Under the pieces are notes generated by a model. It worked only from the letters and a program-made list of their open reading frames with translations. It did no database searches and had not been told where the DNA came from. This document shows, in pieces, positions 1-64,000 of a DNA stretch of 64,000 nt (position 1 is its first letter; each line of letters starts with the position of its first letter). The DNA is from Kangiella sp. (GTDB taxonomy: Bacteria > Pseudomonadota > Gammaproteobacteria > Enterobacterales > Kangiellaceae): the NCBI GenBank assembly GCA_028284185.1, contig JANQSG010000018.1:179642-243641 (forward strand). Direction: 5' to 3'. A program made the translations under genes and the position numbers.

Positions 1-177
1 CACTACCATAAGAATATGATTAAGGCGGTTGAGATGATTGCTCATTCCTGCGGCGTTAAATCACCACACGAATTACAAAGAGAACACGTCCGAGTTGTAA
101 CAGAAACCGGTTTATCGACTCCATTAAATAAGTTACATCCGTATCAAGAACATGAAATTAAAACCAAGCAGCTTTAA
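1..177 (+). CDS. FMN-binding glutamate synthase family protein, C-terminal end (partial)
   Basis: Open frame entering from the left edge and ending at TAA 175-177; 58 residues remain. The remnant reads HYHKNMIKAVEMIA, then SPHELQREHV, then a short tail ending EIKTKQL. From memory this resembles the extreme C-terminus of stand-alone FMN-binding glutamate synthase-like proteins (HRNTLKALAE..., H-L-x-RRV, IYP). Those proteins carry the GltB-type amidotransferase-free synthase domain and are often followed by a DoxX gene, as here. The active-site part lies outside the window, so the assignment rests on the tail and the neighbour only. Confidence 0.55.
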   Translation, partial: HYHKNMIKAVEMIAHSCGVKSPHELQREHVRVVTETGLSTPLNKLHPYQEHEIKTKQL

Positions 178-213
178 ATAACGTTTAATAAGCTGGTGGG
201 TTAAGGAGAAAAT

Positions 214-822
214 ATGCAAGCTTTGATCGCAACTTATTATCGTTTTCACCATTGGTTATTTACCAAGGCTAAGCACCTATCGGGAATACCGCCGCTATTA
301 TTCCGAATTTTATTATTCTTTCCGCTATACGAAGCAGGCATCCGTAAATTCGCCAACTTTGAAGATACTGCAGCCTGGTTTGGTAATCCCGAATGGGGAC
401 TTGGCCTGCCCTTTCCTGAAGTCATGACGTTCCTGGCGGCCAGTGCCGAAACGGTTGGCGCTGTTTTGATTCTGGTTGGCTTTGCCACTCGTTGGGCAGC
501 AATTCCTTTAATGATTACCATGATCGTCGCCGCAGTTACTGTGCATTGGGATAATGGCTGGTTTGCCATTGCTCAATCGGCTGATCCCGATGTGGCCAGT
601 CGCTTAAATAAAGGCCGCGAATTATTGCAGGAACATGGTAATTACGACTGGCTTACCGGCAAGGGCAGTTTTGTAATTTTGCAAAATGGTATCGAGTTTG
701 CTGCCACCTACTTTATTATGTTGTTTTCGCTATTGATCAGTGGTGGTGGTAAATACTTTTCTATTGACTACTGGCTCAACAAAGCATTCGCCAAACATGA
801 GACTGAACTGAGCTACCAATAA
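214..822 (+). CDS. DoxX family inner-membrane protein
   Basis: A 202-residue integral membrane protein. The segment RILLFFPLYEAGIRKF is the typical first DoxX helix with its conserved basic end. It is followed by helices near residues 68-90 (AASAETVGAVLILVGF), 93-112 and 158-178. DoxX proteins are small four-helix membrane proteins linked to thiol/redox or respiratory functions; the substrate is not predictable. A good ribosome site (AAGGAG at 203-208) precedes the ATG by 5 bases. It begins 36 bp after the glutamate-synthase-like gene and is probably co-transcribed with it. An intrinsic terminator closes the unit. Confidence 0.85.
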   Translation: MQALIATYYRFHHWLFTKAKHLSGIPPLLFRILLFFPLYEAGIRKFANFEDTAAWFGNPEWGLGLPFPEVMTFLAASAETVGAVLILVGFATRWAAIPLMITMIVAAVTVHWDNGWFAIAQSADPDVASRLNKGRELLQEHGNYDWLTGKGSFVILQNGIEFAATYFIMLFSLLISGGGKYFSIDYWLNKAFAKHETELSYQ

Positions 823-847
823 GCCGAATTATCCTGAAATAAATCAA

Positions 848-871
848 GGGCAGCTCAGTCTGCCCTTTTTT
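848..871 (+). terminator. Rho-independent terminator after DoxX gene
   Basis: Stem GGGCAG (848-853) / CTGCCC (860-865) with loop CTCAGT, followed by six T. Confidence 0.85.
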
Positions 872-969
872 ATGTCAAAATAAATCCAGTTTTGTCTGCA
901 ACTCCGACCACAAACCTTCTACAATAGGCGTATGATCACGCCTTATTTCTTAAAAAACATAGCAAGACC

Positions 970-2163
970 ATGAGCAAATATTTTCAGCAATCTTTAGATA
1001 TTCACCGCTACCTGCGTGGCAAGTGGGCCATTGAGTCAAAAGTACCGCTACAAAGCCGTGATGATTTATCCGTTGCCTATACTCCAGGAGTGGCTGCGGT
1101 TTCCAACCATATTGCTGAAGACGCCAACTCCAGTTATGCCTTGACCATGAAAGGTAATTCAGTGGCTATCGTTTCTGATGGTTCAGCGGTATTGGGTTTG
1201 GGCAATATCGGGCCACAAGCAGCCTTACCGGTAATGGAAGGTAAAGCGATCCTGTTTAAAGAATTTGCCGATATTGATGGGGTTCCTCTGGTCATCAATG
1301 CTGCCAGTGTGGATGAAATTGTAACTACTGTTAGAACCGTAGCTCCAACTTTTGGCGGTATCAATTTAGAAGATATTGCGGCGCCAAAATGTTTTGAAAT
1401 TGAAGAAGCTTTGCAGGATATCGGAATTCCGGTTTTCCATGACGATCAGCACGGCACCGCCATTGTATTATTAGCAGCTTTAATCAATGCCTGTAAAGTG
1501 ACAAACAAACCCATCGAATCTTTAAAAGTAGTCATTAATGGTGCTGGTGCAGCTGGTACCGCCATTGCCCGCCTGTTACGCTGCGTAGGCCACGATGCCA
1601 ACTCCTGCATTCCGGTTGAAGACGTTTTAGTGTGTGATTCCCAGGGAATTATTTCCAAAAATCGGGACAACTTAAACGACGAGAAACTTAAATTGTTAGG
1701 TTATACCAATCGTTTTAATCGTGATGGCAATTTACTGGATGCCTTAAAAGGTGCTGATGTGTTTATTGGTGTTTCTAAGGGTAACTTACTCTCTGGCGAT
1801 GACATTAAGCTGATGAATGAAGGGCCTATTATTTTAGCAATGGCTAACCCGATTCCTGAGATTATGCCAGACGAAGCTTTAGCCGCTGGTGCTTCAGTAG
1901 TGGGTACTGGTCGTAGCGACTTTCCCAATCAAGTAAACAATGTACTGGCTTTTCCTGGAATTTTCCGCGGCGCACTTGATGCCCGTGCCACTCGCATTAG
2001 TGAAGGTATGAAAATTGCTGCAGCTCATGCTTTAGCTAATGCGGTCAATCATATTAGCGCATCACACGTTTTACCGGATCCACTCAATAGAAATGTGGCA
2101 CAAAAAGTTGCCGAAGCGGTTAAAGCCAAAGCGATTGAAGAAAAACTGCAAAGACCTTTATAG
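970..2163 (+). CDS. NAD(P)-dependent malic enzyme (oxaloacetate-decarboxylating), short form
   Basis: Converts malate to pyruvate and CO2 in the cytoplasm. At 397 residues it matches the short bacterial malic enzymes (YtsJ/MaeA-like, without the phosphotransacetylase-like extension of MaeB). Visible motifs: SVAYTPGV with the catalytic Tyr near 37, GKAILFKEFADIDG with the catalytic Lys near 92, the metal site FHDDQHGTA at 156-164, the dinucleotide-binding GAGAAG at 191-196, and AMANPIPEI. The usual NAD versus NADP preference cannot be read with certainty. It stands alone, convergent with the next gene, the two stops 4 bp apart. Confidence 0.93.
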   Translation: MSKYFQQSLDIHRYLRGKWAIESKVPLQSRDDLSVAYTPGVAAVSNHIAEDANSSYALTMKGNSVAIVSDGSAVLGLGNIGPQAALPVMEGKAILFKEFADIDGVPLVINAASVDEIVTTVRTVAPTFGGINLEDIAAPKCFEIEEALQDIGIPVFHDDQHGTAIVLLAALINACKVTNKPIESLKVVINGAGAAGTAIARLLRCVGHDANSCIPVEDVLVCDSQGIISKNRDNLNDEKLKLLGYTNRFNRDGNLLDALKGADVFIGVSKGNLLSGDDIKLMNEGPIILAMANPIPEIMPDEALAAGASVVGTGRSDFPNQVNNVLAFPGIFRGALDARATRISEGMKIAAAHALANAVNHISASHVLPDPLNRNVAQKVAEAVKAKAIEEKLQRPL

Positions 2164-2167
2164 AACA

Positions 2168-3160
2168 CTAATTACAATTTTCGATTCGTTCTACAGCCCT
2201 TTGGATCAAATGGGGGTGAGTAAAAGTTACCAGATGCTCTTGACTGTCAATTGGCCAGTAAGCACCACAAGGATTTTTACTTGCCATATTAAAAAATTGA
2301 GCTTTGCCTTCATCTCGCCATTGAATAATCGAAACTTTGACTTGCTCATTTTTAATGGTTTCTAAATAACCAGTTTCAAAATCAGAATCTAAAATCACTA
2401 CTGGAATATTTACAGGAACAGGTGAATCCATAGCTATTTTTAAATCTACTTTATAAGCGGTGACTTCTTTAAATTTATTAATTTGATATTCTGGCTTTCT
2501 CCTCAAATTTTCAAACCTGGCATATAAGTTCCAATCCATAAATTGCTGTAATTCACCGTTAATAATTTTTGTTAAATGTTTTCTTTCAGCATCAATTTTT
2601 TCATTAATCCTTTGTTGGTATTTGCCTGCTTTTATATAGTCTTCCAGTTGCTGCCAGTTTTTCCGATAACCTTCACTTTCACCAGTATAATGTTTGATAG
2701 AGTGTTCCGTTAACACATCGGGGTCAATAAAAACAATACCTTTAACCTTTTTCGCTACTTTGGAATCTTGTAACATTATTTGCACGCTTAAGTTTGAAGA
2801 TGCAAATGCCACTATAATTAAAGGTTGTTTCTGTTGCTTTATATATTGACTTAACCGCTTTGAAAAATCCGTATAAGAAGGTTTTTCAATAATTTCCGAG
2901 AAGCCTTGACCTGCTCTTTCCAATCCTATCGTTGGATAAGTTTGTGATAAATAGTTTTGTCCTAAAATCCACCATGCTTGATCCGAATGCCAATTATCAG
3001 TTGGCCCTGACAATAACAATAAAAGTGTTTTATTACTCATGCCCTTGTTATTGCTGGCTAATTTAACATTATCCAAATCAATATATTCCTGAGCTTTAGT
3101 CGTTGTAAGGAATAAAAGTGCTATTAAAAGCACACTAGTTGTTGTGAATAGTTTTTTCAT
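2168..3160 (-). CDS. Exported alpha/beta-hydrolase-like protein with degenerate nucleophile
   Basis: The ATG at 3158-3160 is chosen over the one at 3193. It starts a classical signal peptide (MKKLFTTTSVLLIALLF...TKA) and has an AGGG ribosome site just upstream, whereas the outer ATG has none. The mature part shows an alpha/beta-hydrolase outline: LLLLLSGPTDNW (oxyanion region), YPTIGLERAGQGFS, PLIIVAFASSNLS at the position of the nucleophile elbow, IVFIDPDV, and a late His-containing stretch (EHLVTFTHPHLI). The elbow lacks the G-x-S-x-G pattern, so it may be catalytically dead or use another residue. Function unknown; periplasmic location inferred. Confidence 0.6.
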   Translation of the reverse strand: MKKLFTTTSVLLIALLFLTTTKAQEYIDLDNVKLASNNKGMSNKTLLLLLSGPTDNWHSDQAWWILGQNYLSQTYPTIGLERAGQGFSEIIEKPSYTDFSKRLSQYIKQQKQPLIIVAFASSNLSVQIMLQDSKVAKKVKGIVFIDPDVLTEHSIKHYTGESEGYRKNWQQLEDYIKAGKYQQRINEKIDAERKHLTKIINGELQQFMDWNLYARFENLRRKPEYQINKFKEVTAYKVDLKIAMDSPVPVNIPVVILDSDFETGYLETIKNEQVKVSIIQWRDEGKAQFFNMASKNPCGAYWPIDSQEHLVTFTHPHLIQRAVERIENCN

Positions 3161-3349
3161 AAAGACCCTGGATACCAAAGTTATTATCATCACAAATTTT
3201 TATTTAGTTATTCGATAAAGTTTGTAACTAAATATTAAGTTTATAGCAAATATTAATGTATATTTTTGTATCAAAAGGGAACTTTTACCGGAAATATGCC
3301 ATCCTTTATTTTATAGTTTTTCCATTATGCTTAAACTCTGGTATTAAAA

Positions 3350-5821
3350 ATGAATAAAAATCTACTGTTAGGCTCTCTTATTGTCACTTTGAGTCTGTTA
3401 GCCAGCCATAAGGTTTTTGCGCACGGTGGTGGCCATCCAATACGCTATATTGCAGAAAACGGTGTGGATCAAGGCGAATGTTCTCGCCCGACCAAACCTT
3501 GTAAAACTATTGCTTATGCAGTTAATAAATCCAGCAAAGGCGATAAGATCCGTATGGCAGCTGGAAATTATCATGCTAAAGACATGGATATTTTCTATTT
3601 ATTAAATGACATGGTAGCCATCTCTGGTGGCTACTCTACTAAAGATGGTTTCCAAAAAAAATCCAGCAGCAATGTTACCACCATCGTTGGTCTGCCTGCT
3701 GAATATCGTGAGCAATTATCGGCCAAAGGTTTTAAGTTATTATCCGATACCAAAGGCAATGATGAATATCGCATTAAGCCCGAATACATCAAACTTTTAG
3801 CCAAATACAAAGAAATCAATAGCAGCTTTGAAAAGAAGATTGACTGTACTAACGGCGCGGCTGGAAATTACGATTGCAATAATGTCAATCTGCAATCACA
3901 CCTTCCGCTTAGCCAAATGAGTTCCAGACCTTCCAGCGGTAATGATATCTGGGGCTACCGCGACTTAAATAACGGTCGTGAATATGCCATTATGGGATTA
4001 TTCAATGGCACCATCGTGGTGGATGTGACCGATCCTGCTGCGCCCAAAGAAGTGGGTACAGTTGCTGGTGTTAACAACAGCTGGCGTGATGTCAAGGTCT
4101 ATCAGTTTTTTGACCATGTTACCAAAAAGTATAAAGCCTATGCCTACGTTACCACCGAAGGCAATGGTGGTTTTCAGGTGATTGATTTAACCAAAACTCC
4201 TGATAGCGTATCTTTAGCCAATACTATTAACGTTTTCCAAACTGCGCACAATGTATATTTAGGTAATATTGATTACTCAACCGGCTTGCCACTAGACGGT
4301 CAGGAGGCATACCTATATATTGCTGGTTCCAATAATGGCAATGGTTCCTATCGAATTTTCGATTTAAAAAACCCTACCAACCCTTCTTTGGTGACAACCC
4401 CGCCCAGCACAGGTTATGTACACGATGCAACTAATTTAAGCATTACTGACTCGCGCACCAGTCAGTGTGCCAACGGTCATAATCCTTGCGAGCTGTTTAT
4501 TGATTTTAACGAAACCTCTATGGACATTTGGGATACTACCGATAAAGCTAACCCGGTTAAACTCAGCGCCACCAGCTACAATGGTGTTCGATACACTCAC
4601 TCCGGCTGGTATTCCCACGATAAAAATTACATCTTCATTCAGGATGAATTAGACGAACAGCGTAATGGTGTTAATACCACTTTATATGTGATGGATATCC
4701 GTGATTTAACCCAGCCATCCATAGTGGGTTCTTATGTTGGGCCAACACGCGCCATCGATCATAATGGCTTTACCTTAGGTGATAAATACTATATGTCTAA
4801 CTATAAACGCGGCTTGACAGTATTAGACGTTAGCAGTCCGGCGATTCCAGCGGAAATAGGCTTTTTTGATACCTTCCCGGTACCCGCAGCTAACGATGCT
4901 CAATTTGATGGCGCTTGGGGAGCCTATCCTTATTTACCCAGCGGTAATATTTTAGTGAGTGATATTTCCAATGGTCTTTATATCTTAAAAGACAACTCCG
5001 GAACAAAATCCAGTGAGATTGGCTCTATTGAATTTTTATTAGATTCAGCTGCTTTTGATGAAGCCAACTCAAAAGTGACTATTGGAGTTTCCCGTTCTGC
5101 CGGTTCGAAAAACAATGTCAGCGTCCAATATGCTTTGCAAAATCAATCTGCCATAGTAGGTGAAGACTTTACTGCCAAAAGCGGTACTTTATTTTGGTCC
5201 AATGGAGAATCCGGCGTTAAATATATTGAAATAGATTTACTGGATGACGATATAGAAGAAGCTGAAGAAAATTTCATAATAGTGCTTTCCAACATACAAG
5301 GCGGCGCCTCGATAACCAATAACACTTTTAATGTAATTATCAAGCAAAGTGATGCAGCATTAAGAGGACAAATCGGCTTAAATTCTGCCTCTGCTTCGGT
5401 TGATGAAGCTGCAACCAATGTTAGTGTCCAAATCGCCAGAACTGGCGGTTCTGATGGAGAAGTGAGCATCAGTTATACCACTCAGGATGGATCAGCAGTT
5501 GCTGGACAGGATTATACCGCAACTAATGGCACTCTGACCTGGGCCGATGGTGACGCTGCTGATAAAACTATTCAGGTTTCGATTCTGGATGACTCGACTC
5601 AGGAAGAAAACGAAACCTTCAATATAGTTTTATCCAACCCACAAGGCGGCGCCTCTCTCGGTAGCAGTAGTTTTACTGTAACTATTAGCAGAAATGATCA
5701 GCCAGCACCTCCAGCGCCACCACCAGCAAGTAACAGCAATGATGGCGGTGGCGGTCCAGTTATGCCATTAACCCTGTTAAGCTTGATTGGCTTATGGTGG
5801 TATCGCCGTTCAAAAACCTAA
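3350..5821 (+). CDS. Choice-of-anchor B family surface protein with two Calx-beta domains and GlyGly-CTERM tail
   Basis: 823 residues. The signal peptide ends near SHKVFA. A segment around 25-130 has a parallel-beta-helix start (ENGVDQGECSRPTKPCKTI). The long middle (about 180-550) carries LVIVD-type beta-propeller repeats such as GTIVVDVTDPAAP and GGFQVIDLTKTP, and CANGHNPCELFIDFNETSMDIWD, typical of choice-of-anchor B proteins. Calx-beta domains lie near 558-668 and 673-783 (each ending with FxxxLSNxQGGAS). The C-terminus is a Pro/Ser spacer, GGGG, a hydrophobic helix and WWYRRSKT: the GlyGly-CTERM signal cleaved by rhombosortase and linked to type II secretion. So it is probably exported and surface-displayed. 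Role unknown. Confidence 0.9.
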   Translation: MNKNLLLGSLIVTLSLLASHKVFAHGGGHPIRYIAENGVDQGECSRPTKPCKTIAYAVNKSSKGDKIRMAAGNYHAKDMDIFYLLNDMVAISGGYSTKDGFQKKSSSNVTTIVGLPAEYREQLSAKGFKLLSDTKGNDEYRIKPEYIKLLAKYKEINSSFEKKIDCTNGAAGNYDCNNVNLQSHLPLSQMSSRPSSGNDIWGYRDLNNGREYAIMGLFNGTIVVDVTDPAAPKEVGTVAGVNNSWRDVKVYQFFDHVTKKYKAYAYVTTEGNGGFQVIDLTKTPDSVSLANTINVFQTAHNVYLGNIDYSTGLPLDGQEAYLYIAGSNNGNGSYRIFDLKNPTNPSLVTTPPSTGYVHDATNLSITDSRTSQCANGHNPCELFIDFNETSMDIWDTTDKANPVKLSATSYNGVRYTHSGWYSHDKNYIFIQDELDEQRNGVNTTLYVMDIRDLTQPSIVGSYVGPTRAIDHNGFTLGDKYYMSNYKRGLTVLDVSSPAIPAEIGFFDTFPVPAANDAQFDGAWGAYPYLPSGNILVSDISNGLYILKDNSGTKSSEIGSIEFLLDSAAFDEANSKVTIGVSRSAGSKNNVSVQYALQNQSAIVGEDFTAKSGTLFWSNGESGVKYIEIDLLDDDIEEAEENFIIVLSNIQGGASITNNTFNVIIKQSDAALRGQIGLNSASASVDEAATNVSVQIARTGGSDGEVSISYTTQDGSAVAGQDYTATNGTLTWADGDAADKTIQVSILDDSTQEENETFNIVLSNPQGGASLGSSSFTVTISRNDQPAPPAPPPASNSNDGGGGPVMPLTLLSLIGLWWYRRSKT

Positions 5822-6080
5822 CTTCATAATCTTCATAAAAGGATCCTTGTCATCCCCGCACACGACTAACAGGGAAGTTAGGAATTAGAATAATGCAGGA
5901 GCAATTATCGGGTGAGGATTCATTTCAGGTTGCCAGTAAAAAATTTACTTTGGCAGGAAGCCCAAATATGGCACCACTCCGGTCAATAGGCACCTTTTTT
6001 ATAGCCAAGCGTTAGCTATTTATCGCTATTTTTTAACACTAACTGCTATTATCAGGGAAAACCCAGCAGCGAATCTCGTT

Positions 6081-6905
6081 ATGACTAGAAACCGATTAAT
6101 CGCTTATTGCCTGTTATTGGTTATTGCCAGTGGTCTGGCAGCAACTAAAGCTCTCGATCATTATGGCTACCAATATACCGATCAAGCCCTAAAACGTTCA
6201 CTGGTTGCTTTTGGCATTGCCCGCGGTCTGAATGGTTTGATTTCCGTAGCGCAGGAAGCAGAAATCGCCATGCAGCCCGCCGGTGTCGGACTAACCCTGT
6301 CTCCAGGTGAAATCCTCGATCCGGTCAATGATTTAATCGAACGTTTTTCAGTAGTGATGCTTTTTAGTGCCTCAGCACTTGGCATCCAAAAATTATTACT
6401 CGCCATTAGTGCCTGGGGCTATTTCAATTTTATTGCTATCATTTTTTGGCTAGGATTGGTCGGTTGGCTTTTCTATCGACATAAAAAAAATAAAAATATT
6501 AATCCCTGGCTGGTAAAAACTGCGCTTTTTTTAGTGCTGGTGCGTTTTGTTACACCGGTTATGGCACTGACCAGCGAAGCCATTTACGATTTGTTTTTAG
6601 AGCAAAATTATGTTGCCGCCAGCCAAAGTTTAGAACAAGTCACTGAAACTTTAGAGCAGGAATCGGAAACCATTAACCAAACCGAAAGCGATAACTTTTT
6701 AGAGCGCGCACAAAACTTTATTAATAAAACCACCGCGCAACTGGATATCAGACAACAAATCGAGTCTTACAAAGCGGCAGCCGAGCAGGCCAGTAAAGAT
6801 GTAATCCAGCTGATTACCGTTTTTATTGTGCAAACCATATTATTTCCGTTGTTATTTTTATGGCTGAGTTGGAAGCTGGTGCTCAATCTGACACACAGAA
6901 AGTAG
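6081..6905 (+). CDS. Uncharacterised inner-membrane protein
   Basis: 274 residues, not recognised. There is an N-terminal hydrophobic segment (residues 6-24), two adjacent helices (about 92-108 and 113-133), a further helix at 143-163 and a C-terminal helix at about 243-268. Between the last two lies an acidic/amphipathic stretch of Glu, Gln and Ser (about 178-235) that looks helical and probably coiled-coil, facing the periplasm by topology guess. It sits upstream of rph on the same strand with a 107-bp gap and no obvious terminator. The 259-bp gap before it (5822-6080) contains no gene I can support. Confidence 0.6.
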   Translation: MTRNRLIAYCLLLVIASGLAATKALDHYGYQYTDQALKRSLVAFGIARGLNGLISVAQEAEIAMQPAGVGLTLSPGEILDPVNDLIERFSVVMLFSASALGIQKLLLAISAWGYFNFIAIIFWLGLVGWLFYRHKKNKNINPWLVKTALFLVLVRFVTPVMALTSEAIYDLFLEQNYVAASQSLEQVTETLEQESETINQTESDNFLERAQNFINKTTAQLDIRQQIESYKAAAEQASKDVIQLITVFIVQTILFPLLFLWLSWKLVLNLTHRK

Positions 6906-7012
6906 CTTTTATAGCCTGAACAACTTATTTTATTCTTAACGGACTCAAAATGCTCTGACATCAAACCGGGATTTTCGTATAATGCGCCAAAACTTCTAAA
7001 TGGAATGGCATT

Positions 7013-7729
7013 ATGAGACCCAGTGGCCGCAGTAGCAATCAATTAAGACCCGTCACCATTAGCCGCAACTTCACCAAACACGCTGAAGGTTCGGTGCTGA
7101 TCGAATTTGGCGAAACCAAAGTCTTGTGCAACGCCAGTGTGGAAGAAGGGGTACCACGTTTTTTAAAAGGCAAAGGTCAAGGCTGGATCACTGCCGAATA
7201 CGGCATGCTGCCCCGCTCAACTCATAGCCGCATGGGACGTGAAGCCGCCCGCGGTAAACAGGGTGGTCGTACTCTAGAAATTCAGCGCTTGATTGGTCGC
7301 TCTTTACGTGCTGCAGTCGATATGAGTCAATTGGGTGAAAATACTATTTATATTGATTGCGATGTGATCCAGGCCGATGGTGGTACTCGCACCGCCTCCA
7401 TTAGTGGCGCTTGTGTTGCATTGCATGATGCGCTTTATCATATGCGCCAAAAAGGTTTAATCAAAACCAACCCTATGAAACATTTTGTCGGCGCCGTTTC
7501 TGTTGGTATTTTCAAAGGCACGCCCGTACTGGATTTGGATTACCCCGAAGACTCTGAAGCCGAAACCGATATGAATATTGTGATGGACGAAAACGGTGGC
7601 TTTATCGAAATTCAAGGCACCGCCGAAGGCGAACCCTTTTCTGGCAATGAACTAATGACCTTATTGGATTTAGGTAAACAAGGGATTCGTGAGATTTTTG
7701 ATCTGCAAAAAATGGCAATTAGCTCTTAG
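7013..7729 (+). CDS. rph: Ribonuclease PH
   Basis: 3'-5' phosphorolytic exoribonuclease that trims tRNA 3' ends using inorganic phosphate; cytoplasmic hexamer. The 238-residue length matches the family. Visible motifs: [14 protein letters not shown] at the N-terminus, [32 protein letters not shown], the phosphate-binding [20 protein letters not shown], and the Asp-rich end of the active site [19 protein letters not shown]. The C-terminal part ([20 protein letters not shown]) is complete. Confidence 0.97.
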
Positions 7730-7747
7730 CATACTCTAGGAGGTTAA

Positions 7748-8029
7748 CTAATAAAAAGTGTAGCCCTTGCCAGGATTCTTCCTGAAATATTCAAACCAAT
7801 TCACTTTGTACATTTCTTCCAAATGAATCATTGGTTGGCTAGATTCGGATTTAACGACTTTAGCCAATAATGATTCGTCATTTTTAATTAACTCCACAGC
7901 CTTTAATTCCGCTTCTTCTGGAGTATTCGCTTTTACCCATCTTGTTGTAAAAAAGCTACTCTTTTTAGGCCCAAAACCAGAATCAAATAGAAAGTCGGTG
8001 CCACTTAATAATACTCTATAAAAAGCCAT
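7748..8029 (-). CDS. Small conserved protein of unknown function downstream of trkH
   Basis: The ATG at 8027-8029 is preferred: AAGGA lies 7 bases upstream, and it starts 14 bp after the trkH stop. The longer version would need a TTG inside the trkH end. This gives 93 residues: MAFYRVLLSGTDFLFD, then GPKKSSFFTTRWVKA, then PEEAELKAVELI, a likely small alpha/beta fold. No signal peptide or membrane segment. The position makes it the last gene of a trkA-trkH unit, but a link to potassium transport is only positional. I do not recognise the family. Confidence 0.65.
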   Translation of the reverse strand: MAFYRVLLSGTDFLFDSGFGPKKSSFFTTRWVKANTPEEAELKAVELIKNDESLLAKVVKSESSQPMIHLEEMYKVNWFEYFRKNPGKGYTFY

Positions 8030-8043
8030 CACAAAATCCTTAT

Positions 8044-9492
8044 CTACCTTCTCCAAAAATAAGGCGTAAACAATACTAATAAAGTAAAGATTTCCAAACG
8101 TCCTAATAACATGGCAAAACTTAAGACGTATTTGGATAAATCAGAAAGGCTATTGTAATTCAGCGCTACGTCACCAAGACCTGGCCCCAAGTTATTCATA
8201 CAAGCAGCAACGGCTGAGAAAGCAGTGATCTGATCAAGACCATCAGCCAACAAGATCAACATCAAGATTACAAACAAGGCAACGTAAGTGGCAAAGAAAC
8301 CCCAGACAGACTGCACTACTCGATCGGTTACGGATTCTTTGCCCAACTTAATTAAAAAGACCCCATTGGGATGAATGAGACGTTTAATTTCGCGCAAGCC
8401 TTGCTTAAATAGCAACAAAATCCGAATAACTTTCATGCCTCCCGCAGTTGATCCTGCGCAACCACCGGCAAAGCTGGCAAAAATTAATAATACCGGCAGG
8501 AAAATTGGCCAGGTGTGAAATTCAGTAGTAGCAAATCCAGTGGTGGTGGTAATCGAAACGGCATGAAAAATACCTTTCACTACAGAATCGCTAAAATCAA
8601 AAAGGCCGTAACTAAATAGCACTAATATACAACACAAGGCCACCAGACTCAGGATCAAGAGGTAACTTTTAAATTCAGGATCCCTTAAATAGGGCTTAAT
8701 GCTTAAACGTTTAAAAGCTACAAAATGCAAGGCAAAATTAATGCCCGCTATTAACATAAAAAAACTGCAAATCAACTCGATAGCATTCGATTGGAAATAG
8801 CCAATGCTGGCATCATGTGGCGAAAAGCCGCCAATGGCAATGGTAGAAAAACTATGCGCAATGGCATCGAATGGCTGCATGCCTGCCAACCAATAAACCA
8901 GGCCGCAAACTATTGTTAGGCCTAAATAAATAAACCAAAGGGCTTTAGCGGTTCCAGCAATTCTTGGAGTCAACTTATTGTCTTTCATAGGGCCTGGAGT
9001 TTCTGCACGATAAAGCTGCATACCACCAATCCCCAACATTGGCAAAATAGCTACGGCTAAAACGATAATCCCCATACCACCCAGCCATTGCAATTGTTGA
9101 CGGTAAAACAAGATGGCATGTGGTAACTCATCAAGCCCGCTAATAACTGTTGCCCCGGTGGTGGTTAACCCTGAAAAAGATTCAAACACCGCATTGGCTA
9201 ATGGCAAATTCAAACCATCGGTTAGTAGAAATGGAATGGCGCCAAACAAACTTAATACCGTCCAGAACATCACCACAATCAAAAAGCCATCACGAATTTT
9301 TAATTCTGCCCGGGCTTTGCGATTGGGAAGATAGAGCACCAGACCAGTAATTAAAGAAATAATAAAAGTGGTAAAAAAGGCGGTTCCGCCACCATCTTCA
9401 TAAATAAATGAAACCACCACCGGCGGCATCATGGTCAGGCTGAATAACATCAGCAACAAACCTAAAAAACGGACAATGGTAGCAACTTGCAT
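8044..9492 (-). CDS. trkH: Trk system potassium uptake protein TrkH
   Basis: Ion-conducting membrane subunit of the Trk K+ (H+-coupled) uptake system, 482 residues with about ten to twelve hydrophobic helices. The four pore loops with their selectivity-filter glycines are readable: LTTTGATVI, FSTIAIGGFSPHD, VSITTTTGFATTEF and MNNLGPGLGDV. It lies 16 bp downstream of trkA, so subunit and gating protein are made from one transcript. Confidence 0.97.
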   Translation of the reverse strand: MQVATIVRFLGLLLMLFSLTMMPPVVVSFIYEDGGGTAFFTTFIISLITGLVLYLPNRKARAELKIRDGFLIVVMFWTVLSLFGAIPFLLTDGLNLPLANAVFESFSGLTTTGATVISGLDELPHAILFYRQQLQWLGGMGIIVLAVAILPMLGIGGMQLYRAETPGPMKDNKLTPRIAGTAKALWFIYLGLTIVCGLVYWLAGMQPFDAIAHSFSTIAIGGFSPHDASIGYFQSNAIELICSFFMLIAGINFALHFVAFKRLSIKPYLRDPEFKSYLLILSLVALCCILVLFSYGLFDFSDSVVKGIFHAVSITTTTGFATTEFHTWPIFLPVLLIFASFAGGCAGSTAGGMKVIRILLLFKQGLREIKRLIHPNGVFLIKLGKESVTDRVVQSVWGFFATYVALFVILMLILLADGLDQITAFSAVAACMNNLGPGLGDVALNYNSLSDLSKYVLSFAMLLGRLEIFTLLVLFTPYFWRR

Positions 9493-9508
9493 GGAAGCTC
9501 AGTTATCC

Positions 9509-10882
9509 TTAAAAATAAGTCACATTGACCTGAAACAATCGCTCAACATCGTGGATATAAGCTTTATCCACCATAAAGAGGATCACGTGATCGTGCTCAC
9601 GAATAATCACATTATCGTGCGCAATCAAAACCCGACCATCACGCACGATAGCGCCGATGGTAGTGCCTGGCGGCAGCACAATTTCGCTAATGGCACGTCC
9701 CACAACTAACGAACTTTGCTCATTACCACGCGCCACCGCCTCAATCGCCTCCGCAGCACCGCGGCGCAATGAATAAACATTAGAAACCAGGCCACGGCGA
9801 ATGTGTTTCAACAAGCTGCCAATAGTCACCTGCTGCGGCGAAATGGCAATATCAATCTCCTGCCCCTGGATCAGATCCACATAAGCCGGACGATTGATCA
9901 ACACCATAGTTTTTCGAACGCCCATGCGCTTAGCCAACATGGCCGACATAATATTGGCCTCATCATCATTGGTAACGGCTACGAATAGATCAAAATCCTT
10001 AATGTTTTCATCACCCAGCAAATCCTGATCGGAAATATCGCCATGCAACACTAAACTATCTTGCAGGGTATCGGCCAAATGCTGCACTCGATCGGCATTA
10101 CGCTCAATAATTTTAACCTGCATCTCTTTTTCCAGCTTTAACGCAAGGCCCTTGCCAACATTACCACCGCCAGCGATCATGACTCGCTCATAATCTTTTT
10201 CCAAGCGTTGCAACTCACTCATTACCGCCCGAATATGCTTTTTATCCGCCAGGAAAAAAACCTCATCATCAGCTTCGATAATGGTGTGTCCGGTAGGTAC
10301 TATCGGCTTGCCGCGACGAAAAATAGCCGCCACTCGAGTATCTACATTGGGCAAATGATGACGCAGCTCCGACAAAGCATTACCCACCAATGGACCGCCA
10401 TAATAGGCGCGAACCGCCACCAAACGCACCGCGCCATCGGCAAAATCCAACACCTGAAAAGCACCCGGATTTTCGATTAAGCGAGTTACATAATTGGTCA
10501 CCAACTGCTCAGGACTGATCACCACATCCACTGGCACATGGTTATCCTCAAAAAGATTGGGGAAGGAATGGTAATTTTGCGAACGGATGCGAGCGATTTT
10601 TTTCGGCGTCTGAAATAAGGTATGAGCAATCTGACAAGCCATCATGTTGACTTCATCGCTGGAAGTCACCGCCACCAACATATCCGCATCATCAATACCG
10701 GCTTTATAGAGCACATTGGGATGAGCACCATGTCCAGCAATCGTGCGTAAATCCAGATGATCCTGAATATCACGCAAACGCTTATTATCGGTATCGATCA
10801 GCGTAATGTCGTTATCTTCGCCTTCCAAATTCAGCGCCAGGCTCATACCCACTTGTCCGGCACCCAAAATTATTATTTTCAT
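9509..10882 (-). CDS. trkA: Trk system potassium uptake regulatory protein TrkA
   Basis: Cytoplasmic NAD(H)/ATP-binding gating subunit of the Trk K+ channel, 457 residues. It is a duplicated RCK protein: the first Rossmann domain begins [16 protein letters not shown], with Asp at the strand-2 end (LIDTD). A TrkA-C domain follows around 150-220, then a second Rossmann domain ([15 protein letters not shown]) and a second TrkA-C ending near residue 450. It precedes trkH; in many gammaproteobacteria trkA sits next to rsmB, and here the two are separated by two unknown genes. Confidence 0.97.
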
Positions 10883-11200
10883 AGACTCTTCTTGGTATTG
10901 ATTACTGAATTAGTGAACCTTTCGTGTCCTTTCAGCGCCCTTTTCAGACAAACCCATTTACCCTATCTCCCTATGCTAACCCTATAAGCCACTGATCTAA
11001 AGGCTTTTTTAATAAAATCGAATCTCTATAAATAAAAGAATCTTGGATAAAGTTTGAGTAGATAAAGCCTAATTATATTAGTGAAAGGAAAATTTTATGG
11101 AGATGCTTGAATCACAAAACTAATAAATAAGATGCATAAGGGCCACCATATGTACAGAAATGATGGCCCTACAAAGTTTACTAATATTATAGTTATTTTT
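10883..11200. other. Gene-free interval upstream of trkA (318 bp)
   Basis: Holds the presumed leftward trkA promoter region and the 3' flank of the next leftward gene. An inverted repeat AGGGCCA (11139-11145) / TGGCCCT (11164-11170) could fold at the 3' end of that gene, but neither side has a T run. A tiny frame with a ribosome site (AAAGGA, ATG 11097) encodes only eight residues. No gene is supported. Confidence 0.5.
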
Positions 11201-11581
11201 TTAAATATTACCCCCGCCAGGATTAATGGCATCGCAATATGAATTTCTAGGGCCGCACTCTGACTGGTATATATTTGAATTATGGTGATTACGGATACCT
11301 TCAGAAGATATATCTCCATAATGCCAGTTCCCATCTGGCATTGCTTCTAACCTAAGAACCCCAAATCCTAAATTCACTGTTACTCTTTGTCCCGCAGCAG
11401 GGGCAGGATAATGAAATTGTGCAGCTTCAGTCGCTCTTCTTCGAGTGATTTCTATTTCGCCAGCCAAGTTACAATCATGACAAACTACGGTTTCCAATGA
11501 ATTGCTTTGTGAATTACTAAAGGCTTCTTTAGTTATAAACAAGATGATTACAAAGAATATTATTTTTATGCTAAACTTCAT
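11201..11581 (-). CDS. Small exported protein of unknown function
   Basis: The ATG at 11579-11581 is chosen because a very strong ribosome site (AAAGGAGGT) lies just upstream and a signal peptide follows (MKFSIKIIFFVIILFITKEAFS). Upstream in-frame codons lack both. The 126-residue precursor has two Cys pairs, VCHDC near the mature N-terminus and CGPRNSYC near the C-terminus, that could form disulphides in the periplasm. A Gly/Pro-rich middle (PAPAAGQRVTVNLGFGVLRLE) separates them. I recognise no family. It is divergent from the next gene with only about 45-70 bp between. Confidence 0.6.
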   Translation of the reverse strand: MKFSIKIIFFVIILFITKEAFSNSQSNSLETVVCHDCNLAGEIEITRRRATEAAQFHYPAPAAGQRVTVNLGFGVLRLEAMPDGNWHYGDISSEGIRNHHNSNIYQSECGPRNSYCDAINPGGGNI

Positions 11582-11654
11582 GCTAACCTCCTTTCCATTA
11601 TTAATGGTTGAAAGCCTACAAATAATATGAAAAAAAAAACAAGTACTTTTTATT

Positions 11655-12335
11655 GTGCCCATAAGTATTCTAGTACTAATTTCTGTATGGGTTTTAAAAA
11701 CATATACGTATACTAAAACAAACTCTATTAAGAAAAATAATAATGCTACTGATCAGGCCGCTAAGATTGTTAAGGTTAGAGCTAAGCCAAAAGCGGATAC
11801 AAATAAAAAACCGTCGTCACCCGAACAATTAAACAAAATTGAAGCACCAATTAAAGAGCTAAAATTCGATTATGCTTATAAAACATTACAAGAGGTTCTT
11901 AATGACCCTTACTATAAATATTCTTTTAGTGATTTAGAGGCTTTAGCAAAGAATGACGATTTTAGGGCTCAACAAATTTTGGCATTTAGACTCTCCAGTC
12001 ACCCACCCTTAAATTATAAGGAGCCTTTAAAAACTGCCTTATCTTGGGCAAAAATTGGCGCTTATAAGAGCAGTTATGTATCGCAAGCACTTCTTACTAA
12101 AATTTATGCTTTACAAAATGATGATGTAACAGCTCATGCTTTTAATAAATATTTCTCTGAGTTGGGCAACCCTCTTGCAAAATCCCAAATAGAAAATGAG
12201 AAAATACATTTAACTCTGGAGCAACAAGAGACTTCAGAGAAGTTATTACAAAGTGGGAAATTACAACAAGAACTAAATAAATATCAGAGCATCTATTCCG
12301 AAGATATATGTGGTGAATTAGGGACCTGCCGCTAG
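11655..12335 (+). CDS. Membrane-anchored Sel1/TPR-like protein, start disturbed by a poly-A run
   Basis: The open frame begins at GTG 11655 and gives 226 residues. An N-terminal anchor (PISILVLISVWVLK) is followed by a Lys/Asn/Pro linker to about residue 70. The rest is helical with a Sel1/TPR-like look (LEALAKNDDFRAQQILAFRL, then ALSWAKIGAYKSSYVSQALL). A better start, ATG 11627, is followed by ten A and is one base out of frame. With nine A the product would begin MKKKQVLFIVPIS, a classic positively charged anchor. So either the base count is wrong, slippage occurs, or the gene is broken at its start. It ends 1 bp from the rsmB stop (convergent). Confidence 0.5.
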   Translation: MPISILVLISVWVLKTYTYTKTNSIKKNNNATDQAAKIVKVRAKPKADTNKKPSSPEQLNKIEAPIKELKFDYAYKTLQEVLNDPYYKYSFSDLEALAKNDDFRAQQILAFRLSSHPPLNYKEPLKTALSWAKIGAYKSSYVSQALLTKIYALQNDDVTAHAFNKYFSELGNPLAKSQIENEKIHLTLEQQETSEKLLQSGKLQQELNKYQSIYSEDICGELGTCR

Positions 12336-12336
12336 A

Positions 12337-13650
12337 TCAATTAGCTTTCTGCAATAAACAATAGTAAAAACCATCCATCTGTTCTTGATTAGGTAAGATT
12401 TGGCAGCCAATTTCGGTATTTGATAAAGGCACTAGCTCTTCAGACAGAGGCTCGATAACGGCATCTTTATGTTTTTCCAAGAAAGTCGTTATCTGCTGAC
12501 TATTTTCTTGTTGCAAAATTGAGCAAGTAGCATAAAGCAGCTTTCCATTTGGTTTTAAAGCAGACCAGGCGGCTTCCAGGATCTGATTCTGAATATTGAC
12601 CAATTCACCGATATCCGATTCCCGTCTTAACAATTTTATATCCGGATGACGACGAATAACACCGGTAGCGCTACAGGGCACATCCAATAAAATCTGGTCA
12701 AATTGAGTATCAACTTCAGCCAAATACTCAATCGCATCATGGCAAATCACCTGAGCATCTAGTTGCAAACGTTCAAGGTTTTCATCAATTCTCTGACAAC
12801 GTCTATCGTCAATATCTACGGCGATAACCTCAGCCTGGTTATCGCTATACTCCAATAAATGTGCGGTTTTACCACCAGGTGCAGCACAGGCATCTAAAAT
12901 TTTTATGTCTTTTTGTGGTTTTAGAATCCAACTGGCCAATTGCGCCGCCGCATCCTGTACCGAAACAAAACCTTCACCAAACTTTGGCAATAAAGTCACA
13001 TTCATTGGTTCGGCTAAAACGATAGCGCTAGGCACAATCGGATGAGCCCTTGCCGAAATACCAGCGTCGTTCAATAAATTTAGATAGGCCTCTCGAGTAA
13101 TTTTTGACAGATTCACACGCAAAGTCAGCGGTGCTTGCTGGTTGCAGGATTGCAGAATTTGCTCAACTTTATCCTTATAAAAAGGCTTAATCTTATTGAT
13201 CAACCAATCGGGCAGCGAAAATTTAGTGTCCCAATTGTTATCCAGCGCTTGATTAATGGCTTCTTGTGAGCGTAAATAATTTCGTAAAACCCCATTAATG
13301 AATTTTTTGGCCCACGGCTTTTTAAGCTGCTCGCAAGCGGCTACCGTTTCGGAAATAGCCGCATGATCGGGAATCCGGCTGTACTCCAGTTGATAAAGTC
13401 CAATAATCAACAAACAACCAATATCCGAATCTTTATTACGCAGATTTTTATTCATTAATTGCTGGGCAGCTTGCTCAAGCCGCAAAAAGTAACGACAAGA
13501 GCCTAATACGAGCGACTTAAATAGAGGAGTATCTGCTGGATTTTCAAACTCAATATTGGTTAAAACGTCGTTACTGGAACGTCCCTCATAGGCAATCTGC
13601 TGTAGCGCTTTTGCCGCTTGTGATCGAATTTTATCGCTGGAAAAAAGCAT
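12337..13650 (-). CDS. rsmB: 16S rRNA (cytosine-967-C5)-methyltransferase RsmB
   Basis: S-adenosylmethionine-dependent m5C methyltransferase for 16S rRNA C967; 437 residues. The N-terminal NusB-like RNA-binding domain occupies about 1-140. The Rossmann methyltransferase shows DACAAPGGKT (SAM motif I, about 252), LLDVPCSATG (catalytic Cys, about 324) and LLYATCSI with the second Cys (about 378). It lies 2 bp downstream of fmt on the same strand, the classic fmt-rsmB arrangement. Confidence 0.97.
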   Translation of the reverse strand: MLFSSDKIRSQAAKALQQIAYEGRSSNDVLTNIEFENPADTPLFKSLVLGSCRYFLRLEQAAQQLMNKNLRNKDSDIGCLLIIGLYQLEYSRIPDHAAISETVAACEQLKKPWAKKFINGVLRNYLRSQEAINQALDNNWDTKFSLPDWLINKIKPFYKDKVEQILQSCNQQAPLTLRVNLSKITREAYLNLLNDAGISARAHPIVPSAIVLAEPMNVTLLPKFGEGFVSVQDAAAQLASWILKPQKDIKILDACAAPGGKTAHLLEYSDNQAEVIAVDIDDRRCQRIDENLERLQLDAQVICHDAIEYLAEVDTQFDQILLDVPCSATGVIRRHPDIKLLRRESDIGELVNIQNQILEAAWSALKPNGKLLYATCSILQQENSQQITTFLEKHKDAVIEPLSEELVPLSNTEIGCQILPNQEQMDGFYYCLLQKAN

Positions 13651-13652
13651 GG

Positions 13653-14615
13653 TCAGGTATTAACTACAAATTGCTTGCCAACCGCAAATAATTCTTGGCG
13701 CGCTGGAGCATTTAGTAAGTCAGAAACGAACATGGCTTTAGATCCGGCCATTTGTAATTGGGTCATTAATAATAATTGCTCATCACAGGCCACCAAAATA
13801 CCGGCTTTATCCGCGCGAATAATGGTTCCTGGCTTTTCATCGCTGATCATATCCACCATTTCTGATTGCCAGACGCGAATGGTCTGCCCCTCAATTTGCG
13901 CAGTACAAACTGGCCATGAATTAAAGGCTCTGATTTTTCTTTCGATCTTAGTAGCCGAACAATTCCAGTCAATTTGTGCTTCCTGCTTGCTGAGCTTATG
14001 AGCATAAGTGGCTAAACTATTGTCTTGAATTTCAGGCATTAGTTCATCATTGGCAATTTGATCAATGGCTTCCACTAACAATTTAGCCCCTTGCGTGGCT
14101 AATTTATCGTGCAAACTGGCACCAGTTTCAGTGTCAGTAATAGGTGTTACGGCCTTAAGCAACATTGGCCCCGTATCCAAACCAGCCTCCATTTGCATAA
14201 TGGTAATACCCGATTCTTGATCGCCCGCTTCAATCGCTCTTTGGATCGGCGCCGCGCCGCGCCAACGTGGCAACAGAGACCCATGCACATTAATACAACC
14301 TAGTTTCGGCGTATCCAAAATTGCTTGCGGCAATAACAAACCATAAGCTACCACCACCATCAGATCTGCATCGTAAGTTGCTAACTGATCTTTATCTTGC
14401 TGTTGCTTAAAATTAACCGGCTGCTCCACCGAAATACCAGCTGCTAAAGCCAATTGCTTGACCGGGCTCATACTGATCTTTTTACCTCGGCCCGATTGAC
14501 GATCCGGCTGAGTATAAACCGCCACAACCTGATGCTCAGTATTTTCACAATGCTCTATCAGGGCTTGCAAACTGGATGCGGCAAAATCAGGAGTTCCGGC
14601 AAAAATAATTCTCAA
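13653..14615 (-). CDS. fmt: Methionyl-tRNA formyltransferase
   Basis: Formylates initiator Met-tRNA with 10-formyl-tetrahydrofolate; 320 residues. The N-terminal formyltransferase fold starts MRIIFAGTPDFAASSLQAL. The active-site region INVHGSLLPRWRGAAPIQRAI contains the catalytic Asn and His. The basic linker is followed by the C-terminal OB-like domain (FNSWPVCTAQIEGQTIRVW). It sits between def and rsmB on the same strand. Confidence 0.97.
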   Translation of the reverse strand: MRIIFAGTPDFAASSLQALIEHCENTEHQVVAVYTQPDRQSGRGKKISMSPVKQLALAAGISVEQPVNFKQQQDKDQLATYDADLMVVVAYGLLLPQAILDTPKLGCINVHGSLLPRWRGAAPIQRAIEAGDQESGITIMQMEAGLDTGPMLLKAVTPITDTETGASLHDKLATQGAKLLVEAIDQIANDELMPEIQDNSLATYAHKLSKQEAQIDWNCSATKIERKIRAFNSWPVCTAQIEGQTIRVWQSEMVDMISDEKPGTIIRADKAGILVACDEQLLLMTQLQMAGSKAMFVSDLLNAPARQELFAVGKQFVVNT

Positions 14616-14657
14616 GACTTAAAATCCTTATACATTTATATTTAAAAAGGCAGCGCT

Positions 14658-14685
14658 AAAAAAAACTGGCCTTAGCCAGCTTTTT
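14658..14685 (-). terminator. Rho-independent terminator overlapping the def stop codon
   Basis: Read on the minus strand: AAAAAGCTGGC, loop TAAG, GCCAG, then eight T. The def TAA stop lies in the loop, so the stem includes the last def codons. It should reduce read-through into fmt. Confidence 0.7.
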
Positions 14686-15190
14686 GTCGTTTCTTTTGCT
14701 GTTTTTCCAGCATGGAACGGATCCGGCGTTGTTTTAACGGCGATAAATAATCCACAAATACTTTACCATTAATGTGGTCATTTTCGTGCTGGATGACAAT
14801 CGCTAAAAATTCATCGGTATCAATTTCAAAAGGTTCACCATGACGATCCAAAGCTTTAACTTTAATACCTTTGGCACGTTCCACTTTGGCATAAACGCCC
14901 GGAAAAGATAAACAACCCTCTTCATTGGTTTCTAAATCACGCTTTTCAAGAATTTCAGGATTGATAAACACCAGCGGCTCAGACTTGTCTTCAGAAATAT
15001 CGATTACAAATAAGCGTTTATGATAATTAACCTGGGTCGCCGCCAGACCTATGCCAGGCGCTGCATACATGGTTTCAAACATATCGTCGATCTGCTGTTG
15101 CAAAGCCTCTGTGAAATCCTCGGGTTGAATTTCTTGGGCTTTGGTGCGCAAGCGCGGATCCGGATATTCTAAAATCTCTAAAATGGCCAT
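14672..15190 (-). CDS. def: Peptide deformylase
   Basis: Removes the formyl group from nascent N-terminal formyl-Met; Fe2+ metalloenzyme of 172 residues. All three signature motifs are present: [17 protein letters not shown] (Cys metal ligand) and [12 protein letters not shown] (two His ligands and catalytic Glu). The C-terminus is basic ([10 protein letters not shown]). The def-fmt order is conserved in bacteria and couples formylation with deformylation. Confidence 0.97.
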
Positions 15191-15303
15191 TGATTTAATA
15201 AAAACAGAACCAATCTTTTATCTAAGGTCTTAATGATAATAAAATGTGGGTATAAAGACTAATGTTTTCAATGGCTCACACGGAATAGCTAAAAAATAAC
15301 ACT

Positions 15304-17259
15304 ATGAAAAAACTACTCACCTATCTTGGCTGCACCATTGGTATTATCCTTATCATCATACTGATGCTGTATCTGACCAAACCGGATACAGAAGCTATTA
15401 ACGCCCAAATTCTAGAAAAGCCACAAACCAAACCAGAAATGGCCAAAAAGCCGACAAAAAGCATCAGCAAAGCAAAAATCAAGGCATTGGTCACTGCTGA
15501 AAAATGCGATAGCAAAGAGCTCAATAAGGCACTGGATAATTTAAAAACCCAACGTGATAAGGAAATTAAAAATTTTGCTGAACAGCATGATGATAAAGCC
15601 AAATTACGCCAATTGGTGATTACCCAACTTAAAGATCATGCTTTAGCCAATCAAATTTTTACCATTAATCCAAAGAACGATATTCAAATAAAGCGCCAGG
15701 AATTACTTGAAGGTGAGACTGGCCGCAAACTGATAGAAGAGTTAATGATGGCTTCCCTGGCTGGTCAGACTCAGGATTATATGGATAAGTTTCTGGCGGG
15801 TGATTTGAGCCCGTTGAATCCCGCCAAGAAAGGGCATAAAGAAATACTGATTAATATGATGACTATGGGTGGCGAAGCAGAAGTTTTAACCGCAATTGAA
15901 AAACTCTATACCGACTCTTCACCAATTCCCGTCAACCTATTACCTGCAGTGATTAACAGCGTAAAAAAAAATAACAAGGCACTTGAAAACATTTTACAGC
16001 GAGTAGGAGATATCAATCAGGCAGCGGAACAAGGTTTTGGCCTTTTTAGCAGTTACCAGAGAAATCGTCCCATCGAAATCGCTATCGGTCAGAAAAATTA
16101 CCTTGCTGCTGAGTTACTGTTACAACTAGGGGCTAAACCTGCAGCACAAAATCAACCTGGCACTAGAGCCTTAGATTATATTTATGAGGTAAAAGAGGTT
16201 CCTGCCGGACTGATTAGCCGAATGCTGGATAAAGGCTTTACCAACTCCAATTCATCCAAAGCAAAACGTCTGGCCAATGAATTTGCAACCATCAACCCGG
16301 AACTTGCCAGCAAATTCCGTGCTTCCTATCAGCAGTTAAAAGATCAGGAAAATCAGTTGCTTATGCAAATGCCTATAGTGCTACAAAACCTTATTCAGGA
16401 TTACCGCTCAGAACACCAGCAATTGAATCAAAAATACATTCAATGTTTGGCTGAAGAGTCCAAAGCCAGGCCTAAAATTCCTGAATATCAACCCATTAAT
16501 AAGAAACAAATTGAAGCTGAAATTGATCAATTAGTGGCACAAAAAGTCAAATATGAGCAAATTATTGCCACTTTGGCGGTGCAAAATAAAGAAACGGTGG
16601 AACACGGTTATCAATATCTGCGTCAACTACGCCTGAAAAATAATAAGCGTAATATCAATAGTTTAGCAGACATGCCAGCAGAATTTAAAACCCTTATCAG
16701 GCTCTATAAAGACAATCAGTGGGATCAAATGGTGGAATTTATGGCCAATAATCAATTTGATCCGGCCTATGAAATCTCGCCTGGCAGCATGCTCCCCGAA
16801 ATGATCGAAAAAGGTGCGCCCGAATCGGCGATTGCTGCTATGGCCAAAATCAGTGACAAAAATGATATTAAGTTATTACGCCGCGCTCAATTTCAACCTA
16901 AATTACTGAACCGAATTGCTGGCTATGGCTTTAATCTTGATGCCACAGACGAATCCAATAAAAACCTTTTTTATCAAGCAGTTAAGCATAATCAAGTGGA
17001 ACAAATTGATACCCTGATTGGCTATGGTGTTAGTATGGTTTCTGATCCTTATGGCTATGATCCATTGGATTTATTGTTACGCAATCCTAGTCCCAATGAA
17101 AAGCTTTTGAGCAAACTGGCTGAGGTTGGATTTCCGTTAACGGCGCAACACCAGGATTATGCACTGTATCTTAAAAGCTACTATCCCCAACGCCACCAGA
17201 AGCTAATCACAGCCATGCCAAACCTGCAACTTGAAGGTGAATGGCAGCCAAAAAACTGA
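15304..17259 (+). CDS. Large membrane-anchored ankyrin-like protein of unknown function
   Basis: 651 residues with one N-terminal anchor (MKKLLTYLGCTIGIILIIILMLYL) and a basic linker. The rest is a long, mostly helical, probably periplasmic domain. Two stretches look like ankyrin repeats: about 255-330 (RPIEIAIGQKNYLAAELLLQLGA) and about 530-620 (NLFYQAVKHNQVEQIDTLIGYG, GYDPLDLLLRN). The centre (about 340-450) is rich in Gln/Glu/Lys and could form a coiled coil. It has its own upstream region of 113 bp, divergent from def. In the usual gammaproteobacterial order a LysM gene follows def directly, so this is an insertion at that place. No function can be given. Confidence 0.6.
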   Translation: MKKLLTYLGCTIGIILIIILMLYLTKPDTEAINAQILEKPQTKPEMAKKPTKSISKAKIKALVTAEKCDSKELNKALDNLKTQRDKEIKNFAEQHDDKAKLRQLVITQLKDHALANQIFTINPKNDIQIKRQELLEGETGRKLIEELMMASLAGQTQDYMDKFLAGDLSPLNPAKKGHKEILINMMTMGGEAEVLTAIEKLYTDSSPIPVNLLPAVINSVKKNNKALENILQRVGDINQAAEQGFGLFSSYQRNRPIEIAIGQKNYLAAELLLQLGAKPAAQNQPGTRALDYIYEVKEVPAGLISRMLDKGFTNSNSSKAKRLANEFATINPELASKFRASYQQLKDQENQLLMQMPIVLQNLIQDYRSEHQQLNQKYIQCLAEESKARPKIPEYQPINKKQIEAEIDQLVAQKVKYEQIIATLAVQNKETVEHGYQYLRQLRLKNNKRNINSLADMPAEFKTLIRLYKDNQWDQMVEFMANNQFDPAYEISPGSMLPEMIEKGAPESAIAAMAKISDKNDIKLLRRAQFQPKLLNRIAGYGFNLDATDESNKNLFYQAVKHNQVEQIDTLIGYGVSMVSDPYGYDPLDLLLRNPSPNEKLLSKLAEVGFPLTAQHQDYALYLKSYYPQRHQKLITAMPNLQLEGEWQPKN

Positions 17260-17478
17260 TAGAAACCGAGTAGACTGTGATTAAGTTGTAGTAATTTCGT
17301 AAGATTTGTTGGTAAGATGATGATCCTTAAAGATTTTAATGGTAGCTTTAGCGATTAGTTTTGCAGCAAAAATGCCACTAATAGCTATTTCCTATGGGCT
17401 TTTGTTTACGGTATAGTAAGCCATTAGGAATGCACGACTCCTGTTAAATACAGGAAAAAACCAAATAAAAGGAAAGCC

Positions 17479-18528
17479 ATGAAAAAATTACTCGTATCCG
17501 TGGTTGCGTCAGCGACACTATTATTGGGGGCCATCGCAAATCAAGCCAATGCGGCGGAATTGCGCGCAGATCATCCAGATACCTATGTGGTCAAAAAAGG
17601 CGATACTTTGTGGGATATCTCAGGGCGTTTTTTGAAAAAGCCCTGGCACTGGCCAGAAATCTGGCATGTGAATCCTGAAATTGCCAACCCACACCTGATT
17701 TATCCAGGCGATATTTTGAAGCTGGTTTATATTGATGGCAAACCTTACTTGGTTAAAGCCTCTAACGGCACCATTAAATTGCGCCCTCAAGCGCGCGTAT
17801 TGTCCGAAGGCGATGCTATTTCTACCATTCCACTGGATTTGATTCGCCCTTTCCTGATTGACGAATTGGTAGTTGATCCCTCAGCCTTTGAAAACGCACC
17901 TTATGTTTTGGCCCATGACGAAGAAAAAGTATTAAGTGGCGGTTTTGATGATCGTATGTATGTGCGCGGCTTGAATACCGAGCGCGGTGCCGCTTATGGT
18001 ATCTATCGTAAAGGAAAAGTCTATCGCAGCCCAGGTTCAGAAGAAGTTTTAGGCGTAGAGGCTCGTTATCTGGCTAATGGCCATGTCATGCGTGCTGGCG
18101 ATCCTGCGACTTTGGATATTAAAAAATCCAAAGTGGAAGTATTAAAAGGTGATGTAGTATTCCCGCGTAATGAAGATCCTTTGCCACCAGTTTATGCTCC
18201 ACGTGCACCTACTTTTGATGTTAATGCCAATATTATTTCAGTTTACGATGGCGTCAGCCAGATTGGTCAATATAATATAGTAGTGCTTGATAAAGGTACT
18301 CGTGACGGTATTGAAGATGGGCATGTTTTATCCATCTATCAGCGTGGCCGTGTGGTTCACGATAAAATTGCTGAAGAACGTGGCGAAGAAGTGACTGAAG
18401 TCGTATTACCGGAAGAAAGAGCGGGCGAGCTGATGGTTTTCCGCACCTTTGATAAGGTTAGCCTGGCTCTTATTATGACCGCTACTCGCCCAATCCACCT
18501 GTTGGATATCGCGAAAAATCCTTACTAG
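17479..18528 (+). CDS. LysM peptidoglycan-binding domain protein
   Basis: 349 residues. The signal peptide ends near NQANA (about 26). A LysM domain spans about 34-85 (YVVKKGDTLWDISGRFLKK, then IWHVNPEIANPHLIYPGD), followed by a roughly 260-residue family-specific domain of unknown role (LDKGTRDGIEDGHVLSIYQRG). LysM binds cell-wall glycan, so a periplasmic envelope role is likely. The def/dprA neighbourhood is the standard place for this gene. AAAGGAAAG upstream of the ATG serves as ribosome site; a TATAGT at 17412-17417 may be the -10 box. Confidence 0.93.
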   Translation: MKKLLVSVVASATLLLGAIANQANAAELRADHPDTYVVKKGDTLWDISGRFLKKPWHWPEIWHVNPEIANPHLIYPGDILKLVYIDGKPYLVKASNGTIKLRPQARVLSEGDAISTIPLDLIRPFLIDELVVDPSAFENAPYVLAHDEEKVLSGGFDDRMYVRGLNTERGAAYGIYRKGKVYRSPGSEEVLGVEARYLANGHVMRAGDPATLDIKKSKVEVLKGDVVFPRNEDPLPPVYAPRAPTFDVNANIISVYDGVSQIGQYNIVVLDKGTRDGIEDGHVLSIYQRGRVVHDKIAEERGEEVTEVVLPEERAGELMVFRTFDKVSLALIMTATRPIHLLDIAKNPY

Positions 18529-18571
18529 GCTTATACTTTATTAAGAGATTTCCTACAAACAAATAGGAACT

Positions 18572-18599
18572 AAAAACGGAGCCAAATGGCTCCGTTTTT
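18572..18599 (+). terminator. Rho-independent terminator after the LysM gene
   Basis: Perfect stem AAAAACGGAGCC (18572-18583) / GGCTCCGTTTTT (18588-18599), loop AAAT; the A/T arms make it usable in both directions. Confidence 0.9.
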
Positions 18600-18605
18600 G
18601 CCATA

Positions 18606-19769
18606 ATGAGCTTATATCAATTAACATCCTATTCAATGGCTTCAACTTTTATTACTCCATCCAATAATCCCCCTAACGAGTCGCTAAAACACTGGCTGGC
18701 CTTATCACAGGTCAATCTCAGCGGTAATAAACTGCTAAACTTTTTTGAGCATCATAGCGAACTCAAAACCTTGTTTGGTTTGAGTGAAACCCAATTGCAA
18801 AGCTATGGCTTTAGAAAAGGCTTAGCGAATCGTTTAGAAAAAGTCGATTGGCAAAAAGTTGAACAGGATTTGACCTGGTTCGATAGTAATAAAAAACAAT
18901 TGATCCCAATTAATTCGACGGATTACCCCGCCTTGTTAAAACAAATCAATGGCGCACCACCATTACTTTTTTGTTATGGCGATAAAGCATTGCTTAATCA
19001 ACATCAGATTGCCATCGTGGGTAGTCGCAATCCCAGTCCGCAAGGCAAAGATAATGCTCGCGAGTTTGCGCAGGTTTTAGCCCAAGCTGGCGCTGTAATC
19101 ACTAGTGGCATGGCCTTGGGCATTGATGGTTATGCTCATCAGGCGGCGGTTAATTATCAGTTAGCGACTATTGCAGTAATGGGCACTGGTCTTGATCGGA
19201 TCTACCCAGCACGCCATAAACAACTGGCAGAACAGATTATAGAAAAAGGCGCTTTAATCAGTGACTTTCCATTAGGTACTGGTGTTCGCGCGAGTAATTT
19301 CCCTACCCGCAATCGCATTATTACTGGCATGAGTCTGGGTACTTTGGTAGTGGAAGCCGCAGTAAAAAGCGGCTCATTAATCAGTGCGCGACTGGCATCC
19401 GAACAAGGACGCGAGGTCTTCGCTATTCCCGGCTCCATTCATAACCCATTGGCACGCGGTTGCCACCAATTGATCAAACAAGGTGCCAAACTGGTGGAAA
19501 CTGCCGAAGAGATTATTGAAGAATTACAGGCTTTAGCTTTGTGGCAACTTGAATCACAAACAGATCAATCTGATAAAACTCAAGCGGTTAATTTTGAACT
19601 GGATGCAGACTATCAATCGCTATTGGAGCAGATTGATTATGACGTAACCAGTATCGAACAAATCATTCAGCGCACGGGACTTGAAATAGCAGTAGTCAGC
19701 CATATGTTATTGCTGTTAGAATTGAATAATCATATTGATAGTGTCGCTGGCGGTTATCAAAGAAAGTAG
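18606..19769 (+). CDS. dprA: DNA-processing protein DprA
   Basis: Binds incoming single-stranded DNA and loads RecA during natural transformation. 387 residues: N-terminal SAM-like segment, a Rossmann-like DprA domain (AIVGSRNPSPQG, then ITSGMALGIDGYAHQ, then SDFPLGTGVRASNFPTRNRII) and a C-terminal winged-helix part (about 320-387). The ATG at 18606 lacks a clear ribosome site. The one at 18636 (MASTF) is an alternative that removes ten residues. It starts right after the upstream terminator. Confidence 0.95.
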   Translation: MSLYQLTSYSMASTFITPSNNPPNESLKHWLALSQVNLSGNKLLNFFEHHSELKTLFGLSETQLQSYGFRKGLANRLEKVDWQKVEQDLTWFDSNKKQLIPINSTDYPALLKQINGAPPLLFCYGDKALLNQHQIAIVGSRNPSPQGKDNAREFAQVLAQAGAVITSGMALGIDGYAHQAAVNYQLATIAVMGTGLDRIYPARHKQLAEQIIEKGALISDFPLGTGVRASNFPTRNRIITGMSLGTLVVEAAVKSGSLISARLASEQGREVFAIPGSIHNPLARGCHQLIKQGAKLVETAEEIIEELQALALWQLESQTDQSDKTQAVNFELDADYQSLLEQIDYDVTSIEQIIQRTGLEIAVVSHMLLLLELNNHIDSVAGGYQRK

Positions 19770-19865
19770 TTCCAGATAGTCTCAGGGAAACTAGTTTCAG
19801 CTTCCAGTCAGTATTCGTATGATATATCTAGCTTATTGTTATTCATAACAACCAAAGAGAGCTGA

Positions 19866-20345
19866 ATGAAAGAAGACGTACTCGACGTACTACTTTATAT
19901 CTTTGAAAACTTTCAAGACGAAGAAAGCAACCACATTTTCGCTAACGATTCTCTAGTTGAAGCCCTTGAAGACGTTGGATTTTCCGACGGTGAAATTAAA
20001 GGTGCCATCGACTGGTTAGATGGTTTGGTGGAAGCCACTTCAGACAAGTTTAAACCACATACTGCAACTCAAGGTGCGCTACGCGTATTTTCACCAAAAG
20101 AACAGTTGCAGCTTTCAGCGCGTACTCAAGGCGCCATAATGTTCTTTGAACAAATTGGGGTTTTGGATATGCACGCGCGTGAAATGGTCATTGACCGTAT
20201 GTTGGCACTAGGCCCGCAAGCTGACGAAGAAATCGAGCTGGATCGTCTGCGCTGGGTGGTGATGATGGTCTTGTTCAATATGCCGGATCGGGATGCTGAA
20301 TTCGCCTGGGTTGAACATTTAGATATGGGTTTAGCGGCACACTAG
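19866..20345 (+). CDS. smg: Smg family protein (DUF494)
   Basis: 159 residues, acidic, cytoplasmic. The start MKEDVLDVLLYIFENF and the late LDRLRWVVMMVLFNMPD are diagnostic of Smg/DUF494, which follows dprA in most gammaproteobacteria. Molecular function is not established. GAGAG upstream of the ATG acts as ribosome site; the gap from dprA is 96 bp. Confidence 0.95.
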   Translation: MKEDVLDVLLYIFENFQDEESNHIFANDSLVEALEDVGFSDGEIKGAIDWLDGLVEATSDKFKPHTATQGALRVFSPKEQLQLSARTQGAIMFFEQIGVLDMHAREMVIDRMLALGPQADEEIELDRLRWVVMMVLFNMPDRDAEFAWVEHLDMGLAAH

Positions 20346-20435
20346 GGAACCTGCTTAAACCCCAAAGCGGCAATTAGTCGTTCATAATTAAAACTGTGGT
20401 ATTCTCCACTTAAAGCTTTCTGCCCTTAAAAACTT

Positions 20436-20921
20436 ATGAAAATTATTGCTATTTTCGGCTTATTAATCGTCAACCCGACCCTGCTTGCCAATGATTGCCA
20501 ACTTGATCAGCTTAAATTCCTACAAGGCCAATGGCTTGATAATTCTGGTAAGAATCTGGTTAGCGAATCCTGGAATCAAGTCAGCAGTAAAACCCTTGAA
20601 GGCTTCGGTCAAGTCAAAACTAAACATGGCGAAATTCGTAATCAAGAAGCCTTAATCATCACCGAAATGGATGGACAGCTTTTTTATATTGCCAAGCCCA
20701 AACAAAATCAACTAGCGACTGCTTTTGTCTTAATCTCTTGTAATGATAATCGCCTCATCTTTGTCAACGAACAGCACGATTTTCCACAAAGAATTATTTA
20801 TCAATATCATGCTGCCACAAAAACAACCGATGAATTTATCAATGTTGATGTGCACAATAATCAAGGGCAGGGCTTTAATCTAAAGTTTCACCGCCCTAAC
20901 TTAAAAGCCATTAAAAACTAG
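20436..20921 (+). CDS. DUF6265 family exported protein
   Basis: 161 residues with a short signal peptide (MKIIAIFGLLIVNPTLLA). The mature part has the DUF6265 features: LKFLQGQW at the start, SESWNQVSSKTLEGFG, LFYIAKP, and the conserved HDFPQRIIYQY. The fold is probably a lipocalin-like beta-barrel; no function is known. Its stop TAG overlaps the GTG start of the following transporter, so the two are translationally coupled. Confidence 0.85.
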   Translation: MKIIAIFGLLIVNPTLLANDCQLDQLKFLQGQWLDNSGKNLVSESWNQVSSKTLEGFGQVKTKHGEIRNQEALIITEMDGQLFYIAKPKQNQLATAFVLISCNDNRLIFVNEQHDFPQRIIYQYHAATKTTDEFINVDVHNNQGQGFNLKFHRPNLKAIKN

Positions 20922-21535
20922 TGTTTATTCAAGGAGTTATCTTAGGGCTGGCCCTTTCAGCCCCCATTGGCATTATTGGACTCTGGTGTATTCAACGCTC
21001 TATCAATCAAGGCTTTATTTATGGTTTTGCTACCGGCTTGGGCGCAGTAATTGCTGATATTATCTTTGCCTTATTGGCTGCTTTGGGTTTTACTAAAATT
21101 CTCGCGCCTTTGCTCCAAAATAATCCCTGGCCCAGTTTAATTGGGGCAGCAATGGTAGTTTATTTAGGAATAAAGTCCATTATTCAATCGAATTTCAATA
21201 ATAGAAGCGTATCGATTCAGCAGCAAGGCTCCATCATTCGCGCCTTTATGAGCTCTTTTGTATTGATTTTAACCCACCCTGCAGCAATTCTAGTCTTTCT
21301 GGCCATCTTCACTGCGATAGGAATCAACCTGGAAAATGATCAATCATGGCAACAAATCGGCTTATTCCTGTTGGGATTATTACTGGGTGGTATCTGCTGG
21401 TGGCTATTCTTGGCCGGAATATCCAGCCTTATCGGAAAGAAAATGACTCCAAATTTGATGTCTAAATTTAATCTGATATCAAGCTTATTAATTATAGGTT
21501 TCGGAATTTGGCTAGGCTGGAAAAGCTTCCAATAA
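20921..21535 (+). CDS. LysE family translocator
   Basis: 204-residue membrane protein with about six helices. GVILGLALSAPIGIIGLWCIQRSI is the LysE/RhtB first helix with the conserved Pro. GFATGLGAVIADIIFALLAALGF follows, and THPAAILVFLAIF is near residue 126. Family members export amino acids; the substrate here is unknown. The GTG start overlaps the previous stop (TAGTG), and no separate ribosome site is visible. Confidence 0.88.
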   Translation: MFIQGVILGLALSAPIGIIGLWCIQRSINQGFIYGFATGLGAVIADIIFALLAALGFTKILAPLLQNNPWPSLIGAAMVVYLGIKSIIQSNFNNRSVSIQQQGSIIRAFMSSFVLILTHPAAILVFLAIFTAIGINLENDQSWQQIGLFLLGLLLGGICWWLFLAGISSLIGKKMTPNLMSKFNLISSLLIIGFGIWLGWKSFQ

Positions 21536-21624
21536 ATTACCGATAAGCCTATTCAACACCATAGAAAATCTGTAAAATTCGCTCATTATTTGTTCGGCAC
21601 TGTTTATTTTATTAGAGGTTTGTT

Positions 21625-22131
21625 ATGTCTAACGCTTTTGTTGCGATTTTGATGGGTTCTGATTCAGATTTACCAACCATGCAAAAAACCTACGACACTT
21701 TGAAAAGTCTAGGTGTTACTGTTGAAATGAAAATCACTTCAGCTCACCGTACTCCAGCCCAAACTCACGCTTATGTGAAAGATGCTGAAGAACGTGGTTG
21801 TAAGGTATTTATCTGCGCTGCGGGTCTTGCAGCTCACTTAGCCGGGGCTGTTGCAGGCCTTACCGTTAAACCAGTAATTGGCGTACCAATGGCTGGCGGT
21901 CCATTAAATGGCCAAGACTCGTTACTTTCTACCGTCATGATGCCTGGTGGTGTTCCTGTAGCTACTGTTGCAGTAGGTTCTGCAGGTGCTAAAAATGCAG
22001 CCTATTTAGCTGCTCAAATGTTAGCTATTGGTGATGAAACTGTAGCTAAAGCGGTAGCTGATGATCGAGTAGCTAATATGAATGCGGTAGTAGCTAAAGA
22101 CGCCGCTTTACAAGAAAAATTAGGAGCATAA
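21625..22131 (+). CDS. purE: N5-carboxyaminoimidazole ribonucleotide mutase (PurE)
   Basis: De novo purine synthesis: rearranges N5-CAIR to CAIR. 168 residues, class I Pur[12 protein letters not shown] is the phosphate-binding start, followed by [13 protein letters not shown] with the catalytic His, and [19 protein letters not shown]. Ribosome site AGAGGT at suitable spacing. purK, usually next to purE, is not here, so N5-CAIR synthetase must be encoded elsewhere. Confidence 0.97.
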
Positions 22132-22161
22132 GTTTCTGATTTAACTGTAAATAGTTATACT

Positions 22162-22187
22162 AAGGCCAGATTCTTCTGGCCTTTTTT
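22162..22187 (+). terminator. Rho-independent terminator after purE
   Basis: Stem AAGGCCAGA (22162-22170) / TCTGGCCTT (22175-22183), loop TTCT, T run to 22187. It ends six bases before the tsaC start codon. Confidence 0.9.
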
Positions 22188-22193
22188 ATTGAG

Positions 22194-24734
<2,541 letters not shown>

Positions 24735-24769
24735 CTTCCCATAACCATTTGTAAAATTTTATATCAAGC

Positions 24770-24800
24770 AAAAGCCTGTGACCATTTCACAGGCTTTTTT
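24770..24800 (+). terminator. Rho-independent terminator after hemB
   Basis: Stem AAAAGCCTGTGA / TCACAGGCTTTT (24770-24781 and 24787-24798) followed by further T. Confidence 0.9.
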
Positions 24801-24851
24801 GCTTTTGGCTGTGCTAGAGTTAGCATCGCACCAATGAATAGGAGTAACCAA

Positions 24852-25553
24852 ATGCGTCTTTTAATTCTGTTCCTCAGTTTAACTCTGGTAAGTTGCAAAA
24901 CTACCGATCTTGCCCAAGTGCTGGATACCCTAGGCGGCCAGCAAGGGCTTTCGCAACAAACGGTTGCCGCTGGCTTGAAACAAGCGCTACAAGTAGGCAC
25001 CGAAAAAACCGTATTTAACACTAATCGTAATGGTGGCTTTAGCCAAAATCCTTTAATCAAGATTCTGGTGCCTGAAAAGCTGGACAAGGTCGCTTCAACC
25101 GTCCGTAAAATTGGGCTTGGCTCTTACGTGGATACATTTGAGCTGCAAATGAATCGTGCTGCCGAATCTGCCGCAGGCGAGGCCAAAGCAGTATTTTTTG
25201 ATGCCATTAGTCGTATGAGCTGGCAGGATGCCTGGGGAATTTTGCGTGGCGGTGAAAATGCAGCAACAAACTATTTTAAACAACATACTTCCACTGCTCT
25301 TCGCAATCGTTTCGGGCCGATTATCAAAAGCAATATGCAAAAGGTAGGTTTTTATAAGGATTATAATAAGTTGTTAGATACTTATAACGCTATCCCTTTT
25401 ACTAAAAAACAAGACCTATCCATAGAAACCTATGTCACGGATCAAGCTTTGGATGGTTTATTCACTTTAGTAGCACAAGAAGAAGCCAAAATCCGCCGTG
25501 ATCCAGTTGCACGCACTACAGAACTACTAAGAAAAGTTTTTGCTGCACAATAG
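24852..25553 (+). CDS. DUF4197 domain lipoprotein
   Basis: Start at ATG 24852, with AGGAGT nine bases upstream. The ATG at 24834 would place that ribosome site inside the gene. The 233-residue precursor opens with a lipoprotein signal (MRLLILFLSLTLVSC, Cys at 15). The body is DUF4197: GLKQALQVGTEKTVF, then FNTNRNGGFSQNPLIKI, then MNRAAESAAGEAK, and PVARTTELLRKVF at the end. It is probably anchored to a membrane facing the periplasm; the function of the family is unknown. Confidence 0.9.
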   Translation: MRLLILFLSLTLVSCKTTDLAQVLDTLGGQQGLSQQTVAAGLKQALQVGTEKTVFNTNRNGGFSQNPLIKILVPEKLDKVASTVRKIGLGSYVDTFELQMNRAAESAAGEAKAVFFDAISRMSWQDAWGILRGGENAATNYFKQHTSTALRNRFGPIIKSNMQKVGFYKDYNKLLDTYNAIPFTKKQDLSIETYVTDQALDGLFTLVAQEEAKIRRDPVARTTELLRKVFAAQ

Positions 25554-25646
25554 CGACACTTCAATAATCACTGGACTGACCTCTAGCAATTAATTGAAAA
25601 TTCAGGTATTAATAGCTTATCAATGATTAATGATTGGTAAGCTAAT

Positions 25647-26522
25647 TTGCCCCCCTATCCTTACAATGACATTACCTTTCAGGCAGCTGATGGTTATGAA
25701 CTCAAAGGCGCCATTTACCCTGCTTTAGATTCAAAGCGCTTTTTAATTATCGGCTCAGCTTTTGGGGTACCTTTTCAATACTATAAACACATTGCCAATT
25801 ACTTAGCTGAAAATGGTATTAATACGCTGGTATTCGATTATCGTGGCATTAGCCATTCCAAAGAAGGCAATATGGCGACTAATGGTATTTTGATGCAACA
25901 CTGGGGTGAATTGGACTTAGAAGCAGCCATTCAATTCGTTCAGTCTCAAGAAAACATAAACGAAATTAATTATTTAGGCCATAGCGCTGGCGGCCAGCTA
26001 TTAGGCTTAGCTAAATCCAGCCCTGCTATCAATAAAATCATTATTGCTGCCAGTGGTGTCGGCACCTGGCGCAAATGGCCTGGGCTACAAAAATATATGC
26101 TTGCTATAGTTTGGTATTTAGCTTTTCCGCTGGTCAAACTGTTTCAAAAAGGCGATTATTTTCATTCCAAAATGTTAGGGCCTATTCCAGTGCCCAAACA
26201 TGCGGTCGATCAATGGCTCACCTGGGCTCGCTCTGAAGATTATTTATTTACCCCAAAACATGGTTTGGATTTATCAGCTTATGCTCAAATCCAGGCAGAT
26301 ATTTTAGGACTGACGATTTCCGATGATTGGTATGCGCCCCAAACAGCGCGTGATGCTTTATTGGAGCATTACCCGCATTGTCAAAAACAAACCTTGCTGA
26401 TCAAACCTGAACAATTAGCCCTTAAGGCCATTGGTCATTTTGGACTTTTTAAGAAAAAGCAGGAAATTGAACGGGGAATATGGCAACCTATGCTTAATTT
26501 TTTAAACGGAACCACCAAATGA
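25647..26522 (+). CDS. Alpha/beta-fold hydrolase (predicted esterase)
   Basis: 291 residues, cytoplasmic. GSAFGVPFQYYKHIANYL is the oxyanion region, LVFDYRGISHS follows, and the nucleophile elbow is GHSAGGQLL (Ser about residue 115). A late SDDWYAP (acid region) and IGHFGLF supply the likely acid and His. An in-frame TAA at 25638 leaves only TTG 25647 as a reasonable start, and its ribosome site is weak. It overlaps the next gene by 4 bp (ATGA), so hydrolase and thioesterase are co-translated. Confidence 0.82.
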   Translation: MPPYPYNDITFQAADGYELKGAIYPALDSKRFLIIGSAFGVPFQYYKHIANYLAENGINTLVFDYRGISHSKEGNMATNGILMQHWGELDLEAAIQFVQSQENINEINYLGHSAGGQLLGLAKSSPAINKIIIAASGVGTWRKWPGLQKYMLAIVWYLAFPLVKLFQKGDYFHSKMLGPIPVPKHAVDQWLTWARSEDYLFTPKHGLDLSAYAQIQADILGLTISDDWYAPQTARDALLEHYPHCQKQTLLIKPEQLALKAIGHFGLFKKKQEIERGIWQPMLNFLNGTTK

Positions 26523-27028
26523 GCGACCGACCAAAGAAAAAAGCCGAAGCCATTGAAACCTGGAATTTTGTATTTCCCAATCAAAGCAATCCTTATGGCA
26601 ATATGTTTGGTGGCGAATTGTTAGCTATTATGGATTCAACCGCTGCAATGGCCGCGATCCGCTATTCAGGTAAAACCGTTTCTACCGCTTCATCCGAACG
26701 AGTTATTTTCAAACACCCGATTTTTGTCGGCGATCGCATAAAAACCATTGCTAAAGTGGTTTTAGTGGGCAAAAGCTCTATGATGGTCAGAACCGATGTA
26801 TTTGTGGATAAAGGTGAATCTGGCGGTGATGACTCAAAAGATATCTTAAGCACTACCGCTCATTTTACATTAGTCGCTTTTGACGAGAAGCGTGTACCAA
26901 CTGAAGTACCAGAATTAATTATTGAAACCGAAAAAGAACACAAACATCATGAATTGGCTCAGCAAATTAAAAACCACGTGAAAAGACGCGAAGAGCGAAT
27001 TAAACACGTGGTTGAGAAGTGGGGTTAG
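26519..27028 (+). CDS. Acyl-CoA thioesterase, hotdog fold
   Basis: 169 residues. A single hotdog domain: NPYGNMFGGELLAIMDSTAA (helix with conserved Asp), then FKHPIFVGDRIKTIAKVV, then TTAHFTLVAFDE. The C-terminal 35 residues are highly charged and helical. Family members hydrolyse acyl-CoA; chain length is unknown. It is translationally coupled to the upstream hydrolase. Confidence 0.88.
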   Translation: MSDRPKKKAEAIETWNFVFPNQSNPYGNMFGGELLAIMDSTAAMAAIRYSGKTVSTASSERVIFKHPIFVGDRIKTIAKVVLVGKSSMMVRTDVFVDKGESGGDDSKDILSTTAHFTLVAFDEKRVPTEVPELIIETEKEHKHHELAQQIKNHVKRREERIKHVVEKWG

Positions 27029-27031
27029 ATA

Positions 27032-27223
27032 TTATGAGTTACACTTTTTTTTCATCAGTCTGGAACCAGTAACTCTTTTGTCTGATACACAATTTTTCTT
27101 CTTTTGTTTTTTTTCTTCCGTTTTTGAATTTTGAATTGAATCAGTTTTAGCTATATTCATTCCTTCTTGTGTAGTCGAACAAGCCGATAGAACTAAAATT
27201 GATAATAAAATTAATCTTTTCAT
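27032..27223 (-). CDS. Small lipoprotein with C-terminal VTGSRL-KKxC motif
   Basis: 63 residues: lipoprotein signal MKRLILLSILVLSAC, a Lys/Glu-rich linker, then CVSDKRVTGSRLMKKKC. The C-x(n)-TGSR-x-(K/R)-x-C tail recurs in many short gammaproteobacterial lipoproteins of unknown role. Convergent with the thioesterase (stops 3 bp apart). Confidence 0.7.
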   Translation of the reverse strand: MKRLILLSILVLSACSTTQEGMNIAKTDSIQNSKTEEKKQKKKNCVSDKRVTGSRLMKKKCNS

Positions 27224-27311
27224 TTAACAGACATCCTGGTAATTAGCGAACATAAGGGAGGGATACTAACACTCACACTCAATAATACCAATTAAATAAA
27301 TGTATCAATAC

Positions 27312-27938
27312 TTATCTCGTTAAAAACTCTCCATCCACTTCGATGGAAATCTTATCGCCAACCAGTCCCAAATAAGCATCAACACCAAAGTCTGAGCGCT
27401 TAAAATTAGTAGATGCTTTAAAGCCAAGGGTATATTTACCTGTCAATAAATTATTGGCTCCGCCATTAAAAGTTACCTTTAAATCTATTGGCTTAGTAAT
27501 ACTCTTTAAAGTCAGCTGTCCTTTAATCATAAACTGACCATCAGAAATTCTAGTTACCAAAATCGATTTGAAAAAGGCTTGCGGAAATCTTTTAGTATCT
27601 AACCAGCTTGAGCTTGCCAAAGTTTCTTCAAAATCTTGATCATTGACATCAACTGAAGTCATATCAATAGCAGCATCTAACTTCATTTCAAGTGGTGTTT
27701 GAGGATCAAAGTCCAGACTGGCATCAAAACCGTTAAAGCGACCCACATAATCGGATAAACCTAAGTGATTAACTCTAAAAATTAAACTGGAATGCTTTGG
27801 ATCGAGCTGATATTGTCCTGCTCTGAGTTCTATTAATTCTGTTTTAACATTTGGTTTAAGAAGTGTAGTACACGCAACTAACAATAAAAGGCTTATGATA
27901 CCTAAAACAAACTTTGTCAAAAGTATCATATGTTTCAT
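27312..27938 (-). CDS. YceI family lipoprotein
   Basis: 208 residues. A lipobox LVAC follows a hydrophobic stretch (Cys about 23). The mature protein is a YceI lipocalin-like barrel: YQLDPKHSSLIFRVNHLGLSDYVGRF, then VDVNDQDFEETL, then WLDTKRFPQAFFKS, then GQLTLKSITKPI, then FGVDAYLGLVGDKISIEV. YceI barrels bind isoprenoid-like lipids. It lies 3 bp after rhlB on the same strand. Confidence 0.93.
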   Translation of the reverse strand: MKHMILLTKFVLGIISLLLLVACTTLLKPNVKTELIELRAGQYQLDPKHSSLIFRVNHLGLSDYVGRFNGFDASLDFDPQTPLEMKLDAAIDMTSVDVNDQDFEETLASSSWLDTKRFPQAFFKSILVTRISDGQFMIKGQLTLKSITKPIDLKVTFNGGANNLLTGKYTLGFKASTNFKRSDFGVDAYLGLVGDKISIEVDGEFLTR

Positions 27939-27941
27939 GTG

Positions 27942-29198
27942 TTATCTTTTCTGTGGTCTTGGTTTACCACCACGTCTTTGCGCAGGGTGACGGCGTTTCT
28001 GCGGTAAAGGTACCGATGGCTTTAGATCTGCCATATAATCGGATTTAATCTCTAACTTTGGTAATTCATGGCCAATATATTGCTCTATCGCTGTTAAATT
28101 CATGGCAAAATCTTCACCAGCAAAGCTTACTGCATCGCCTTCTGCCCCGGCTCTTGCTGTACGTCCAATGCGATGCACATAATCCTCTGGATCATCGGGC
28201 AAATGGAAGTTAAACACATGAGACACACCATCAATATGCAAACCGCGGGCGGCTACATCAGTACAAACTAAAACGTTAACTTTGTTGTTTTCCAGCTCAC
28301 CCAATAAACGCAGGCGCTTTTTCTGATGAACATCACCGGTTAACATTTCAACCGCAATATCATTACCTTTTAAACAAGCCCATACATGCTCGGCAGCTCG
28401 CTTGGTATTGGTAAACACAATGGAACGCTCAGGTTGCAAACGTTGCATCAAACCTACCAGCAAAGGTAAAGCTTCTTCGCGACTAGGATAAAATAAAGCT
28501 TCACTGATTTTCTTAGCGGTAACTTGAGTCGCTTGCACCTGCACATGTTGCGGATTGTGCATATGCTCATAAGCCAACTCCTGAACTCGGTGCGATAAGG
28601 TCGCTGAGAATAATAGGTTTAAACGATCATTGGCAGGCGGCATTCTTCTAAACAAATAGCGAATATCCTTGATAAAGCCCAAATCAAACATCCGATCCGC
28701 TTCATCCAGTACCACCGAATCAATCGCTTCCAGGCCATAGGCATGCTGTTTGTAATAATCAATCAGTCTTCCTGTGGTGCCAATCAGAATATCAACGCCC
28801 TTTTCCAGCGACAGGCGTTGTTTTTCATAATCCTCGCCCCCATATACTACGCGTATCTTGAGTTGTGTATATTTGGCCAGTTGCACTGCATCTTTGGCAA
28901 TTTGCACTGCCAATTCACGAGTTGGAGCCATGATTAATGATCGTGGCTCATTAGGACGACGACCTTCGATTTCCGGCAAAACGAGTATATCGTTCATAAT
29001 GCCCAGCAGGAAGGCAATGGTTTTACCGGTACCGGTTTGTCCCTGGCCAGCCACATTTTGGCCTTTTAATAATAGTGGCAAAGTTTTCGCCTGAATCGGC
29101 GTACAGCGTTCAAAACCTAAGTCTTTGACCGCTTTTAATAGTTTCGGATGCAGGCCTAACTCGGCGAATGTAACATTTGATAGATGGGAAGTGTCCAT
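27942..29198 (-). CDS. rhlB: ATP-dependent RNA helicase RhlB
   Basis: DEAD-box helicase of the RNA degradosome, 418 residues from the chosen start (ATG 29196-29198, [19 protein letters not shown], which aligns with the E. coli N-terminus). A longer version from 29249 is less likely. Motifs: [12 protein letters not shown] (Q motif), [10 protein letters not shown] (Walker A), [28 protein letters not shown] and [10 protein letters not shown]. The C-terminal tail is basic ([19 protein letters not shown]), for RNA binding. It is divergent from trxA, as in enterobacteria. Confidence 0.96.
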
Positions 29199-29308
29199 AT
29201 AGTAAATTTTTACCGTGAGCGCTTGCAAATTAGCGCTTGTTTGTTTCAAATAGTGCCATTGTGAGCATCTAATGGCTTAAGCGCAAGCGATAGCAGGAGA
29301 ATATTTTA

Positions 29309-29635
29309 ATGAGTGACAAAATTGTTTATTTAAGCGACGCAACTTTTGACGCAGAAGTATTAAACGCCGAAGGCCCAGTATTGGTCGATTATTGGGCAGA
29401 GTGGTGTGGGCCTTGTAAAATGATAGCCCCAATTCTGGACGAAATCGCCGAAGAATACGAAGGCAAAGTTAAAGTTACCAAGTTAAACATCGACGAAAAT
29501 AACGAAACACCACCGAAATTTGGTATCCGTGGCATTCCAACTTTGATGCTATTTAAAGGTGGGCAGGTAGAAGCCACTAAAGTTGGCGCTTTATCAAAAT
29601 CTCAATTAATGGCCTTTATTGATTCGAATCTTTAA
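29309..29635 (+). CDS. trxA: Thioredoxin 1
   Basis: 108-residue cytoplasmic thioredoxin with active site [10 protein letters not shown], buried Asp in DYWAEW, and the cis-Pro loop RGIPTLMLF. Ribosome site AGGAG precedes the ATG. It is divergent from rhlB; the rho gene that often follows is absent here. Confidence 0.97.
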
Positions 29636-29658
29636 TCAGTTCATTAATTCTGGATTGA

Positions 29659-29685
29659 AAAAGAGGCTTTTATGCCTCTTTTTTG
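29659..29685 (+). terminator. Rho-independent terminator after trxA
   Basis: AAAAAGAGGC (29659-29668), loop TTTTAT, GCCTCTTTTTT (29675-29685). Confidence 0.9.
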
Positions 29686-29833
29686 TGCCTGAGTTTCGGC
29701 TAACTTAGGCATTATCCTCAGATTAGGGAAATTTCAATTAGAAGATTCTGCATCAACTACAGAATGACGAGCTAATAGGGAGTGACGATCCACCAATAAC
29801 CCCAAAAAAATTAAGTTTTTCTTAAAAAGATCC

Positions 29834-29861
29834 CTTGATCTCCTAAAGCCAGCCCTTATAT
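29834..29861 (+). promoter_or_regulatory. Candidate sigma-32 (heat-shock) promoter of dnaK
   Basis: CTTGATC at 29834-29840 (consensus CTTGAAA), a 12-base spacer, then CCCTTATAT at 29853-29861 (consensus CCCCATNT). It lies 43 bp before the dnaK ATG. The fit is good but not perfect. Confidence 0.5.
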
Positions 29862-29903
29862 AGGTTTCAAGCAAGTTTTAACTGTATTTTTCGGAGTAGA
29901 AAA

Positions 29904-31832
29904 ATGGCCAAGATTATTGGTATTGATTTAGGTACAACAAACTCATGTGTTGCTGTATTAGACGGCGACAAAGCTCGTGTTATCGAAAACTCTGAAGGTG
30001 GTCGTACGACTCCTTCGATTATCGCTTTTACTGATGGTGAAACTTTAGTAGGTCAATCTGCAAAAAGACAAGCCGTCACCAACCCAGAGAACACTTTATA
30101 CGCCATCAAACGTTTGATTGGCCGTAAATTCAAAGACAATGTGGTGCAAAAAGACGTTGAAATGGTGCCATATAAAATCGTTGAAGCGGACAATGGTGAT
30201 GCTTGGGTTGAGGTAAATGGCAAGAAAATGGCTCCACCTCAGGTTTCTGCTGAAGTTTTAAAGAAAATGAAGAAAACTGCGGAAGACTTTTTGGGTGAAG
30301 AAGTTAAAGAAGCGGTGATCACGGTTCCTGCATACTTTAATGACTCACAGCGTCAAGCCACTAAAGATGCGGGTAAAATCGCTGGTTTAGATGTTAAGCG
30401 TATTATCAACGAGCCAACAGCTGCGGCATTGGCTTATGGTATGGATAAAGAGCGCGGTGATCGTACTATCGCGGTTTATGACTTAGGTGGTGGTACTTTC
30501 GATATTTCTATTATTGAAATCGCTGAAGTTGATGGCGAGCATACTTTCGAAGTATTAGCCACTAATGGTGATACTTTCTTAGGTGGTGAAGATTTCGATA
30601 TGCGCGTTATCGAGTACCTTGCAGAAGAATTCAAGAAAGAGCAAGGTATTGACCTGAAAGGTGATGCACTTGCCATGCAACGCTTAAAAGAAGCGGGTGA
30701 AAAAGCGAAGATCGAATTATCTTCGAGCTCACAAACTGATGTGAACTTACCTTACATTACTGCTGATGCGACTGGCCCTAAGCACTTAAACATCAAATTA
30801 ACCCGTGCCAAGTTAGAAGCATTAGTTGAAGACTTAATTGAGCGTTCAATGGCGCCAGTTAAGCAAGCTTTACAAGACGCTGGTTTATCAACTTCTGAAA
30901 TCGACGACGTGATTTTAGTGGGTGGTCAAACGCGTATGCCTAAGGTACAAGAAGCGGTAACGGGTTTCTTCGGCAAAGAGCCGCGTAAAGACGTTAATCC
31001 TGATGAAGCGGTAGCTATGGGTGCTGCGATTCAAGGTGCGGTATTGGCTGGTGATGTTAAAGATGTATTGCTATTAGACGTAACTCCATTATCTCTGGGT
31101 ATTGAGACTATGGGTGGCGTGATGACTAACTTAATCGACAAGAATACGACGATTCCTACCAAGGCTTCGCAAGTATTTTCGACAGCAGAAGATAACCAAA
31201 CTGCGGTAACGGTTCACGTATTACAAGGTGAGCGTAAAATGGCTCAGCAGAATAAATCTCTAGGTCGTTTTGACTTGGCTGATATTCCACCTGCGCCACG
31301 CGGTATGCCACAAATCGAAGTAACTTTCGATATTGATGCGAACGGTATCATGCACGTTTCTGCGAAAGATAAGGCTACTGGTAAAGAGCAATCGATTCAG
31401 ATCAAAGCTTCTTCTGGTTTATCGGATGAAGAGATTGAACAAATGGTTCAAGATGCTGAAGCTCACGCTGAAGAAGATAAGAAGTTCCAAGAGCTGGTTG
31501 AAGCGCGTAACCAAGCGGACGGTCTTGTTCACGCTACTCGTAAATCTTTTGATGACGAAAACGTTACTTTTGAAGATGGTGAGAAAGAAGCGATTGAGGC
31601 GGCTGCTAACGACTTAGAAGAAGCGATTAAGACTGATGACTTAGAAGACATCAAAGCTAAGACTGAAGCCTTAAGCCAAGCATCTGCTAAGTTAGCTGAG
31701 CGTATGTACGCACAAGCTCAACAACAAGCTGAAGCGGGTGCTCAGCCTAGTGGCGAGCAAGCTCAAGCTGGCGGTGACGATGTAGTAGATGCGGAATTCG
31801 AAGAAGTAAAGGACGACAAGTCTAACTCGTAA
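29904..31832 (+). CDS. dnaK: Molecular chaperone DnaK (Hsp70)
   Basis: 642 residues. The ATPase domain carries [27 protein letters not shown] and [14 protein letters not shown]. The linker is [19 protein letters not shown], followed by the substrate domain, the helical lid and an acidic end [13 protein letters not shown] typical of bacterial DnaK. The co-chaperone dnaJ follows after 197 bp; grpE is not adjacent. Ribosome site CGGAG. Confidence 0.98.
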
Positions 31833-31852
31833 TTTTCATCGCTAACTTTGTT

Positions 31853-31911
31853 GCGATGCTAGCTCCGATGCTCAAGCACTAATGTGCATTCCGCTTCTCG
31901 CTACGTATCGC
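31853..31911 (+). other. Imperfect long-range inverted repeat between dnaK and dnaJ
   Basis: GCGATGCTAGC (31853-31863) can pair imperfectly with GCTACGTATCGC (31900-31911), enclosing smaller repeats (TGCTCAAGCA, AATGTGCATT). It may be an RNA structure that tunes dnaK/dnaJ mRNA; no known family recognised. Confidence 0.3.
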
Positions 31912-31960
31912 GCCTCGTTATCAAAGAAAATTCCTGACTTAGACAGGTGTGAAATGCAAG

Positions 31961-31983
31961 CGCAGGATTAAGTTCCTGCGTTT
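31961..31983 (+). terminator. Weak terminator-like hairpin upstream of dnaJ
   Basis: CGCAGGA / TCCTGCG (31961-31967 and 31974-31980), loop TTAAGT, followed by TTTCT. It could attenuate transcription between dnaK and dnaJ. Confidence 0.4.
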
Positions 31984-32029
31984 CTAATTTCAAAATTCGA
32001 TAGAAGATTTTATTTAAAGAAGAAAACAT

Positions 32030-33166
32030 ATGTCTAAACGTGATTATTATGAAGTATTAGGTGTGAGTAAAAGCGCTGATAAGGCGGAGCTGAAAAAAGC
32101 TTACCGCCGTTTGGCTATGAAAAATCACCCTGATCGTAATCCTGATGACAAAGCGGCGGAAGCGCGTTTTAAAGAAGCGAAAGAGGCCTATGAAGTTTTA
32201 AATGATCCACAAAAACGCCAGGCTTACGATCAATTTGGTCATGCCGGTGTTGATCCCAGCATGGGTGGCGGTCAAGGTGGTTTCCACGGTGCTGATATGG
32301 GTGACATATTCGGCGATATGTTTGGTGATATTTTCGGTGGTGGCCGCCGCGGTGGTGGTCGGGCTGGCCCGCAACGTGGTTCCGACTTGCAATACAATAT
32401 GCAGGTGACGCTGGAAGAGGCGGTGAATGGCGTAACCAAAACCATCAAAGTACCAACTTATGTTGATTGTGAAACTTGCAATGGTTCTGGTGCTAAAAAA
32501 GGTTCTGAGAAGGTTACTTGTGGCACTTGTCATGGACAAGGTCAGGTACGCATGACGCAAGGTTTCTTCTCGGTGCAGCAAACTTGTCCTGATTGTCAGG
32601 GGCAAGGCCAAACTATAAAAGATCCTTGTGGTGATTGTTCTGGTCAAGGGCGTGTCCATAAAACCAAAACACTTTCTGTGAAAATACCAGCAGGGGTGGA
32701 TACTGGTGATCGTATTCGTTTATCAGGTGAGGGTGAAGCAGGTGGCCCCGGTGCTCCAGCAGGTGATTTATATGTGCAAATCGCAGTTAAAGAGCATGAG
32801 ATTTTTGTACGTGATGGCGCTAATCTTTATTGTGAAGTTCCAGTCAGTTTTGTGACTGCGGCATTGGGTGGCACTTTGCAAGTACCAACTTTGGAAGGTA
32901 AAGTCAGCCTCAAAATTCCAGCAGAAACTCAAACGGGTAAAATGTTCCGCTTAAAAGGCAAAGGTATTAAAGCCTTGCGTCAAAATTATACGGGTGACTT
33001 AATGTGCCGTGTGATTTTGGAAACACCGGTTAAATTAAGCAAGGAACAAAAAGAGCTATTAGAGCAGTTCCAGCAAAGCGTTGAAGAATCAGGTGGTAAA
33101 AACAGTCCTAGAGAAGCCGGCTGGTTCGATGGCGTGAAAAAATTCTGGGATAATATGACCAGTTAA
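32030..33166 (+). CDS. dnaJ: Chaperone protein DnaJ (Hsp40)
   Basis: 378-residue type I J-protein. The J domain has HPD in [10 protein letters not shown], followed by a Gly/Phe-rich segment (about 75-125). The zinc domain has four C-x-x-C-x-G-x-G repeats ([32 protein letters not shown]). The C-terminal client-binding domains are intact. It stimulates DnaK ATPase and delivers unfolded proteins. Confidence 0.98.
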
Positions 33167-33176
33167 TGTTAGATTG

Positions 33177-33202
33177 AAAGCCCGCAATTAGCGGGCTTTT
33201 TT
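33177..33202 (+). terminator. Rho-independent terminator after dnaJ
   Basis: AAAGCCCGC (33177-33185), loop AATTA, GCGGGCTTT (33191-33199) and more T. Confidence 0.9.
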
Positions 33203-33240
33203 AATATAAGCAGTCTAATAAATTGTAATAAGGAGAAGTT

Positions 33241-34347
33241 ATGAGAGTTTTTTTATTAGTTATATTATTGTTGACATCAAAAGCCCTCTTTTCTAAAAAT
33301 ATATTTGAATGTGAGAATGAAGATGGAATTGCCGGAATAAGCGATACGGATATAGCGAAATGTATAAACGATATAAGGCTGCAAGGCGGTGGTGAATTAT
33401 TTTTTCCAGCAGGGCGTTATAATGTTTCAACTCCAATTACGATTGTGTCACCTGGAATTATTTTAAGAGGAGAAGGGAGAGGGACTAAAATTAATTATAC
33501 CGGGACTGATACTGCAATCTTATTCAGTCCTGTTTCCGGAGGACATAATTCCCAAGGAGGGGTTAAGAATTTAGCTATTTTTGGAGATGCTAGTACTGTA
33601 CAAGGAACTGCAATCAAAATTCTGAAAAATGATGCGGGAGCAGGTAGCTTCAACATGCAATTAAGTGGCCTATGGGTGAAAAATTTTTCAAGGGGATTGG
33701 CTTTAGAGAGAGTTTTCTCTTCAAAGATTGAAAATACTGTTTTTGAAAATGCACCTGTTGAAATGTCGAACGGTGGAGTATCTTTAAGTTTTATTAATGT
33801 ATGGTTTAGAAAGATAGCAGATGGAAAGTTTGGAGTAAGAACAAAAGCCGATATTAATAATCCAAACCAAACCAGCTCTGGTTCGGGGCAAATGTCTTTG
33901 AGTTTTATTGGTTCAAATTTTGATGCGCCGGGTACTTCAGGCCAAGCAATTTATGTTAAGAATACTTGGCCATTAATAATAGAAGGAAGTAATTTTGAAA
34001 ATTTTTCTGAACCGCCCATCGTATTAAACTCTTGGGGAGATGGAGTAATTAGGAATTCCTCATTTGTTAATGTAGATGGGGCGGCTATTTATGTTGAGAG
34101 CCCAGCTAATTCAGGGTCATCTCAAGCTAAGACAATTCAAATCCAAGGATTGAGAGCACCACAATATCAATTATGGATAGATGAAGGTGACAATGTTACA
34201 GCATATGGCAGGTTGTTAATTATGGATAATAGTATCGATCTTCAAAAAGATATTGAACCAAATGTCACAGGATTGCAGCCTCCGGTTATAAATAATCAAC
34301 ATGGAATAACAATTGAAGCTACAGGTCTCACTTCCAACAATTATTAA
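33241..34347 (+). CDS. Exported right-handed beta-helix (pectate-lyase-fold) protein
   Basis: 368 residues with a short signal peptide (MRVFLLVILLLTSKALFS). GGGELFFPAGRYNVSTPITI followed by GIILRGEGRGTKIN is the standard start of Pectate_lyase_3 / glycosidase-28-like beta-helices. Later coils repeat the pattern (LSFIGSNFDAPGTSGQAIYVKN, LIIEGSNFENFSEPPIVL, VIRNSSFVNVDGAAIYVES). No clear catalytic Asp pair can be assigned, so lyase, hydrolase or mere binding are all possible. Many AGA/ATA/AAT codons and a low GC compared with dnaJ suggest acquisition. Ribosome site AAGGAG. Confidence 0.75.
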   Translation: MRVFLLVILLLTSKALFSKNIFECENEDGIAGISDTDIAKCINDIRLQGGGELFFPAGRYNVSTPITIVSPGIILRGEGRGTKINYTGTDTAILFSPVSGGHNSQGGVKNLAIFGDASTVQGTAIKILKNDAGAGSFNMQLSGLWVKNFSRGLALERVFSSKIENTVFENAPVEMSNGGVSLSFINVWFRKIADGKFGVRTKADINNPNQTSSGSGQMSLSFIGSNFDAPGTSGQAIYVKNTWPLIIEGSNFENFSEPPIVLNSWGDGVIRNSSFVNVDGAAIYVESPANSGSSQAKTIQIQGLRAPQYQLWIDEGDNVTAYGRLLIMDNSIDLQKDIEPNVTGLQPPVINNQHGITIEATGLTSNNY

Positions 34348-34661
34348 GTAGAAACGTAAAGCTCTGTTAATAAAGTTTTGTAGCGAGTTGGGCACAGTAG
34401 TTACGTTCAGCTATTTTTGTAATGATTGGATTGGCAAGCGAGTTAGTGCAGACATTAGTAAAGCAGTATTTGATAAAGTTCTAATATTCAACTCAATAGG
34501 CTTTAGTATCCTTTCTTAAAGGAAAGGAGAATGCTAATTTTTAGCCTACTTCAAATCTAGTTTTATATAACATCAAATTTTTGATTGTTTTTCCAACTTT
34601 ATTTGACACTCGTTACCGAAACCTTTTTTAATAGGGCAATAATTTAAGCTGGAGAAAACAA
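34348..34661. other. Gene-free interval before the OPT transporter (314 bp)
   Basis: Contains a perfect small inverted repeat CCTTTC (34510-34515) / GAAAGG (34522-34527) without a T run. AT-rich sequence before the downstream gene presumably includes its promoter. I find no coding frame or RNA gene. Confidence 0.5.
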
Positions 34662-36650
34662 GTGTCAGAAAATTCTAAAAAGGGCTTGGATGCTAAAGCC
34701 TATGTGCCTTTAAAAGAAGGTGAGTCTTATAAGCCCTATATTCCGGCTGAAGAGTCCATCGCTGAATTTACCTTTAAAGCCGTGGGTCTGGGGATTCTAT
34801 TCGGGATAATTTTTGGTGCAGCCAATGCTTATCTTGGCTTGCGTGCGGGCTTGACTATCAGCACTTCTATTCCTGTCGCAGTGATGGCGGTGGCGGTATT
34901 TAAAATACTTTCTAAAGTCGGCATTGGCAGTACTATTCTGGAAACTAATATTGCACAAACTACGGGTTCTGCCTCTAGTTCATTGGCCAGTGGTGTGATC
35001 TTTACTTTGCCTGCTTTATTTATGTGGGGTATGGCACCGGATTTATTACAGATGACTATATTAGCGATGAGCGGTGGCGTTATTGGCATTTTATTTATGA
35101 TCCCATTACGTAAGTACCTGATTGAAAAGGAGCATGGTAAATTACCTTATCCGGAAGGCACCGCTTGCGCTGAAGTATTAGTGGCTAATGAAGTTGGTGG
35201 TAATAAAGCCAAATATATTTTTTACGGTATGGGTGCCGCCGCTTTATTTAAAACACTGACCTCCTGGATTAAAGTAATTCCTGATTACGCGGCGGTAAAA
35301 ATTCCTTTCATTAAGAAAGCAGGGGTTGGTATTGATTTATCGGCAGCCTTGTTTGGAGTCGGTTATATATTGGGGCCGCGTATTGCTTGGATCATGGTTG
35401 GCGGTGGCCTGCTGTCTGCTTTGATTATTATCCCGGCCATTGCTTATTGGGGAGATGCACGTACAGTACCGCTATTTCCAGAAACGGTTAATTTGATCAA
35501 AGATATGTCATCAGGGCAGATTTGGACCAGATATGTTCGTTACATTGGTGCAGGTGCAGTGGCCACAGCGGGGATTATTACTTTGATCAAAAGTATTCCG
35601 GTGATGATTGAAAGCTTTAGAGCGGGTGCTAAAAATATAACAGGCCAATCTGAACAAGTTGCTGGCAATGAAAAAGTGAAGCTTATTAATCCAAGAACTA
35701 GCAATGATTTACCCATAAAAGTAGTTGCTATTGGGGTTTTAATGGTGGTTTTGGTTTTGGCACTGGTGCCACAGGCTTTTGGGGCCATTGGTGGTATTGA
35801 TACACGTTTAATTGCCGCTTTATGTGTGGCTTTATTTGCCTTCTTTTTTGTCACAGTTGCGGCACGTATTGTTGGTTTGGTTGGGGTAACCTCGAACCCT
35901 ACCAGCGGTATGACTATTGCCGCTTTATTGGGAACTGCGACTATTTTTCTGGCTTTGGGTTGGACCGATACTGCTGGTAAGGCCGGTACCTTGATCGTAG
36001 GTTGTGTGGTGGCAATTGCGGCTTCGATTTCTGGTGATACTTCGCAAGATTTAAAATCCGGTTATTTATTAGGCGCCACGCCACGTAAACAGCAAATGGC
36101 AGAGCTGATAGGAGTATTAACTTCAGCAACTTTTGTTTGTTTGTCGGTTTTATTGTTAGCAGAAACTTTTGGTTTTGGCAGTAAAGAATTACCAGCGCCA
36201 CAGGCTACTTTGATGAAGCTGGTAATCGATGGTGTGCTCGATCAAAATCTGCCTTGGGGCTTGGTTGCGATTGGTGTTGGTATTGCCATTGTTTGTGAAT
36301 TGCTGAAAATTCCCTCATTACCCTTTGCGGTTGGTGTTTATTTACCTCTATCAACCATGACGCCGATTTTAGTGGGTGGTTTGATTCGCCATTGGGTTGA
36401 AAAGAAAACCAAAAATAAAAACCAACTGGAGGAACGTCGTGAACGAGGGGTGTTGCTTGGCAGTGGCTTTGTTGGCGGTGAAGGTTTGTTAGGGGTAGGT
36501 ATTGCGGCGGTAGCTTTCATGCAAAGTCGTAAACCGGATGGTATTGGTACCGATTGGGCTGGCAGTGAACTTCTTGCCACTCTTGCCGGAGCGATAGCTT
36601 TTGCATTATTGGTTTACTGGTTCTTCAGAACCATTAAAAAAGCTGGCTGA
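34662..36650 (+). CDS. OPT family oligopeptide transporter
   Basis: 662 residues, about 14-16 membrane helices. SIAEFTFKAVGLGILFGIIFG, AYLGLRAGLTISTSIPV, TNIAQTTGSASSSLASG and KLPYPEGTACAEVLVA are typical of bacterial OPT proteins. GVTSNPTSGMTIAAL lies in the second half. Family members import peptides or metal-chelate siderophore-like substrates; the substrate is unknown. Start GTG 34662, with GGAG 9-12 bases upstream. Confidence 0.93.
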   Translation: MSENSKKGLDAKAYVPLKEGESYKPYIPAEESIAEFTFKAVGLGILFGIIFGAANAYLGLRAGLTISTSIPVAVMAVAVFKILSKVGIGSTILETNIAQTTGSASSSLASGVIFTLPALFMWGMAPDLLQMTILAMSGGVIGILFMIPLRKYLIEKEHGKLPYPEGTACAEVLVANEVGGNKAKYIFYGMGAAALFKTLTSWIKVIPDYAAVKIPFIKKAGVGIDLSAALFGVGYILGPRIAWIMVGGGLLSALIIIPAIAYWGDARTVPLFPETVNLIKDMSSGQIWTRYVRYIGAGAVATAGIITLIKSIPVMIESFRAGAKNITGQSEQVAGNEKVKLINPRTSNDLPIKVVAIGVLMVVLVLALVPQAFGAIGGIDTRLIAALCVALFAFFFVTVAARIVGLVGVTSNPTSGMTIAALLGTATIFLALGWTDTAGKAGTLIVGCVVAIAASISGDTSQDLKSGYLLGATPRKQQMAELIGVLTSATFVCLSVLLLAETFGFGSKELPAPQATLMKLVIDGVLDQNLPWGLVAIGVGIAIVCELLKIPSLPFAVGVYLPLSTMTPILVGGLIRHWVEKKTKNKNQLEERRERGVLLGSGFVGGEGLLGVGIAAVAFMQSRKPDGIGTDWAGSELLATLAGAIAFALLVYWFFRTIKKAG

Positions 36651-36660
36651 TTTTTAGTGC

Positions 36661-37302
36661 ATGTTTGTGGATAAACTGAGTGCTAAAGTTTACGCTACAA
36701 TAGTGAAATATTGTTTCGCTATTTTTACCAGTTTTTGGCTGATTGCATGTTCAAGCGATAACCTACTAAAGCCATTAGCACCCAACGCCACCATTTTGGC
36801 ATTTGGTGATAGCCTGACTGATGGTGTTGGTGTCTCAAGGGCAAATAGTTATCCGACAGTATTAGCAAAGTTGACAGGCCGACGAGTGATTAATGTGGGG
36901 ATTTCAGGGGAAACTACTGAGCAGGGTTTAGCACGATTTGCGGCTTTGCTCGAACAACATCAGCCAGAACTGGTGATTTTATTAGAAGGTGGTAATGATA
37001 TTCTTCGTAATTATAATTTAACTCAAACCAAACAAAATCTGGCGACTATGATTGAACAGGCCCGTTCAAGAAATATTCAATTGATTTTACTTGGAGTTCC
37101 AGAAAAAAATATATTCTCTGACTCGGCACTCTTGTATCAGGAACTTGCTGAGGAATATAACTTGGTATTTGATGGTGAAATCATTTCGGATTTGATGAAA
37201 AGCAAAAAGTATAAATCGGATCCAATCCATTTTAACACTTTGGGTTATCGAAAATTAGCTAAGCGGATCCAGGAAATACTGGAAGATAATGGAGCGCTTT
37301 AG
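36661..37302 (+). CDS. SGNH/GDSL arylesterase, TesA-like lipoprotein
   Basis: 213 residues. An N-terminal lipobox LIAC (Cys30) is followed by an SGNH hydrolase: ILAFGDSLTDGVG (Ser51), GISGETTEQG (Gly), LLEGGNDILRN (GGND at 110-113) and SDPIHFNTLGYRKLA (Asp187, His190). This resembles TesA (acyl-thioesterase/arylesterase), but the lipobox suggests membrane anchoring rather than a free periplasmic enzyme. It starts 10 bp after the OPT gene. Confidence 0.88.
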   Translation: MFVDKLSAKVYATIVKYCFAIFTSFWLIACSSDNLLKPLAPNATILAFGDSLTDGVGVSRANSYPTVLAKLTGRRVINVGISGETTEQGLARFAALLEQHQPELVILLEGGNDILRNYNLTQTKQNLATMIEQARSRNIQLILLGVPEKNIFSDSALLYQELAEEYNLVFDGEIISDLMKSKKYKSDPIHFNTLGYRKLAKRIQEILEDNGAL

Positions 37303-37320
37303 CTCGATTGCTTTTTAGGT

Positions 37321-37779
37321 ATGATTAAAAGTCGCTTTTATAAAGGTTCTGATAAGGCTCGGTGTTTAAAGATCTTTCAATCGAATATCGGTTTGTATTT
37401 TGCCAAAGAAGAAGTGATTGATTTTGAAAATTTCTTGGATGAGCAAATCAATAATAATCATTATTTGGTGTTCTTTGCAGAATCCGAGCCTGAAAAATTG
37501 CTTGCTTGTGGTGGATTTGGTGAGCTAGAGCAAAAAATTTTTTTACGCTGGGGAATGGTCGAGCAAAGTGTCCATAAACAGGGCCTTGGTACTCAGTTAT
37601 TGAGCCAGCGTTTAGAAGCCATAGAGCAACAATTAGGTAAGGTAGATATTTATATTGATACTTCTCAATATGCGCAGGGCTTTTATGAAAAATATGGTTT
37701 TAAAGTTATTTCAACAATTCAAGATGGCTTTGCTCCAAATATCGATAAAGTCAGAATGAGACTGAGCGACATTATCTAA
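37321..37779 (+). CDS. GNAT family N-acetyltransferase
   Basis: 152 residues. The central AcCoA-binding segment is LRWGMVEQSVHKQGLGTQLLSQRL (Q-x-x-G-x-G/A type), and the terminal QYAQGFYEKYGFKVIST is the usual beta6-alpha4 end. Substrate not predictable. It lies 18 bp after the esterase on the same strand. Confidence 0.87.
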   Translation: MIKSRFYKGSDKARCLKIFQSNIGLYFAKEEVIDFENFLDEQINNNHYLVFFAESEPEKLLACGGFGELEQKIFLRWGMVEQSVHKQGLGTQLLSQRLEAIEQQLGKVDIYIDTSQYAQGFYEKYGFKVISTIQDGFAPNIDKVRMRLSDII

Positions 37780-37876
37780 AGCTATACCAAGTGGCCAAAT
37801 AAGACGGCTAATGATTGATTTGTAGGCTTATTGTTCGGTATGGTGTGCATTGCGTTTTGATCAGCTTTTAGAATGT

Positions 37877-38296
37877 ATGCAAAAATTTATTTTTTTCTTT
37901 GTTTTATTCATGGTTGCTGCTAGTGTTTCAGCACAGTTAGTAATTTACCCTGATTTTCAGATCCCACCAGAGTACTCAAAGCAAGGTGACTATAACCCAG
38001 CGATCTATTTAGCCAAGTATCCTGTAGCAGATACAACTCAACCGTTGTCAAAAGACAAAAAGCAAAAACTGGCTTGTTTGTTGCTGGCCACCGAGAAAAC
38101 CAGCCAGGCTAAATTCAAACAGTCCTTTATGGTAGATTTAAAGCAGCCCTTGATTGCTTTGACTATTAATAACTTCCCTGAAATTTTACAGATGGAATGG
38201 GGTGGTCGGCGTGATGCCAATGTTAAATATGTGAGTTTAGCGCAAATAGCAAAAGGGGTTGAAAATTCGATTGATAAGCGCCAATGTAAGGTTTAA
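37877..38296 (+). CDS. Small exported protein of unknown function
   Basis: 139 residues from ATG 37877, which opens a clean signal peptide (MQKFIFFFVLFMVAASVSA). The longer frame from TTG 37850 would only add nine residues ahead of it. The mature part has two Cys (KLACLLLATEK and the terminal RQCKV) and IYLAKYPVAD near the start. Not recognised. It directly precedes dapB (35 bp). Confidence 0.5.
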   Translation: MQKFIFFFVLFMVAASVSAQLVIYPDFQIPPEYSKQGDYNPAIYLAKYPVADTTQPLSKDKKQKLACLLLATEKTSQAKFKQSFMVDLKQPLIALTINNFPEILQMEWGGRRDANVKYVSLAQIAKGVENSIDKRQCKV

Positions 38297-38331
38297 CCTT
38301 TTATAAAAATACGTATAGGCTTTATCTTAAA

Positions 38332-39156
38332 ATGAGCATTTCTATAATTATTAATGCAGTCACTGGTCGCATGGGTCAACAATTAGTCAAAACGGTTGTC
38401 AGTGACTCTGATGTGGCCATATCTGCTGCTTTGGCTCGTGCAACTCATCCTTTGCAAGGGACTGATATTGGTTATCTGATAGGAGCTAATCCGCATAATA
38501 GAGTCATTAGTTCCGATCTGGATGCGGCTTTTGAACAAGGTGACGTCTTTATTGATTTTAGTCTGCCCGAGCATTCGATTGATTGTTTACAAAAGGCCGT
38601 TAAAGCTAAGGTTCCAGTAGTTATTGGGACTACAGGTTTTGATGAGCAGCAGCAAGTACAAATTGATGAGGCCAGCAAATCTATTCCGATTGTGTGGGCG
38701 GCTAATTATAGTCTGGGTGTCAACAGCTTGATATTGCTGACACGTCAGGCCACGCAGCTATTGGGCGAACAGTCGGATATTGAGATTTTTGAAGCGCATC
38801 ATAAGCATAAAATAGATGCGCCATCAGGTACTGCACTGGCTATTGGCGAAGTCATTGCTGATGAGAAAAATCAGTCTTTAGCAGATATTGCTGTTTATGA
38901 TCGTCAAGGCTTACGCAAATCAGGGAATATTGGCTTTTCCGTGATGCGTGCTGGCGAAATTATCGGTACCCATGAAGTGGCTTTTGCTTTAAATGGCGAA
39001 TTGGTGACTTTGCGCCATGAGGCGCAAACCCGGCAGTGTTTTGCTCAAGGTGCTATTGAAGCCGCCAAGTGGTTGAAACATAAATCTGAACAAGGTGAAA
39101 ATGGGCTGTTTGATATGCAGGCAGTTTTATCTGATCCCATTTCTAACTTAGATTAG
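38332..39156 (+). CDS. dapB: 4-hydroxy-tetrahydrodipicolinate reductase
   Basis: Lysine/diaminopimelate synthesis. 274 residues: Rossmann start IIINAVTGRMGQQLV, DVFIDFSLPEH, VIGTTGFDEQ, the active-site EAHHKHKIDAPSGTALAIGE with the catalytic His and Lys, and the late GEIIGTHEVAF. It precedes carA in the classical dapB-carA-carB order. Confidence 0.97.
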   Translation: MSISIIINAVTGRMGQQLVKTVVSDSDVAISAALARATHPLQGTDIGYLIGANPHNRVISSDLDAAFEQGDVFIDFSLPEHSIDCLQKAVKAKVPVVIGTTGFDEQQQVQIDEASKSIPIVWAANYSLGVNSLILLTRQATQLLGEQSDIEIFEAHHKHKIDAPSGTALAIGEVIADEKNQSLADIAVYDRQGLRKSGNIGFSVMRAGEIIGTHEVAFALNGELVTLRHEAQTRQCFAQGAIEAAKWLKHKSEQGENGLFDMQAVLSDPISNLD

Positions 39157-39188
39157 TGTTGTTTTTGTGAGACATTGACCATTCTTAT

Positions 39189-39206
39189 TGTAAGAGATCG
39201 ACTAAA
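39189..39206 (+). promoter_or_regulatory. Possible GacA-type upstream box
   Basis: TGTAAG-AGATCG-ACTAAA; the left half matches the GacA consensus TGTAAG-N6-CTTACA perfectly, the right half poorly. It lies about 160-177 bases before the predicted start of the small RNA, roughly the spacing known for Pseudomonas rsm genes. Confidence 0.25.
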
Positions 39207-39333
39207 AAGCACTAAGATATTTACAGTATAAACCACCATCAAATGTTTGAATTCCTTGTAGTTAGGATTATAAATTATTGAAAATAAAGAAATTATTAAG
39301 CTTAATGCAAATATGCCTTGTTTGATTAGGCTA

Positions 39334-39362
39334 TTGCAAAAATTATCAATAAGGGTAAATTT
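39334..39362 (+). promoter_or_regulatory. Candidate promoter of the GGA-rich small RNA
   Basis: TTGCAA (39334-39339) and TAAATT (39356-39361) with a 16-base spacer would start transcription around 39366-39369, exactly at the first hairpin. Confidence 0.4.
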
Positions 39363-39365
39363 ATA

Positions 39366-39491
39366 GGTGTGCAAAGGATGCGCACTTAAGGAAAAATGTA
39401 GCCGATGGACATGGTGAAACACGGAAGTCGCAGGGAGCAAACGATCTGGCAAGAGGCCAAATGAAAATGGGCGCGAATTAGCGCCCTTTTT
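39366..39491 (+). ncRNA. Candidate CsrA/RsmA-sequestering small RNA (RsmY/Z-like)
   Basis: About 125 bases in the dapB-carA gap. Hairpin 1, GTGTGC-AAAGGAT-GCGCAC (39367-39385), shows a GGA in its loop, the hallmark of CsrA sites. Four more GGA motifs follow at 39390-39392, 39407-39409, 39423-39425 and 39434-39436, at 11-17 base spacing. A small stem TGGC/GCCA is next. A strong intrinsic terminator GGGCGC-GAATTA-GCGCCC plus T run (39469-39491) ends it. Length and layout match RsmY/RsmZ (about 120 bases). No sequence-level match to a named family can be claimed by eye. Confidence 0.6.
39469..39491 (+). terminator. Rho-independent terminator of the small RNA
   Basis: GGGCGC (39469-39474), loop GAATTA, GCGCCC (39481-39486), then TTTTT. 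Confidence 0.88.
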
Positions 39492-39585
39492 CTTTCTTTA
39501 CAGTTTTCCTTAAACCAGTTGCAGGTTTTGCATAAAGCCATTGCAAGTAATTTCCCTAAAGAGCCTGGCAATCGAACGAATTTCA

Positions 39586-39615
39586 TTAGACTTAAATCAG
39601 GCAATCCCTTAAAAT
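39586..39615 (+). promoter_or_regulatory. Candidate carAB promoter
   Basis: TTAGAC (39586-39591) and TAAAAT (39610-39615), 18-base spacer. Start near 39622 gives a leader of about 130 bases. Confidence 0.45.
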
Positions 39616-39629
39616 ACTGCGAATTTGCC

Positions 39630-39687
39630 AAAAATCCGTGAAACTTTGCTAGTTACGGACTCATTGATGGATGAGTCTGGATTTTTT
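39630..39687 (+). promoter_or_regulatory. Structured carAB leader, possible attenuator
   Basis: AAAAATCC (39630-39637) pairs with GGATTTTT (39679-39686). Inside are CCGT/ACGG (39636-39639, 39655-39658) and GACTCAT/ATGAGTC (39658-39664, 39671-39677), partly exclusive with each other and with the outer stem. A run of six T closes the element. It looks like a terminator that can be remodelled. Confidence 0.45.
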
Positions 39688-39754
39688 GCACATTTTTTTT
39701 ACACGCGCATTAGCAATTTTCGCAGTCGCTTGAGCATAATGTTTGGAGGTTTCC

Positions 39755-40930
39755 TTGTCAGCACCGCAACCTTTTCAAGAGCTTCAGCCCGCCATTCTAG
39801 TCCTTGAGGATGGTAGTATTTTCCGTGGTACTTCTATTGGTTCAGATGGTTATGCCGTTGGTGAGGTGGTTTTTAATACCGCTATGACCGGTTATCAGGA
39901 AATCTTAACTGATCCTTCTTATGCCAAACAAATGGTTACTTTAACTTATCCACATATTGGTAATGTAGGTACTAATACTGAAGATGAAGAGTCGAATGAA
40001 GTTTGGGCTGAGGCTTTAATTATTCGTGACTTGCCATTGTTGCAGAGCAATTTCCGCTCAGAAGAAACCTTACCGGACTATTTAAAGCGTCATAACAAGG
40101 TGGCGATTGCCAATATTGATACTCGTCGCCTTACTCGAATTTTACGAGACAAAGGTGCGCAAAATGGTTGCCTTATTGCTGGTAAGGAACTGGCCGGTGA
40201 CCATGTGGAGAATCTAAACGAAGAAAAAGCATTAGAGCTTGCAAAGCAATTCCCGGGTCTGAAAGGTATGGATTTAGCCAAAGAAGTTTGCACCAAACAA
40301 ATTTACCAATGGGATGCAACCTCTTGGGAGCTTGGTAAAGGTCATGGCAAGCTAAAAGACAAGAAGTTTAAAGTGGTGGCCTATGACTATGGTGTTAAAC
40401 GCAATATCCTGAGAATGTTGGCGGATCGTGGTTGTGACTTAACCGTAGTTCCTGCACAAACACCAGCCAGCGAAGTGTTAGCTATGAATCCAGATGGGGT
40501 TTTCTTATCTAATGGCCCGGGTGATCCCGAGCCTTGTGATTATGCCATCCAAGCGATTCAGGAAATCGTGGAAACTGGCACCCCAACCTTTGGCATTTGT
40601 TTAGGTCACCAGTTATTAGCACTGGCCAGTGGCGCTAAAACCATCAAGATGAAATTTGGCCATCATGGCGCGAATCATCCAGTACAGAACCTGGATGATA
40701 AGACCGTATTAATTACCAGTCAGAATCATGGTTTTGCTGCGGATGAAGATACTCTGCCAGAAAATTTACGCGCAACCCATCGCTCTTTATTTGACGGTTC
40801 ATTACAGGGTATTCATCGTATTGATAAGCCAGCATTTAGCTTTCAGGGACATCCTGAAGCTAGTCCTGGGCCGCACGATGCGGCACCTTTATTTGATCAC
40901 TTTATTGAACTCATGATCCACAAAGCATAG
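39755..40930 (+). CDS. carA: Carbamoyl-phosphate synthase small subunit
   Basis: Glutaminase subunit supplying NH3 to CarB for arginine and pyrimidine synthesis. The TTG at 39755 is chosen as start: GGAGG ends 5 bases upstream and the protein begins [10 protein letters not shown]. The in-frame TTG at 39743 would overlap that site. 391 residues: N-terminal domain [14 protein letters not shown] and [20 protein letters not shown]; class I amidotransferase [11 protein letters not shown] (catalytic Cys), [11 protein letters not shown], and [13 protein letters not shown] with the catalytic His and Glu. It is followed by carB after 11 bp. Confidence 0.97.
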
Positions 40931-40941
40931 GTAAAATTAAG

Positions 40942-43900
40942 ATGCCAAAACGTACTGACATAAAAAGTATTTTGATTTTAGGTGCTGGCCCGATCATTAT
41001 TGGCCAGGCCTGTGAGTTTGATTACTCAGGTGCGCAAGCCTGTAAGGCCTTAAGAGAAGAAGGCTATCGGGTAATTCTGGTGAACTCGAATCCAGCAACG
41101 ATCATGACCGATCCTAATATGGCCGATGCGACTTATATTGAGCCAATTCATTGGGAAGTGGTCGCCAAAATTATCGAGAAGGAAAAACCTGACGCCATTC
41201 TGCCCACTATGGGCGGCCAAACCGCATTGAATTGTGCTTTAGACTTAGCTTCTCGCGGCGTATTAGAAATTTATAGTGTAGAAATGATTGGCGCGACTCG
41301 CGAAGCGATTGATAAAGCCGAAGATCGTGAACTGTTCGCCAAAGCCATGTCAAAAATTGGTCTGGATCAGCCTAAGCAGGATGTTGCTCACAGTATGGAT
41401 GATGCCTGGAAAGTACAAAAAGAAGTTGGCTTTCCATGTATTATTCGTCCTTCATTTACTATGGGTGGTACTGGCGGTGGTATTGCTTATAACAAAGAAG
41501 AATTTGAGGAAATTTGTGCGCGTGGTCTGGATCTTTCACCAACCAGTGAGCTCTTGATTGATGAATCATTAATTGGTTGGAAAGAATATGAGATGGAAGT
41601 GGTGCGTGATAAAAACGATAATTGTATCATCATCTGTTCTATCGAAAACTTTGATCCAATGGGGGTTCATACCGGGGATTCGATTACAGTTGCACCAGCG
41701 CAAACTTTAACCGATAAAGAATATCAAATCATGCGTGATGCTTCATTGGCAGTATTACGTGAGATTGGCGTTGAAACGGGTGGTTCAAATGTACAGTTTG
41801 CGGTTAATCCAAAAAATGGTCGCATGACCATTATTGAAATGAATCCGCGGGTATCGCGTTCCTCGGCTTTAGCTTCTAAAGCCACAGGCTTTCCGATTGC
41901 TAAGGTCGCTGCTAAATTGGCAGTGGGCTATACCCTGGATGAATTGCAAAATGATATTACCGGCGGTGCAACTCCCGCATCATTTGAACCAACCATTGAT
42001 TATGTAGTGACGAAAATTCCACGCTTTAACTTCGAGAAATTTCCCAATTCGGACGCCACTTTAACTACGCAAATGAAATCCGTCGGTGAGGTAATGGCGA
42101 TTGGCCGTAATTTCCAAGAATCGATGCAAAAAGCCTTGCGTGGCCTGGAAGTGGGTTCTGCCGGTTTTGAGCCGCAGCTTGAGGTTGATGATGAACATTT
42201 AACCGATACCTTACGTCAACGCTTAAGAATTCCTGGTGCTGAGCGTATCTGGTATGTGGCGGATGCTTTCCGTCATGGTTGGTCACTGGAAGAAGTCTTT
42301 GAATACACCAACATTGATCGTTGGTTCCTGGTGCAAATTGAAGAATTGATTGCGATTGAAAAGTCACTGGAGGAAATGTCGTTATCTGAGCTTAATGAAA
42401 ACTTGTTAAGTACCTTAAAACGTAAAGGTTTTTCCGATAAACGTTTGGCTGATATTTTTGCCGCTAGTGAAAAAGAAATTCGCAAGTTACGCAAAAAACT
42501 CGGTGTCCTTCCAGTATATAAGCGCGTTGATACTTGTGCCTCTGAATTTGCAACTTCTACTGCCTATATGTATTCAAGCTATGATGAAGAATGCGAAGCA
42601 CAGCCGTCGGATAAAGACAAGATCATGATCTTGGGTGGTGGTCCAAACCGTATTGGTCAGGGCATTGAGTTTGATTATTGTTGTGTGCATGCGGCTTTTG
42701 CTATGCGCGAAGATGGTTATGAAACCATTATGGTGAACTGTAATCCGGAGACAGTTTCAACTGATTATGATACTTCGGATCGCTTGTACTTTGAGCCAGT
42801 AACACTGGAAGATGTGCTGGCCATCGTTGAGGTTGAAAAGCCAAAAGGCGTGATTGTGCATTATGGTGGCCAAACGCCGTTAAAATTAGCGCGTGATTTA
42901 GAGGCGGCAGGTGTACCGATTATTGGCACTTCGCCTGATGCCATTGATCGCGCTGAAGATCGTGAACGTTTTCAGCGTGCGATTGATCGTTTGAATTTAT
43001 TACAGCCGCCCAATAGAACTGCGCGTAATCTTGAAGAAGGGGTGCGTCTGGCAGAAGAAATTGGTTATCCATTAGTAGTGCGTCCATCTTATGTACTGGG
43101 TGGTCGTGCGATGGAAATTGTGTATAACGAAGATGAATTGCGCCGCTATATGAATGAGGCAGTCAGTGTGTCTAATGAATCGCCAGTGCTTCTGGATCGT
43201 TTTCTGGATGATGCAACTGAAGTAGATGTGGATGCAATTTTCGATGGCGAAGAAATTCTGATAGGCGGTATTATGGAGCATATTGAACAAGCGGGAGTTC
43301 ATTCTGGTGATTCAGCTTGTTCGATTCCACCGTTTAGCTTGAGTCAGGAAGTGCAGAATGAATTGCGTCGCCAAATGTTGGTGATGGCCAAGGAATTGCA
43401 GGTGCGTGGTTTAATGAATGCCCAGTTTGCCATTCAGGGCGAGAAAATCTTTATCCTAGAAGTGAATCCACGAGCCTCACGTACCGTGCCATTTGTGTCT
43501 AAAGCCACCAGTACGCCATTAGCCAAAGTGGCGGCCAGTGTGATGGCGGGTAAAACGTTAAAAGAAACCGGTTTTACCCAGGAAATTATTCCTCAGTATT
43601 ATTCGGTGAAAGAGCCGGTATTTCCATTCAATAAATTCCCGGGTTCCGATCCGATTTTGACTCCCGAAATGAAGTCGACTGGTGAAGCCATGGGGGTTGG
43701 ACAAACCTTTGGTGATGCTTTCTACAAAGCAAAACTTGGGGGTGGTCAGGCGGTTCCTATGTCAGGCCAGGTAATTATCAGTGTACGTGAAGCGGATCGT
43801 GCAGGTTTGCCAGCTGTGGCCCGCTCATTGGTCGAGCAAGGTTTTGAATTATTAGCTACTGGCGGTACGGCGCGAACTATTCGTGAGGCAGGAGTTCCCT

Positions 43901-44166
43901 GTCAGCGTATTAATAAAATGTTTGAAGGTCGCCCCCACATTGTGGATTATATTAAAAATGGCGAAGTGGATTACATCATTAACACTACAGAGGGTAAGCA
44001 GGCGATTGCAGATTCTTATTTGATCCGTCGCAGTGCCTTACAACACAAGATCCCATATACCACAACGCTAGCGGGGGCGGTAGCTTCTTGTGCGGCTATG
44101 AAAGATCATTCGCGCAGTCAAATTAATTCAGTGCAGGAATTACATCAGCAGGTGGAAAAAGTATGA
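40942..44166 (+). CDS. carB: Carbamoyl-phosphate synthase large subunit
   Basis: 1074 residues, full length. Two homologous ATP-grasp halves: the first opens [21 protein letters not shown], the second [21 protein letters not shown] near residue 562. The oligomerisation part lies between. The C-terminal MGS-like allosteric domain (about 940-1074; [17 protein letters not shown]) binds UMP/ornithine. Overlaps greA by 4 bp. Confidence 0.98.
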
Positions 44167-44645
44167 ACAGAGTACCAATGACCGCAAAAGGTGCTGCTGC
44201 ATTACAGGCAGAGCTTGAAGAGTTAAAAAAAGTAACCCGTCCAAAGATCGTAGCGGCAATTGCAGAAGCACGTGAACACGGTGATCTCAAAGAAAACGCT
44301 GAATATCATGCGGCACGTGAGCAACAAGGTTTTGTGGAAGGCCGTATCCAAGATATTGAAGCCAAACTATCCAATGCTCAAGTGATTGATATTACTTCGA
44401 TTACCAATAACGGCAAAGTGATTTTTGGTGCTACGGTTATTTTAATTAATTTGGATGATAATAATGCTGATGAAACTCAATATCAGATTGTTGGTGATGA
44501 TGAAGCTGACTTAAAAGCTGGAAAAATTTCGGTAAACTCACCCATTGCTAGAGGATTAATTGGCAAGGAAGAAGGTGATATTGCCAATATTCAAACACCA
44601 GGCGGTGCGGTTGAATACGAAATTGCCGAAGTGTTATATATCTAG
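44163..44645 (+). CDS. greA: Transcription elongation factor GreA
   Basis: 160 residues. It rescues backtracked RNA polymerase by stimulating transcript cleavage. The N-terminal coiled coil ([18 protein letters not shown], then [24 protein letters not shown]) carries the acidic tip. The C-terminal FKBP-like domain includes [22 protein letters not shown] overlap with carB couples translation. Confidence 0.97.
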
Positions 44646-44650
44646 CAAAT

Positions 44651-44675
44651 AAAAAAGGCCTAAGAGGCCTTTTTT
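44651..44675 (+). terminator. Bidirectional terminator after greA
   Basis: AAAAAAGGCC, loop TAAGA, GGCCTTTTTT (44651-44675). The A run lets it also terminate the leftward DUF4397 gene. Confidence 0.9.
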
Positions 44676-44754
44676 ATTATTATGTACTGTAAGGCCGCGC
44701 CCTGAATCATGATCATCGATGGACGCGGTGTTTATTGATTATCTCGTGAGTTAA

Positions 44755-46107
44755 TTACGGGGTTACAAAATCATCAGCTAAGACAACATTAAGTGGTGTG
44801 CCACCGCCAATATTATCTCTGGCAATGATGGTGTAGATACCGCCATTTGCTAAAGTGATCACTGCAGGGCCTATTGCGGGAGTTTTTGAACCTTGTGCGG
44901 TAACAATGACATCATAGTCACCAGCCGCAACCGATAAGATTCCAGTTTCTTGCTTGAAGCCTACACCGCTAAAATTGGGATCAATGGTGGAAATATCGGC
45001 TGCTGGAGCAACAAGATATAAATCTACCAAGCCCGCAGAAGGCGAAGCATGGACAATTCTTAATTGAGCTTCAGTAGCGATGGGGCGAACCTGATCAACA
45101 ATAACCAATGGTTCAATGCTTGCGAGTTCGTTTACGGCTAATATCGAATAATTATTGCCTGCTTCTAAACTTAAATCAGCGTTGATAACAGCTGGAGTGG
45201 TAGTTCCTGTTGGTACAACTTTAACATTATAATCATTTGCTGCTACGCTTAAAAAGTTTGAAAAATTAGGGAAAACAACATTTGAAAGCAATGGGGATAT
45301 AAAGCCATCATTAACCACAATATCTACAGCAGGAGCATCAGGTGACAGATGAAAGACTCGCAGGTTGTTAGTTTGAGCAGTATCTAATAAAGTTAAATTA
45401 CCATCGCCGGTGGTCGCTATGAGGTTTACTGGATTGGTACCAGGGCCTGTATTGGTAACAGCAACAACGTTGAGTAGCAATCCTTCAGGTAGTGTTATAG
45501 TACCACTATCATAGACCACATTTTTACTGCCTGTTGGTGTGATTCGAATTTGATATTCGCCTGCGTTAATATCTGTTGGTGATAAGTTGTCTTTAAAACC
45601 AAGAGTTGTTGTTGGTGAAATTGCAGAAATATCATCTCCAGGTGCAGTAAGATAAATATCAACGGTGGGAGCGTTTGATGCGGCGTGAACAACTTGCAAG
45701 GTTAATTGACCTGCAGCTGGTGCTATGTTGTTTTGTGATAAAATAAGTGGTTCGATGGAAGTGGTTTCATTTAAGGCGATAACGGTGTATAGCTCATCAG
45801 TATCAAGTGCTAAATCAACAGGACCTATTACAGCTACATTACCGTCAGGGGTGATACCATCAACCTGTACAGAGTAGGTTGCAGTATTTAATTCAACTCT
45901 TGGTGATGCATTGGCGAAATCTAAGTTGGTAATAGCATTAGAACCATTTACTTGGATGTTAACTAGTGGTGCATCTTGTGATGCATGAACTACTTGGAGT
46001 AACGCTTTACCAGGGGTTAGTGTTTCGATGAGACTATTATTGTCATTGCTACAAGCAATGAGGATAACTGTGGTAATACATAATAAAAACATTTTCTTGA
46101 ATAACAT
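44755..46107 (-). CDS. DUF4397 repeat lipoprotein
   Basis: 450 residues. A strong ribosome site AGGAGG precedes the ATG. Lipoprotein signal MLFKKMFLLCITTVILIAC (Cys19). Four repeats of about 100 residues follow, each beginning like LQVVHASQDAPLVNI, LQVVHAASNAPTVDIY, LRVFHLSPDAPAVDI or LRIVHASPSAGLVDLY, and containing a Y-x-V-x-V-x-P-x-G strand: two DUF4397 domains. A beta-sandwich surface lipoprotein is likely; function unknown. It is divergent from ybgA. Confidence 0.9.
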   Translation of the reverse strand: MLFKKMFLLCITTVILIACSNDNNSLIETLTPGKALLQVVHASQDAPLVNIQVNGSNAITNLDFANASPRVELNTATYSVQVDGITPDGNVAVIGPVDLALDTDELYTVIALNETTSIEPLILSQNNIAPAAGQLTLQVVHAASNAPTVDIYLTAPGDDISAISPTTTLGFKDNLSPTDINAGEYQIRITPTGSKNVVYDSGTITLPEGLLLNVVAVTNTGPGTNPVNLIATTGDGNLTLLDTAQTNNLRVFHLSPDAPAVDIVVNDGFISPLLSNVVFPNFSNFLSVAANDYNVKVVPTGTTTPAVINADLSLEAGNNYSILAVNELASIEPLVIVDQVRPIATEAQLRIVHASPSAGLVDLYLVAPAADISTIDPNFSGVGFKQETGILSVAAGDYDVIVTAQGSKTPAIGPAVITLANGGIYTIIARDNIGGGTPLNVVLADDFVTP

Positions 46108-46180
46108 AAGAACCTCCTATAAGTTTCTTTATAGAAAGTCGCATTAGATTGGTGAATAAAAGGTGGAGAAAAAGTGAATT

Positions 46181-46213
46181 TTTCACGAAGACTTCACGTC
46201 AACTTCTCAAAAT
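46181..46213 (+). promoter_or_regulatory. Three in-phase 11-bp direct repeats upstream of ybgA-phrB
   Basis: TTTCACGAAGA (46181-46191), CTTCACGTCAA (46192-46202) and CTTCTCAAAAT (46203-46213) abut exactly with 11-bp period. The first two fit nTnnAC(A/G)nnnn, the pattern I recall for the CarH operator (nTnnACAnnnn). A GTGAA/TTCAC inverted repeat covers the left edge. Confidence 0.45.
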
Positions 46214-46220
46214 AAATAAC

Positions 46221-47168
46221 ATGCAGAAAATAAAAATTGCAATTAGTTCCTGCTTAATAGGCAACCAAGTTCGTTATGATGGTGGTCATAAACGTTCTAA
46301 GTATTGTTTGGATGTGATGTCCGATTGGTTTGAGTATCAACCCATTTGTCCTGAAATGGGTATTGGGATGCCAAGTCCAAGACCTCCCATTCATTTAGTC
46401 AGTATCAATGATGATATCAGGGTACAACAAGTAGATGACCATGCCATAGATGTTACTGCTGATTTGAAGGACTATGCTAAACGAACTTTATCCAAAATTA
46501 GGGATATATCGGGTTATATAGTAATCCGTAATTCACCAAGTTGTGGTATGGAACGGGTCAGGGTCTATCATGAAAATGGCAACCCGACAAATCTTTCTTC
46601 TCAAGGCGCTTATATCGGCGAGTTAATGCAGCTTCGTCCTGAGTTACCAGTTGAAGAAGAAGGACGTTTACAAGATCCAAAGTTGAGGGAAAATTTTATT
46701 ACACGAGTGTTTGCCTATGATGAATGGAATCGAACTGTGGTAAAACAACCTGAATTAAAAAACTTAGTGGCATTTCATAGTCGCTATAAATATTTAATCA
46801 TGGCACATAGCTATAAAGCTTACCGGGAATTGGGACAGCTTGTCGCTAACGATGGCTCAAAAAGTATTCCGAAATTAATTAGTGACTATGAAGCATTATT
46901 AATGCAAAGCCTTAGAAAGATAGCATCGTCAAAGTCACATACCAATGTGCTTTATCATATTTTTGGATACTTAAAGAAAAATTTAAGTAGCGAAGCCAAA
47001 CAGGAAATTATTAATGTTATAGAGCAATATCGTAGTGGTATTGTCACCTTAATTACCCCTATCACTTTGGTTAATCATTATCTTAAGCAATTTGGTAGTG
47101 ATTATATTCAAAATCAAGCTTATCTAAATCCACATCCCATTGAATTAGGGTTAAGGAATTATTTGTGA
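46221..47168 (+). CDS. ybgA: YbgA-like protein (DUF523 + DUF1722)
   Basis: The ATG 46221 is chosen (MQKIKIAISSCLIGNQVRYDGG); the upstream GTG adds unrelated residues reading through the promoter repeats. 315 residues. The N-terminal DUF523 (about 1-150) has Cys in SSCLIG, CPEMGIGMPSPRPP and NSPSCGMERV, possibly binding metal or an Fe-S cluster. The C-terminal DUF1722 (about 165-315) starts LVAFHSRYKYLIMAHS. The family is genetically linked to photolyase (ybgA-phr in E. coli), as here. The biochemical role is unknown. Confidence 0.92.
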   Translation: MQKIKIAISSCLIGNQVRYDGGHKRSKYCLDVMSDWFEYQPICPEMGIGMPSPRPPIHLVSINDDIRVQQVDDHAIDVTADLKDYAKRTLSKIRDISGYIVIRNSPSCGMERVRVYHENGNPTNLSSQGAYIGELMQLRPELPVEEEGRLQDPKLRENFITRVFAYDEWNRTVVKQPELKNLVAFHSRYKYLIMAHSYKAYRELGQLVANDGSKSIPKLISDYEALLMQSLRKIASSKSHTNVLYHIFGYLKKNLSSEAKQEIINVIEQYRSGIVTLITPITLVNHYLKQFGSDYIQNQAYLNPHPIELGLRNYL

Positions 47169-48562
47169 CAATGAATAATACTCAATTGGTTTGGTTTCGG
47201 CAGGATCTTAGGCTTGAAGATAATCCTGCACTTTATGCTGCCAGCCAGAAAGGACATGTAATAGCCGTATATCTTGAAGCAACCAAACAACATCAATTAC
47301 ACCATGAGTCACAGGCTAAAATGGGCTTAAGGCTCGATGCAGTAAAAGCGCTTAGACAAGCATTAAACAAATTATCGATACCATTGATTTATCAAGAAGT
47401 ATCAGTTTTTGACGAAAGTCCACAGGCTTTATTAAATTTAGCCAACCAATTTTCATGCAAATCGCTATACTTTAATAATGAGTATCCGCTTAATGAGGTT
47501 ATTCGAGATAACAAAGTAGAAAAGCTATTTAATGAAAATAATTTGCATACAATACGTTTCGATGGTGATTTGGTACTCAAACCAAGCAAAGTTAGAAACT
47601 TGAAAGATAAGCCTTATAAAGTTTTTTCTGCTTATAAGAAAGCCTGGTTACAGGAGTTTAAAGCTATTCCTCAAGGCGTGTATCCCAAACCCAAAAAGCA
47701 GCTATGGGATCTTGCTGAGTGTGAACAGAATGATATTGTAAATCCTTATAACTATCGGGATGATTTGTGGCAGTCAGGAGAAAAGAATATTAATGCAAAA
47801 CTGAAGCAGTTTTTGCCAAATTTGTTTGGCTATGCTGAAGATAGAAATATTCCTTCAATTCAAGGAACCAGCTGCTTATCACCATATCTGGCGATTGGTA
47901 CTATTTCAGCAAGGCAATGTATTCAAGGCATTTTTGATGCTTATCAAACAGATATTGAAAAAATCTATCAAGATACCTGGTTATCTGAATTAATCTGGCG
48001 TGAATTTTATCGTCAGATATTAATTGATAATTATAAGCGTTTAAGCAAGCATCAACCCTACAAGCAAAAATCAGAATCTTGGCTGAATAATGATATCGCC
48101 ATAGAACGATTTGAGGCATGGAAAAATGCACAAACCGGCTTCCCGATTGTTGACGCTGCTATGCTTCAACTCAAGCAAACTGGTTGGATGCATAATCGGT
48201 TAAGAATGATCAGTGCAATGTTTTTAAATAAACTCTGTTTGGTTGATTGGCGTTGGGGCGAAAAATATTTTATGCAGCATTTAATTGACGGTGATTTCGC
48301 TTCTAATAATGGTGGCTGGCAGTGGTGTTCTTCGACTGGCGTTGATTCGGTACCTTATTTCCGTATCATGAACCCGATTACTCAATCCAAGCGATTTGAT
48401 CCAACAGGTGAGTTCATTAAAAAAATTTTACCGCAATTAGAATCTTTGGACTCAAAACAAATACATTTTCCTGATAATCATGTAAGAAAAACATTAGGCT
48501 ACCCTGAACCAATTATTGATTATAAGTCAGCACGAGAAACTGCCTTATCATTACTGGCATGA
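47165..48562 (+). CDS. phrB: Deoxyribodipyrimidine photolyase
   Basis: Blue-light-driven repair of cyclobutane pyrimidine dimers. 465 residues: N-terminal antenna domain (LVWFRQDLRLEDNPALYAAS) and FAD-binding helical domain (GTSCLSPYLAIGTISARQC, WLSELIWREFYRQIL, GFPIVDAAMLQLKQTGWMHNR, QWCSSTGVDSVPYFRIMNP). Class I CPD type. Start GTG 47165 with AAGGA 7 bases upstream, overlapping the ybgA stop by 4 bp; ATG 47171 is the alternative. The 3' end overlaps the convergent gene by 43 bp. Confidence 0.96.
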   Translation: MTMNNTQLVWFRQDLRLEDNPALYAASQKGHVIAVYLEATKQHQLHHESQAKMGLRLDAVKALRQALNKLSIPLIYQEVSVFDESPQALLNLANQFSCKSLYFNNEYPLNEVIRDNKVEKLFNENNLHTIRFDGDLVLKPSKVRNLKDKPYKVFSAYKKAWLQEFKAIPQGVYPKPKKQLWDLAECEQNDIVNPYNYRDDLWQSGEKNINAKLKQFLPNLFGYAEDRNIPSIQGTSCLSPYLAIGTISARQCIQGIFDAYQTDIEKIYQDTWLSELIWREFYRQILIDNYKRLSKHQPYKQKSESWLNNDIAIERFEAWKNAQTGFPIVDAAMLQLKQTGWMHNRLRMISAMFLNKLCLVDWRWGEKYFMQHLIDGDFASNNGGWQWCSSTGVDSVPYFRIMNPITQSKRFDPTGEFIKKILPQLESLDSKQIHFPDNHVRKTLGYPEPIIDYKSARETALSLLA

Positions 48563-49104
48563 GTAGTAAGATTTTGTAGTAATTTGATAAATCCAGAGTC
48601 CATCGTTTTCTTTCCAAACCATATATTCCAGTAAAGATTATCGCAATCAGGATCATCTATGGAGTTGAATTTTTTTCCATTAAGATAAACATCAGTATGA
48701 GTTGTAAAGTGAAGTACATCATAGAAATCACCTTTTGAAGCATCTTGGTAGCTATTATTAAGTTTATGATAAGAAGTTAAACACTGTGCTAATTGGGTTT
48801 TAGTTAAATTCTTATTTAGATATTCTTCAGCACCATCTGAAAAATCTTTTCCTTTAACTTTTCTTAAATAATGGAATCTTACCAATTTAACTTGATCACT
48901 GAATATCGAATCAAATTTATTACAATTTGGACTGTAAAGACCTAGTAGCACTATATCAAAGAACCATGCTTTAGTAATTTTTTGTTGAGAGCATAATTCA
49001 AAACCAATATTACTGTATTCGATAGTCGTTGGTAGTTTATGTGAATTATTTGCATTGACGGAAAAAGATATTAATAAAAATATCAAAAAAACTAAAAATC
49101 TCAT
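48520..49104 (-). CDS. Chalcone isomerase-like family exported protein
   Basis: 194 residues with a signal peptide (MRFLVFLIFLLISFSVNA). The mature part has the chalcone-isomerase-like (Chalcone_3) outline: FELCSQQKITKAWFFDIVLLGLYSP, LVRFHYLRKVKGKDFSDGA, and LYWNIWFGKK near the end. It probably binds a fatty-acid-like ligand rather than a flavonoid; homologues recur in light/oxidative lipid clusters. It overlaps the upstream NTF2-like gene by 4 bp and phrB at the 3' end. Confidence 0.82.
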   Translation of the reverse strand: MRFLVFLIFLLISFSVNANNSHKLPTTIEYSNIGFELCSQQKITKAWFFDIVLLGLYSPNCNKFDSIFSDQVKLVRFHYLRKVKGKDFSDGAEEYLNKNLTKTQLAQCLTSYHKLNNSYQDASKGDFYDVLHFTTHTDVYLNGKKFNSIDDPDCDNLYWNIWFGKKTMDSGFIKLLQNLTTHASNDKAVSRADL

Positions 49105-49658
49105 AGCGAATCTCTTATCTTTCTAACTATATATCCGATATAAGGTAAGTGTTGATAAAAGCCTTCAGCGCCATCCCAGTAATCTTGATGTAATATGACT
49201 TTACCATTTGTATTAAACCTTAATTGGGTCATGCCTATAGATTTTGAATTAATGACTCTACCTCTAGCCTCAAACCGCATATGCATAATCCATCTTATAT
49301 AGTAGTCGTTGTCACTAGCTGCTAAATCAAGAATATCGACTGTAGTAATTTCAACTTTTTTAGCAGTTTCTTGCATATAGGAAACTAAAGTGTCAATGTC
49401 AGAAATAGTGGTGAAGGTATCATTAAAATAAAATTTGTCAGCATAGAGCTGACGAATATTTTCTTCAGTGGCTCCTTGCTTAAAGTCAGAAAACACTAGA
49501 TTGAATTTTTCAATCACATCTTGTTGCTTTACTGTTGTTTGGATAGAGTCTAGCTTATTTAAAAAATCATAGACTCTATTATTATAAGAACTGGTATCTT
49601 TTGCCATGGAACAACCCTGTATTAATAAAATAACAAGTAAATATACAACTAATTTCAT
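49101..49658 (-). CDS. NTF2/SnoaL-like lipoprotein
   Basis: Start at ATG 49656-49658, the first codon giving a compact lipoprotein signal (MKLVVYLLVILLIQGC); an ATG four codons upstream is possible. 185 residues. The mature protein is NTF2/SnoaL-like: QLYADKFYFNDTFTTISDI, then YYIRWIMHMRFEARG, then HQDYWDGAEGFYQHLP. Its WDGAEGFYQHLP..G..VRKIR ending is, from memory, typical of members found beside Cfa/DUF1365 genes. Translationally coupled to the chalcone-isomerase-like gene and divergent from the desaturase. Confidence 0.82.
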   Translation of the reverse strand: MKLVVYLLVILLIQGCSMAKDTSSYNNRVYDFLNKLDSIQTTVKQQDVIEKFNLVFSDFKQGATEENIRQLYADKFYFNDTFTTISDIDTLVSYMQETAKKVEITTVDILDLAASDNDYYIRWIMHMRFEARGRVINSKSIGMTQLRFNTNGKVILHQDYWDGAEGFYQHLPYIGYIVRKIRDSL

Positions 49659-49748
49659 TGGTATAACCATCTAATTTTTTATTAACTTTAACTAATAGCC
49701 TGTAAATAAAGTGTGAATTATATTATCTAATTGCTTTCATTTAGTTTT

Positions 49749-49792
49749 ATTCACAACAATTTCACGTTGATTTGCATAAATTGTTCAAAAAA
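49749..49792 (+). promoter_or_regulatory. In-phase 11-bp repeats in the divergent promoter of the desaturase operon
   Basis: ATTCACAACAA (49749-49759), TTTCACGTTGA (49760-49770), TTTGCATAAAT (49771-49781) and TGTTCAAAAAA (49782-49792). The first fits nTnnACAnnnn exactly, the second with one change, and both TTCAC cores are 11 bp apart as upstream of ybgA. TTCACA could be a -35 box with CATAAA as -10. Confidence 0.45.
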
Positions 49793-49807
49793 TAGCTGAA
49801 TATACCA

Positions 49808-50725
49808 ATGAAAAATTGGCTTGATAATGCTGAAAATCATATCGGCAGCCAAAGTTCTAACCTAGATCAAGTGGATTGGGGAAGGGTAATCCCTTTCATT
49901 TTATTACACCTAGTTTGCTTATTTGGACTTATAACTGGCGTTAGTACTACTGCTATCATAATTTGTATCGTGAGTTACTTGATCAGAATGTTTGCAATAA
50001 CTGCTTTTTATCACCGGTATTTTTCCCATAAAAGTTTTAAAACTCATAGATTAACTCAATTCCTATTTGCATTTTTGGGTACTACTGCTACTCAGCGAGG
50101 CCCATTATGGTGGGCTGCACATCATCGTCATCATCATATACATTCAGATACAGAAGCCGATAGCCATTCGCCTAAAGCCGGTTTTTGGAATAGCCATATG
50201 CTATGGTTCTTAAATAAAAGAAACTTTCCTACAAAATGGCAAAGGATAAAAGATTTTGCACAATATAAAGAGTTACGTTGGCTGGACCGCTTTGACATAA
50301 TTCCGCCGATTCTATTTGCCACAATGATATTCATACTCGGAATATTTATAGAAAATTATTTCCCGGAAGCTGGTGCCAGTCGTTGGCAAATCCTGATATG
50401 GGGTTATTTCATTTCAACATTAATGCTGGCTCATGTTACTTATAGCATAAATTCGGTTGCTCATCGCTGGGGCAGTAAACGTTTTGATACTCATGACGAA
50501 AGTCGTAATAATTTTTTTCTGGCTATTCTGACTCTTGGTGAAGGTTGGCACAATAATCACCACAAATTTCCTTCTTCAGCGCGACAAGGCATTTATTGGT
50601 GGGAATTCGATCTAAGTTATTATTTGCTTTGTTTGATGAAGGCCATGGGGCTAATTTGGGATGTTAAAAAACATGATTTGGCTAAGGTCAATCAAGAACA
50701 AGTCACAGAGAACTCTGCATCATGA
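49808..50725 (+). CDS. Membrane acyl-chain desaturase (acyl-CoA delta-9 desaturase family)
   Basis: 305 residues. Di-iron histidine boxes: HRYFSH (69-74), HHRHHH (105-110) and HNNHH (248-252), with extra His at about 219. Four membrane helices are visible (about 28-65 as a pair, 165-182, 195-215). Family members introduce a cis double bond into acyl-CoA or phospholipid acyl chains using O2. It is the first gene of the operon and overlaps the FAD enzyme by 4 bp. Confidence 0.93.
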   Translation: MKNWLDNAENHIGSQSSNLDQVDWGRVIPFILLHLVCLFGLITGVSTTAIIICIVSYLIRMFAITAFYHRYFSHKSFKTHRLTQFLFAFLGTTATQRGPLWWAAHHRHHHIHSDTEADSHSPKAGFWNSHMLWFLNKRNFPTKWQRIKDFAQYKELRWLDRFDIIPPILFATMIFILGIFIENYFPEAGASRWQILIWGYFISTLMLAHVTYSINSVAHRWGSKRFDTHDESRNNFFLAILTLGEGWHNNHHKFPSSARQGIYWWEFDLSYYLLCLMKAMGLIWDVKKHDLAKVNQEQVTENSAS

Positions 50726-51969
50726 ACATAGCTGTTATTGGAGCTGGAGTTTCGGGTATTACTGCAGCAGAAAGGTTAGCAGAAAATCACCAGGTCACTT
50801 TATTTGAAAAAGAATCAAAAGTTGGAGGGCATGCTGATACCCAACATATAGAGGTTGATGGCAAGCTACTAGCAGTAGATACAGGATTTATTGTTTTCAA
50901 TCCAGAGAATTATCCAACTTTCTTTGAATTGTTAAGGAAGTATAAAGTGCCTTATAAAGATAGTGATATGAGTTTTTCTGTATCCAATCAATTAAATGGG
51001 CTTGAATATAATGCTACATCCATCAGACAGTTATTTTGCCAGAAATCAAACTTATTTAAACTTAGCTTTTATCGAATGATATTTGATATCTTTAGGTTTT
51101 ACCGCGAAGCACCAAGTTTGCTTAATGATGACTTAGAGATAAGCTTAGGTGCTTATCTTAAGAAAAATAAATACAGTGAAAATTTTGTAACCAATCATAT
51201 TATTCCAATGACTTGTGCTTTATGGTCTGGTGATGCGGCTAGAATTATGGATTTTCCTGCACGATATTTAGTTGCTTTTATGAATAACCACAAAATGCTC
51301 CAGGTGTCTAATCGTCCAATATGGAAAACTATTGAAGGAGGCTCAGAAAAATATCTTTCGGCTATATTAGAAAATGCAAAGTTTGAAGTCGAAGCAGGTA
51401 TTGATATCAAATCTATTGAAAGAAGTGAGCAAAGTGTAAGTGTTAAGTTTGATGATAAAATTGCATATTTTGATAAGATTATTTTTGCTTGTCACTCTGA
51501 TCAGGCCTTGAATTTATTGGAAGAACCAAGTGATGAAGAACGGTCTGTGCTAGGTTCTATTCAATATCAAGAAAATGAAATCCTGTTGCACTCTGATGAA
51601 AATGCTCTACCAAAGAACAAGAGTGCTTGGGCGAGCTGGAATGTATTAATAGATAAAAAAACAACTGAACTTTGTCGTGTAAGTTACTATATGAATTTAT
51701 TGCAATCATTGGATGTTAAAACACCTATAATTGTTAGTCTTAATATGGCAGATAAAATTGATCCAAAGAAAGTATGGAAAAAAATTAATTATCATCATCC
51801 TATATATAATAAAAAAACCATTGCTGCTCAACAAAAGAAAGGCCTGATACAGGGTAAAAAAAATGCCTATTATTGTGGTGCTTATTGGGGGTGGGGCTTT
51901 CATGAGGATGGTGCTCTGAGTGGTAAACAAGCAGCTCAGCAGTTATTAAAGGATTCAACAAATGATTAA
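50722..51969 (+). CDS. FAD-dependent amine-oxidase-like oxidoreductase of lipid cluster
   Basis: 415 residues. Dinucleotide-binding start MNIAVIGAGVSGITAAERLA and acidic strand end VTLFEKESKVGGHADT; GFIVFNPENYPTFFELL follows. Towards the C-terminus YYCGAYWGWGFHEDGALSGKQAA closes the FAD site. This subfamily (NAD/FAD-binding, with DUF1365 and Cfa neighbours) is thought to desaturate or oxidise modified acyl chains; the exact reaction is inference. It overlaps the genes on both sides (4 and 8 bp). Confidence 0.92.
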   Translation: MNIAVIGAGVSGITAAERLAENHQVTLFEKESKVGGHADTQHIEVDGKLLAVDTGFIVFNPENYPTFFELLRKYKVPYKDSDMSFSVSNQLNGLEYNATSIRQLFCQKSNLFKLSFYRMIFDIFRFYREAPSLLNDDLEISLGAYLKKNKYSENFVTNHIIPMTCALWSGDAARIMDFPARYLVAFMNNHKMLQVSNRPIWKTIEGGSEKYLSAILENAKFEVEAGIDIKSIERSEQSVSVKFDDKIAYFDKIIFACHSDQALNLLEEPSDEERSVLGSIQYQENEILLHSDENALPKNKSAWASWNVLIDKKTTELCRVSYYMNLLQSLDVKTPIIVSLNMADKIDPKKVWKKINYHHPIYNKKTIAAQQKKGLIQGKKNAYYCGAYWGWGFHEDGALSGKQAAQQLLKDSTND

Positions 51970-52729
51970 GCAAGGATTTTATAAGGGACAAATTAGACAT
52001 AAACGCTATCAACCTAAGATACATCAGTTTAGCTATAAGATGTATTGGAGTTTGTTGGATTTGGATAAGCTGCAACAAACATTTAAACAAAATAAACTTT
52101 GGTCGATAGAGCATTGGAATTTGGTATCCTTTTTCCGCAAAGATTTCCACTATCTAGAAAATTTAACCAACAAGCAATCAATTATCGAAACTATTAAAAA
52201 ACGAACTGGCTATGATTTTATTGGTAAGGTTTATTTGCTCTCACACTTACGTTATTTGGGGTATAACTTCAACTCAGTGACTTTTTATTTTTGTATCGGT
52301 GAACGAGGTCTTGAATTTATTATATCTGAGATAACTAATACTCCTTGGGGGGAGCGTTACCCTTATATTCTCGATTGTAGAGAAATTAATGGTGAAAACT
52401 ATCAGTTTGATTTTAAGAAAGTTTTTCATATATCACCATTTATCAATATGGATATGGATTATCAGTGGGGTTTCTTTTTTTATAACGAAGAGCTCAGAAT
52501 TCATATGGTAGTAAGGAATCCAGAGCAAGGTAAAATTTTTGACGCTACTTTCACAGGCCATTTCTTACCATTAAATTCGAGCAATATGACTAAGATTGCA
52601 ATAAGACATCCATTGCAACCTATAAAAATGATTTTTGGTATTTACTGGCAAGCGATGAAAATTTGGTTAAAGCGAATACCAGTTTTTGATCATCCTGGAC
52701 GTTCTGATAAGCATTGCTGTAATAAATAA
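51962..52729 (+). CDS. DUF1365 family protein
   Basis: 255 residues, no membrane segment evident. Family hallmarks: YKGQIRHKRYQPKIHQFSYK at the start, YLLSHLRYLGYNFNSVTFYFC, NTPWGERYPYIL, KVFHISPFINMDMDYQW, and the C-terminal IFGIYWQAMKIWLKRIPVFDHP. Function unknown. The gene is almost always between an FAD oxidoreductase and a Cfa-type methyltransferase, as here. Confidence 0.95.
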   Translation: MIKQGFYKGQIRHKRYQPKIHQFSYKMYWSLLDLDKLQQTFKQNKLWSIEHWNLVSFFRKDFHYLENLTNKQSIIETIKKRTGYDFIGKVYLLSHLRYLGYNFNSVTFYFCIGERGLEFIISEITNTPWGERYPYILDCREINGENYQFDFKKVFHISPFINMDMDYQWGFFFYNEELRIHMVVRNPEQGKIFDATFTGHFLPLNSSNMTKIAIRHPLQPIKMIFGIYWQAMKIWLKRIPVFDHPGRSDKHCCNK

Positions 52730-52741
52730 GAGGAATATTAA

Positions 52742-54010
52742 ATGGAAGATTTTCAATTAACGGTCGAGATGGAAAAAAATAATATCAGGCCTTCCAGGCT
52801 CCAGACATTTATTCGAGCTAAGGTTATTGAACAATTAGCTCAAATAAAACAAGCAACAATATGGGTTGAAGACCCTGTGGGCAATTATGTGGTAGGAGAG
52901 AGCTCACAGTTGGAAGTCAGATTAAAAATCAATAACTTAGATTTTTATCAGCGAGTTGCACTACATGGAAGTATTGGTGCGGCAGAATCTTACATGCAAC
53001 AAGAGTGGCGAGTTGATGATTTAACAAAGTTGATACGAGTCTTTGTGATTAATCGTGATTTACTTGATGGTATGGAATCTGGTTTGGCTGCTTTTAAGAA
53101 TAACATTCTGAAATTTTGGCATTTTTTGAATCGCAATAATGTTGTTGGCAGTAAAAAGAATATTGCAGCCCACTACGATTTGGGTAATGAATTTTTTAAG
53201 TTGTTTTTAGATAAACACCTTATGTACTCTTCAGCAATTTTCACTGATAAGACAAATAATTTAGAACTGGCATCTGAGTTAAAAATTAAGACAGTTTGTG
53301 AAAAGCTTGATTTAAAGGAAAGTGACCATTTACTAGAAATAGGAACCGGTTGGGGTGGTATGGCTATTTATGCTGCTAAACACTATGGCTGTCAGGTGAC
53401 AACCACAACTATTTCAGAGCAACAATATCAATATGTTAAGAAACGAATTAAAGAAGAAAAACTAGAAAGTAAGATCCAATTACTCAAGAAGGATTATCGA
53501 TTGCTTGAAGGAAGTTTTGATAAGTTAGTATCTATAGAAATGATAGAAGCCGTAGGCCATCATTATCTTGATACTTATATAAATAAATGCAGTGATTTAC
53601 TAAAAGAAAATGGTTTAGCACTTATTCAAGCAATTACTATAGAAGATCATCGTTATCAGCAGGCTCTTAAGTCAGTTGACTTTATAAAGCGTTATATTTT
53701 CCCAGGAAGTTTTATTCCATGTGTTTCTGCTATTCTGCAGTCAGCTGCCAAGGTCAGCCAACTGCGGTTAATTAACCTAGAAGACTTTGGTGAAAGTTAT
53801 GCCAAAACCTTAAAAGAGTGGCGCTTGAGGTTTATGCAAAAAACGGATCAAGTTAGAGTCCAAGGATTTGATGAAGCTTTTATAAAAATGTGGGAATTCT
53901 ATTTTTGCTATTGTGAAGGTGGATTTATCGAGAAAGCTATTAGTGATGTGCATTTACTTTTTGCAAAGCCAATCAATAAGAGGCAACAATGGTTAGTCAA
54001 AACATATTAA
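52742..54010 (+). CDS. Cyclopropane-fatty-acyl-phospholipid synthase family methyltransferase (first copy)
   Basis: 422 residues. The N-terminal domain (about 1-125) is as in Cfa. AAHYDLGNEFFKLFLDKHLMYS (about 140), SAM motif LLEIGTGWGGMAIYAAKHYG, SIEMIEAVGHHYL, and RYIFPGSFIPCVSAI (the Cfa active-site region) follow. It transfers a methyl(ene) group from SAM to the double bond of phospholipid acyl chains; product may be cyclopropane or methylated alkene. GAGG precedes the start, and the 3' end overlaps the DUF2878 gene by 22 bp. Confidence 0.94.
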   Translation: MEDFQLTVEMEKNNIRPSRLQTFIRAKVIEQLAQIKQATIWVEDPVGNYVVGESSQLEVRLKINNLDFYQRVALHGSIGAAESYMQQEWRVDDLTKLIRVFVINRDLLDGMESGLAAFKNNILKFWHFLNRNNVVGSKKNIAAHYDLGNEFFKLFLDKHLMYSSAIFTDKTNNLELASELKIKTVCEKLDLKESDHLLEIGTGWGGMAIYAAKHYGCQVTTTTISEQQYQYVKKRIKEEKLESKIQLLKKDYRLLEGSFDKLVSIEMIEAVGHHYLDTYINKCSDLLKENGLALIQAITIEDHRYQQALKSVDFIKRYIFPGSFIPCVSAILQSAAKVSQLRLINLEDFGESYAKTLKEWRLRFMQKTDQVRVQGFDEAFIKMWEFYFCYCEGGFIEKAISDVHLLFAKPINKRQQWLVKTY

Positions 54011-54543
54011 ATAAATTGCTTAATTTTGGTTTGTTTCAACTCTTATGGTTCACCATCATACTTGGTGTTGCCAGTGATATGATTTGGCCTGCTTTATTAG
54101 CCTTTTTATCGTTTTTAATTATTCACTTTGTAACTAGCTATAATCCAGGTGAGGATGCTAAGTTAATTGTTATTAGTTTAGTACTAGGCTTGATTTTAGA
54201 TAGCATATGGCAATTAAGTGGTTTAATAGAATATAAACATTCAGCTCTATTTTTTCCATTTGCTCCTTATTGGATTTTATTACTTTGGATAGCTTTTGCT
54301 ATGACCTTAAAACACTCAATGCAATGGGTATTTCAATATAAAAAACTTGCTATAGTTTTTGCGGCTTTAGGTGGCACCTTATCCTATTTTGCTGCTGAAC
54401 GGCTCGGTGCTATTGAAATACTTCATCCATTTCTTGCGATGTTTTTTCTTTCTTTTAGTTGGGCCATTGTGATGGCAATCCTCGTAGACTATGAAGTATT
54501 CTTTTCTGCGGATTCTTCGAATAAGGAACTTCCTCTTGGCTAG
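53989..54543 (+). CDS. DUF2878 family membrane protein
   Basis: 184 residues, five to six helices. Recognisable: FQLLWFTIILGVASDMIWP, GLILDSIWQLSGLI, FAPYWILLLWIAFAMTLKHSM, and LGAIEILHP. Function unknown; recurrent partner of DUF1365/Cfa genes. Starts inside the Cfa gene (22 bp overlap). Confidence 0.9.
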   Translation: MVSQNILNKLLNFGLFQLLWFTIILGVASDMIWPALLAFLSFLIIHFVTSYNPGEDAKLIVISLVLGLILDSIWQLSGLIEYKHSALFFPFAPYWILLLWIAFAMTLKHSMQWVFQYKKLAIVFAALGGTLSYFAAERLGAIEILHPFLAMFFLSFSWAIVMAILVDYEVFFSADSSNKELPLG

Positions 54544-55312
54544 TTATGAATCATTGATAGTCTGTTTATTCTTGTGTATTGGTTTGCAACTGATAGCTTG
54601 GCTTTGGCAGATCAAAACCGAGAATACAGATATTGTGGATATTACTTGGTCATTGTTAATGGCTAGCTGTGGATTAATTTATTTCTTTTATAGTGCTAGA
54701 ACTAATTTTCACCATTATATAATTTTACTCATTCCAGTGATTTGGTATGGACGCTTAACTATTCAGTTAGTATTACGTTATCGAATTAAGCATGAAGATG
54801 GCCGTTATCGCCAGTTAAGGGCTCACTGGAAACATAATACTCAAACGAAATATTTGATTTTTTTCTTATTTCAAGCCTTTCTAGCCTTTCTATTTAGCAT
54901 TTCAGCTTATGGTTTAAGTCAAATTAACTCAGAACCAAATCTTTTAGATTGGATGGCAATAGGGGTTATTTTTATGGCTTTGATTGGAGTAACACAATCG
55001 GATTGGCAACTTTATCAATTCAAACGAAATCCTGATAATAAAGACCAGGTCTGTGATCGAGGCTGGTGGCGCTATTCTCGCCATCCAAATTACTTTTTTG
55101 AATGGTTGCATTGGCTTGCTTATCCAATGTTAGCTTTTTCTGAAGCAAACTTTTGGTATATGAGTGTTCTTCCATTGTTGATGTTAATTTTTCTGTTGAA
55201 ACTTACCGGAATCCCTTTTAATGAGGCACAAAATATCAGAAGTAAAGGTGATAAGTATCGCCATTACCAAAATCGAACCAATAAATTCTTCCCATTTATT
55301 CCTAAATATTGA
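54536..55312 (+). CDS. DUF1295 family membrane protein (steroid 5-alpha-reductase-like)
   Basis: TTG 54536 is taken as start: AAGGA lies 8 bases upstream and the overlap with the DUF2878 stop is only 8 bp. The in-frame ATG 54491 would create a 53-bp overlap. 258 residues, about six helices. VDITWSLLMA near the start, RYRIKHEDGRYRQLRAHW, and the C-terminal CDRGWWRYSRHPNYFFEWLHW with KGDKYRHYQNRTNKFFP are diagnostic of DUF1295. By homology an NADPH-dependent ene-reductase or methyltransferase-like enzyme acting on lipids. Confidence 0.92.
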   Translation: MASYESLIVCLFLCIGLQLIAWLWQIKTENTDIVDITWSLLMASCGLIYFFYSARTNFHHYIILLIPVIWYGRLTIQLVLRYRIKHEDGRYRQLRAHWKHNTQTKYLIFFLFQAFLAFLFSISAYGLSQINSEPNLLDWMAIGVIFMALIGVTQSDWQLYQFKRNPDNKDQVCDRGWWRYSRHPNYFFEWLHWLAYPMLAFSEANFWYMSVLPLLMLIFLLKLTGIPFNEAQNIRSKGDKYRHYQNRTNKFFPFIPKY

Positions 55313-55321
55313 GAAACTATT

Positions 55322-56356
55322 ATGTTAGCCCAAGCAATTAAATTGATAGAGAAAGGATTATTACCAGACACTTTAGTACGATCAGGAATTAAACGTCTTT
55401 GTGAACAACGCCTAAAAGAGCAGTATGCCAATGATTGTGAGCAACAAGCAGAGCAATATCATCAATTTTGGCAGGGGTTAAAACAAAGTCAGATAGCTAT
55501 TAAAACACAACAAGCTAATGAGCAGCATTATGAAGTACCAACAGAGTTTTTCAAATATGCACTTGGTAAAAATTTAAAATACAGTAGTTGTTTTTGGGAG
55601 CAAAGAATTAGTGATCTAACACAAGCTGAAGAAAAGATGCTTGAGCTTTACTGTGAGCGAGGAAATTTCTCAGATGGCCAAAAGATTCTAGAACTTGGTT
55701 GTGGTTGGGGTTCATTAAGCTTATATTTAGCGAAGAAATACCCTAAGAGCCAAATATTAGGTATTTCAAACTCGATAACGCAAGGCCAATATATCACGCA
55801 ACAAGCTAATTTACTTGGTCTGAATAATTTGAAGATTGTTACTCAGGATATTAATCAATTTGATTCTGTAGAAGAGTTTGATCGAATTATCTCTATTGAA
55901 ATGTTTGAGCATGTTCGAAATTATCAAGAATTATTTTCAAAAATTAGTTCCTGGCTTAAATCTGATGGCCAATTGTTTTTACATGTCTTTTGTCATCGTT
56001 ATCTAATGTATCCGTATGAAGAAGAGGGTGAAGATAATTGGATGGGTCGATATTTCTTTAGCGGTGGTCAAATGCCAGCAGCAGATACTTTTTTATTATT
56101 TCAGCAGGATCTACAGTTGGATAAACGCTGGCTGATTAATGGTCAACATTATGAAAAAACATCGAACGCTTGGTTAGCGAATATGGATAAGCATAGAGAG
56201 GAAATCATGCCAATTTTTGAGAAGACTTATGGTAAGGATTTTGCTCCTGTCTGGTTTCAGCGTTGGCGCATATTCTTTATGGCATGTGCTGAATTGTTCG
56301 GCTATGCTAAAGGCAATGAGTGGATGGTTGCTCATTATCGTTTTGTAAAAAGGTAA
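55322..56356 (+). CDS. Second Cfa/CNMT-like SAM-dependent methyltransferase
   Basis: 344 residues, a different subfamily from the first copy. NEQHYEVPTEFFKYALGKNL and KYSSCFWEQ resemble plant coclaurine N-methyltransferase-type Cfa relatives. SAM motif ILELGCGWGSLSLYLAKKYP (about 122) and SIEMFEHVRNYQELF follow; HVFCHRYLMYPYEEE and NWMGRYFFSGGQMPA lie in the lid region. It lacks the long Cfa N-terminal domain. Probably methylates an acyl chain or lipid product of the operon. 9 bp after the DUF1295 gene, 9 bp before the kinase. Confidence 0.92.
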   Translation: MLAQAIKLIEKGLLPDTLVRSGIKRLCEQRLKEQYANDCEQQAEQYHQFWQGLKQSQIAIKTQQANEQHYEVPTEFFKYALGKNLKYSSCFWEQRISDLTQAEEKMLELYCERGNFSDGQKILELGCGWGSLSLYLAKKYPKSQILGISNSITQGQYITQQANLLGLNNLKIVTQDINQFDSVEEFDRIISIEMFEHVRNYQELFSKISSWLKSDGQLFLHVFCHRYLMYPYEEEGEDNWMGRYFFSGGQMPAADTFLLFQQDLQLDKRWLINGQHYEKTSNAWLANMDKHREEIMPIFEKTYGKDFAPVWFQRWRIFFMACAELFGYAKGNEWMVAHYRFVKR

Positions 56357-56365
56357 GTCTGGCTA

Positions 56366-57649
56366 ATGACAAAAAAACCTAAAGGAATACATTATAAGCT
56401 ATTTAAGGTCATGGGAATCCAATTGGTCTTAATCAGTTTGGTAACTTTATTGGGTGTTTATGTGGCAGGAAAGGTTGTTGAAGACGTTTTAGTTAAGCAA
56501 GCTTTAGAAGGTGAAGCAGCTTTTTTTTGGGAACATTACGAAAAGGATGCTGATTTTAATTTACCTAATACTTTAAATTTAACAGGTTATTTCAGTCATA
56601 CTTCAAGTGTGATGTCTATTCCAAAACATCTTAACTTATTAGAACCTGGATATCATAGAGTCAACTTAGAGAATGGCCGTCCTTTAGTGCATGTTTCTGA
56701 TAATAATGGTAAACGTTTATATTTGGTATTTGAGGAGGGGCAGGTTTCACGTTTAGCCTTTTATTTTGGTATAGCTCCTTTGGCTTTTGTGTTATTGGTA
56801 ATTTATTTGCCGGCTTGGGTTAGTTATATGATGTCCAAGCGAGCTATTTCTCCGGTGATTAAATTGGCCAAGAAAATGGATGAAGTTCAAGTATCTGCAT
56901 CTTCTGATCTGGATTTGGATTTTTCTGATATGGAAAAAAATGCTGATGCAGAAGTCATCTCTTTGTTAGGTGCTTTCAAGCACTATGCTAGCCAAGTTAG
57001 AGAATACGTTAAAAGAGAAAAGAATTTTACTCGTTACGCCAGTCATGAATTAAGAACTCCTTTAGCTGTTATGAAAGGCTCGGTAGCCTTGTTAGAAAAG
57101 CAATCATTAGAAGCACACTCTCAGAAGGTCTTGAGCCGGATGAAAATGGTAATTTTGGATATGGAACATCTGATAGAATCATTATTAATTTTATCTCGTA
57201 ATCAATCAATTGTCGTACCAAATGAACTGGTAAATATAAATCAATTGATCGAAAGAGAGGTCGCACAGTTAAAAGAACAGAGTCAGCCGCACTCTGTTTC
57301 GATAGAACTCATACAAAAAGAAAAGGCTCATTTAAAAATTCCCGAGCGTTTACTTTCAATTTGTCTAAGTAATATTATTGGTAATGCCATTAATTATTCT
57401 CCTGGGGGTCATATAAAAATTATCGTCACCTGTTCAGGAGTTACTGTAAAAGATAATGGTATAGGTATGTCTGAAGAAATTTTAAGCAAAATTTTTGCAC
57501 CGTTTTATCGGGGTGATAGAGAAGATGAGATAGTTAGAGGGTATGGGCTTGGTATGTCCATAGTCAAGACCATTTGTGACCGCATGAATTGGCAGCTGGA
57601 TATTAAAAGTCAGTTGGGTAAAGGAACTAGTGTGAAGATTGGTTTATAA
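56366..57649 (+). CDS. Sensor histidine kinase
   Basis: 427 residues. Helix 1 at about 16-38, periplasmic domain of about 95 residues, helix 2 at about 134-156, a HAMP-like linker, HisKA with phospho-acceptor His227 (ASHELRTP), and HATPase with Asn340 (NIIGNAINYS) and DNGIGM (363-368). GYGLGMSIVK is the G2 box. As the last gene of the lipid operon it is probably tuned to membrane state, but the ligand is unknown. The cognate regulator is tail-to-tail, 3 bp away. Confidence 0.92.
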   Translation: MTKKPKGIHYKLFKVMGIQLVLISLVTLLGVYVAGKVVEDVLVKQALEGEAAFFWEHYEKDADFNLPNTLNLTGYFSHTSSVMSIPKHLNLLEPGYHRVNLENGRPLVHVSDNNGKRLYLVFEEGQVSRLAFYFGIAPLAFVLLVIYLPAWVSYMMSKRAISPVIKLAKKMDEVQVSASSDLDLDFSDMEKNADAEVISLLGAFKHYASQVREYVKREKNFTRYASHELRTPLAVMKGSVALLEKQSLEAHSQKVLSRMKMVILDMEHLIESLLILSRNQSIVVPNELVNINQLIEREVAQLKEQSQPHSVSIELIQKEKAHLKIPERLLSICLSNIIGNAINYSPGGHIKIIVTCSGVTVKDNGIGMSEEILSKIFAPFYRGDREDEIVRGYGLGMSIVKTICDRMNWQLDIKSQLGKGTSVKIGL

Positions 57650-57652
57650 CTT

Positions 57653-58333
57653 TCAAGGAGCCTCAATTTTAAGACCTAGACTAGGTAAGGTATGCAGTAA
57701 TTTTTCTGAAAATGGTTTGTCTATAACTTTCCGTAAATTATAAAGGTGGCTACGTAATACATCACTATTGGGTACTAAATCGCCCCAAAGCTCACGTTCA
57801 AGCTCTTGTTTAGTAACAACTTCAGGAGAGCGCCGCATTAATAACTTTAAAATATGCAAGCCCGTAGGTGATAATTTTAAAGTTTGTTGCTGACGTTTAA
57901 CGGTTAAAGTTTTGAGATTAAAGGTTAAATCATGAATTTCAAGAGTGGCTGCTTCTAAGTCACCCTTAAAGCGTCGAATAATTGCATTCAAACGAGCATC
58001 CAACTCTTCAAAATCAAATGGCTTAATTAAATAATCATCTGCACCTGCATCAAACCCTTCAAGTTTATCTTCAAGTTGATCGCGAGCGGTTAACATTAGA
58101 ATAGGTATATCTGATTGAGACTCATTACGTATTCTTTTACAAATTTCGAAGCCGTCTAAACCAGGAAGCATCACATCAAGTACTAATGCATCATATTGGT
58201 TTTCTAAAGCCAATTGTAAACCAGTCTTGCCGTCCATAGCGTAGTCCACTATGTAGCCACAGGCTTCTAGATATTCTCCTGTTGTTGCTGCTAATTCAGC
58301 GTGGTCTTCAACTAATAAAATACTGTAAGCCAT
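57653..58333 (-). CDS. OmpR/PhoB-family response regulator
   Basis: 226 residues. Receiver domain with phospho-acceptor Asp53 (VLDVMLPGLDG), acidic pocket (VEDH) and Lys104 (IKPF). The C-terminal winged helix (about 130-226) carries the DNA-reading ELWGDLVPNSDVLRSHLYNLRK. Likely partner of the adjacent kinase. It lies 17 bp downstream of yhbY on the same strand, so it may be co-transcribed with that housekeeping gene. Confidence 0.95.
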   Translation of the reverse strand: MAYSILLVEDHAELAATTGEYLEACGYIVDYAMDGKTGLQLALENQYDALVLDVMLPGLDGFEICKRIRNESQSDIPILMLTARDQLEDKLEGFDAGADDYLIKPFDFEELDARLNAIIRRFKGDLEAATLEIHDLTFNLKTLTVKRQQQTLKLSPTGLHILKLLMRRSPEVVTKQELERELWGDLVPNSDVLRSHLYNLRKVIDKPFSEKLLHTLPSLGLKIEAP

Positions 58334-58350
58334 ACTATGGTGTGATTTCT

Positions 58351-58662
58351 CTATTTCTTTGGCAAAATAATTTTTGGTTCTTTTGCGGTACGATAAAGTA
58401 CTAGATTATGACCAATAACGTGAATTTTATGTGCATTGGTTTTTTTACATAAATAGTCAATAATTTCGCTTTTATCTTCACGATCTTCGGCACGAACTTT
58501 AACTTTGATTAGTTCATGATGATTAAGAGCGCGCTCTAATTCTTCGAGTAAGCTTTCAGTAACACCGTTTCCGCCAACCATTACTACAGGTTTGAGGTTA
58601 TGAGCTTCACCGCGTAGAAATTTGAGTTGATTTTTGCTTAAGATTTTGTCTGATTGAACCAT
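58351..58662 (-). CDS. yhbY: Ribosome assembly RNA-binding protein YhbY
   Basis: 103 residues, CRM domain: LRGEAHNLKPVVMVGGNGVTESLLEELERALNHHELIKVKV with the GxxG RNA-binding loop, and IGHNLVLYRTAKEPKI at the end. Binds pre-50S subunits. Divergent from rlmE, as in most gammaproteobacteria. Confidence 0.96.
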   Translation of the reverse strand: MVQSDKILSKNQLKFLRGEAHNLKPVVMVGGNGVTESLLEELERALNHHELIKVKVRAEDREDKSEIIDYLCKKTNAHKIHVIGHNLVLYRTAKEPKIILPKK

Positions 58663-58768
58663 TTTGTGAGTTAAATAAGAGTAATTGACGGTTATTTTAC
58701 CCGAAAAAAGGTAGAATAGAGAGAGTTTTAGTAAAAATTGGTCCTACAGTGTTGAGAAAAGGTAGACA

Positions 58769-59395
58769 ATGGGTAAGCATCGCAGTAAAAGCAGTCGCCG
58801 TTGGATGAAGGAACATTTTGATGATCAGTATGTCAAGCAGTCGCAAAAAGATGGTTATCGTTCGCGAGCGGTTTATAAGCTGGAGGAGCTGGATAAGAAA
58901 TATGGCCTGATCAAGCCAGGCCATACGGTAGTCGATTTAGGTGCCGCCCCTGGCGGTTGGTCACAATATGCAACCTTTAAAATTGGCTCCAAAGGCGCTG
59001 TTTTTGCTTTGGACATTTTGCCTATAGATGCTTTGGCGGATGTGGACTTTATTCAGGGTGATTTTCGTGAGGAAGCGGTGTTAAATCAATTGCTGGAAAA
59101 GATTGGTGATAAAAAAGCGGACCTTGTTTTATCGGATATGGCACCCAATATGAGTGGTGTGGATGCGGTAGATATTCCACGGGCTATGTATTTGACCGAG
59201 TTGGCTTTGGAATTGGCACAAACTGTGTTAACAAAAAGTGGAAGTTTTGTGGTTAAGGTATTCCAGGGCGAAGGTTTTGATGAGTATATACGCCAATGCC
59301 GCAGCTTGTTTAATAAAGTGATGATCCGCAAGCCTGATGCTTCGCGAGATCGCTCCCGTGAAGTTTATGTATTAGGTCAAGGTTACAAAGGCTAA
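58769..59395 (+). CDS. rlmE: 23S rRNA (uridine-2552-2'-O)-methyltransferase
   Basis: 208 residues (FtsJ/RrmJ). The start [20 protein letters not shown] is followed by [12 protein letters not shown] (catalytic Lys). The SAM motif is [29 protein letters not shown] (catalytic Asp) and [14 protein letters not shown] (catalytic Lys) follow. Methylates U2552 of 23S rRNA. Upstream of ftsH as usual. Confidence 0.97.
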
Positions 59396-59512
59396 GGAAA
59401 GAACTGTTAGTTTTTGTAAATGGGGCTTTTGTTCTACATTTTGCATGGCATAATGTATGGTTGTAAATTTTCAAGTCGGTTAACCATTAGCCGTCATTGG
59501 TAGAGGTTCAAG

Positions 59513-61468
59513 TTGAACGATTTAGTTAAAAATATCCTGTTTTGGGCGGTTGCTGCCATTATTCTGTTTTTTGTGATTGATACTATCAATCAGAAGCAGC
59601 TGGATGACAGTAAGATTCCTTTTAGTGAATTTGTACAGAGAGTGGAAAATAAAGATTTTCAGAAAGTACAAATAAATCCTAATGGTGGCGGTATTGCGGT
59701 TGGTATTCCTGACTTGGCTAATGAGAGTAATAAAGTTATTGCGCAAATTCCTTATGGTGGGAGAGAGAAGTTAAACGAGATACTGCTGCAAAATAAAATC
59801 GAATATGAGGCCTTGAAACCAGAATCTAATGGTATTGGTACCTTGTTGTTAAGCTTTGGCCCAATTTTATTATTGATTGGCGTTTGGATTTATTTTATGC
59901 GCCAAATGCAAGGCGGTGGCAAAGGTGGCGGTGCCTTGTCCTTTGGCAAATCCAAGGCACGTATGTTGTCAGAAGATCAGGTTAAGACCACTTTTGCTGA
60001 CGTGGCAGGTGTGGAAGAAGCGAAAGAGGAAGTCGGCGAGTTGGTAGATTTCTTGCGCGATCCGCGTAAATATCAAAAGCTTGGTGGCACTATTCCTCGT
60101 GGTGTTTTAATGGTGGGTCCACCTGGTACGGGTAAAACTTTATTGGCAAGAGCCATTGCTGGCGAAGCAAAAGTACCATTTTTTACTATTTCTGGTTCTG
60201 ACTTTGTGGAAATGTTTGTGGGTGTGGGTGCTTCACGGGTGCGTGATATGTTTGATCAGGCGAAAAAGCATGCACCTTGTATTATCTTTATTGATGAGAT
60301 TGATGCGGTTGGTCGTCATCGTGGCGCTGGCATGGGTGGTGGTCATGATGAGCGTGAGCAAACCTTGAATCAATTGTTGGTGGAAATGGATGGTTTTGAA
60401 GGTGGTGAGGGTGTGATTGTGATTGCCGCCACTAACCGACCTGATGTTTTAGATCCTGCCTTATTACGTCCTGGTCGTTTTGATCGACAAGTAGTGGTAG
60501 GTTTGCCGGACATCAAGGGGCGTGAAAAAATCCTGCAGGTACACATGCGTAAAGTACCTGCGGCTGATAATGTTGAAGCCAGTGTAATCGCACGTGGTAC
60601 CCCTGGTTTTTCTGGTGCCGACTTGGCTAATCTAGTCAATGAAGCAGCATTATTTGCAGCACGCGAAAATAAACGCACCGTTGATATGGAGCACTTTGAA
60701 AAGGCTAAAGATAAAATCATGATGGGTGCTGAGCGTCGCTCAATGGTGATGACTGAAGAGGAAAAACGTAATACGGCCTACCATGAAGCTGGGCATGCGA
60801 TTGTTGGCTTAAAAGTACCAAGCCACGATCCGGTTTATAAAGTCAGTATTATCCCGCGTGGTCGTGCTTTGGGTGTAACCATGTATTTACCTGAGCAGGA
60901 TCGTTATTCCTTGTCGAAAGAGCAGCTGGAATCTCAGTTGTCGTCATTATTTGGTGGTAGAATCGCCGAAGAGATTTTAAATGGTCCTGATCAAATTACT
61001 ACAGGTGCTTCTAATGATATTGAGCGTGCTACCGAAATTGCCCGTAATATGGTAACTAAATGGGGCTTGTCAGAAAAGCTTGGCCCATTATCTTATGCTC
61101 AGGATGAAGGCGAAGTTTTCTTGGGGCGTTCGGTGACTCAGCATAAAAATATTGCTGATGATACAGCCCGAGCTATTGATGAAGAAATCCGAGATTTTAT
61201 CGATCGTAACTATCGAAGAGCAGAAAAAATCCTGAATGATAATCTGGATAAGCTGCACGCTATGGCAGATGCGTTAATGAAGTATGAAACCATTGATGCT
61301 AAGCAGATTGACGAGATCATGAATGGTGATGAGCCAAATCCGCCATCCAATTGGAATAATAAACCGGATGGGCCGACGGAGCCGCCTAAGTCGCCAGACA
61401 GTCCTCAAGCGACTCAGGCTGATTCAGGAGAGGATTCTCCGGTTGTGGTTAAGCTGCGTGAAGAATAA
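59513..61468 (+). CDS. ftsH: ATP-dependent zinc metalloprotease FtsH
   Basis: 651 residues. Two N-terminal membrane helices (about 8-24 and 110-129) around a periplasmic loop. AAA domain with GPPGTGKT (202-209), then [13 protein letters not shown] and an arginine-finger region LLRPGRFDR. The protease has HEAGH (424-428). It degrades membrane and some soluble regulators. Start is TTG 59513 with AGAGG upstream; no ATG fits. Confidence 0.98.
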
Positions 61469-61474
61469 AATGAG

Positions 61475-61497
61475 AAAAGGTCCTTAGGACCTTTTTT
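61475..61497 (+). terminator. Rho-independent terminator after ftsH
   Basis: AAAAGGTCC (61475-61483), loop TTA, GGACCTTTT (61487-61495) with further T. Confidence 0.88.
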
Positions 61498-61566
61498 CTT
61501 GCCTGTGGTATCGGGTAGTTGGTTATTCGGTAACTGTTAGTAATTTTTATAGGTAGCTCTTAAAAA

Positions 61567-62376
61567 GTGCAAGCAATTTTAAAAATACCTGGTCCATTGG
61601 TGATGGGGATCTTAAATGCTACTCCTGATTCTTTTTCCGATGGCGGTCATTTCAATCAGTTAAATGCGGCAATTTGCCATGCAGAGCAAATGATCGCGGA
61701 AGGCGTTGATGTGATCGATGTGGGTGGAGAATCGACTCGCCCTGGAGCACAAGCGGTTTCTATTCAGCAAGAGCTGGATAGAGTGATCCCGATAGTTGAG
61801 TCAATTGTTGATTTGGGTAAACCAATATCGGTGGATACTTCCAAGCCGCAAGTAATGTGTGAGGCGATTAATGCCGGCGCTCTCATGATTAATGACGTTA
61901 GGGCTTTAACTGAGGAAGGGGCATTAGAGGTTATTGCAGATTCACAAGTTGAAGTGTGTTTAATGCATATGCAGGGCGAACCGCGCAGTATGCAGCATGA
62001 TCCTATTTATGAAGATGTAATAGCAGAGGTCGCTGAGTTTTTAACACAGAGAGTAGGAGCTTGCGAAAAAGCGGGTATTGCCAAGTCGAGAGTTTGTTTG
62101 GACCCTGGCATCGGTTTTGGTAAGACATTGGAGCATAATTGTCAGCTATTGAAAGGTCTACAACGATTGTCTATTTTCGAGCTGCCTTTATTAGTGGGCG
62201 TATCGAGGAAGAGTATGCTTGGGCAAATACTGAATATTGAGGTATCAGAACGGATGATTGCCAGTGTGGCGGCTGGTTTAATTTCAGTAACAAATGGTGC
62301 TAAAATATTGCGAGTGCATGATGTTAAAGCAACACGTCAGGCGATTGATATTTATAAAGCGATTGAAAGTAAATAA
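61567..62376 (+). CDS. folP: Dihydropteroate synthase
   Basis: Folate synthesis: joins p-aminobenzoate to dihydropterin pyrophosphate; 269 residues. Motifs [56 protein letters not shown] and [13 protein letters not shown] start at 61567, a relatively weak ribosome site. It is separated from ftsH by a terminator, so it has its own promoter or relies on read-through. Confidence 0.97.
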
Positions 62377-62399
62377 TTTTAATAACTAAGGATAAGTGC

Positions 62400-63728
62400 A
62401 TGAGAAAATATTTTGGTACAGACGGTATTCGCGGAACTGTTGGACAGTTTCCTATTACCCCTGAATTTGTACTTAAACTTGGTTGGGCGGCAGGCAAGGT
62501 GCTGGCGCAAAATGGAAATGATCGCGGTAAAGTGGTTATTGGCAAGGATACTCGAATTTCAGGTTATATGTTTGAATCAGTGCTGGAAGCTGGTTTGACA
62601 GCAGCTGGTGTTGATAGTTTATTGGTAGGGCCAATGCCAACTCCTGCGGTAGCCTATTTGACCCGAACATTTAGGGCTGATGCGGGAATAGTTATAAGTG
62701 CTTCACATAACCCTTTTCATGATAATGGCATTAAGTTTTTCTCTAAAGATGGTACCAAGTTACCTGACGGAGTAGAGTTGGAAATTGAAGCTTTACTGGA
62801 TCAAGAGATGGAGACTCTGCCTTCAGAGTTATTGGGTAAGGCTTATCGAATAGAAGATGCTGCGGCTCGCTATATTGAATTTTGCAAAGCCAGTGTGCCT
62901 AATGATTTTTCATTAAAGGGTATGAAAATTGTGCTGGATTGTGCACATGGAGCGGCTTATCACATAGCGCCTTATGTTTTTAAGGAATTAGGTGCAGAAG
63001 TTATGAGCATGGGTACTAGCCCAGATGGCTTGAATATCAATTTAGAAAGGGGCGCTACTCATACTGGGCCATTAGCAGAAAAGGTGATCAAAGAAAATGC
63101 GGATCTAGGTATTGCTTTTGATGGTGATGCTGACCGGGTTATGATGATTGATGGTGAAGGAAACTTGGTCAATGGCGATCAATTGATTTTATTAATCGCT
63201 CAGGCTGCTAAGAGCTCAGGTGCTTTCAAGGGAGGAGTTGTTGGTACCTTAATGACTAATATGGCGGTAGAAAAAAAATTGAGTAAACTTGATATTCCTT
63301 TTGTCAGAGCTAAAGTGGGCGATCGCTATGTCATGGAAGAGTTAAAAGCCAATGGCTGGACATTAGGCGGGGAATCATCGGGCCATGTGATCTGCTTGGA
63401 ACACAATACTACAGGCGATGGAATCATTGCCGCACTGCAAGTGCTTAAAACTTTGAAATTTAATAAGTTAAGCCTTTTACAATGGACAAAACAAAATACA
63501 CTATTTCCGCAAACGCTTATTAATGTCAAGGTCAAAGAGGCTAAACCTGTGTTGGAGTCAAATAATTTGAAGGAAAAAGTTACGGAAGTAGAAAATGAAT
63601 TAAATGATGCAGGTAGGGTTTTAATTCGAGCATCTGGTACAGAGCCGTTGATTCGGGTTATGGTAGAAGCCGATACTTTGGACTTATCAAAGGACAAGGC
63701 TGAGAAAATTGCAGCGATAATACGATAA
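62400..63728 (+). CDS. glmM: Phosphoglucosamine mutase
   Basis: 442 residues. Converts glucosamine-6-P to glucosamine-1-P for peptidoglycan and [18 protein letters not shown] at the N-terminus, catalytic phospho-Ser102 in [17 protein letters not shown], metal loop FDGDADRVM, sugar-binding GGESSGHVI, and phosphate-binding [14 protein letters not shown] at the end. The usual downstream tpiA-secG are not present. Confidence 0.98.
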
Positions 63729-63762
63729 ATCAATAAGTTAGTTTGTAAAATAGTTAAAAAAT

Positions 63763-63802
63763 GGTACATATTTTGTACCTAAGTCATTGTTTCATGTATA
63801 AT
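63763..63802 (+). promoter_or_regulatory. Promoter with inverted-repeat operator
   Basis: Perfect -10 TATAAT at 63797-63802; weak -35 TTGTAC at 63773-63778 (18-base spacer). The inverted repeat GGTACA-TATTT-TGTACC (63763-63768, 63774-63779) overlaps the -35, as a repressor site would. Confidence 0.5.
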
Positions 63803-63860
63803 AGTTGGCAGATTGTGATAAATTGGAACACTTCTACATATATAAGAGAGGGCAAATCAA

Positions 63861-64000
63861 ATGAAGAAGTTAATTTTAGGAGCATGCCTATTAAGTGCTA
63901 GCGCAGTAGGTTTTGCAGGTGATAATGAAGTTAAAGATCGTGAAGGCTTCTATGCCTTTGGTAGTTTGACAGATATGCATTTTGATAAAGCTACCCAGTT
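63861..64000 (+). CDS. Exported protein, N-terminal part (truncated by window end)
   Basis: Begins ATG 63861 with GAGAGG upstream. MKKLILGACLLSASAVGFA is a clear signal peptide, and the mature part starts GDNEVKDREGFYAFGSLTDMHFDKATQ. The FYAFGSL pattern suggests the first strand of an outer-membrane beta-barrel, but too little is visible to say. Confidence 0.7.
   Translation, partial: MKKLILGACLLSASAVGFAGDNEVKDREGFYAFGSLTDMHFDKATQ

Follow-up and report, generated by a model that had tools for sequence, protein, structure and literature searches.

Furan fatty acids are scavengers of radicals and singlet oxygen. The genes behind them in bacteria were identified only in recent work, in Rhodobacter sphaeroides and Rhodopseudomonas palustris, where UfaM, UfaD, UfaO and FufM gave 11-methyl or furan chains; UfaO is a DUF1365 protein, UfaD is a NAD/FAD-binding, phytoene-desaturase-like protein, and the RPA2571-2569 set, in the order ufaD-ufaO-ufaM, was shown to work (PMC7380195). 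FufM resembles the Arabidopsis protein AT4G33110/LIME1 (PMC10940516). In Chlamydomonas, a single regulator, SAK1, governs the singlet-oxygen induction of genes for Cfa-like, CNMT-like, DUF1365 and DUF1295 proteins (PMC4067076). Halomonas sp. YLGW01 has ufaM with consecutive ufaD and ufaO, and in E. coli this ufaM produced an intermediate of furan-acid synthesis (PMC12089945). A ybgA-phrB-cfa operon of Shewanella is under RpoE2-ChrR (PMC4336711), Vibrio cholerae has a ChrR-sigmaE response (PMC5241685), and in Pseudomonas putida LitR/PplR place ufaM and phrB under light control (PMC8508746). In the papers cited here, the described controls of furan genes are ChrR with a sigma factor, and LitR; the new part of the locus reported here is its regulation.

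The locus lies in a window (the whole stretch of DNA analysed, 64,000 nucleotides) from a Kangiella genome. Eight co-directional plus-strand ORFs occupy 49808-57649, neighboring ORFs overlapping except for three gaps of 12, 9 and 9 bp, and their Pfam domains run FA_desaturase, Amino_oxidase/NAD_binding_8, DUF1365, CMAS, DUF2878, DUF1295, CMAS and HisKA+HATPase_c. The ORF ends thus bear out the packing, with gaps of 12 bp or less, given in a preliminary description of this DNA, and Pfam backs each of its domain labels. All 20 genomes sampled from the genus, which is very probably Kangiella (the window genome and G001-G019), carry these eight genes in identical order, so the arrangement is not due to chance; the operon of G003 is divided between two contigs (L013, L014), and the kinase gene of G016 is broken into two frames. 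From its sequence, the gene set looks like a complete pathway to a furan-ring membrane fat. We judge it quite probable that the operon covers the whole furan-fatty-acid pathway, probably as far as the dimethyl form, and that its own two-component switch replaces ECF-ChrR over a regulon of furan and photolyase genes. The features of the locus are as follows.

44755..46107, minus strand: DUF4397 protein (Pfam), possible member of the regulon
46152..46178, minus strand: tandem predicted boxes (one mismatch each) facing the DUF4397 gene
46182..46208, plus strand: tandem predicted boxes (one exact, one with one mismatch) upstream of ybgA-photolyase
46221..47168, plus strand: ybgA-like protein (2-thiouracil desulfurase and DUF1722; Pfam), predicted in the same regulon; the true start is probably the ATG at 46221
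47165..48562, plus strand: DNA photolyase (Pfam), predicted in the same regulon
48520..49104, minus strand: chalcone-isomerase-like protein (PF16036; Pfam), predicted in the same regulon
49101..49670, minus strand: SnoaL-like protein (Pfam), predicted in the same regulon
49702..49717, minus strand: second predicted box (one mismatch), facing the divergent SnoaL-like and chalcone-isomerase-like genes
49750..49765, plus strand: predicted regulator box TTCACAACAATTTCAC facing the furan operon (repeat search, conservation)
49808..50725, plus strand: membrane fatty-acid desaturase, first gene (PF00487 by Pfam; His boxes HRYFSH, HHRHHH, HNNHH)
50722..51969, plus strand: UfaD ortholog, FAD-dependent methyl-fatty-acyl desaturase (Pfam; 37-39% identity to the UfaD-position gene of six Rhodopseudomonas loci)
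51962..52729, plus strand: UfaO ortholog (DUF1365), O2-dependent furan-forming enzyme (Pfam; 29-31% identity, 6/6 Rhodopseudomonas genomes)
52742..54010, plus strand: UfaM ortholog, SAM-dependent fatty-acyl methylase (Cfa profile score, gene order, tree, active-site residues)
53989..54543, plus strand: DUF2878 protein (Pfam)
54491..55312, plus strand: DUF1295 membrane-type protein, also matching Steroid_dh, neighbor of FufM (Pfam, neighborhood survey)
55322..56356, plus strand: probable FufM (CNMT-like Cfa relative), second SAM methylase (tree, 42-44% identity, active-site residues)
56366..57649, plus strand: sensor histidine kinase at the end of the operon (Pfam HisKA+HATPase_c, conservation)
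57653..58333, minus strand: convergent OmpR-family response regulator, predicted partner of the kinase (Pfam, linkage)

Orthologs of UfaD, UfaO and UfaM are present together in the operon, as seen from Pfam, the Rhodopseudomonas comparison and the tree, and their gene order is that of Rhodopseudomonas. The FAD gene is assigned as ufaD and the DUF1365 gene as the oxygenase because those are the families given for the two proteins (PMC7380195). The membrane desaturase is not UfaD, since the UfaD family is NAD/FAD-binding and phytoene-desaturase-like (PMC7380195). This head enzyme may introduce the double bond or modify it; it is not the sole source of unsaturation, as FabA is present too. DUF2878 is frequent in such operons across the taxonomic order, and of 32 other FufM-type loci, 21 have a DUF1295 gene adjoining the FufM-type gene and reading in its direction. 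The preliminary description had likened the operon to furan fatty acid synthesis, which was largely right: roles can now be assigned from the published families and the Rhodopseudomonas order, including one for the DUF1365 oxygenase, to which it had given none. It had also staked this proposal on methyltransferase phylogeny; our tree puts one enzyme into the UfaM clade and assigns the other to the FufM-type one, a result that does not refute the proposal.

The kinase appears, from its sequence and a model, to have two transmembrane helices with a small sensor between them. Its gene lies directly after fufM in all 20 genus genomes, and the regulator gene, which is convergent and lies 3 bp beyond the kinase gene, is kept in all of them as well. 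The domains (HisKA+HATPase_c in the kinase, Response_reg+Trans_reg_C in the regulator) form an OmpR-type two-component pairing. In families f30 and f40, all seven loci have homologs of the two genes arranged in tandem, and we therefore regard them as partners. The guess that a kinase in such an operon could report membrane or oxidative state is strengthened by a predicted partner, operator and regulon. The regulator and the upstream ybgA-like, photolyase, SnoaL-like and chalcone-isomerase-like genes had gone unremarked in the preliminary description.

The predicted operator is a direct repeat, TTCAC-N6-TTCAC, with an 11-bp period. It is found in 20/20 ufa promoters of the genus and in 20/20 ybgA-photolyase promoters (exact in 17, one mismatch in the other 3), although the genus sequences have common ancestry and these are therefore not 20 independent events. 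The 342 kb of genus stretches hold 41 exact boxes, only at three kinds of promoter; in the same stretches no other spacing between 2 and 16 gives more than 2, and no permuted half-site more than 3. At the ufa promoter, a TA...T element follows the boxes at a constant distance on each strand. Among relatives, no exact box was found in 325 kb (20 loci), and 18 one-mismatch matches are spread over 10 of the 20 loci. A loosened pattern gives a weak signal in the window (15 matches against an expected 7.7; 1 of 100 shuffles gave at least as many). Genome-wide, boxes show no excess over the reversed control (mean 6.4 vs 6.4 per genome, 18 genomes), so the case for them rests on position and conservation.

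ChrR, the singlet-oxygen anti-sigma factor, was sought as matches over the TIGR02451 cut-off in the 20 genus genomes and 41 others. None of the 20 genus genomes gave such a match, G002 being just 55% complete. Outside the genus, ChrR was found in 21 of 41 genomes: 21/24 with UfaO and 0/17 lacking it. The three UfaO-bearing relatives with no ChrR match (G052, G058 and G060) also lack a kinase of the window type. An ECF-type promoter motif (TGATC-N17/18-CGTA) was not found before the operon; its sole match in the window, at 42626, lies away from these genes, with 0.53 expected, and its three matches in the genus loci (L011-L030) are all in coding sequence (two photolyase, one SnoaL-like). The motif does precede the DUF4397 homolog in two relatives (L035, L039).

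The pathway that we propose would begin with methylation of an unsaturated phospholipid chain by UfaM; UfaD would form a conjugated diene, UfaO would insert oxygen from O2 to yield the furan, and FufM would add the second ring methyl, with the head desaturase and the DUF1295 protein serving substrate supply or a side step. Upon what may be photo-oxidative or membrane stress, the membrane kinase would phosphorylate the convergent OmpR-type regulator, which would then bind the TTCAC-N6-TTCAC repeats near the -35 regions of the back-to-back promoters and turn on the furan operon, the SnoaL-like and chalcone-isomerase-like genes, and the ybgA-photolyase operon. Such a loop would reinforce itself, because the kinase lies within the operon under its predicted control.

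Three other readings were weighed. It is highly unlikely that the Cfa-like pair consists of ordinary cyclopropane synthases making cyclopropane or other modified chains and no furan. Both do belong to the broad CMAS family, and related operons carry a cfa annotation, but the tree separates a UfaM clade (support 100/99) and a FufM-type clade (100/100) from true Cfa, each containing one window enzyme with its Rhodopseudomonas orthologs. Against the Cfa profile NF008686 the window enzymes score 257.5 and 156.6 bits, below the equivalog cut-off of 400 bits, which all six comparison Cfas exceed. At the positions of the Cfa active site, which we take to be Cys139, Glu239, His266, Ile268 and Tyr317 in position and role, the UfaM type has Ser/Glu/Gln/Ile/Tyr and the FufM type Ser/Glu/His/Phe/Tyr, signatures common to the window enzymes and their Rhodopseudomonas orthologs; Gln thus stands in place of His266 in the UfaM clade, and the FufM-type clade has Phe instead of Ile268. 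UfaD and UfaO alongside also argue against simple cyclopropanation. Less improbable, yet still unlikely, is a pathway that ends at the monomethyl furan while the CNMT-like enzyme methylates another substrate. That enzyme is just 42-44% identical to the Rhodopseudomonas proteins, and seven loci of genus g130 (L105, L109, L115-L119) have no adjoining UfaD or UfaO; against this stand the single supported FufM-type clade, the UfaD and UfaO matches within 19 of the 32 fetched stretches, and the likeness of FufM to Arabidopsis LIME1, presumably a CNMT-like protein. Within the clade the window protein groups with the only full-length FufM-type gene of the Rhodopseudomonas genomes, a comparison that covers orthologs from congeners of R. 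palustris CGA009, whose own FufM is RPA0924.

The remaining reading accepts that furan acids are made, treats the kinase-regulator pair as a passenger serving other genes, and gives the TTCAC repeats to another regulator; we consider it improbable. In families f30 and f40 the pair and the furan genes occupy separate sites, neither of which has an exact box, and an NhaA-type antiporter gene precedes the regulator in three species (L026 by Pfam; L018 and L028 by ORF resemblance), which could hint at a role in salt or pH. However, the box precedes antiporter-regulator in 3/3 of these species and otherwise, in the stretches examined, only ufa and ybgA promoters. A second gammaproteobacterial family repeats the co-occurrence in one genome, G248, which has the pair as well as boxes at each of its two furan loci; no close kinase homolog was found at the 20 loci of relatives lacking exact boxes; and one-mismatch boxes lie immediately upstream of the regulator in 4 of the 7 f30/f40 loci. 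Three f30 loci of one genus carry one-mismatch boxes 80-100 bp upstream of the desaturase.

Beyond the operon-encoded switch over the furan and photolyase genes, we can entertain, as a doubtful extension, that the kinase senses photo-oxidized lipid or singlet-oxygen damage and, as a self-contained cassette, has come to govern the regulon of ChrR, the products being iso-branched dimethyl furan acids in iso-branched Kangiella membranes. If so, the kinase would read the membrane state that furan lipids protect, from the operon that it switches on. Against a furan product, the published fatty acids of K. koreensis do not include a furan acid. A compact operon with its own switch offers a system for testing how membrane photo-oxidation is sensed, with a candidate regulator and operator named, and DUF1295 gains a pathway context that is echoed in Chlamydomonas.

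Compared with the R. sphaeroides and R. palustris pathway (PMC7380195), the Kangiella operon has the same enzyme families, the ufaD-ufaO-ufaM order of Rhodopseudomonas and a DUF1295 gene adjoining the FufM-type methylase, as in the readable Rhodopseudomonas loci; unlike them, it holds all the genes in one operon with a head desaturase and a kinase, and its predicted control is two-component, via the TTCAC box, instead of the ChrR of R. sphaeroides. The f30/f40 gammaproteobacterial operons (six loci) run desaturase-ufaD-ufaO-ufaM-DUF1295-fufM, the same enzyme order as in Kangiella, and the f30 sequences are the nearest relatives of the Kangiella ones in both trees, but their kinase-regulator pair, where found, lies elsewhere, and they have one-mismatch boxes in three loci and no exact box. 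A short-chain dehydrogenase gene of relatives is missing in Kangiella, and SnoaL is on the opposite strand. Halomonas sp. YLGW01 is likewise gammaproteobacterial with three consecutive ufa genes, though the passages cited mention no kinase or second methylase (PMC12089945). The RpoE2-ChrR regulon of Shewanella, as described in the cited passages, similarly has ybgA, phrB and a cfa-containing operon under joint control (PMC4336711), whereas Kangiella differs from the Shewanella and Vibrio systems in that ChrR was not found in the genus genomes, nor an ECF-type motif before the operon. In P. putida, according to the part of the account cited, a furan methylase and a photolyase also share one switch (PMC8508746); there a regulator of the LitR family acts with short LOV proteins, and in Kangiella the predicted switch is a membrane kinase with an OmpR-type regulator.

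The preliminary description had placed eight tightly packed genes in the window. Its positions were borne out by the ORF listing, in which all eight are on the forward strand and neighbors overlap or lie no more than 12 bp apart, and its domain labels by Pfam. The operon and the adjoining regulator gene are as follows.

49808-57649, forward strand: desaturase, FAD enzyme (UfaD), DUF1365 protein (UfaO), Cfa-like methyltransferase (UfaM), DUF2878, DUF1295, CNMT-like methyltransferase (probable FufM) and histidine kinase
57653-58333, strand opposite to the kinase: OmpR-family response regulator gene, ending 3 bp past the kinase

The upstream side has ybgA-like and photolyase genes, as well as chalcone-isomerase-like and SnoaL-like genes that diverge from the operon. 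The ybgA-like gene probably does not begin at the TTG listed for it, and a regulator box falls inside the resulting extension (46149-46221); the ATG at 46221 aligns with the starts in relatives.

In furan fatty acid synthesis, UfaM methylates cis-vaccenate on the phospholipid, UfaD (NAD/FAD-binding and phytoene desaturase-like) yields a conjugated diene, the DUF1365 protein UfaO uses O2 to produce the furan, and a second methyl comes from FufM; RPA2571, RPA2570 and RPA2569 of Rhodopseudomonas palustris are UfaD, UfaO and UfaM, respectively (PMC7380195). All six genomes of this phototroph genus that we compared have a UfaO-type gene (29 to 31% identity), and the order FAD-DUF1365-cfa appears at five of six loci, the exception being L214, where the DUF1365 frame is masked by a longer called ORF. 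Compared with their counterparts in the window, the UfaD-position and the UfaM-position proteins are each 37 to 39% identical (six loci each), and the DUF1365 proteins 28 to 31% (five loci). In G532, one of the six genomes, the FufM-type sequence is identical to that of R. palustris JSC-3b. Each genome also carries one full-length CNMT-like gene (42 to 44% identity), which adjoins DUF1295 at four of the six small loci (L120, L121, L123, and L125); at L122 and L124 its neighbor is hidden by long overlapping ORFs. A gammaproteobacterium, Halomonas sp. YLGW01, has consecutive ufaM, ufaD, and ufaO genes, and in E. coli its ufaM produced an intermediate of the furan acid (PMC12089945).

The two methyltransferases of the operon lie outside true Cfa. 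A tree of 57 rows, drawn from 43 chosen loci and the window, resolved three clades: FufM-type (21 rows, support 100/100), UfaM (29 rows, 100/99) and true Cfa (6 rows, 83/73). The remaining row, L222, sits next to the UfaM clade on a long branch. The 422-residue window protein falls with the Rhodopseudomonas UfaM orthologs in the UfaM clade, and the 344-residue protein with the Rhodopseudomonas FufM-type genes in the FufM-type clade. All six true Cfas pass the 400-bit cut-off of NF008686, and the two window proteins lie below it, at 257.5 and 156.6 bits, respectively. Five active-site positions of E. coli Cfa (Cys139, Glu239, His266, Ile268, and Tyr317) were compared. They read C/E/H/I/Y in all six true Cfas; in the UfaM clade Gln replaces His266 in 9/9 rows and none of the nine has Cys139, and in the FufM clade the His is kept but Phe replaces Ile268 in 8/8 rows and Ser replaces Cys139 in 7/8. 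These changes would fit methyl transfer without ring closure. The four remaining CMAS matches in the window genome are weak (at most 39.6 bits), two of them barely above the family cut-off of 27.

Among 398 genomes of the phylum sample, 40 matched the CNMT-like protein at E ≤ 1e-30: 33, the window's included, aligned along most of its length with at least 37% identity, and seven matched partially, at 36% or less. DUF1295 directly neighbors the FufM-type gene, in the same orientation, at 21 of the 32 such loci besides the window, and the 11 others are all labeled f60 or f64 (family labels). The fetched stretch contains a UfaD match at 19 of the 32 and a UfaO match at 19; the 13 loci without UfaD/UfaO comprise seven from genus g130, two from f60, and four that are gammaproteobacterial. 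In Chlamydomonas under singlet oxygen, CFA1, CFA2, a DUF1365 gene, and a DUF1295 gene are induced in a SAK1-dependent manner, and one table gives CFA2 as coclaurine N-methyltransferase (PMC4067076). AT4G33110/LIME1 of Arabidopsis has been named AtFUFM1 after its likeness to FufM (PMC10940516).

The divergent region between the SnoaL and desaturase genes is, by eye, poorly conserved except for TTCAC repeats, the predicted regulator site being TTCAC-N6-TTCAC. The window has three exact boxes, compared to 0.10 expected, a number reached in 0 of 100 shuffles. Across 21 stretches from the window genome's own genus, very probably Kangiella (342 kb in all), there are 41: at the ufa promoter in all 20 stretches containing it, at the ybgA promoter in 17/20 (L015, L017, and L029 have one mismatch), upstream of an antiporter-regulator pair in 3/3, and nowhere else in these stretches. 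Other spacings from 2 to 16 gave 0 to 2 matches there, and permuted half-sites 0 to 3. A further box, located on the other strand and with one mismatch in 20/20, is directed toward the SnoaL gene. Both ufa-region boxes are followed, at equal distance, by TA...T in 80% or more of the rows. No exact box was found in 20 loci of relatives (325 kb); with one mismatch allowed there were 18 matches in 10 of the 20. Of the four exact sites in the window genome, two lie at this locus. Genome-wide, box counts equal those of the reversed control (6.4 versus 6.4 per genome in 18 of 20 genus genomes, G002 and G003 being left out), and so the predicted regulon would be essentially local. Between box and response regulator, three species have an NhaA-type Na+/H+ antiporter gene, assigned by Pfam for L026 and by resemblance for L018 and L028 (L018 2897-4057, L026 12936-14105, and L028 12734-13882).

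The kinase profile matched 8 of 397 other phylum genomes at E ≤ 1e-70, with at most four first-look candidates scored per genome. In the gammaproteobacterial families f30 and f40 the regulator (54 to 55% identity) is in tandem with the kinase at 7/7 loci, and at four of these one-mismatch boxes lie directly upstream of the regulator. All 11 aligned regulators share the string RSHLYNLRK without change, and we take it for the recognition helix. One-mismatch boxes (TTCACYTGGGCRTCAC) also occur on the opposite strand 80 to 100 bp upstream of the desaturase at three f30 furan loci, all of one genus (L088 at 2894, L089 at 15429, and L091 at 14884), where the regulator may act in trans. Genome G248 (family f42) has a DUF2878-DUF1295-fufM-kinase run divergent from SnoaL, with boxes in between, and a separate ybgA-photolyase-ufaDOM run immediately preceded by a one-mismatch box. 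Between the kinase and the regulator of G248 is a gene of some 318 codons (L098 7314-8270) that looks GAF/GGDEF-like by eye, and the two-component system there may thus be linked to cyclic-di-GMP.

Operon transfer between the genus and f30 lineages, in either direction, is suggested by two trees, since the genus groups with f30 and away from its own family both for UfaM (100/97) and for joined UfaD-UfaO (96/93). The latter tree holds 30 of 34 candidate rows; L088, L090, L093, and L095, all f30/f40, were left out for one missing called ORF each, and its genus-f30 grouping therefore rests on two f30 rows of one genus.

As to products, iso-branched chains are abundant in K. koreensis (iso-C17:1, 8.6%), and its published fatty acid list includes no furan acid (PMC3035244). 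Given that abundance, iso-branched furan acids are the predicted products.

In the order sample, UfaO is present in 44 of 61 genomes (20/20 in the genus and 24/41 outside). ChrR, the singlet-oxygen anti-sigma factor, exceeds its profile cut-off in 21 of the 61: outside the genus, 21 of the 24 genomes with UfaO and 0 of the 17 without it, and in the genus 0 of 20, counts for which Fisher tests ignore relatedness. In G010 and G012 of the genus there are weak cupin matches that fall far short of the cut-off; G052, G058, and G060 are the UfaO-bearing genomes outside it that have no ChrR above the cut-off. The single window match to an ECF-type motif lies away from the operon and regulon genes. A kinase ortholog occurs in all 19 other genus genomes (52 to 61% identity), in 18 of them about 4 to 5 kb from ufaO, start to start, and in G003 on the contig carrying the rest of the operon. 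The ortholog in G016 (L027, about 4692-5970) is broken into two frames, through sequencing error or gene decay. Genus matches score at least 465 bits; the best match outside, among the 61 genomes, has 28% identity and 126 bits. In 20 of the 24 outside genomes the furan loci were inspected, and none has the kinase, a CNMT-like gene, or DUF1295 next to the furan genes (L031 and L035 being cut by contig ends). The proposed reading is a swap of regulators, with the kinase and its predicted partner in the place of ChrR in the genus.

No description of two-component control over furan fatty acid genes was recognized in the literature covered, which included few subscription journals. Shewanella has ybgA, phrB, and cfa in a single operon behind an RpoE2 promoter (PMC4336711). 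The Vibrio cholerae cfa gene VC1122 is light-induced, and the model there places 159 genes under ChrR-sigmaE (PMC5241685). LitR-type control applies to ufaM and phrB in P. putida (PMC8508746).
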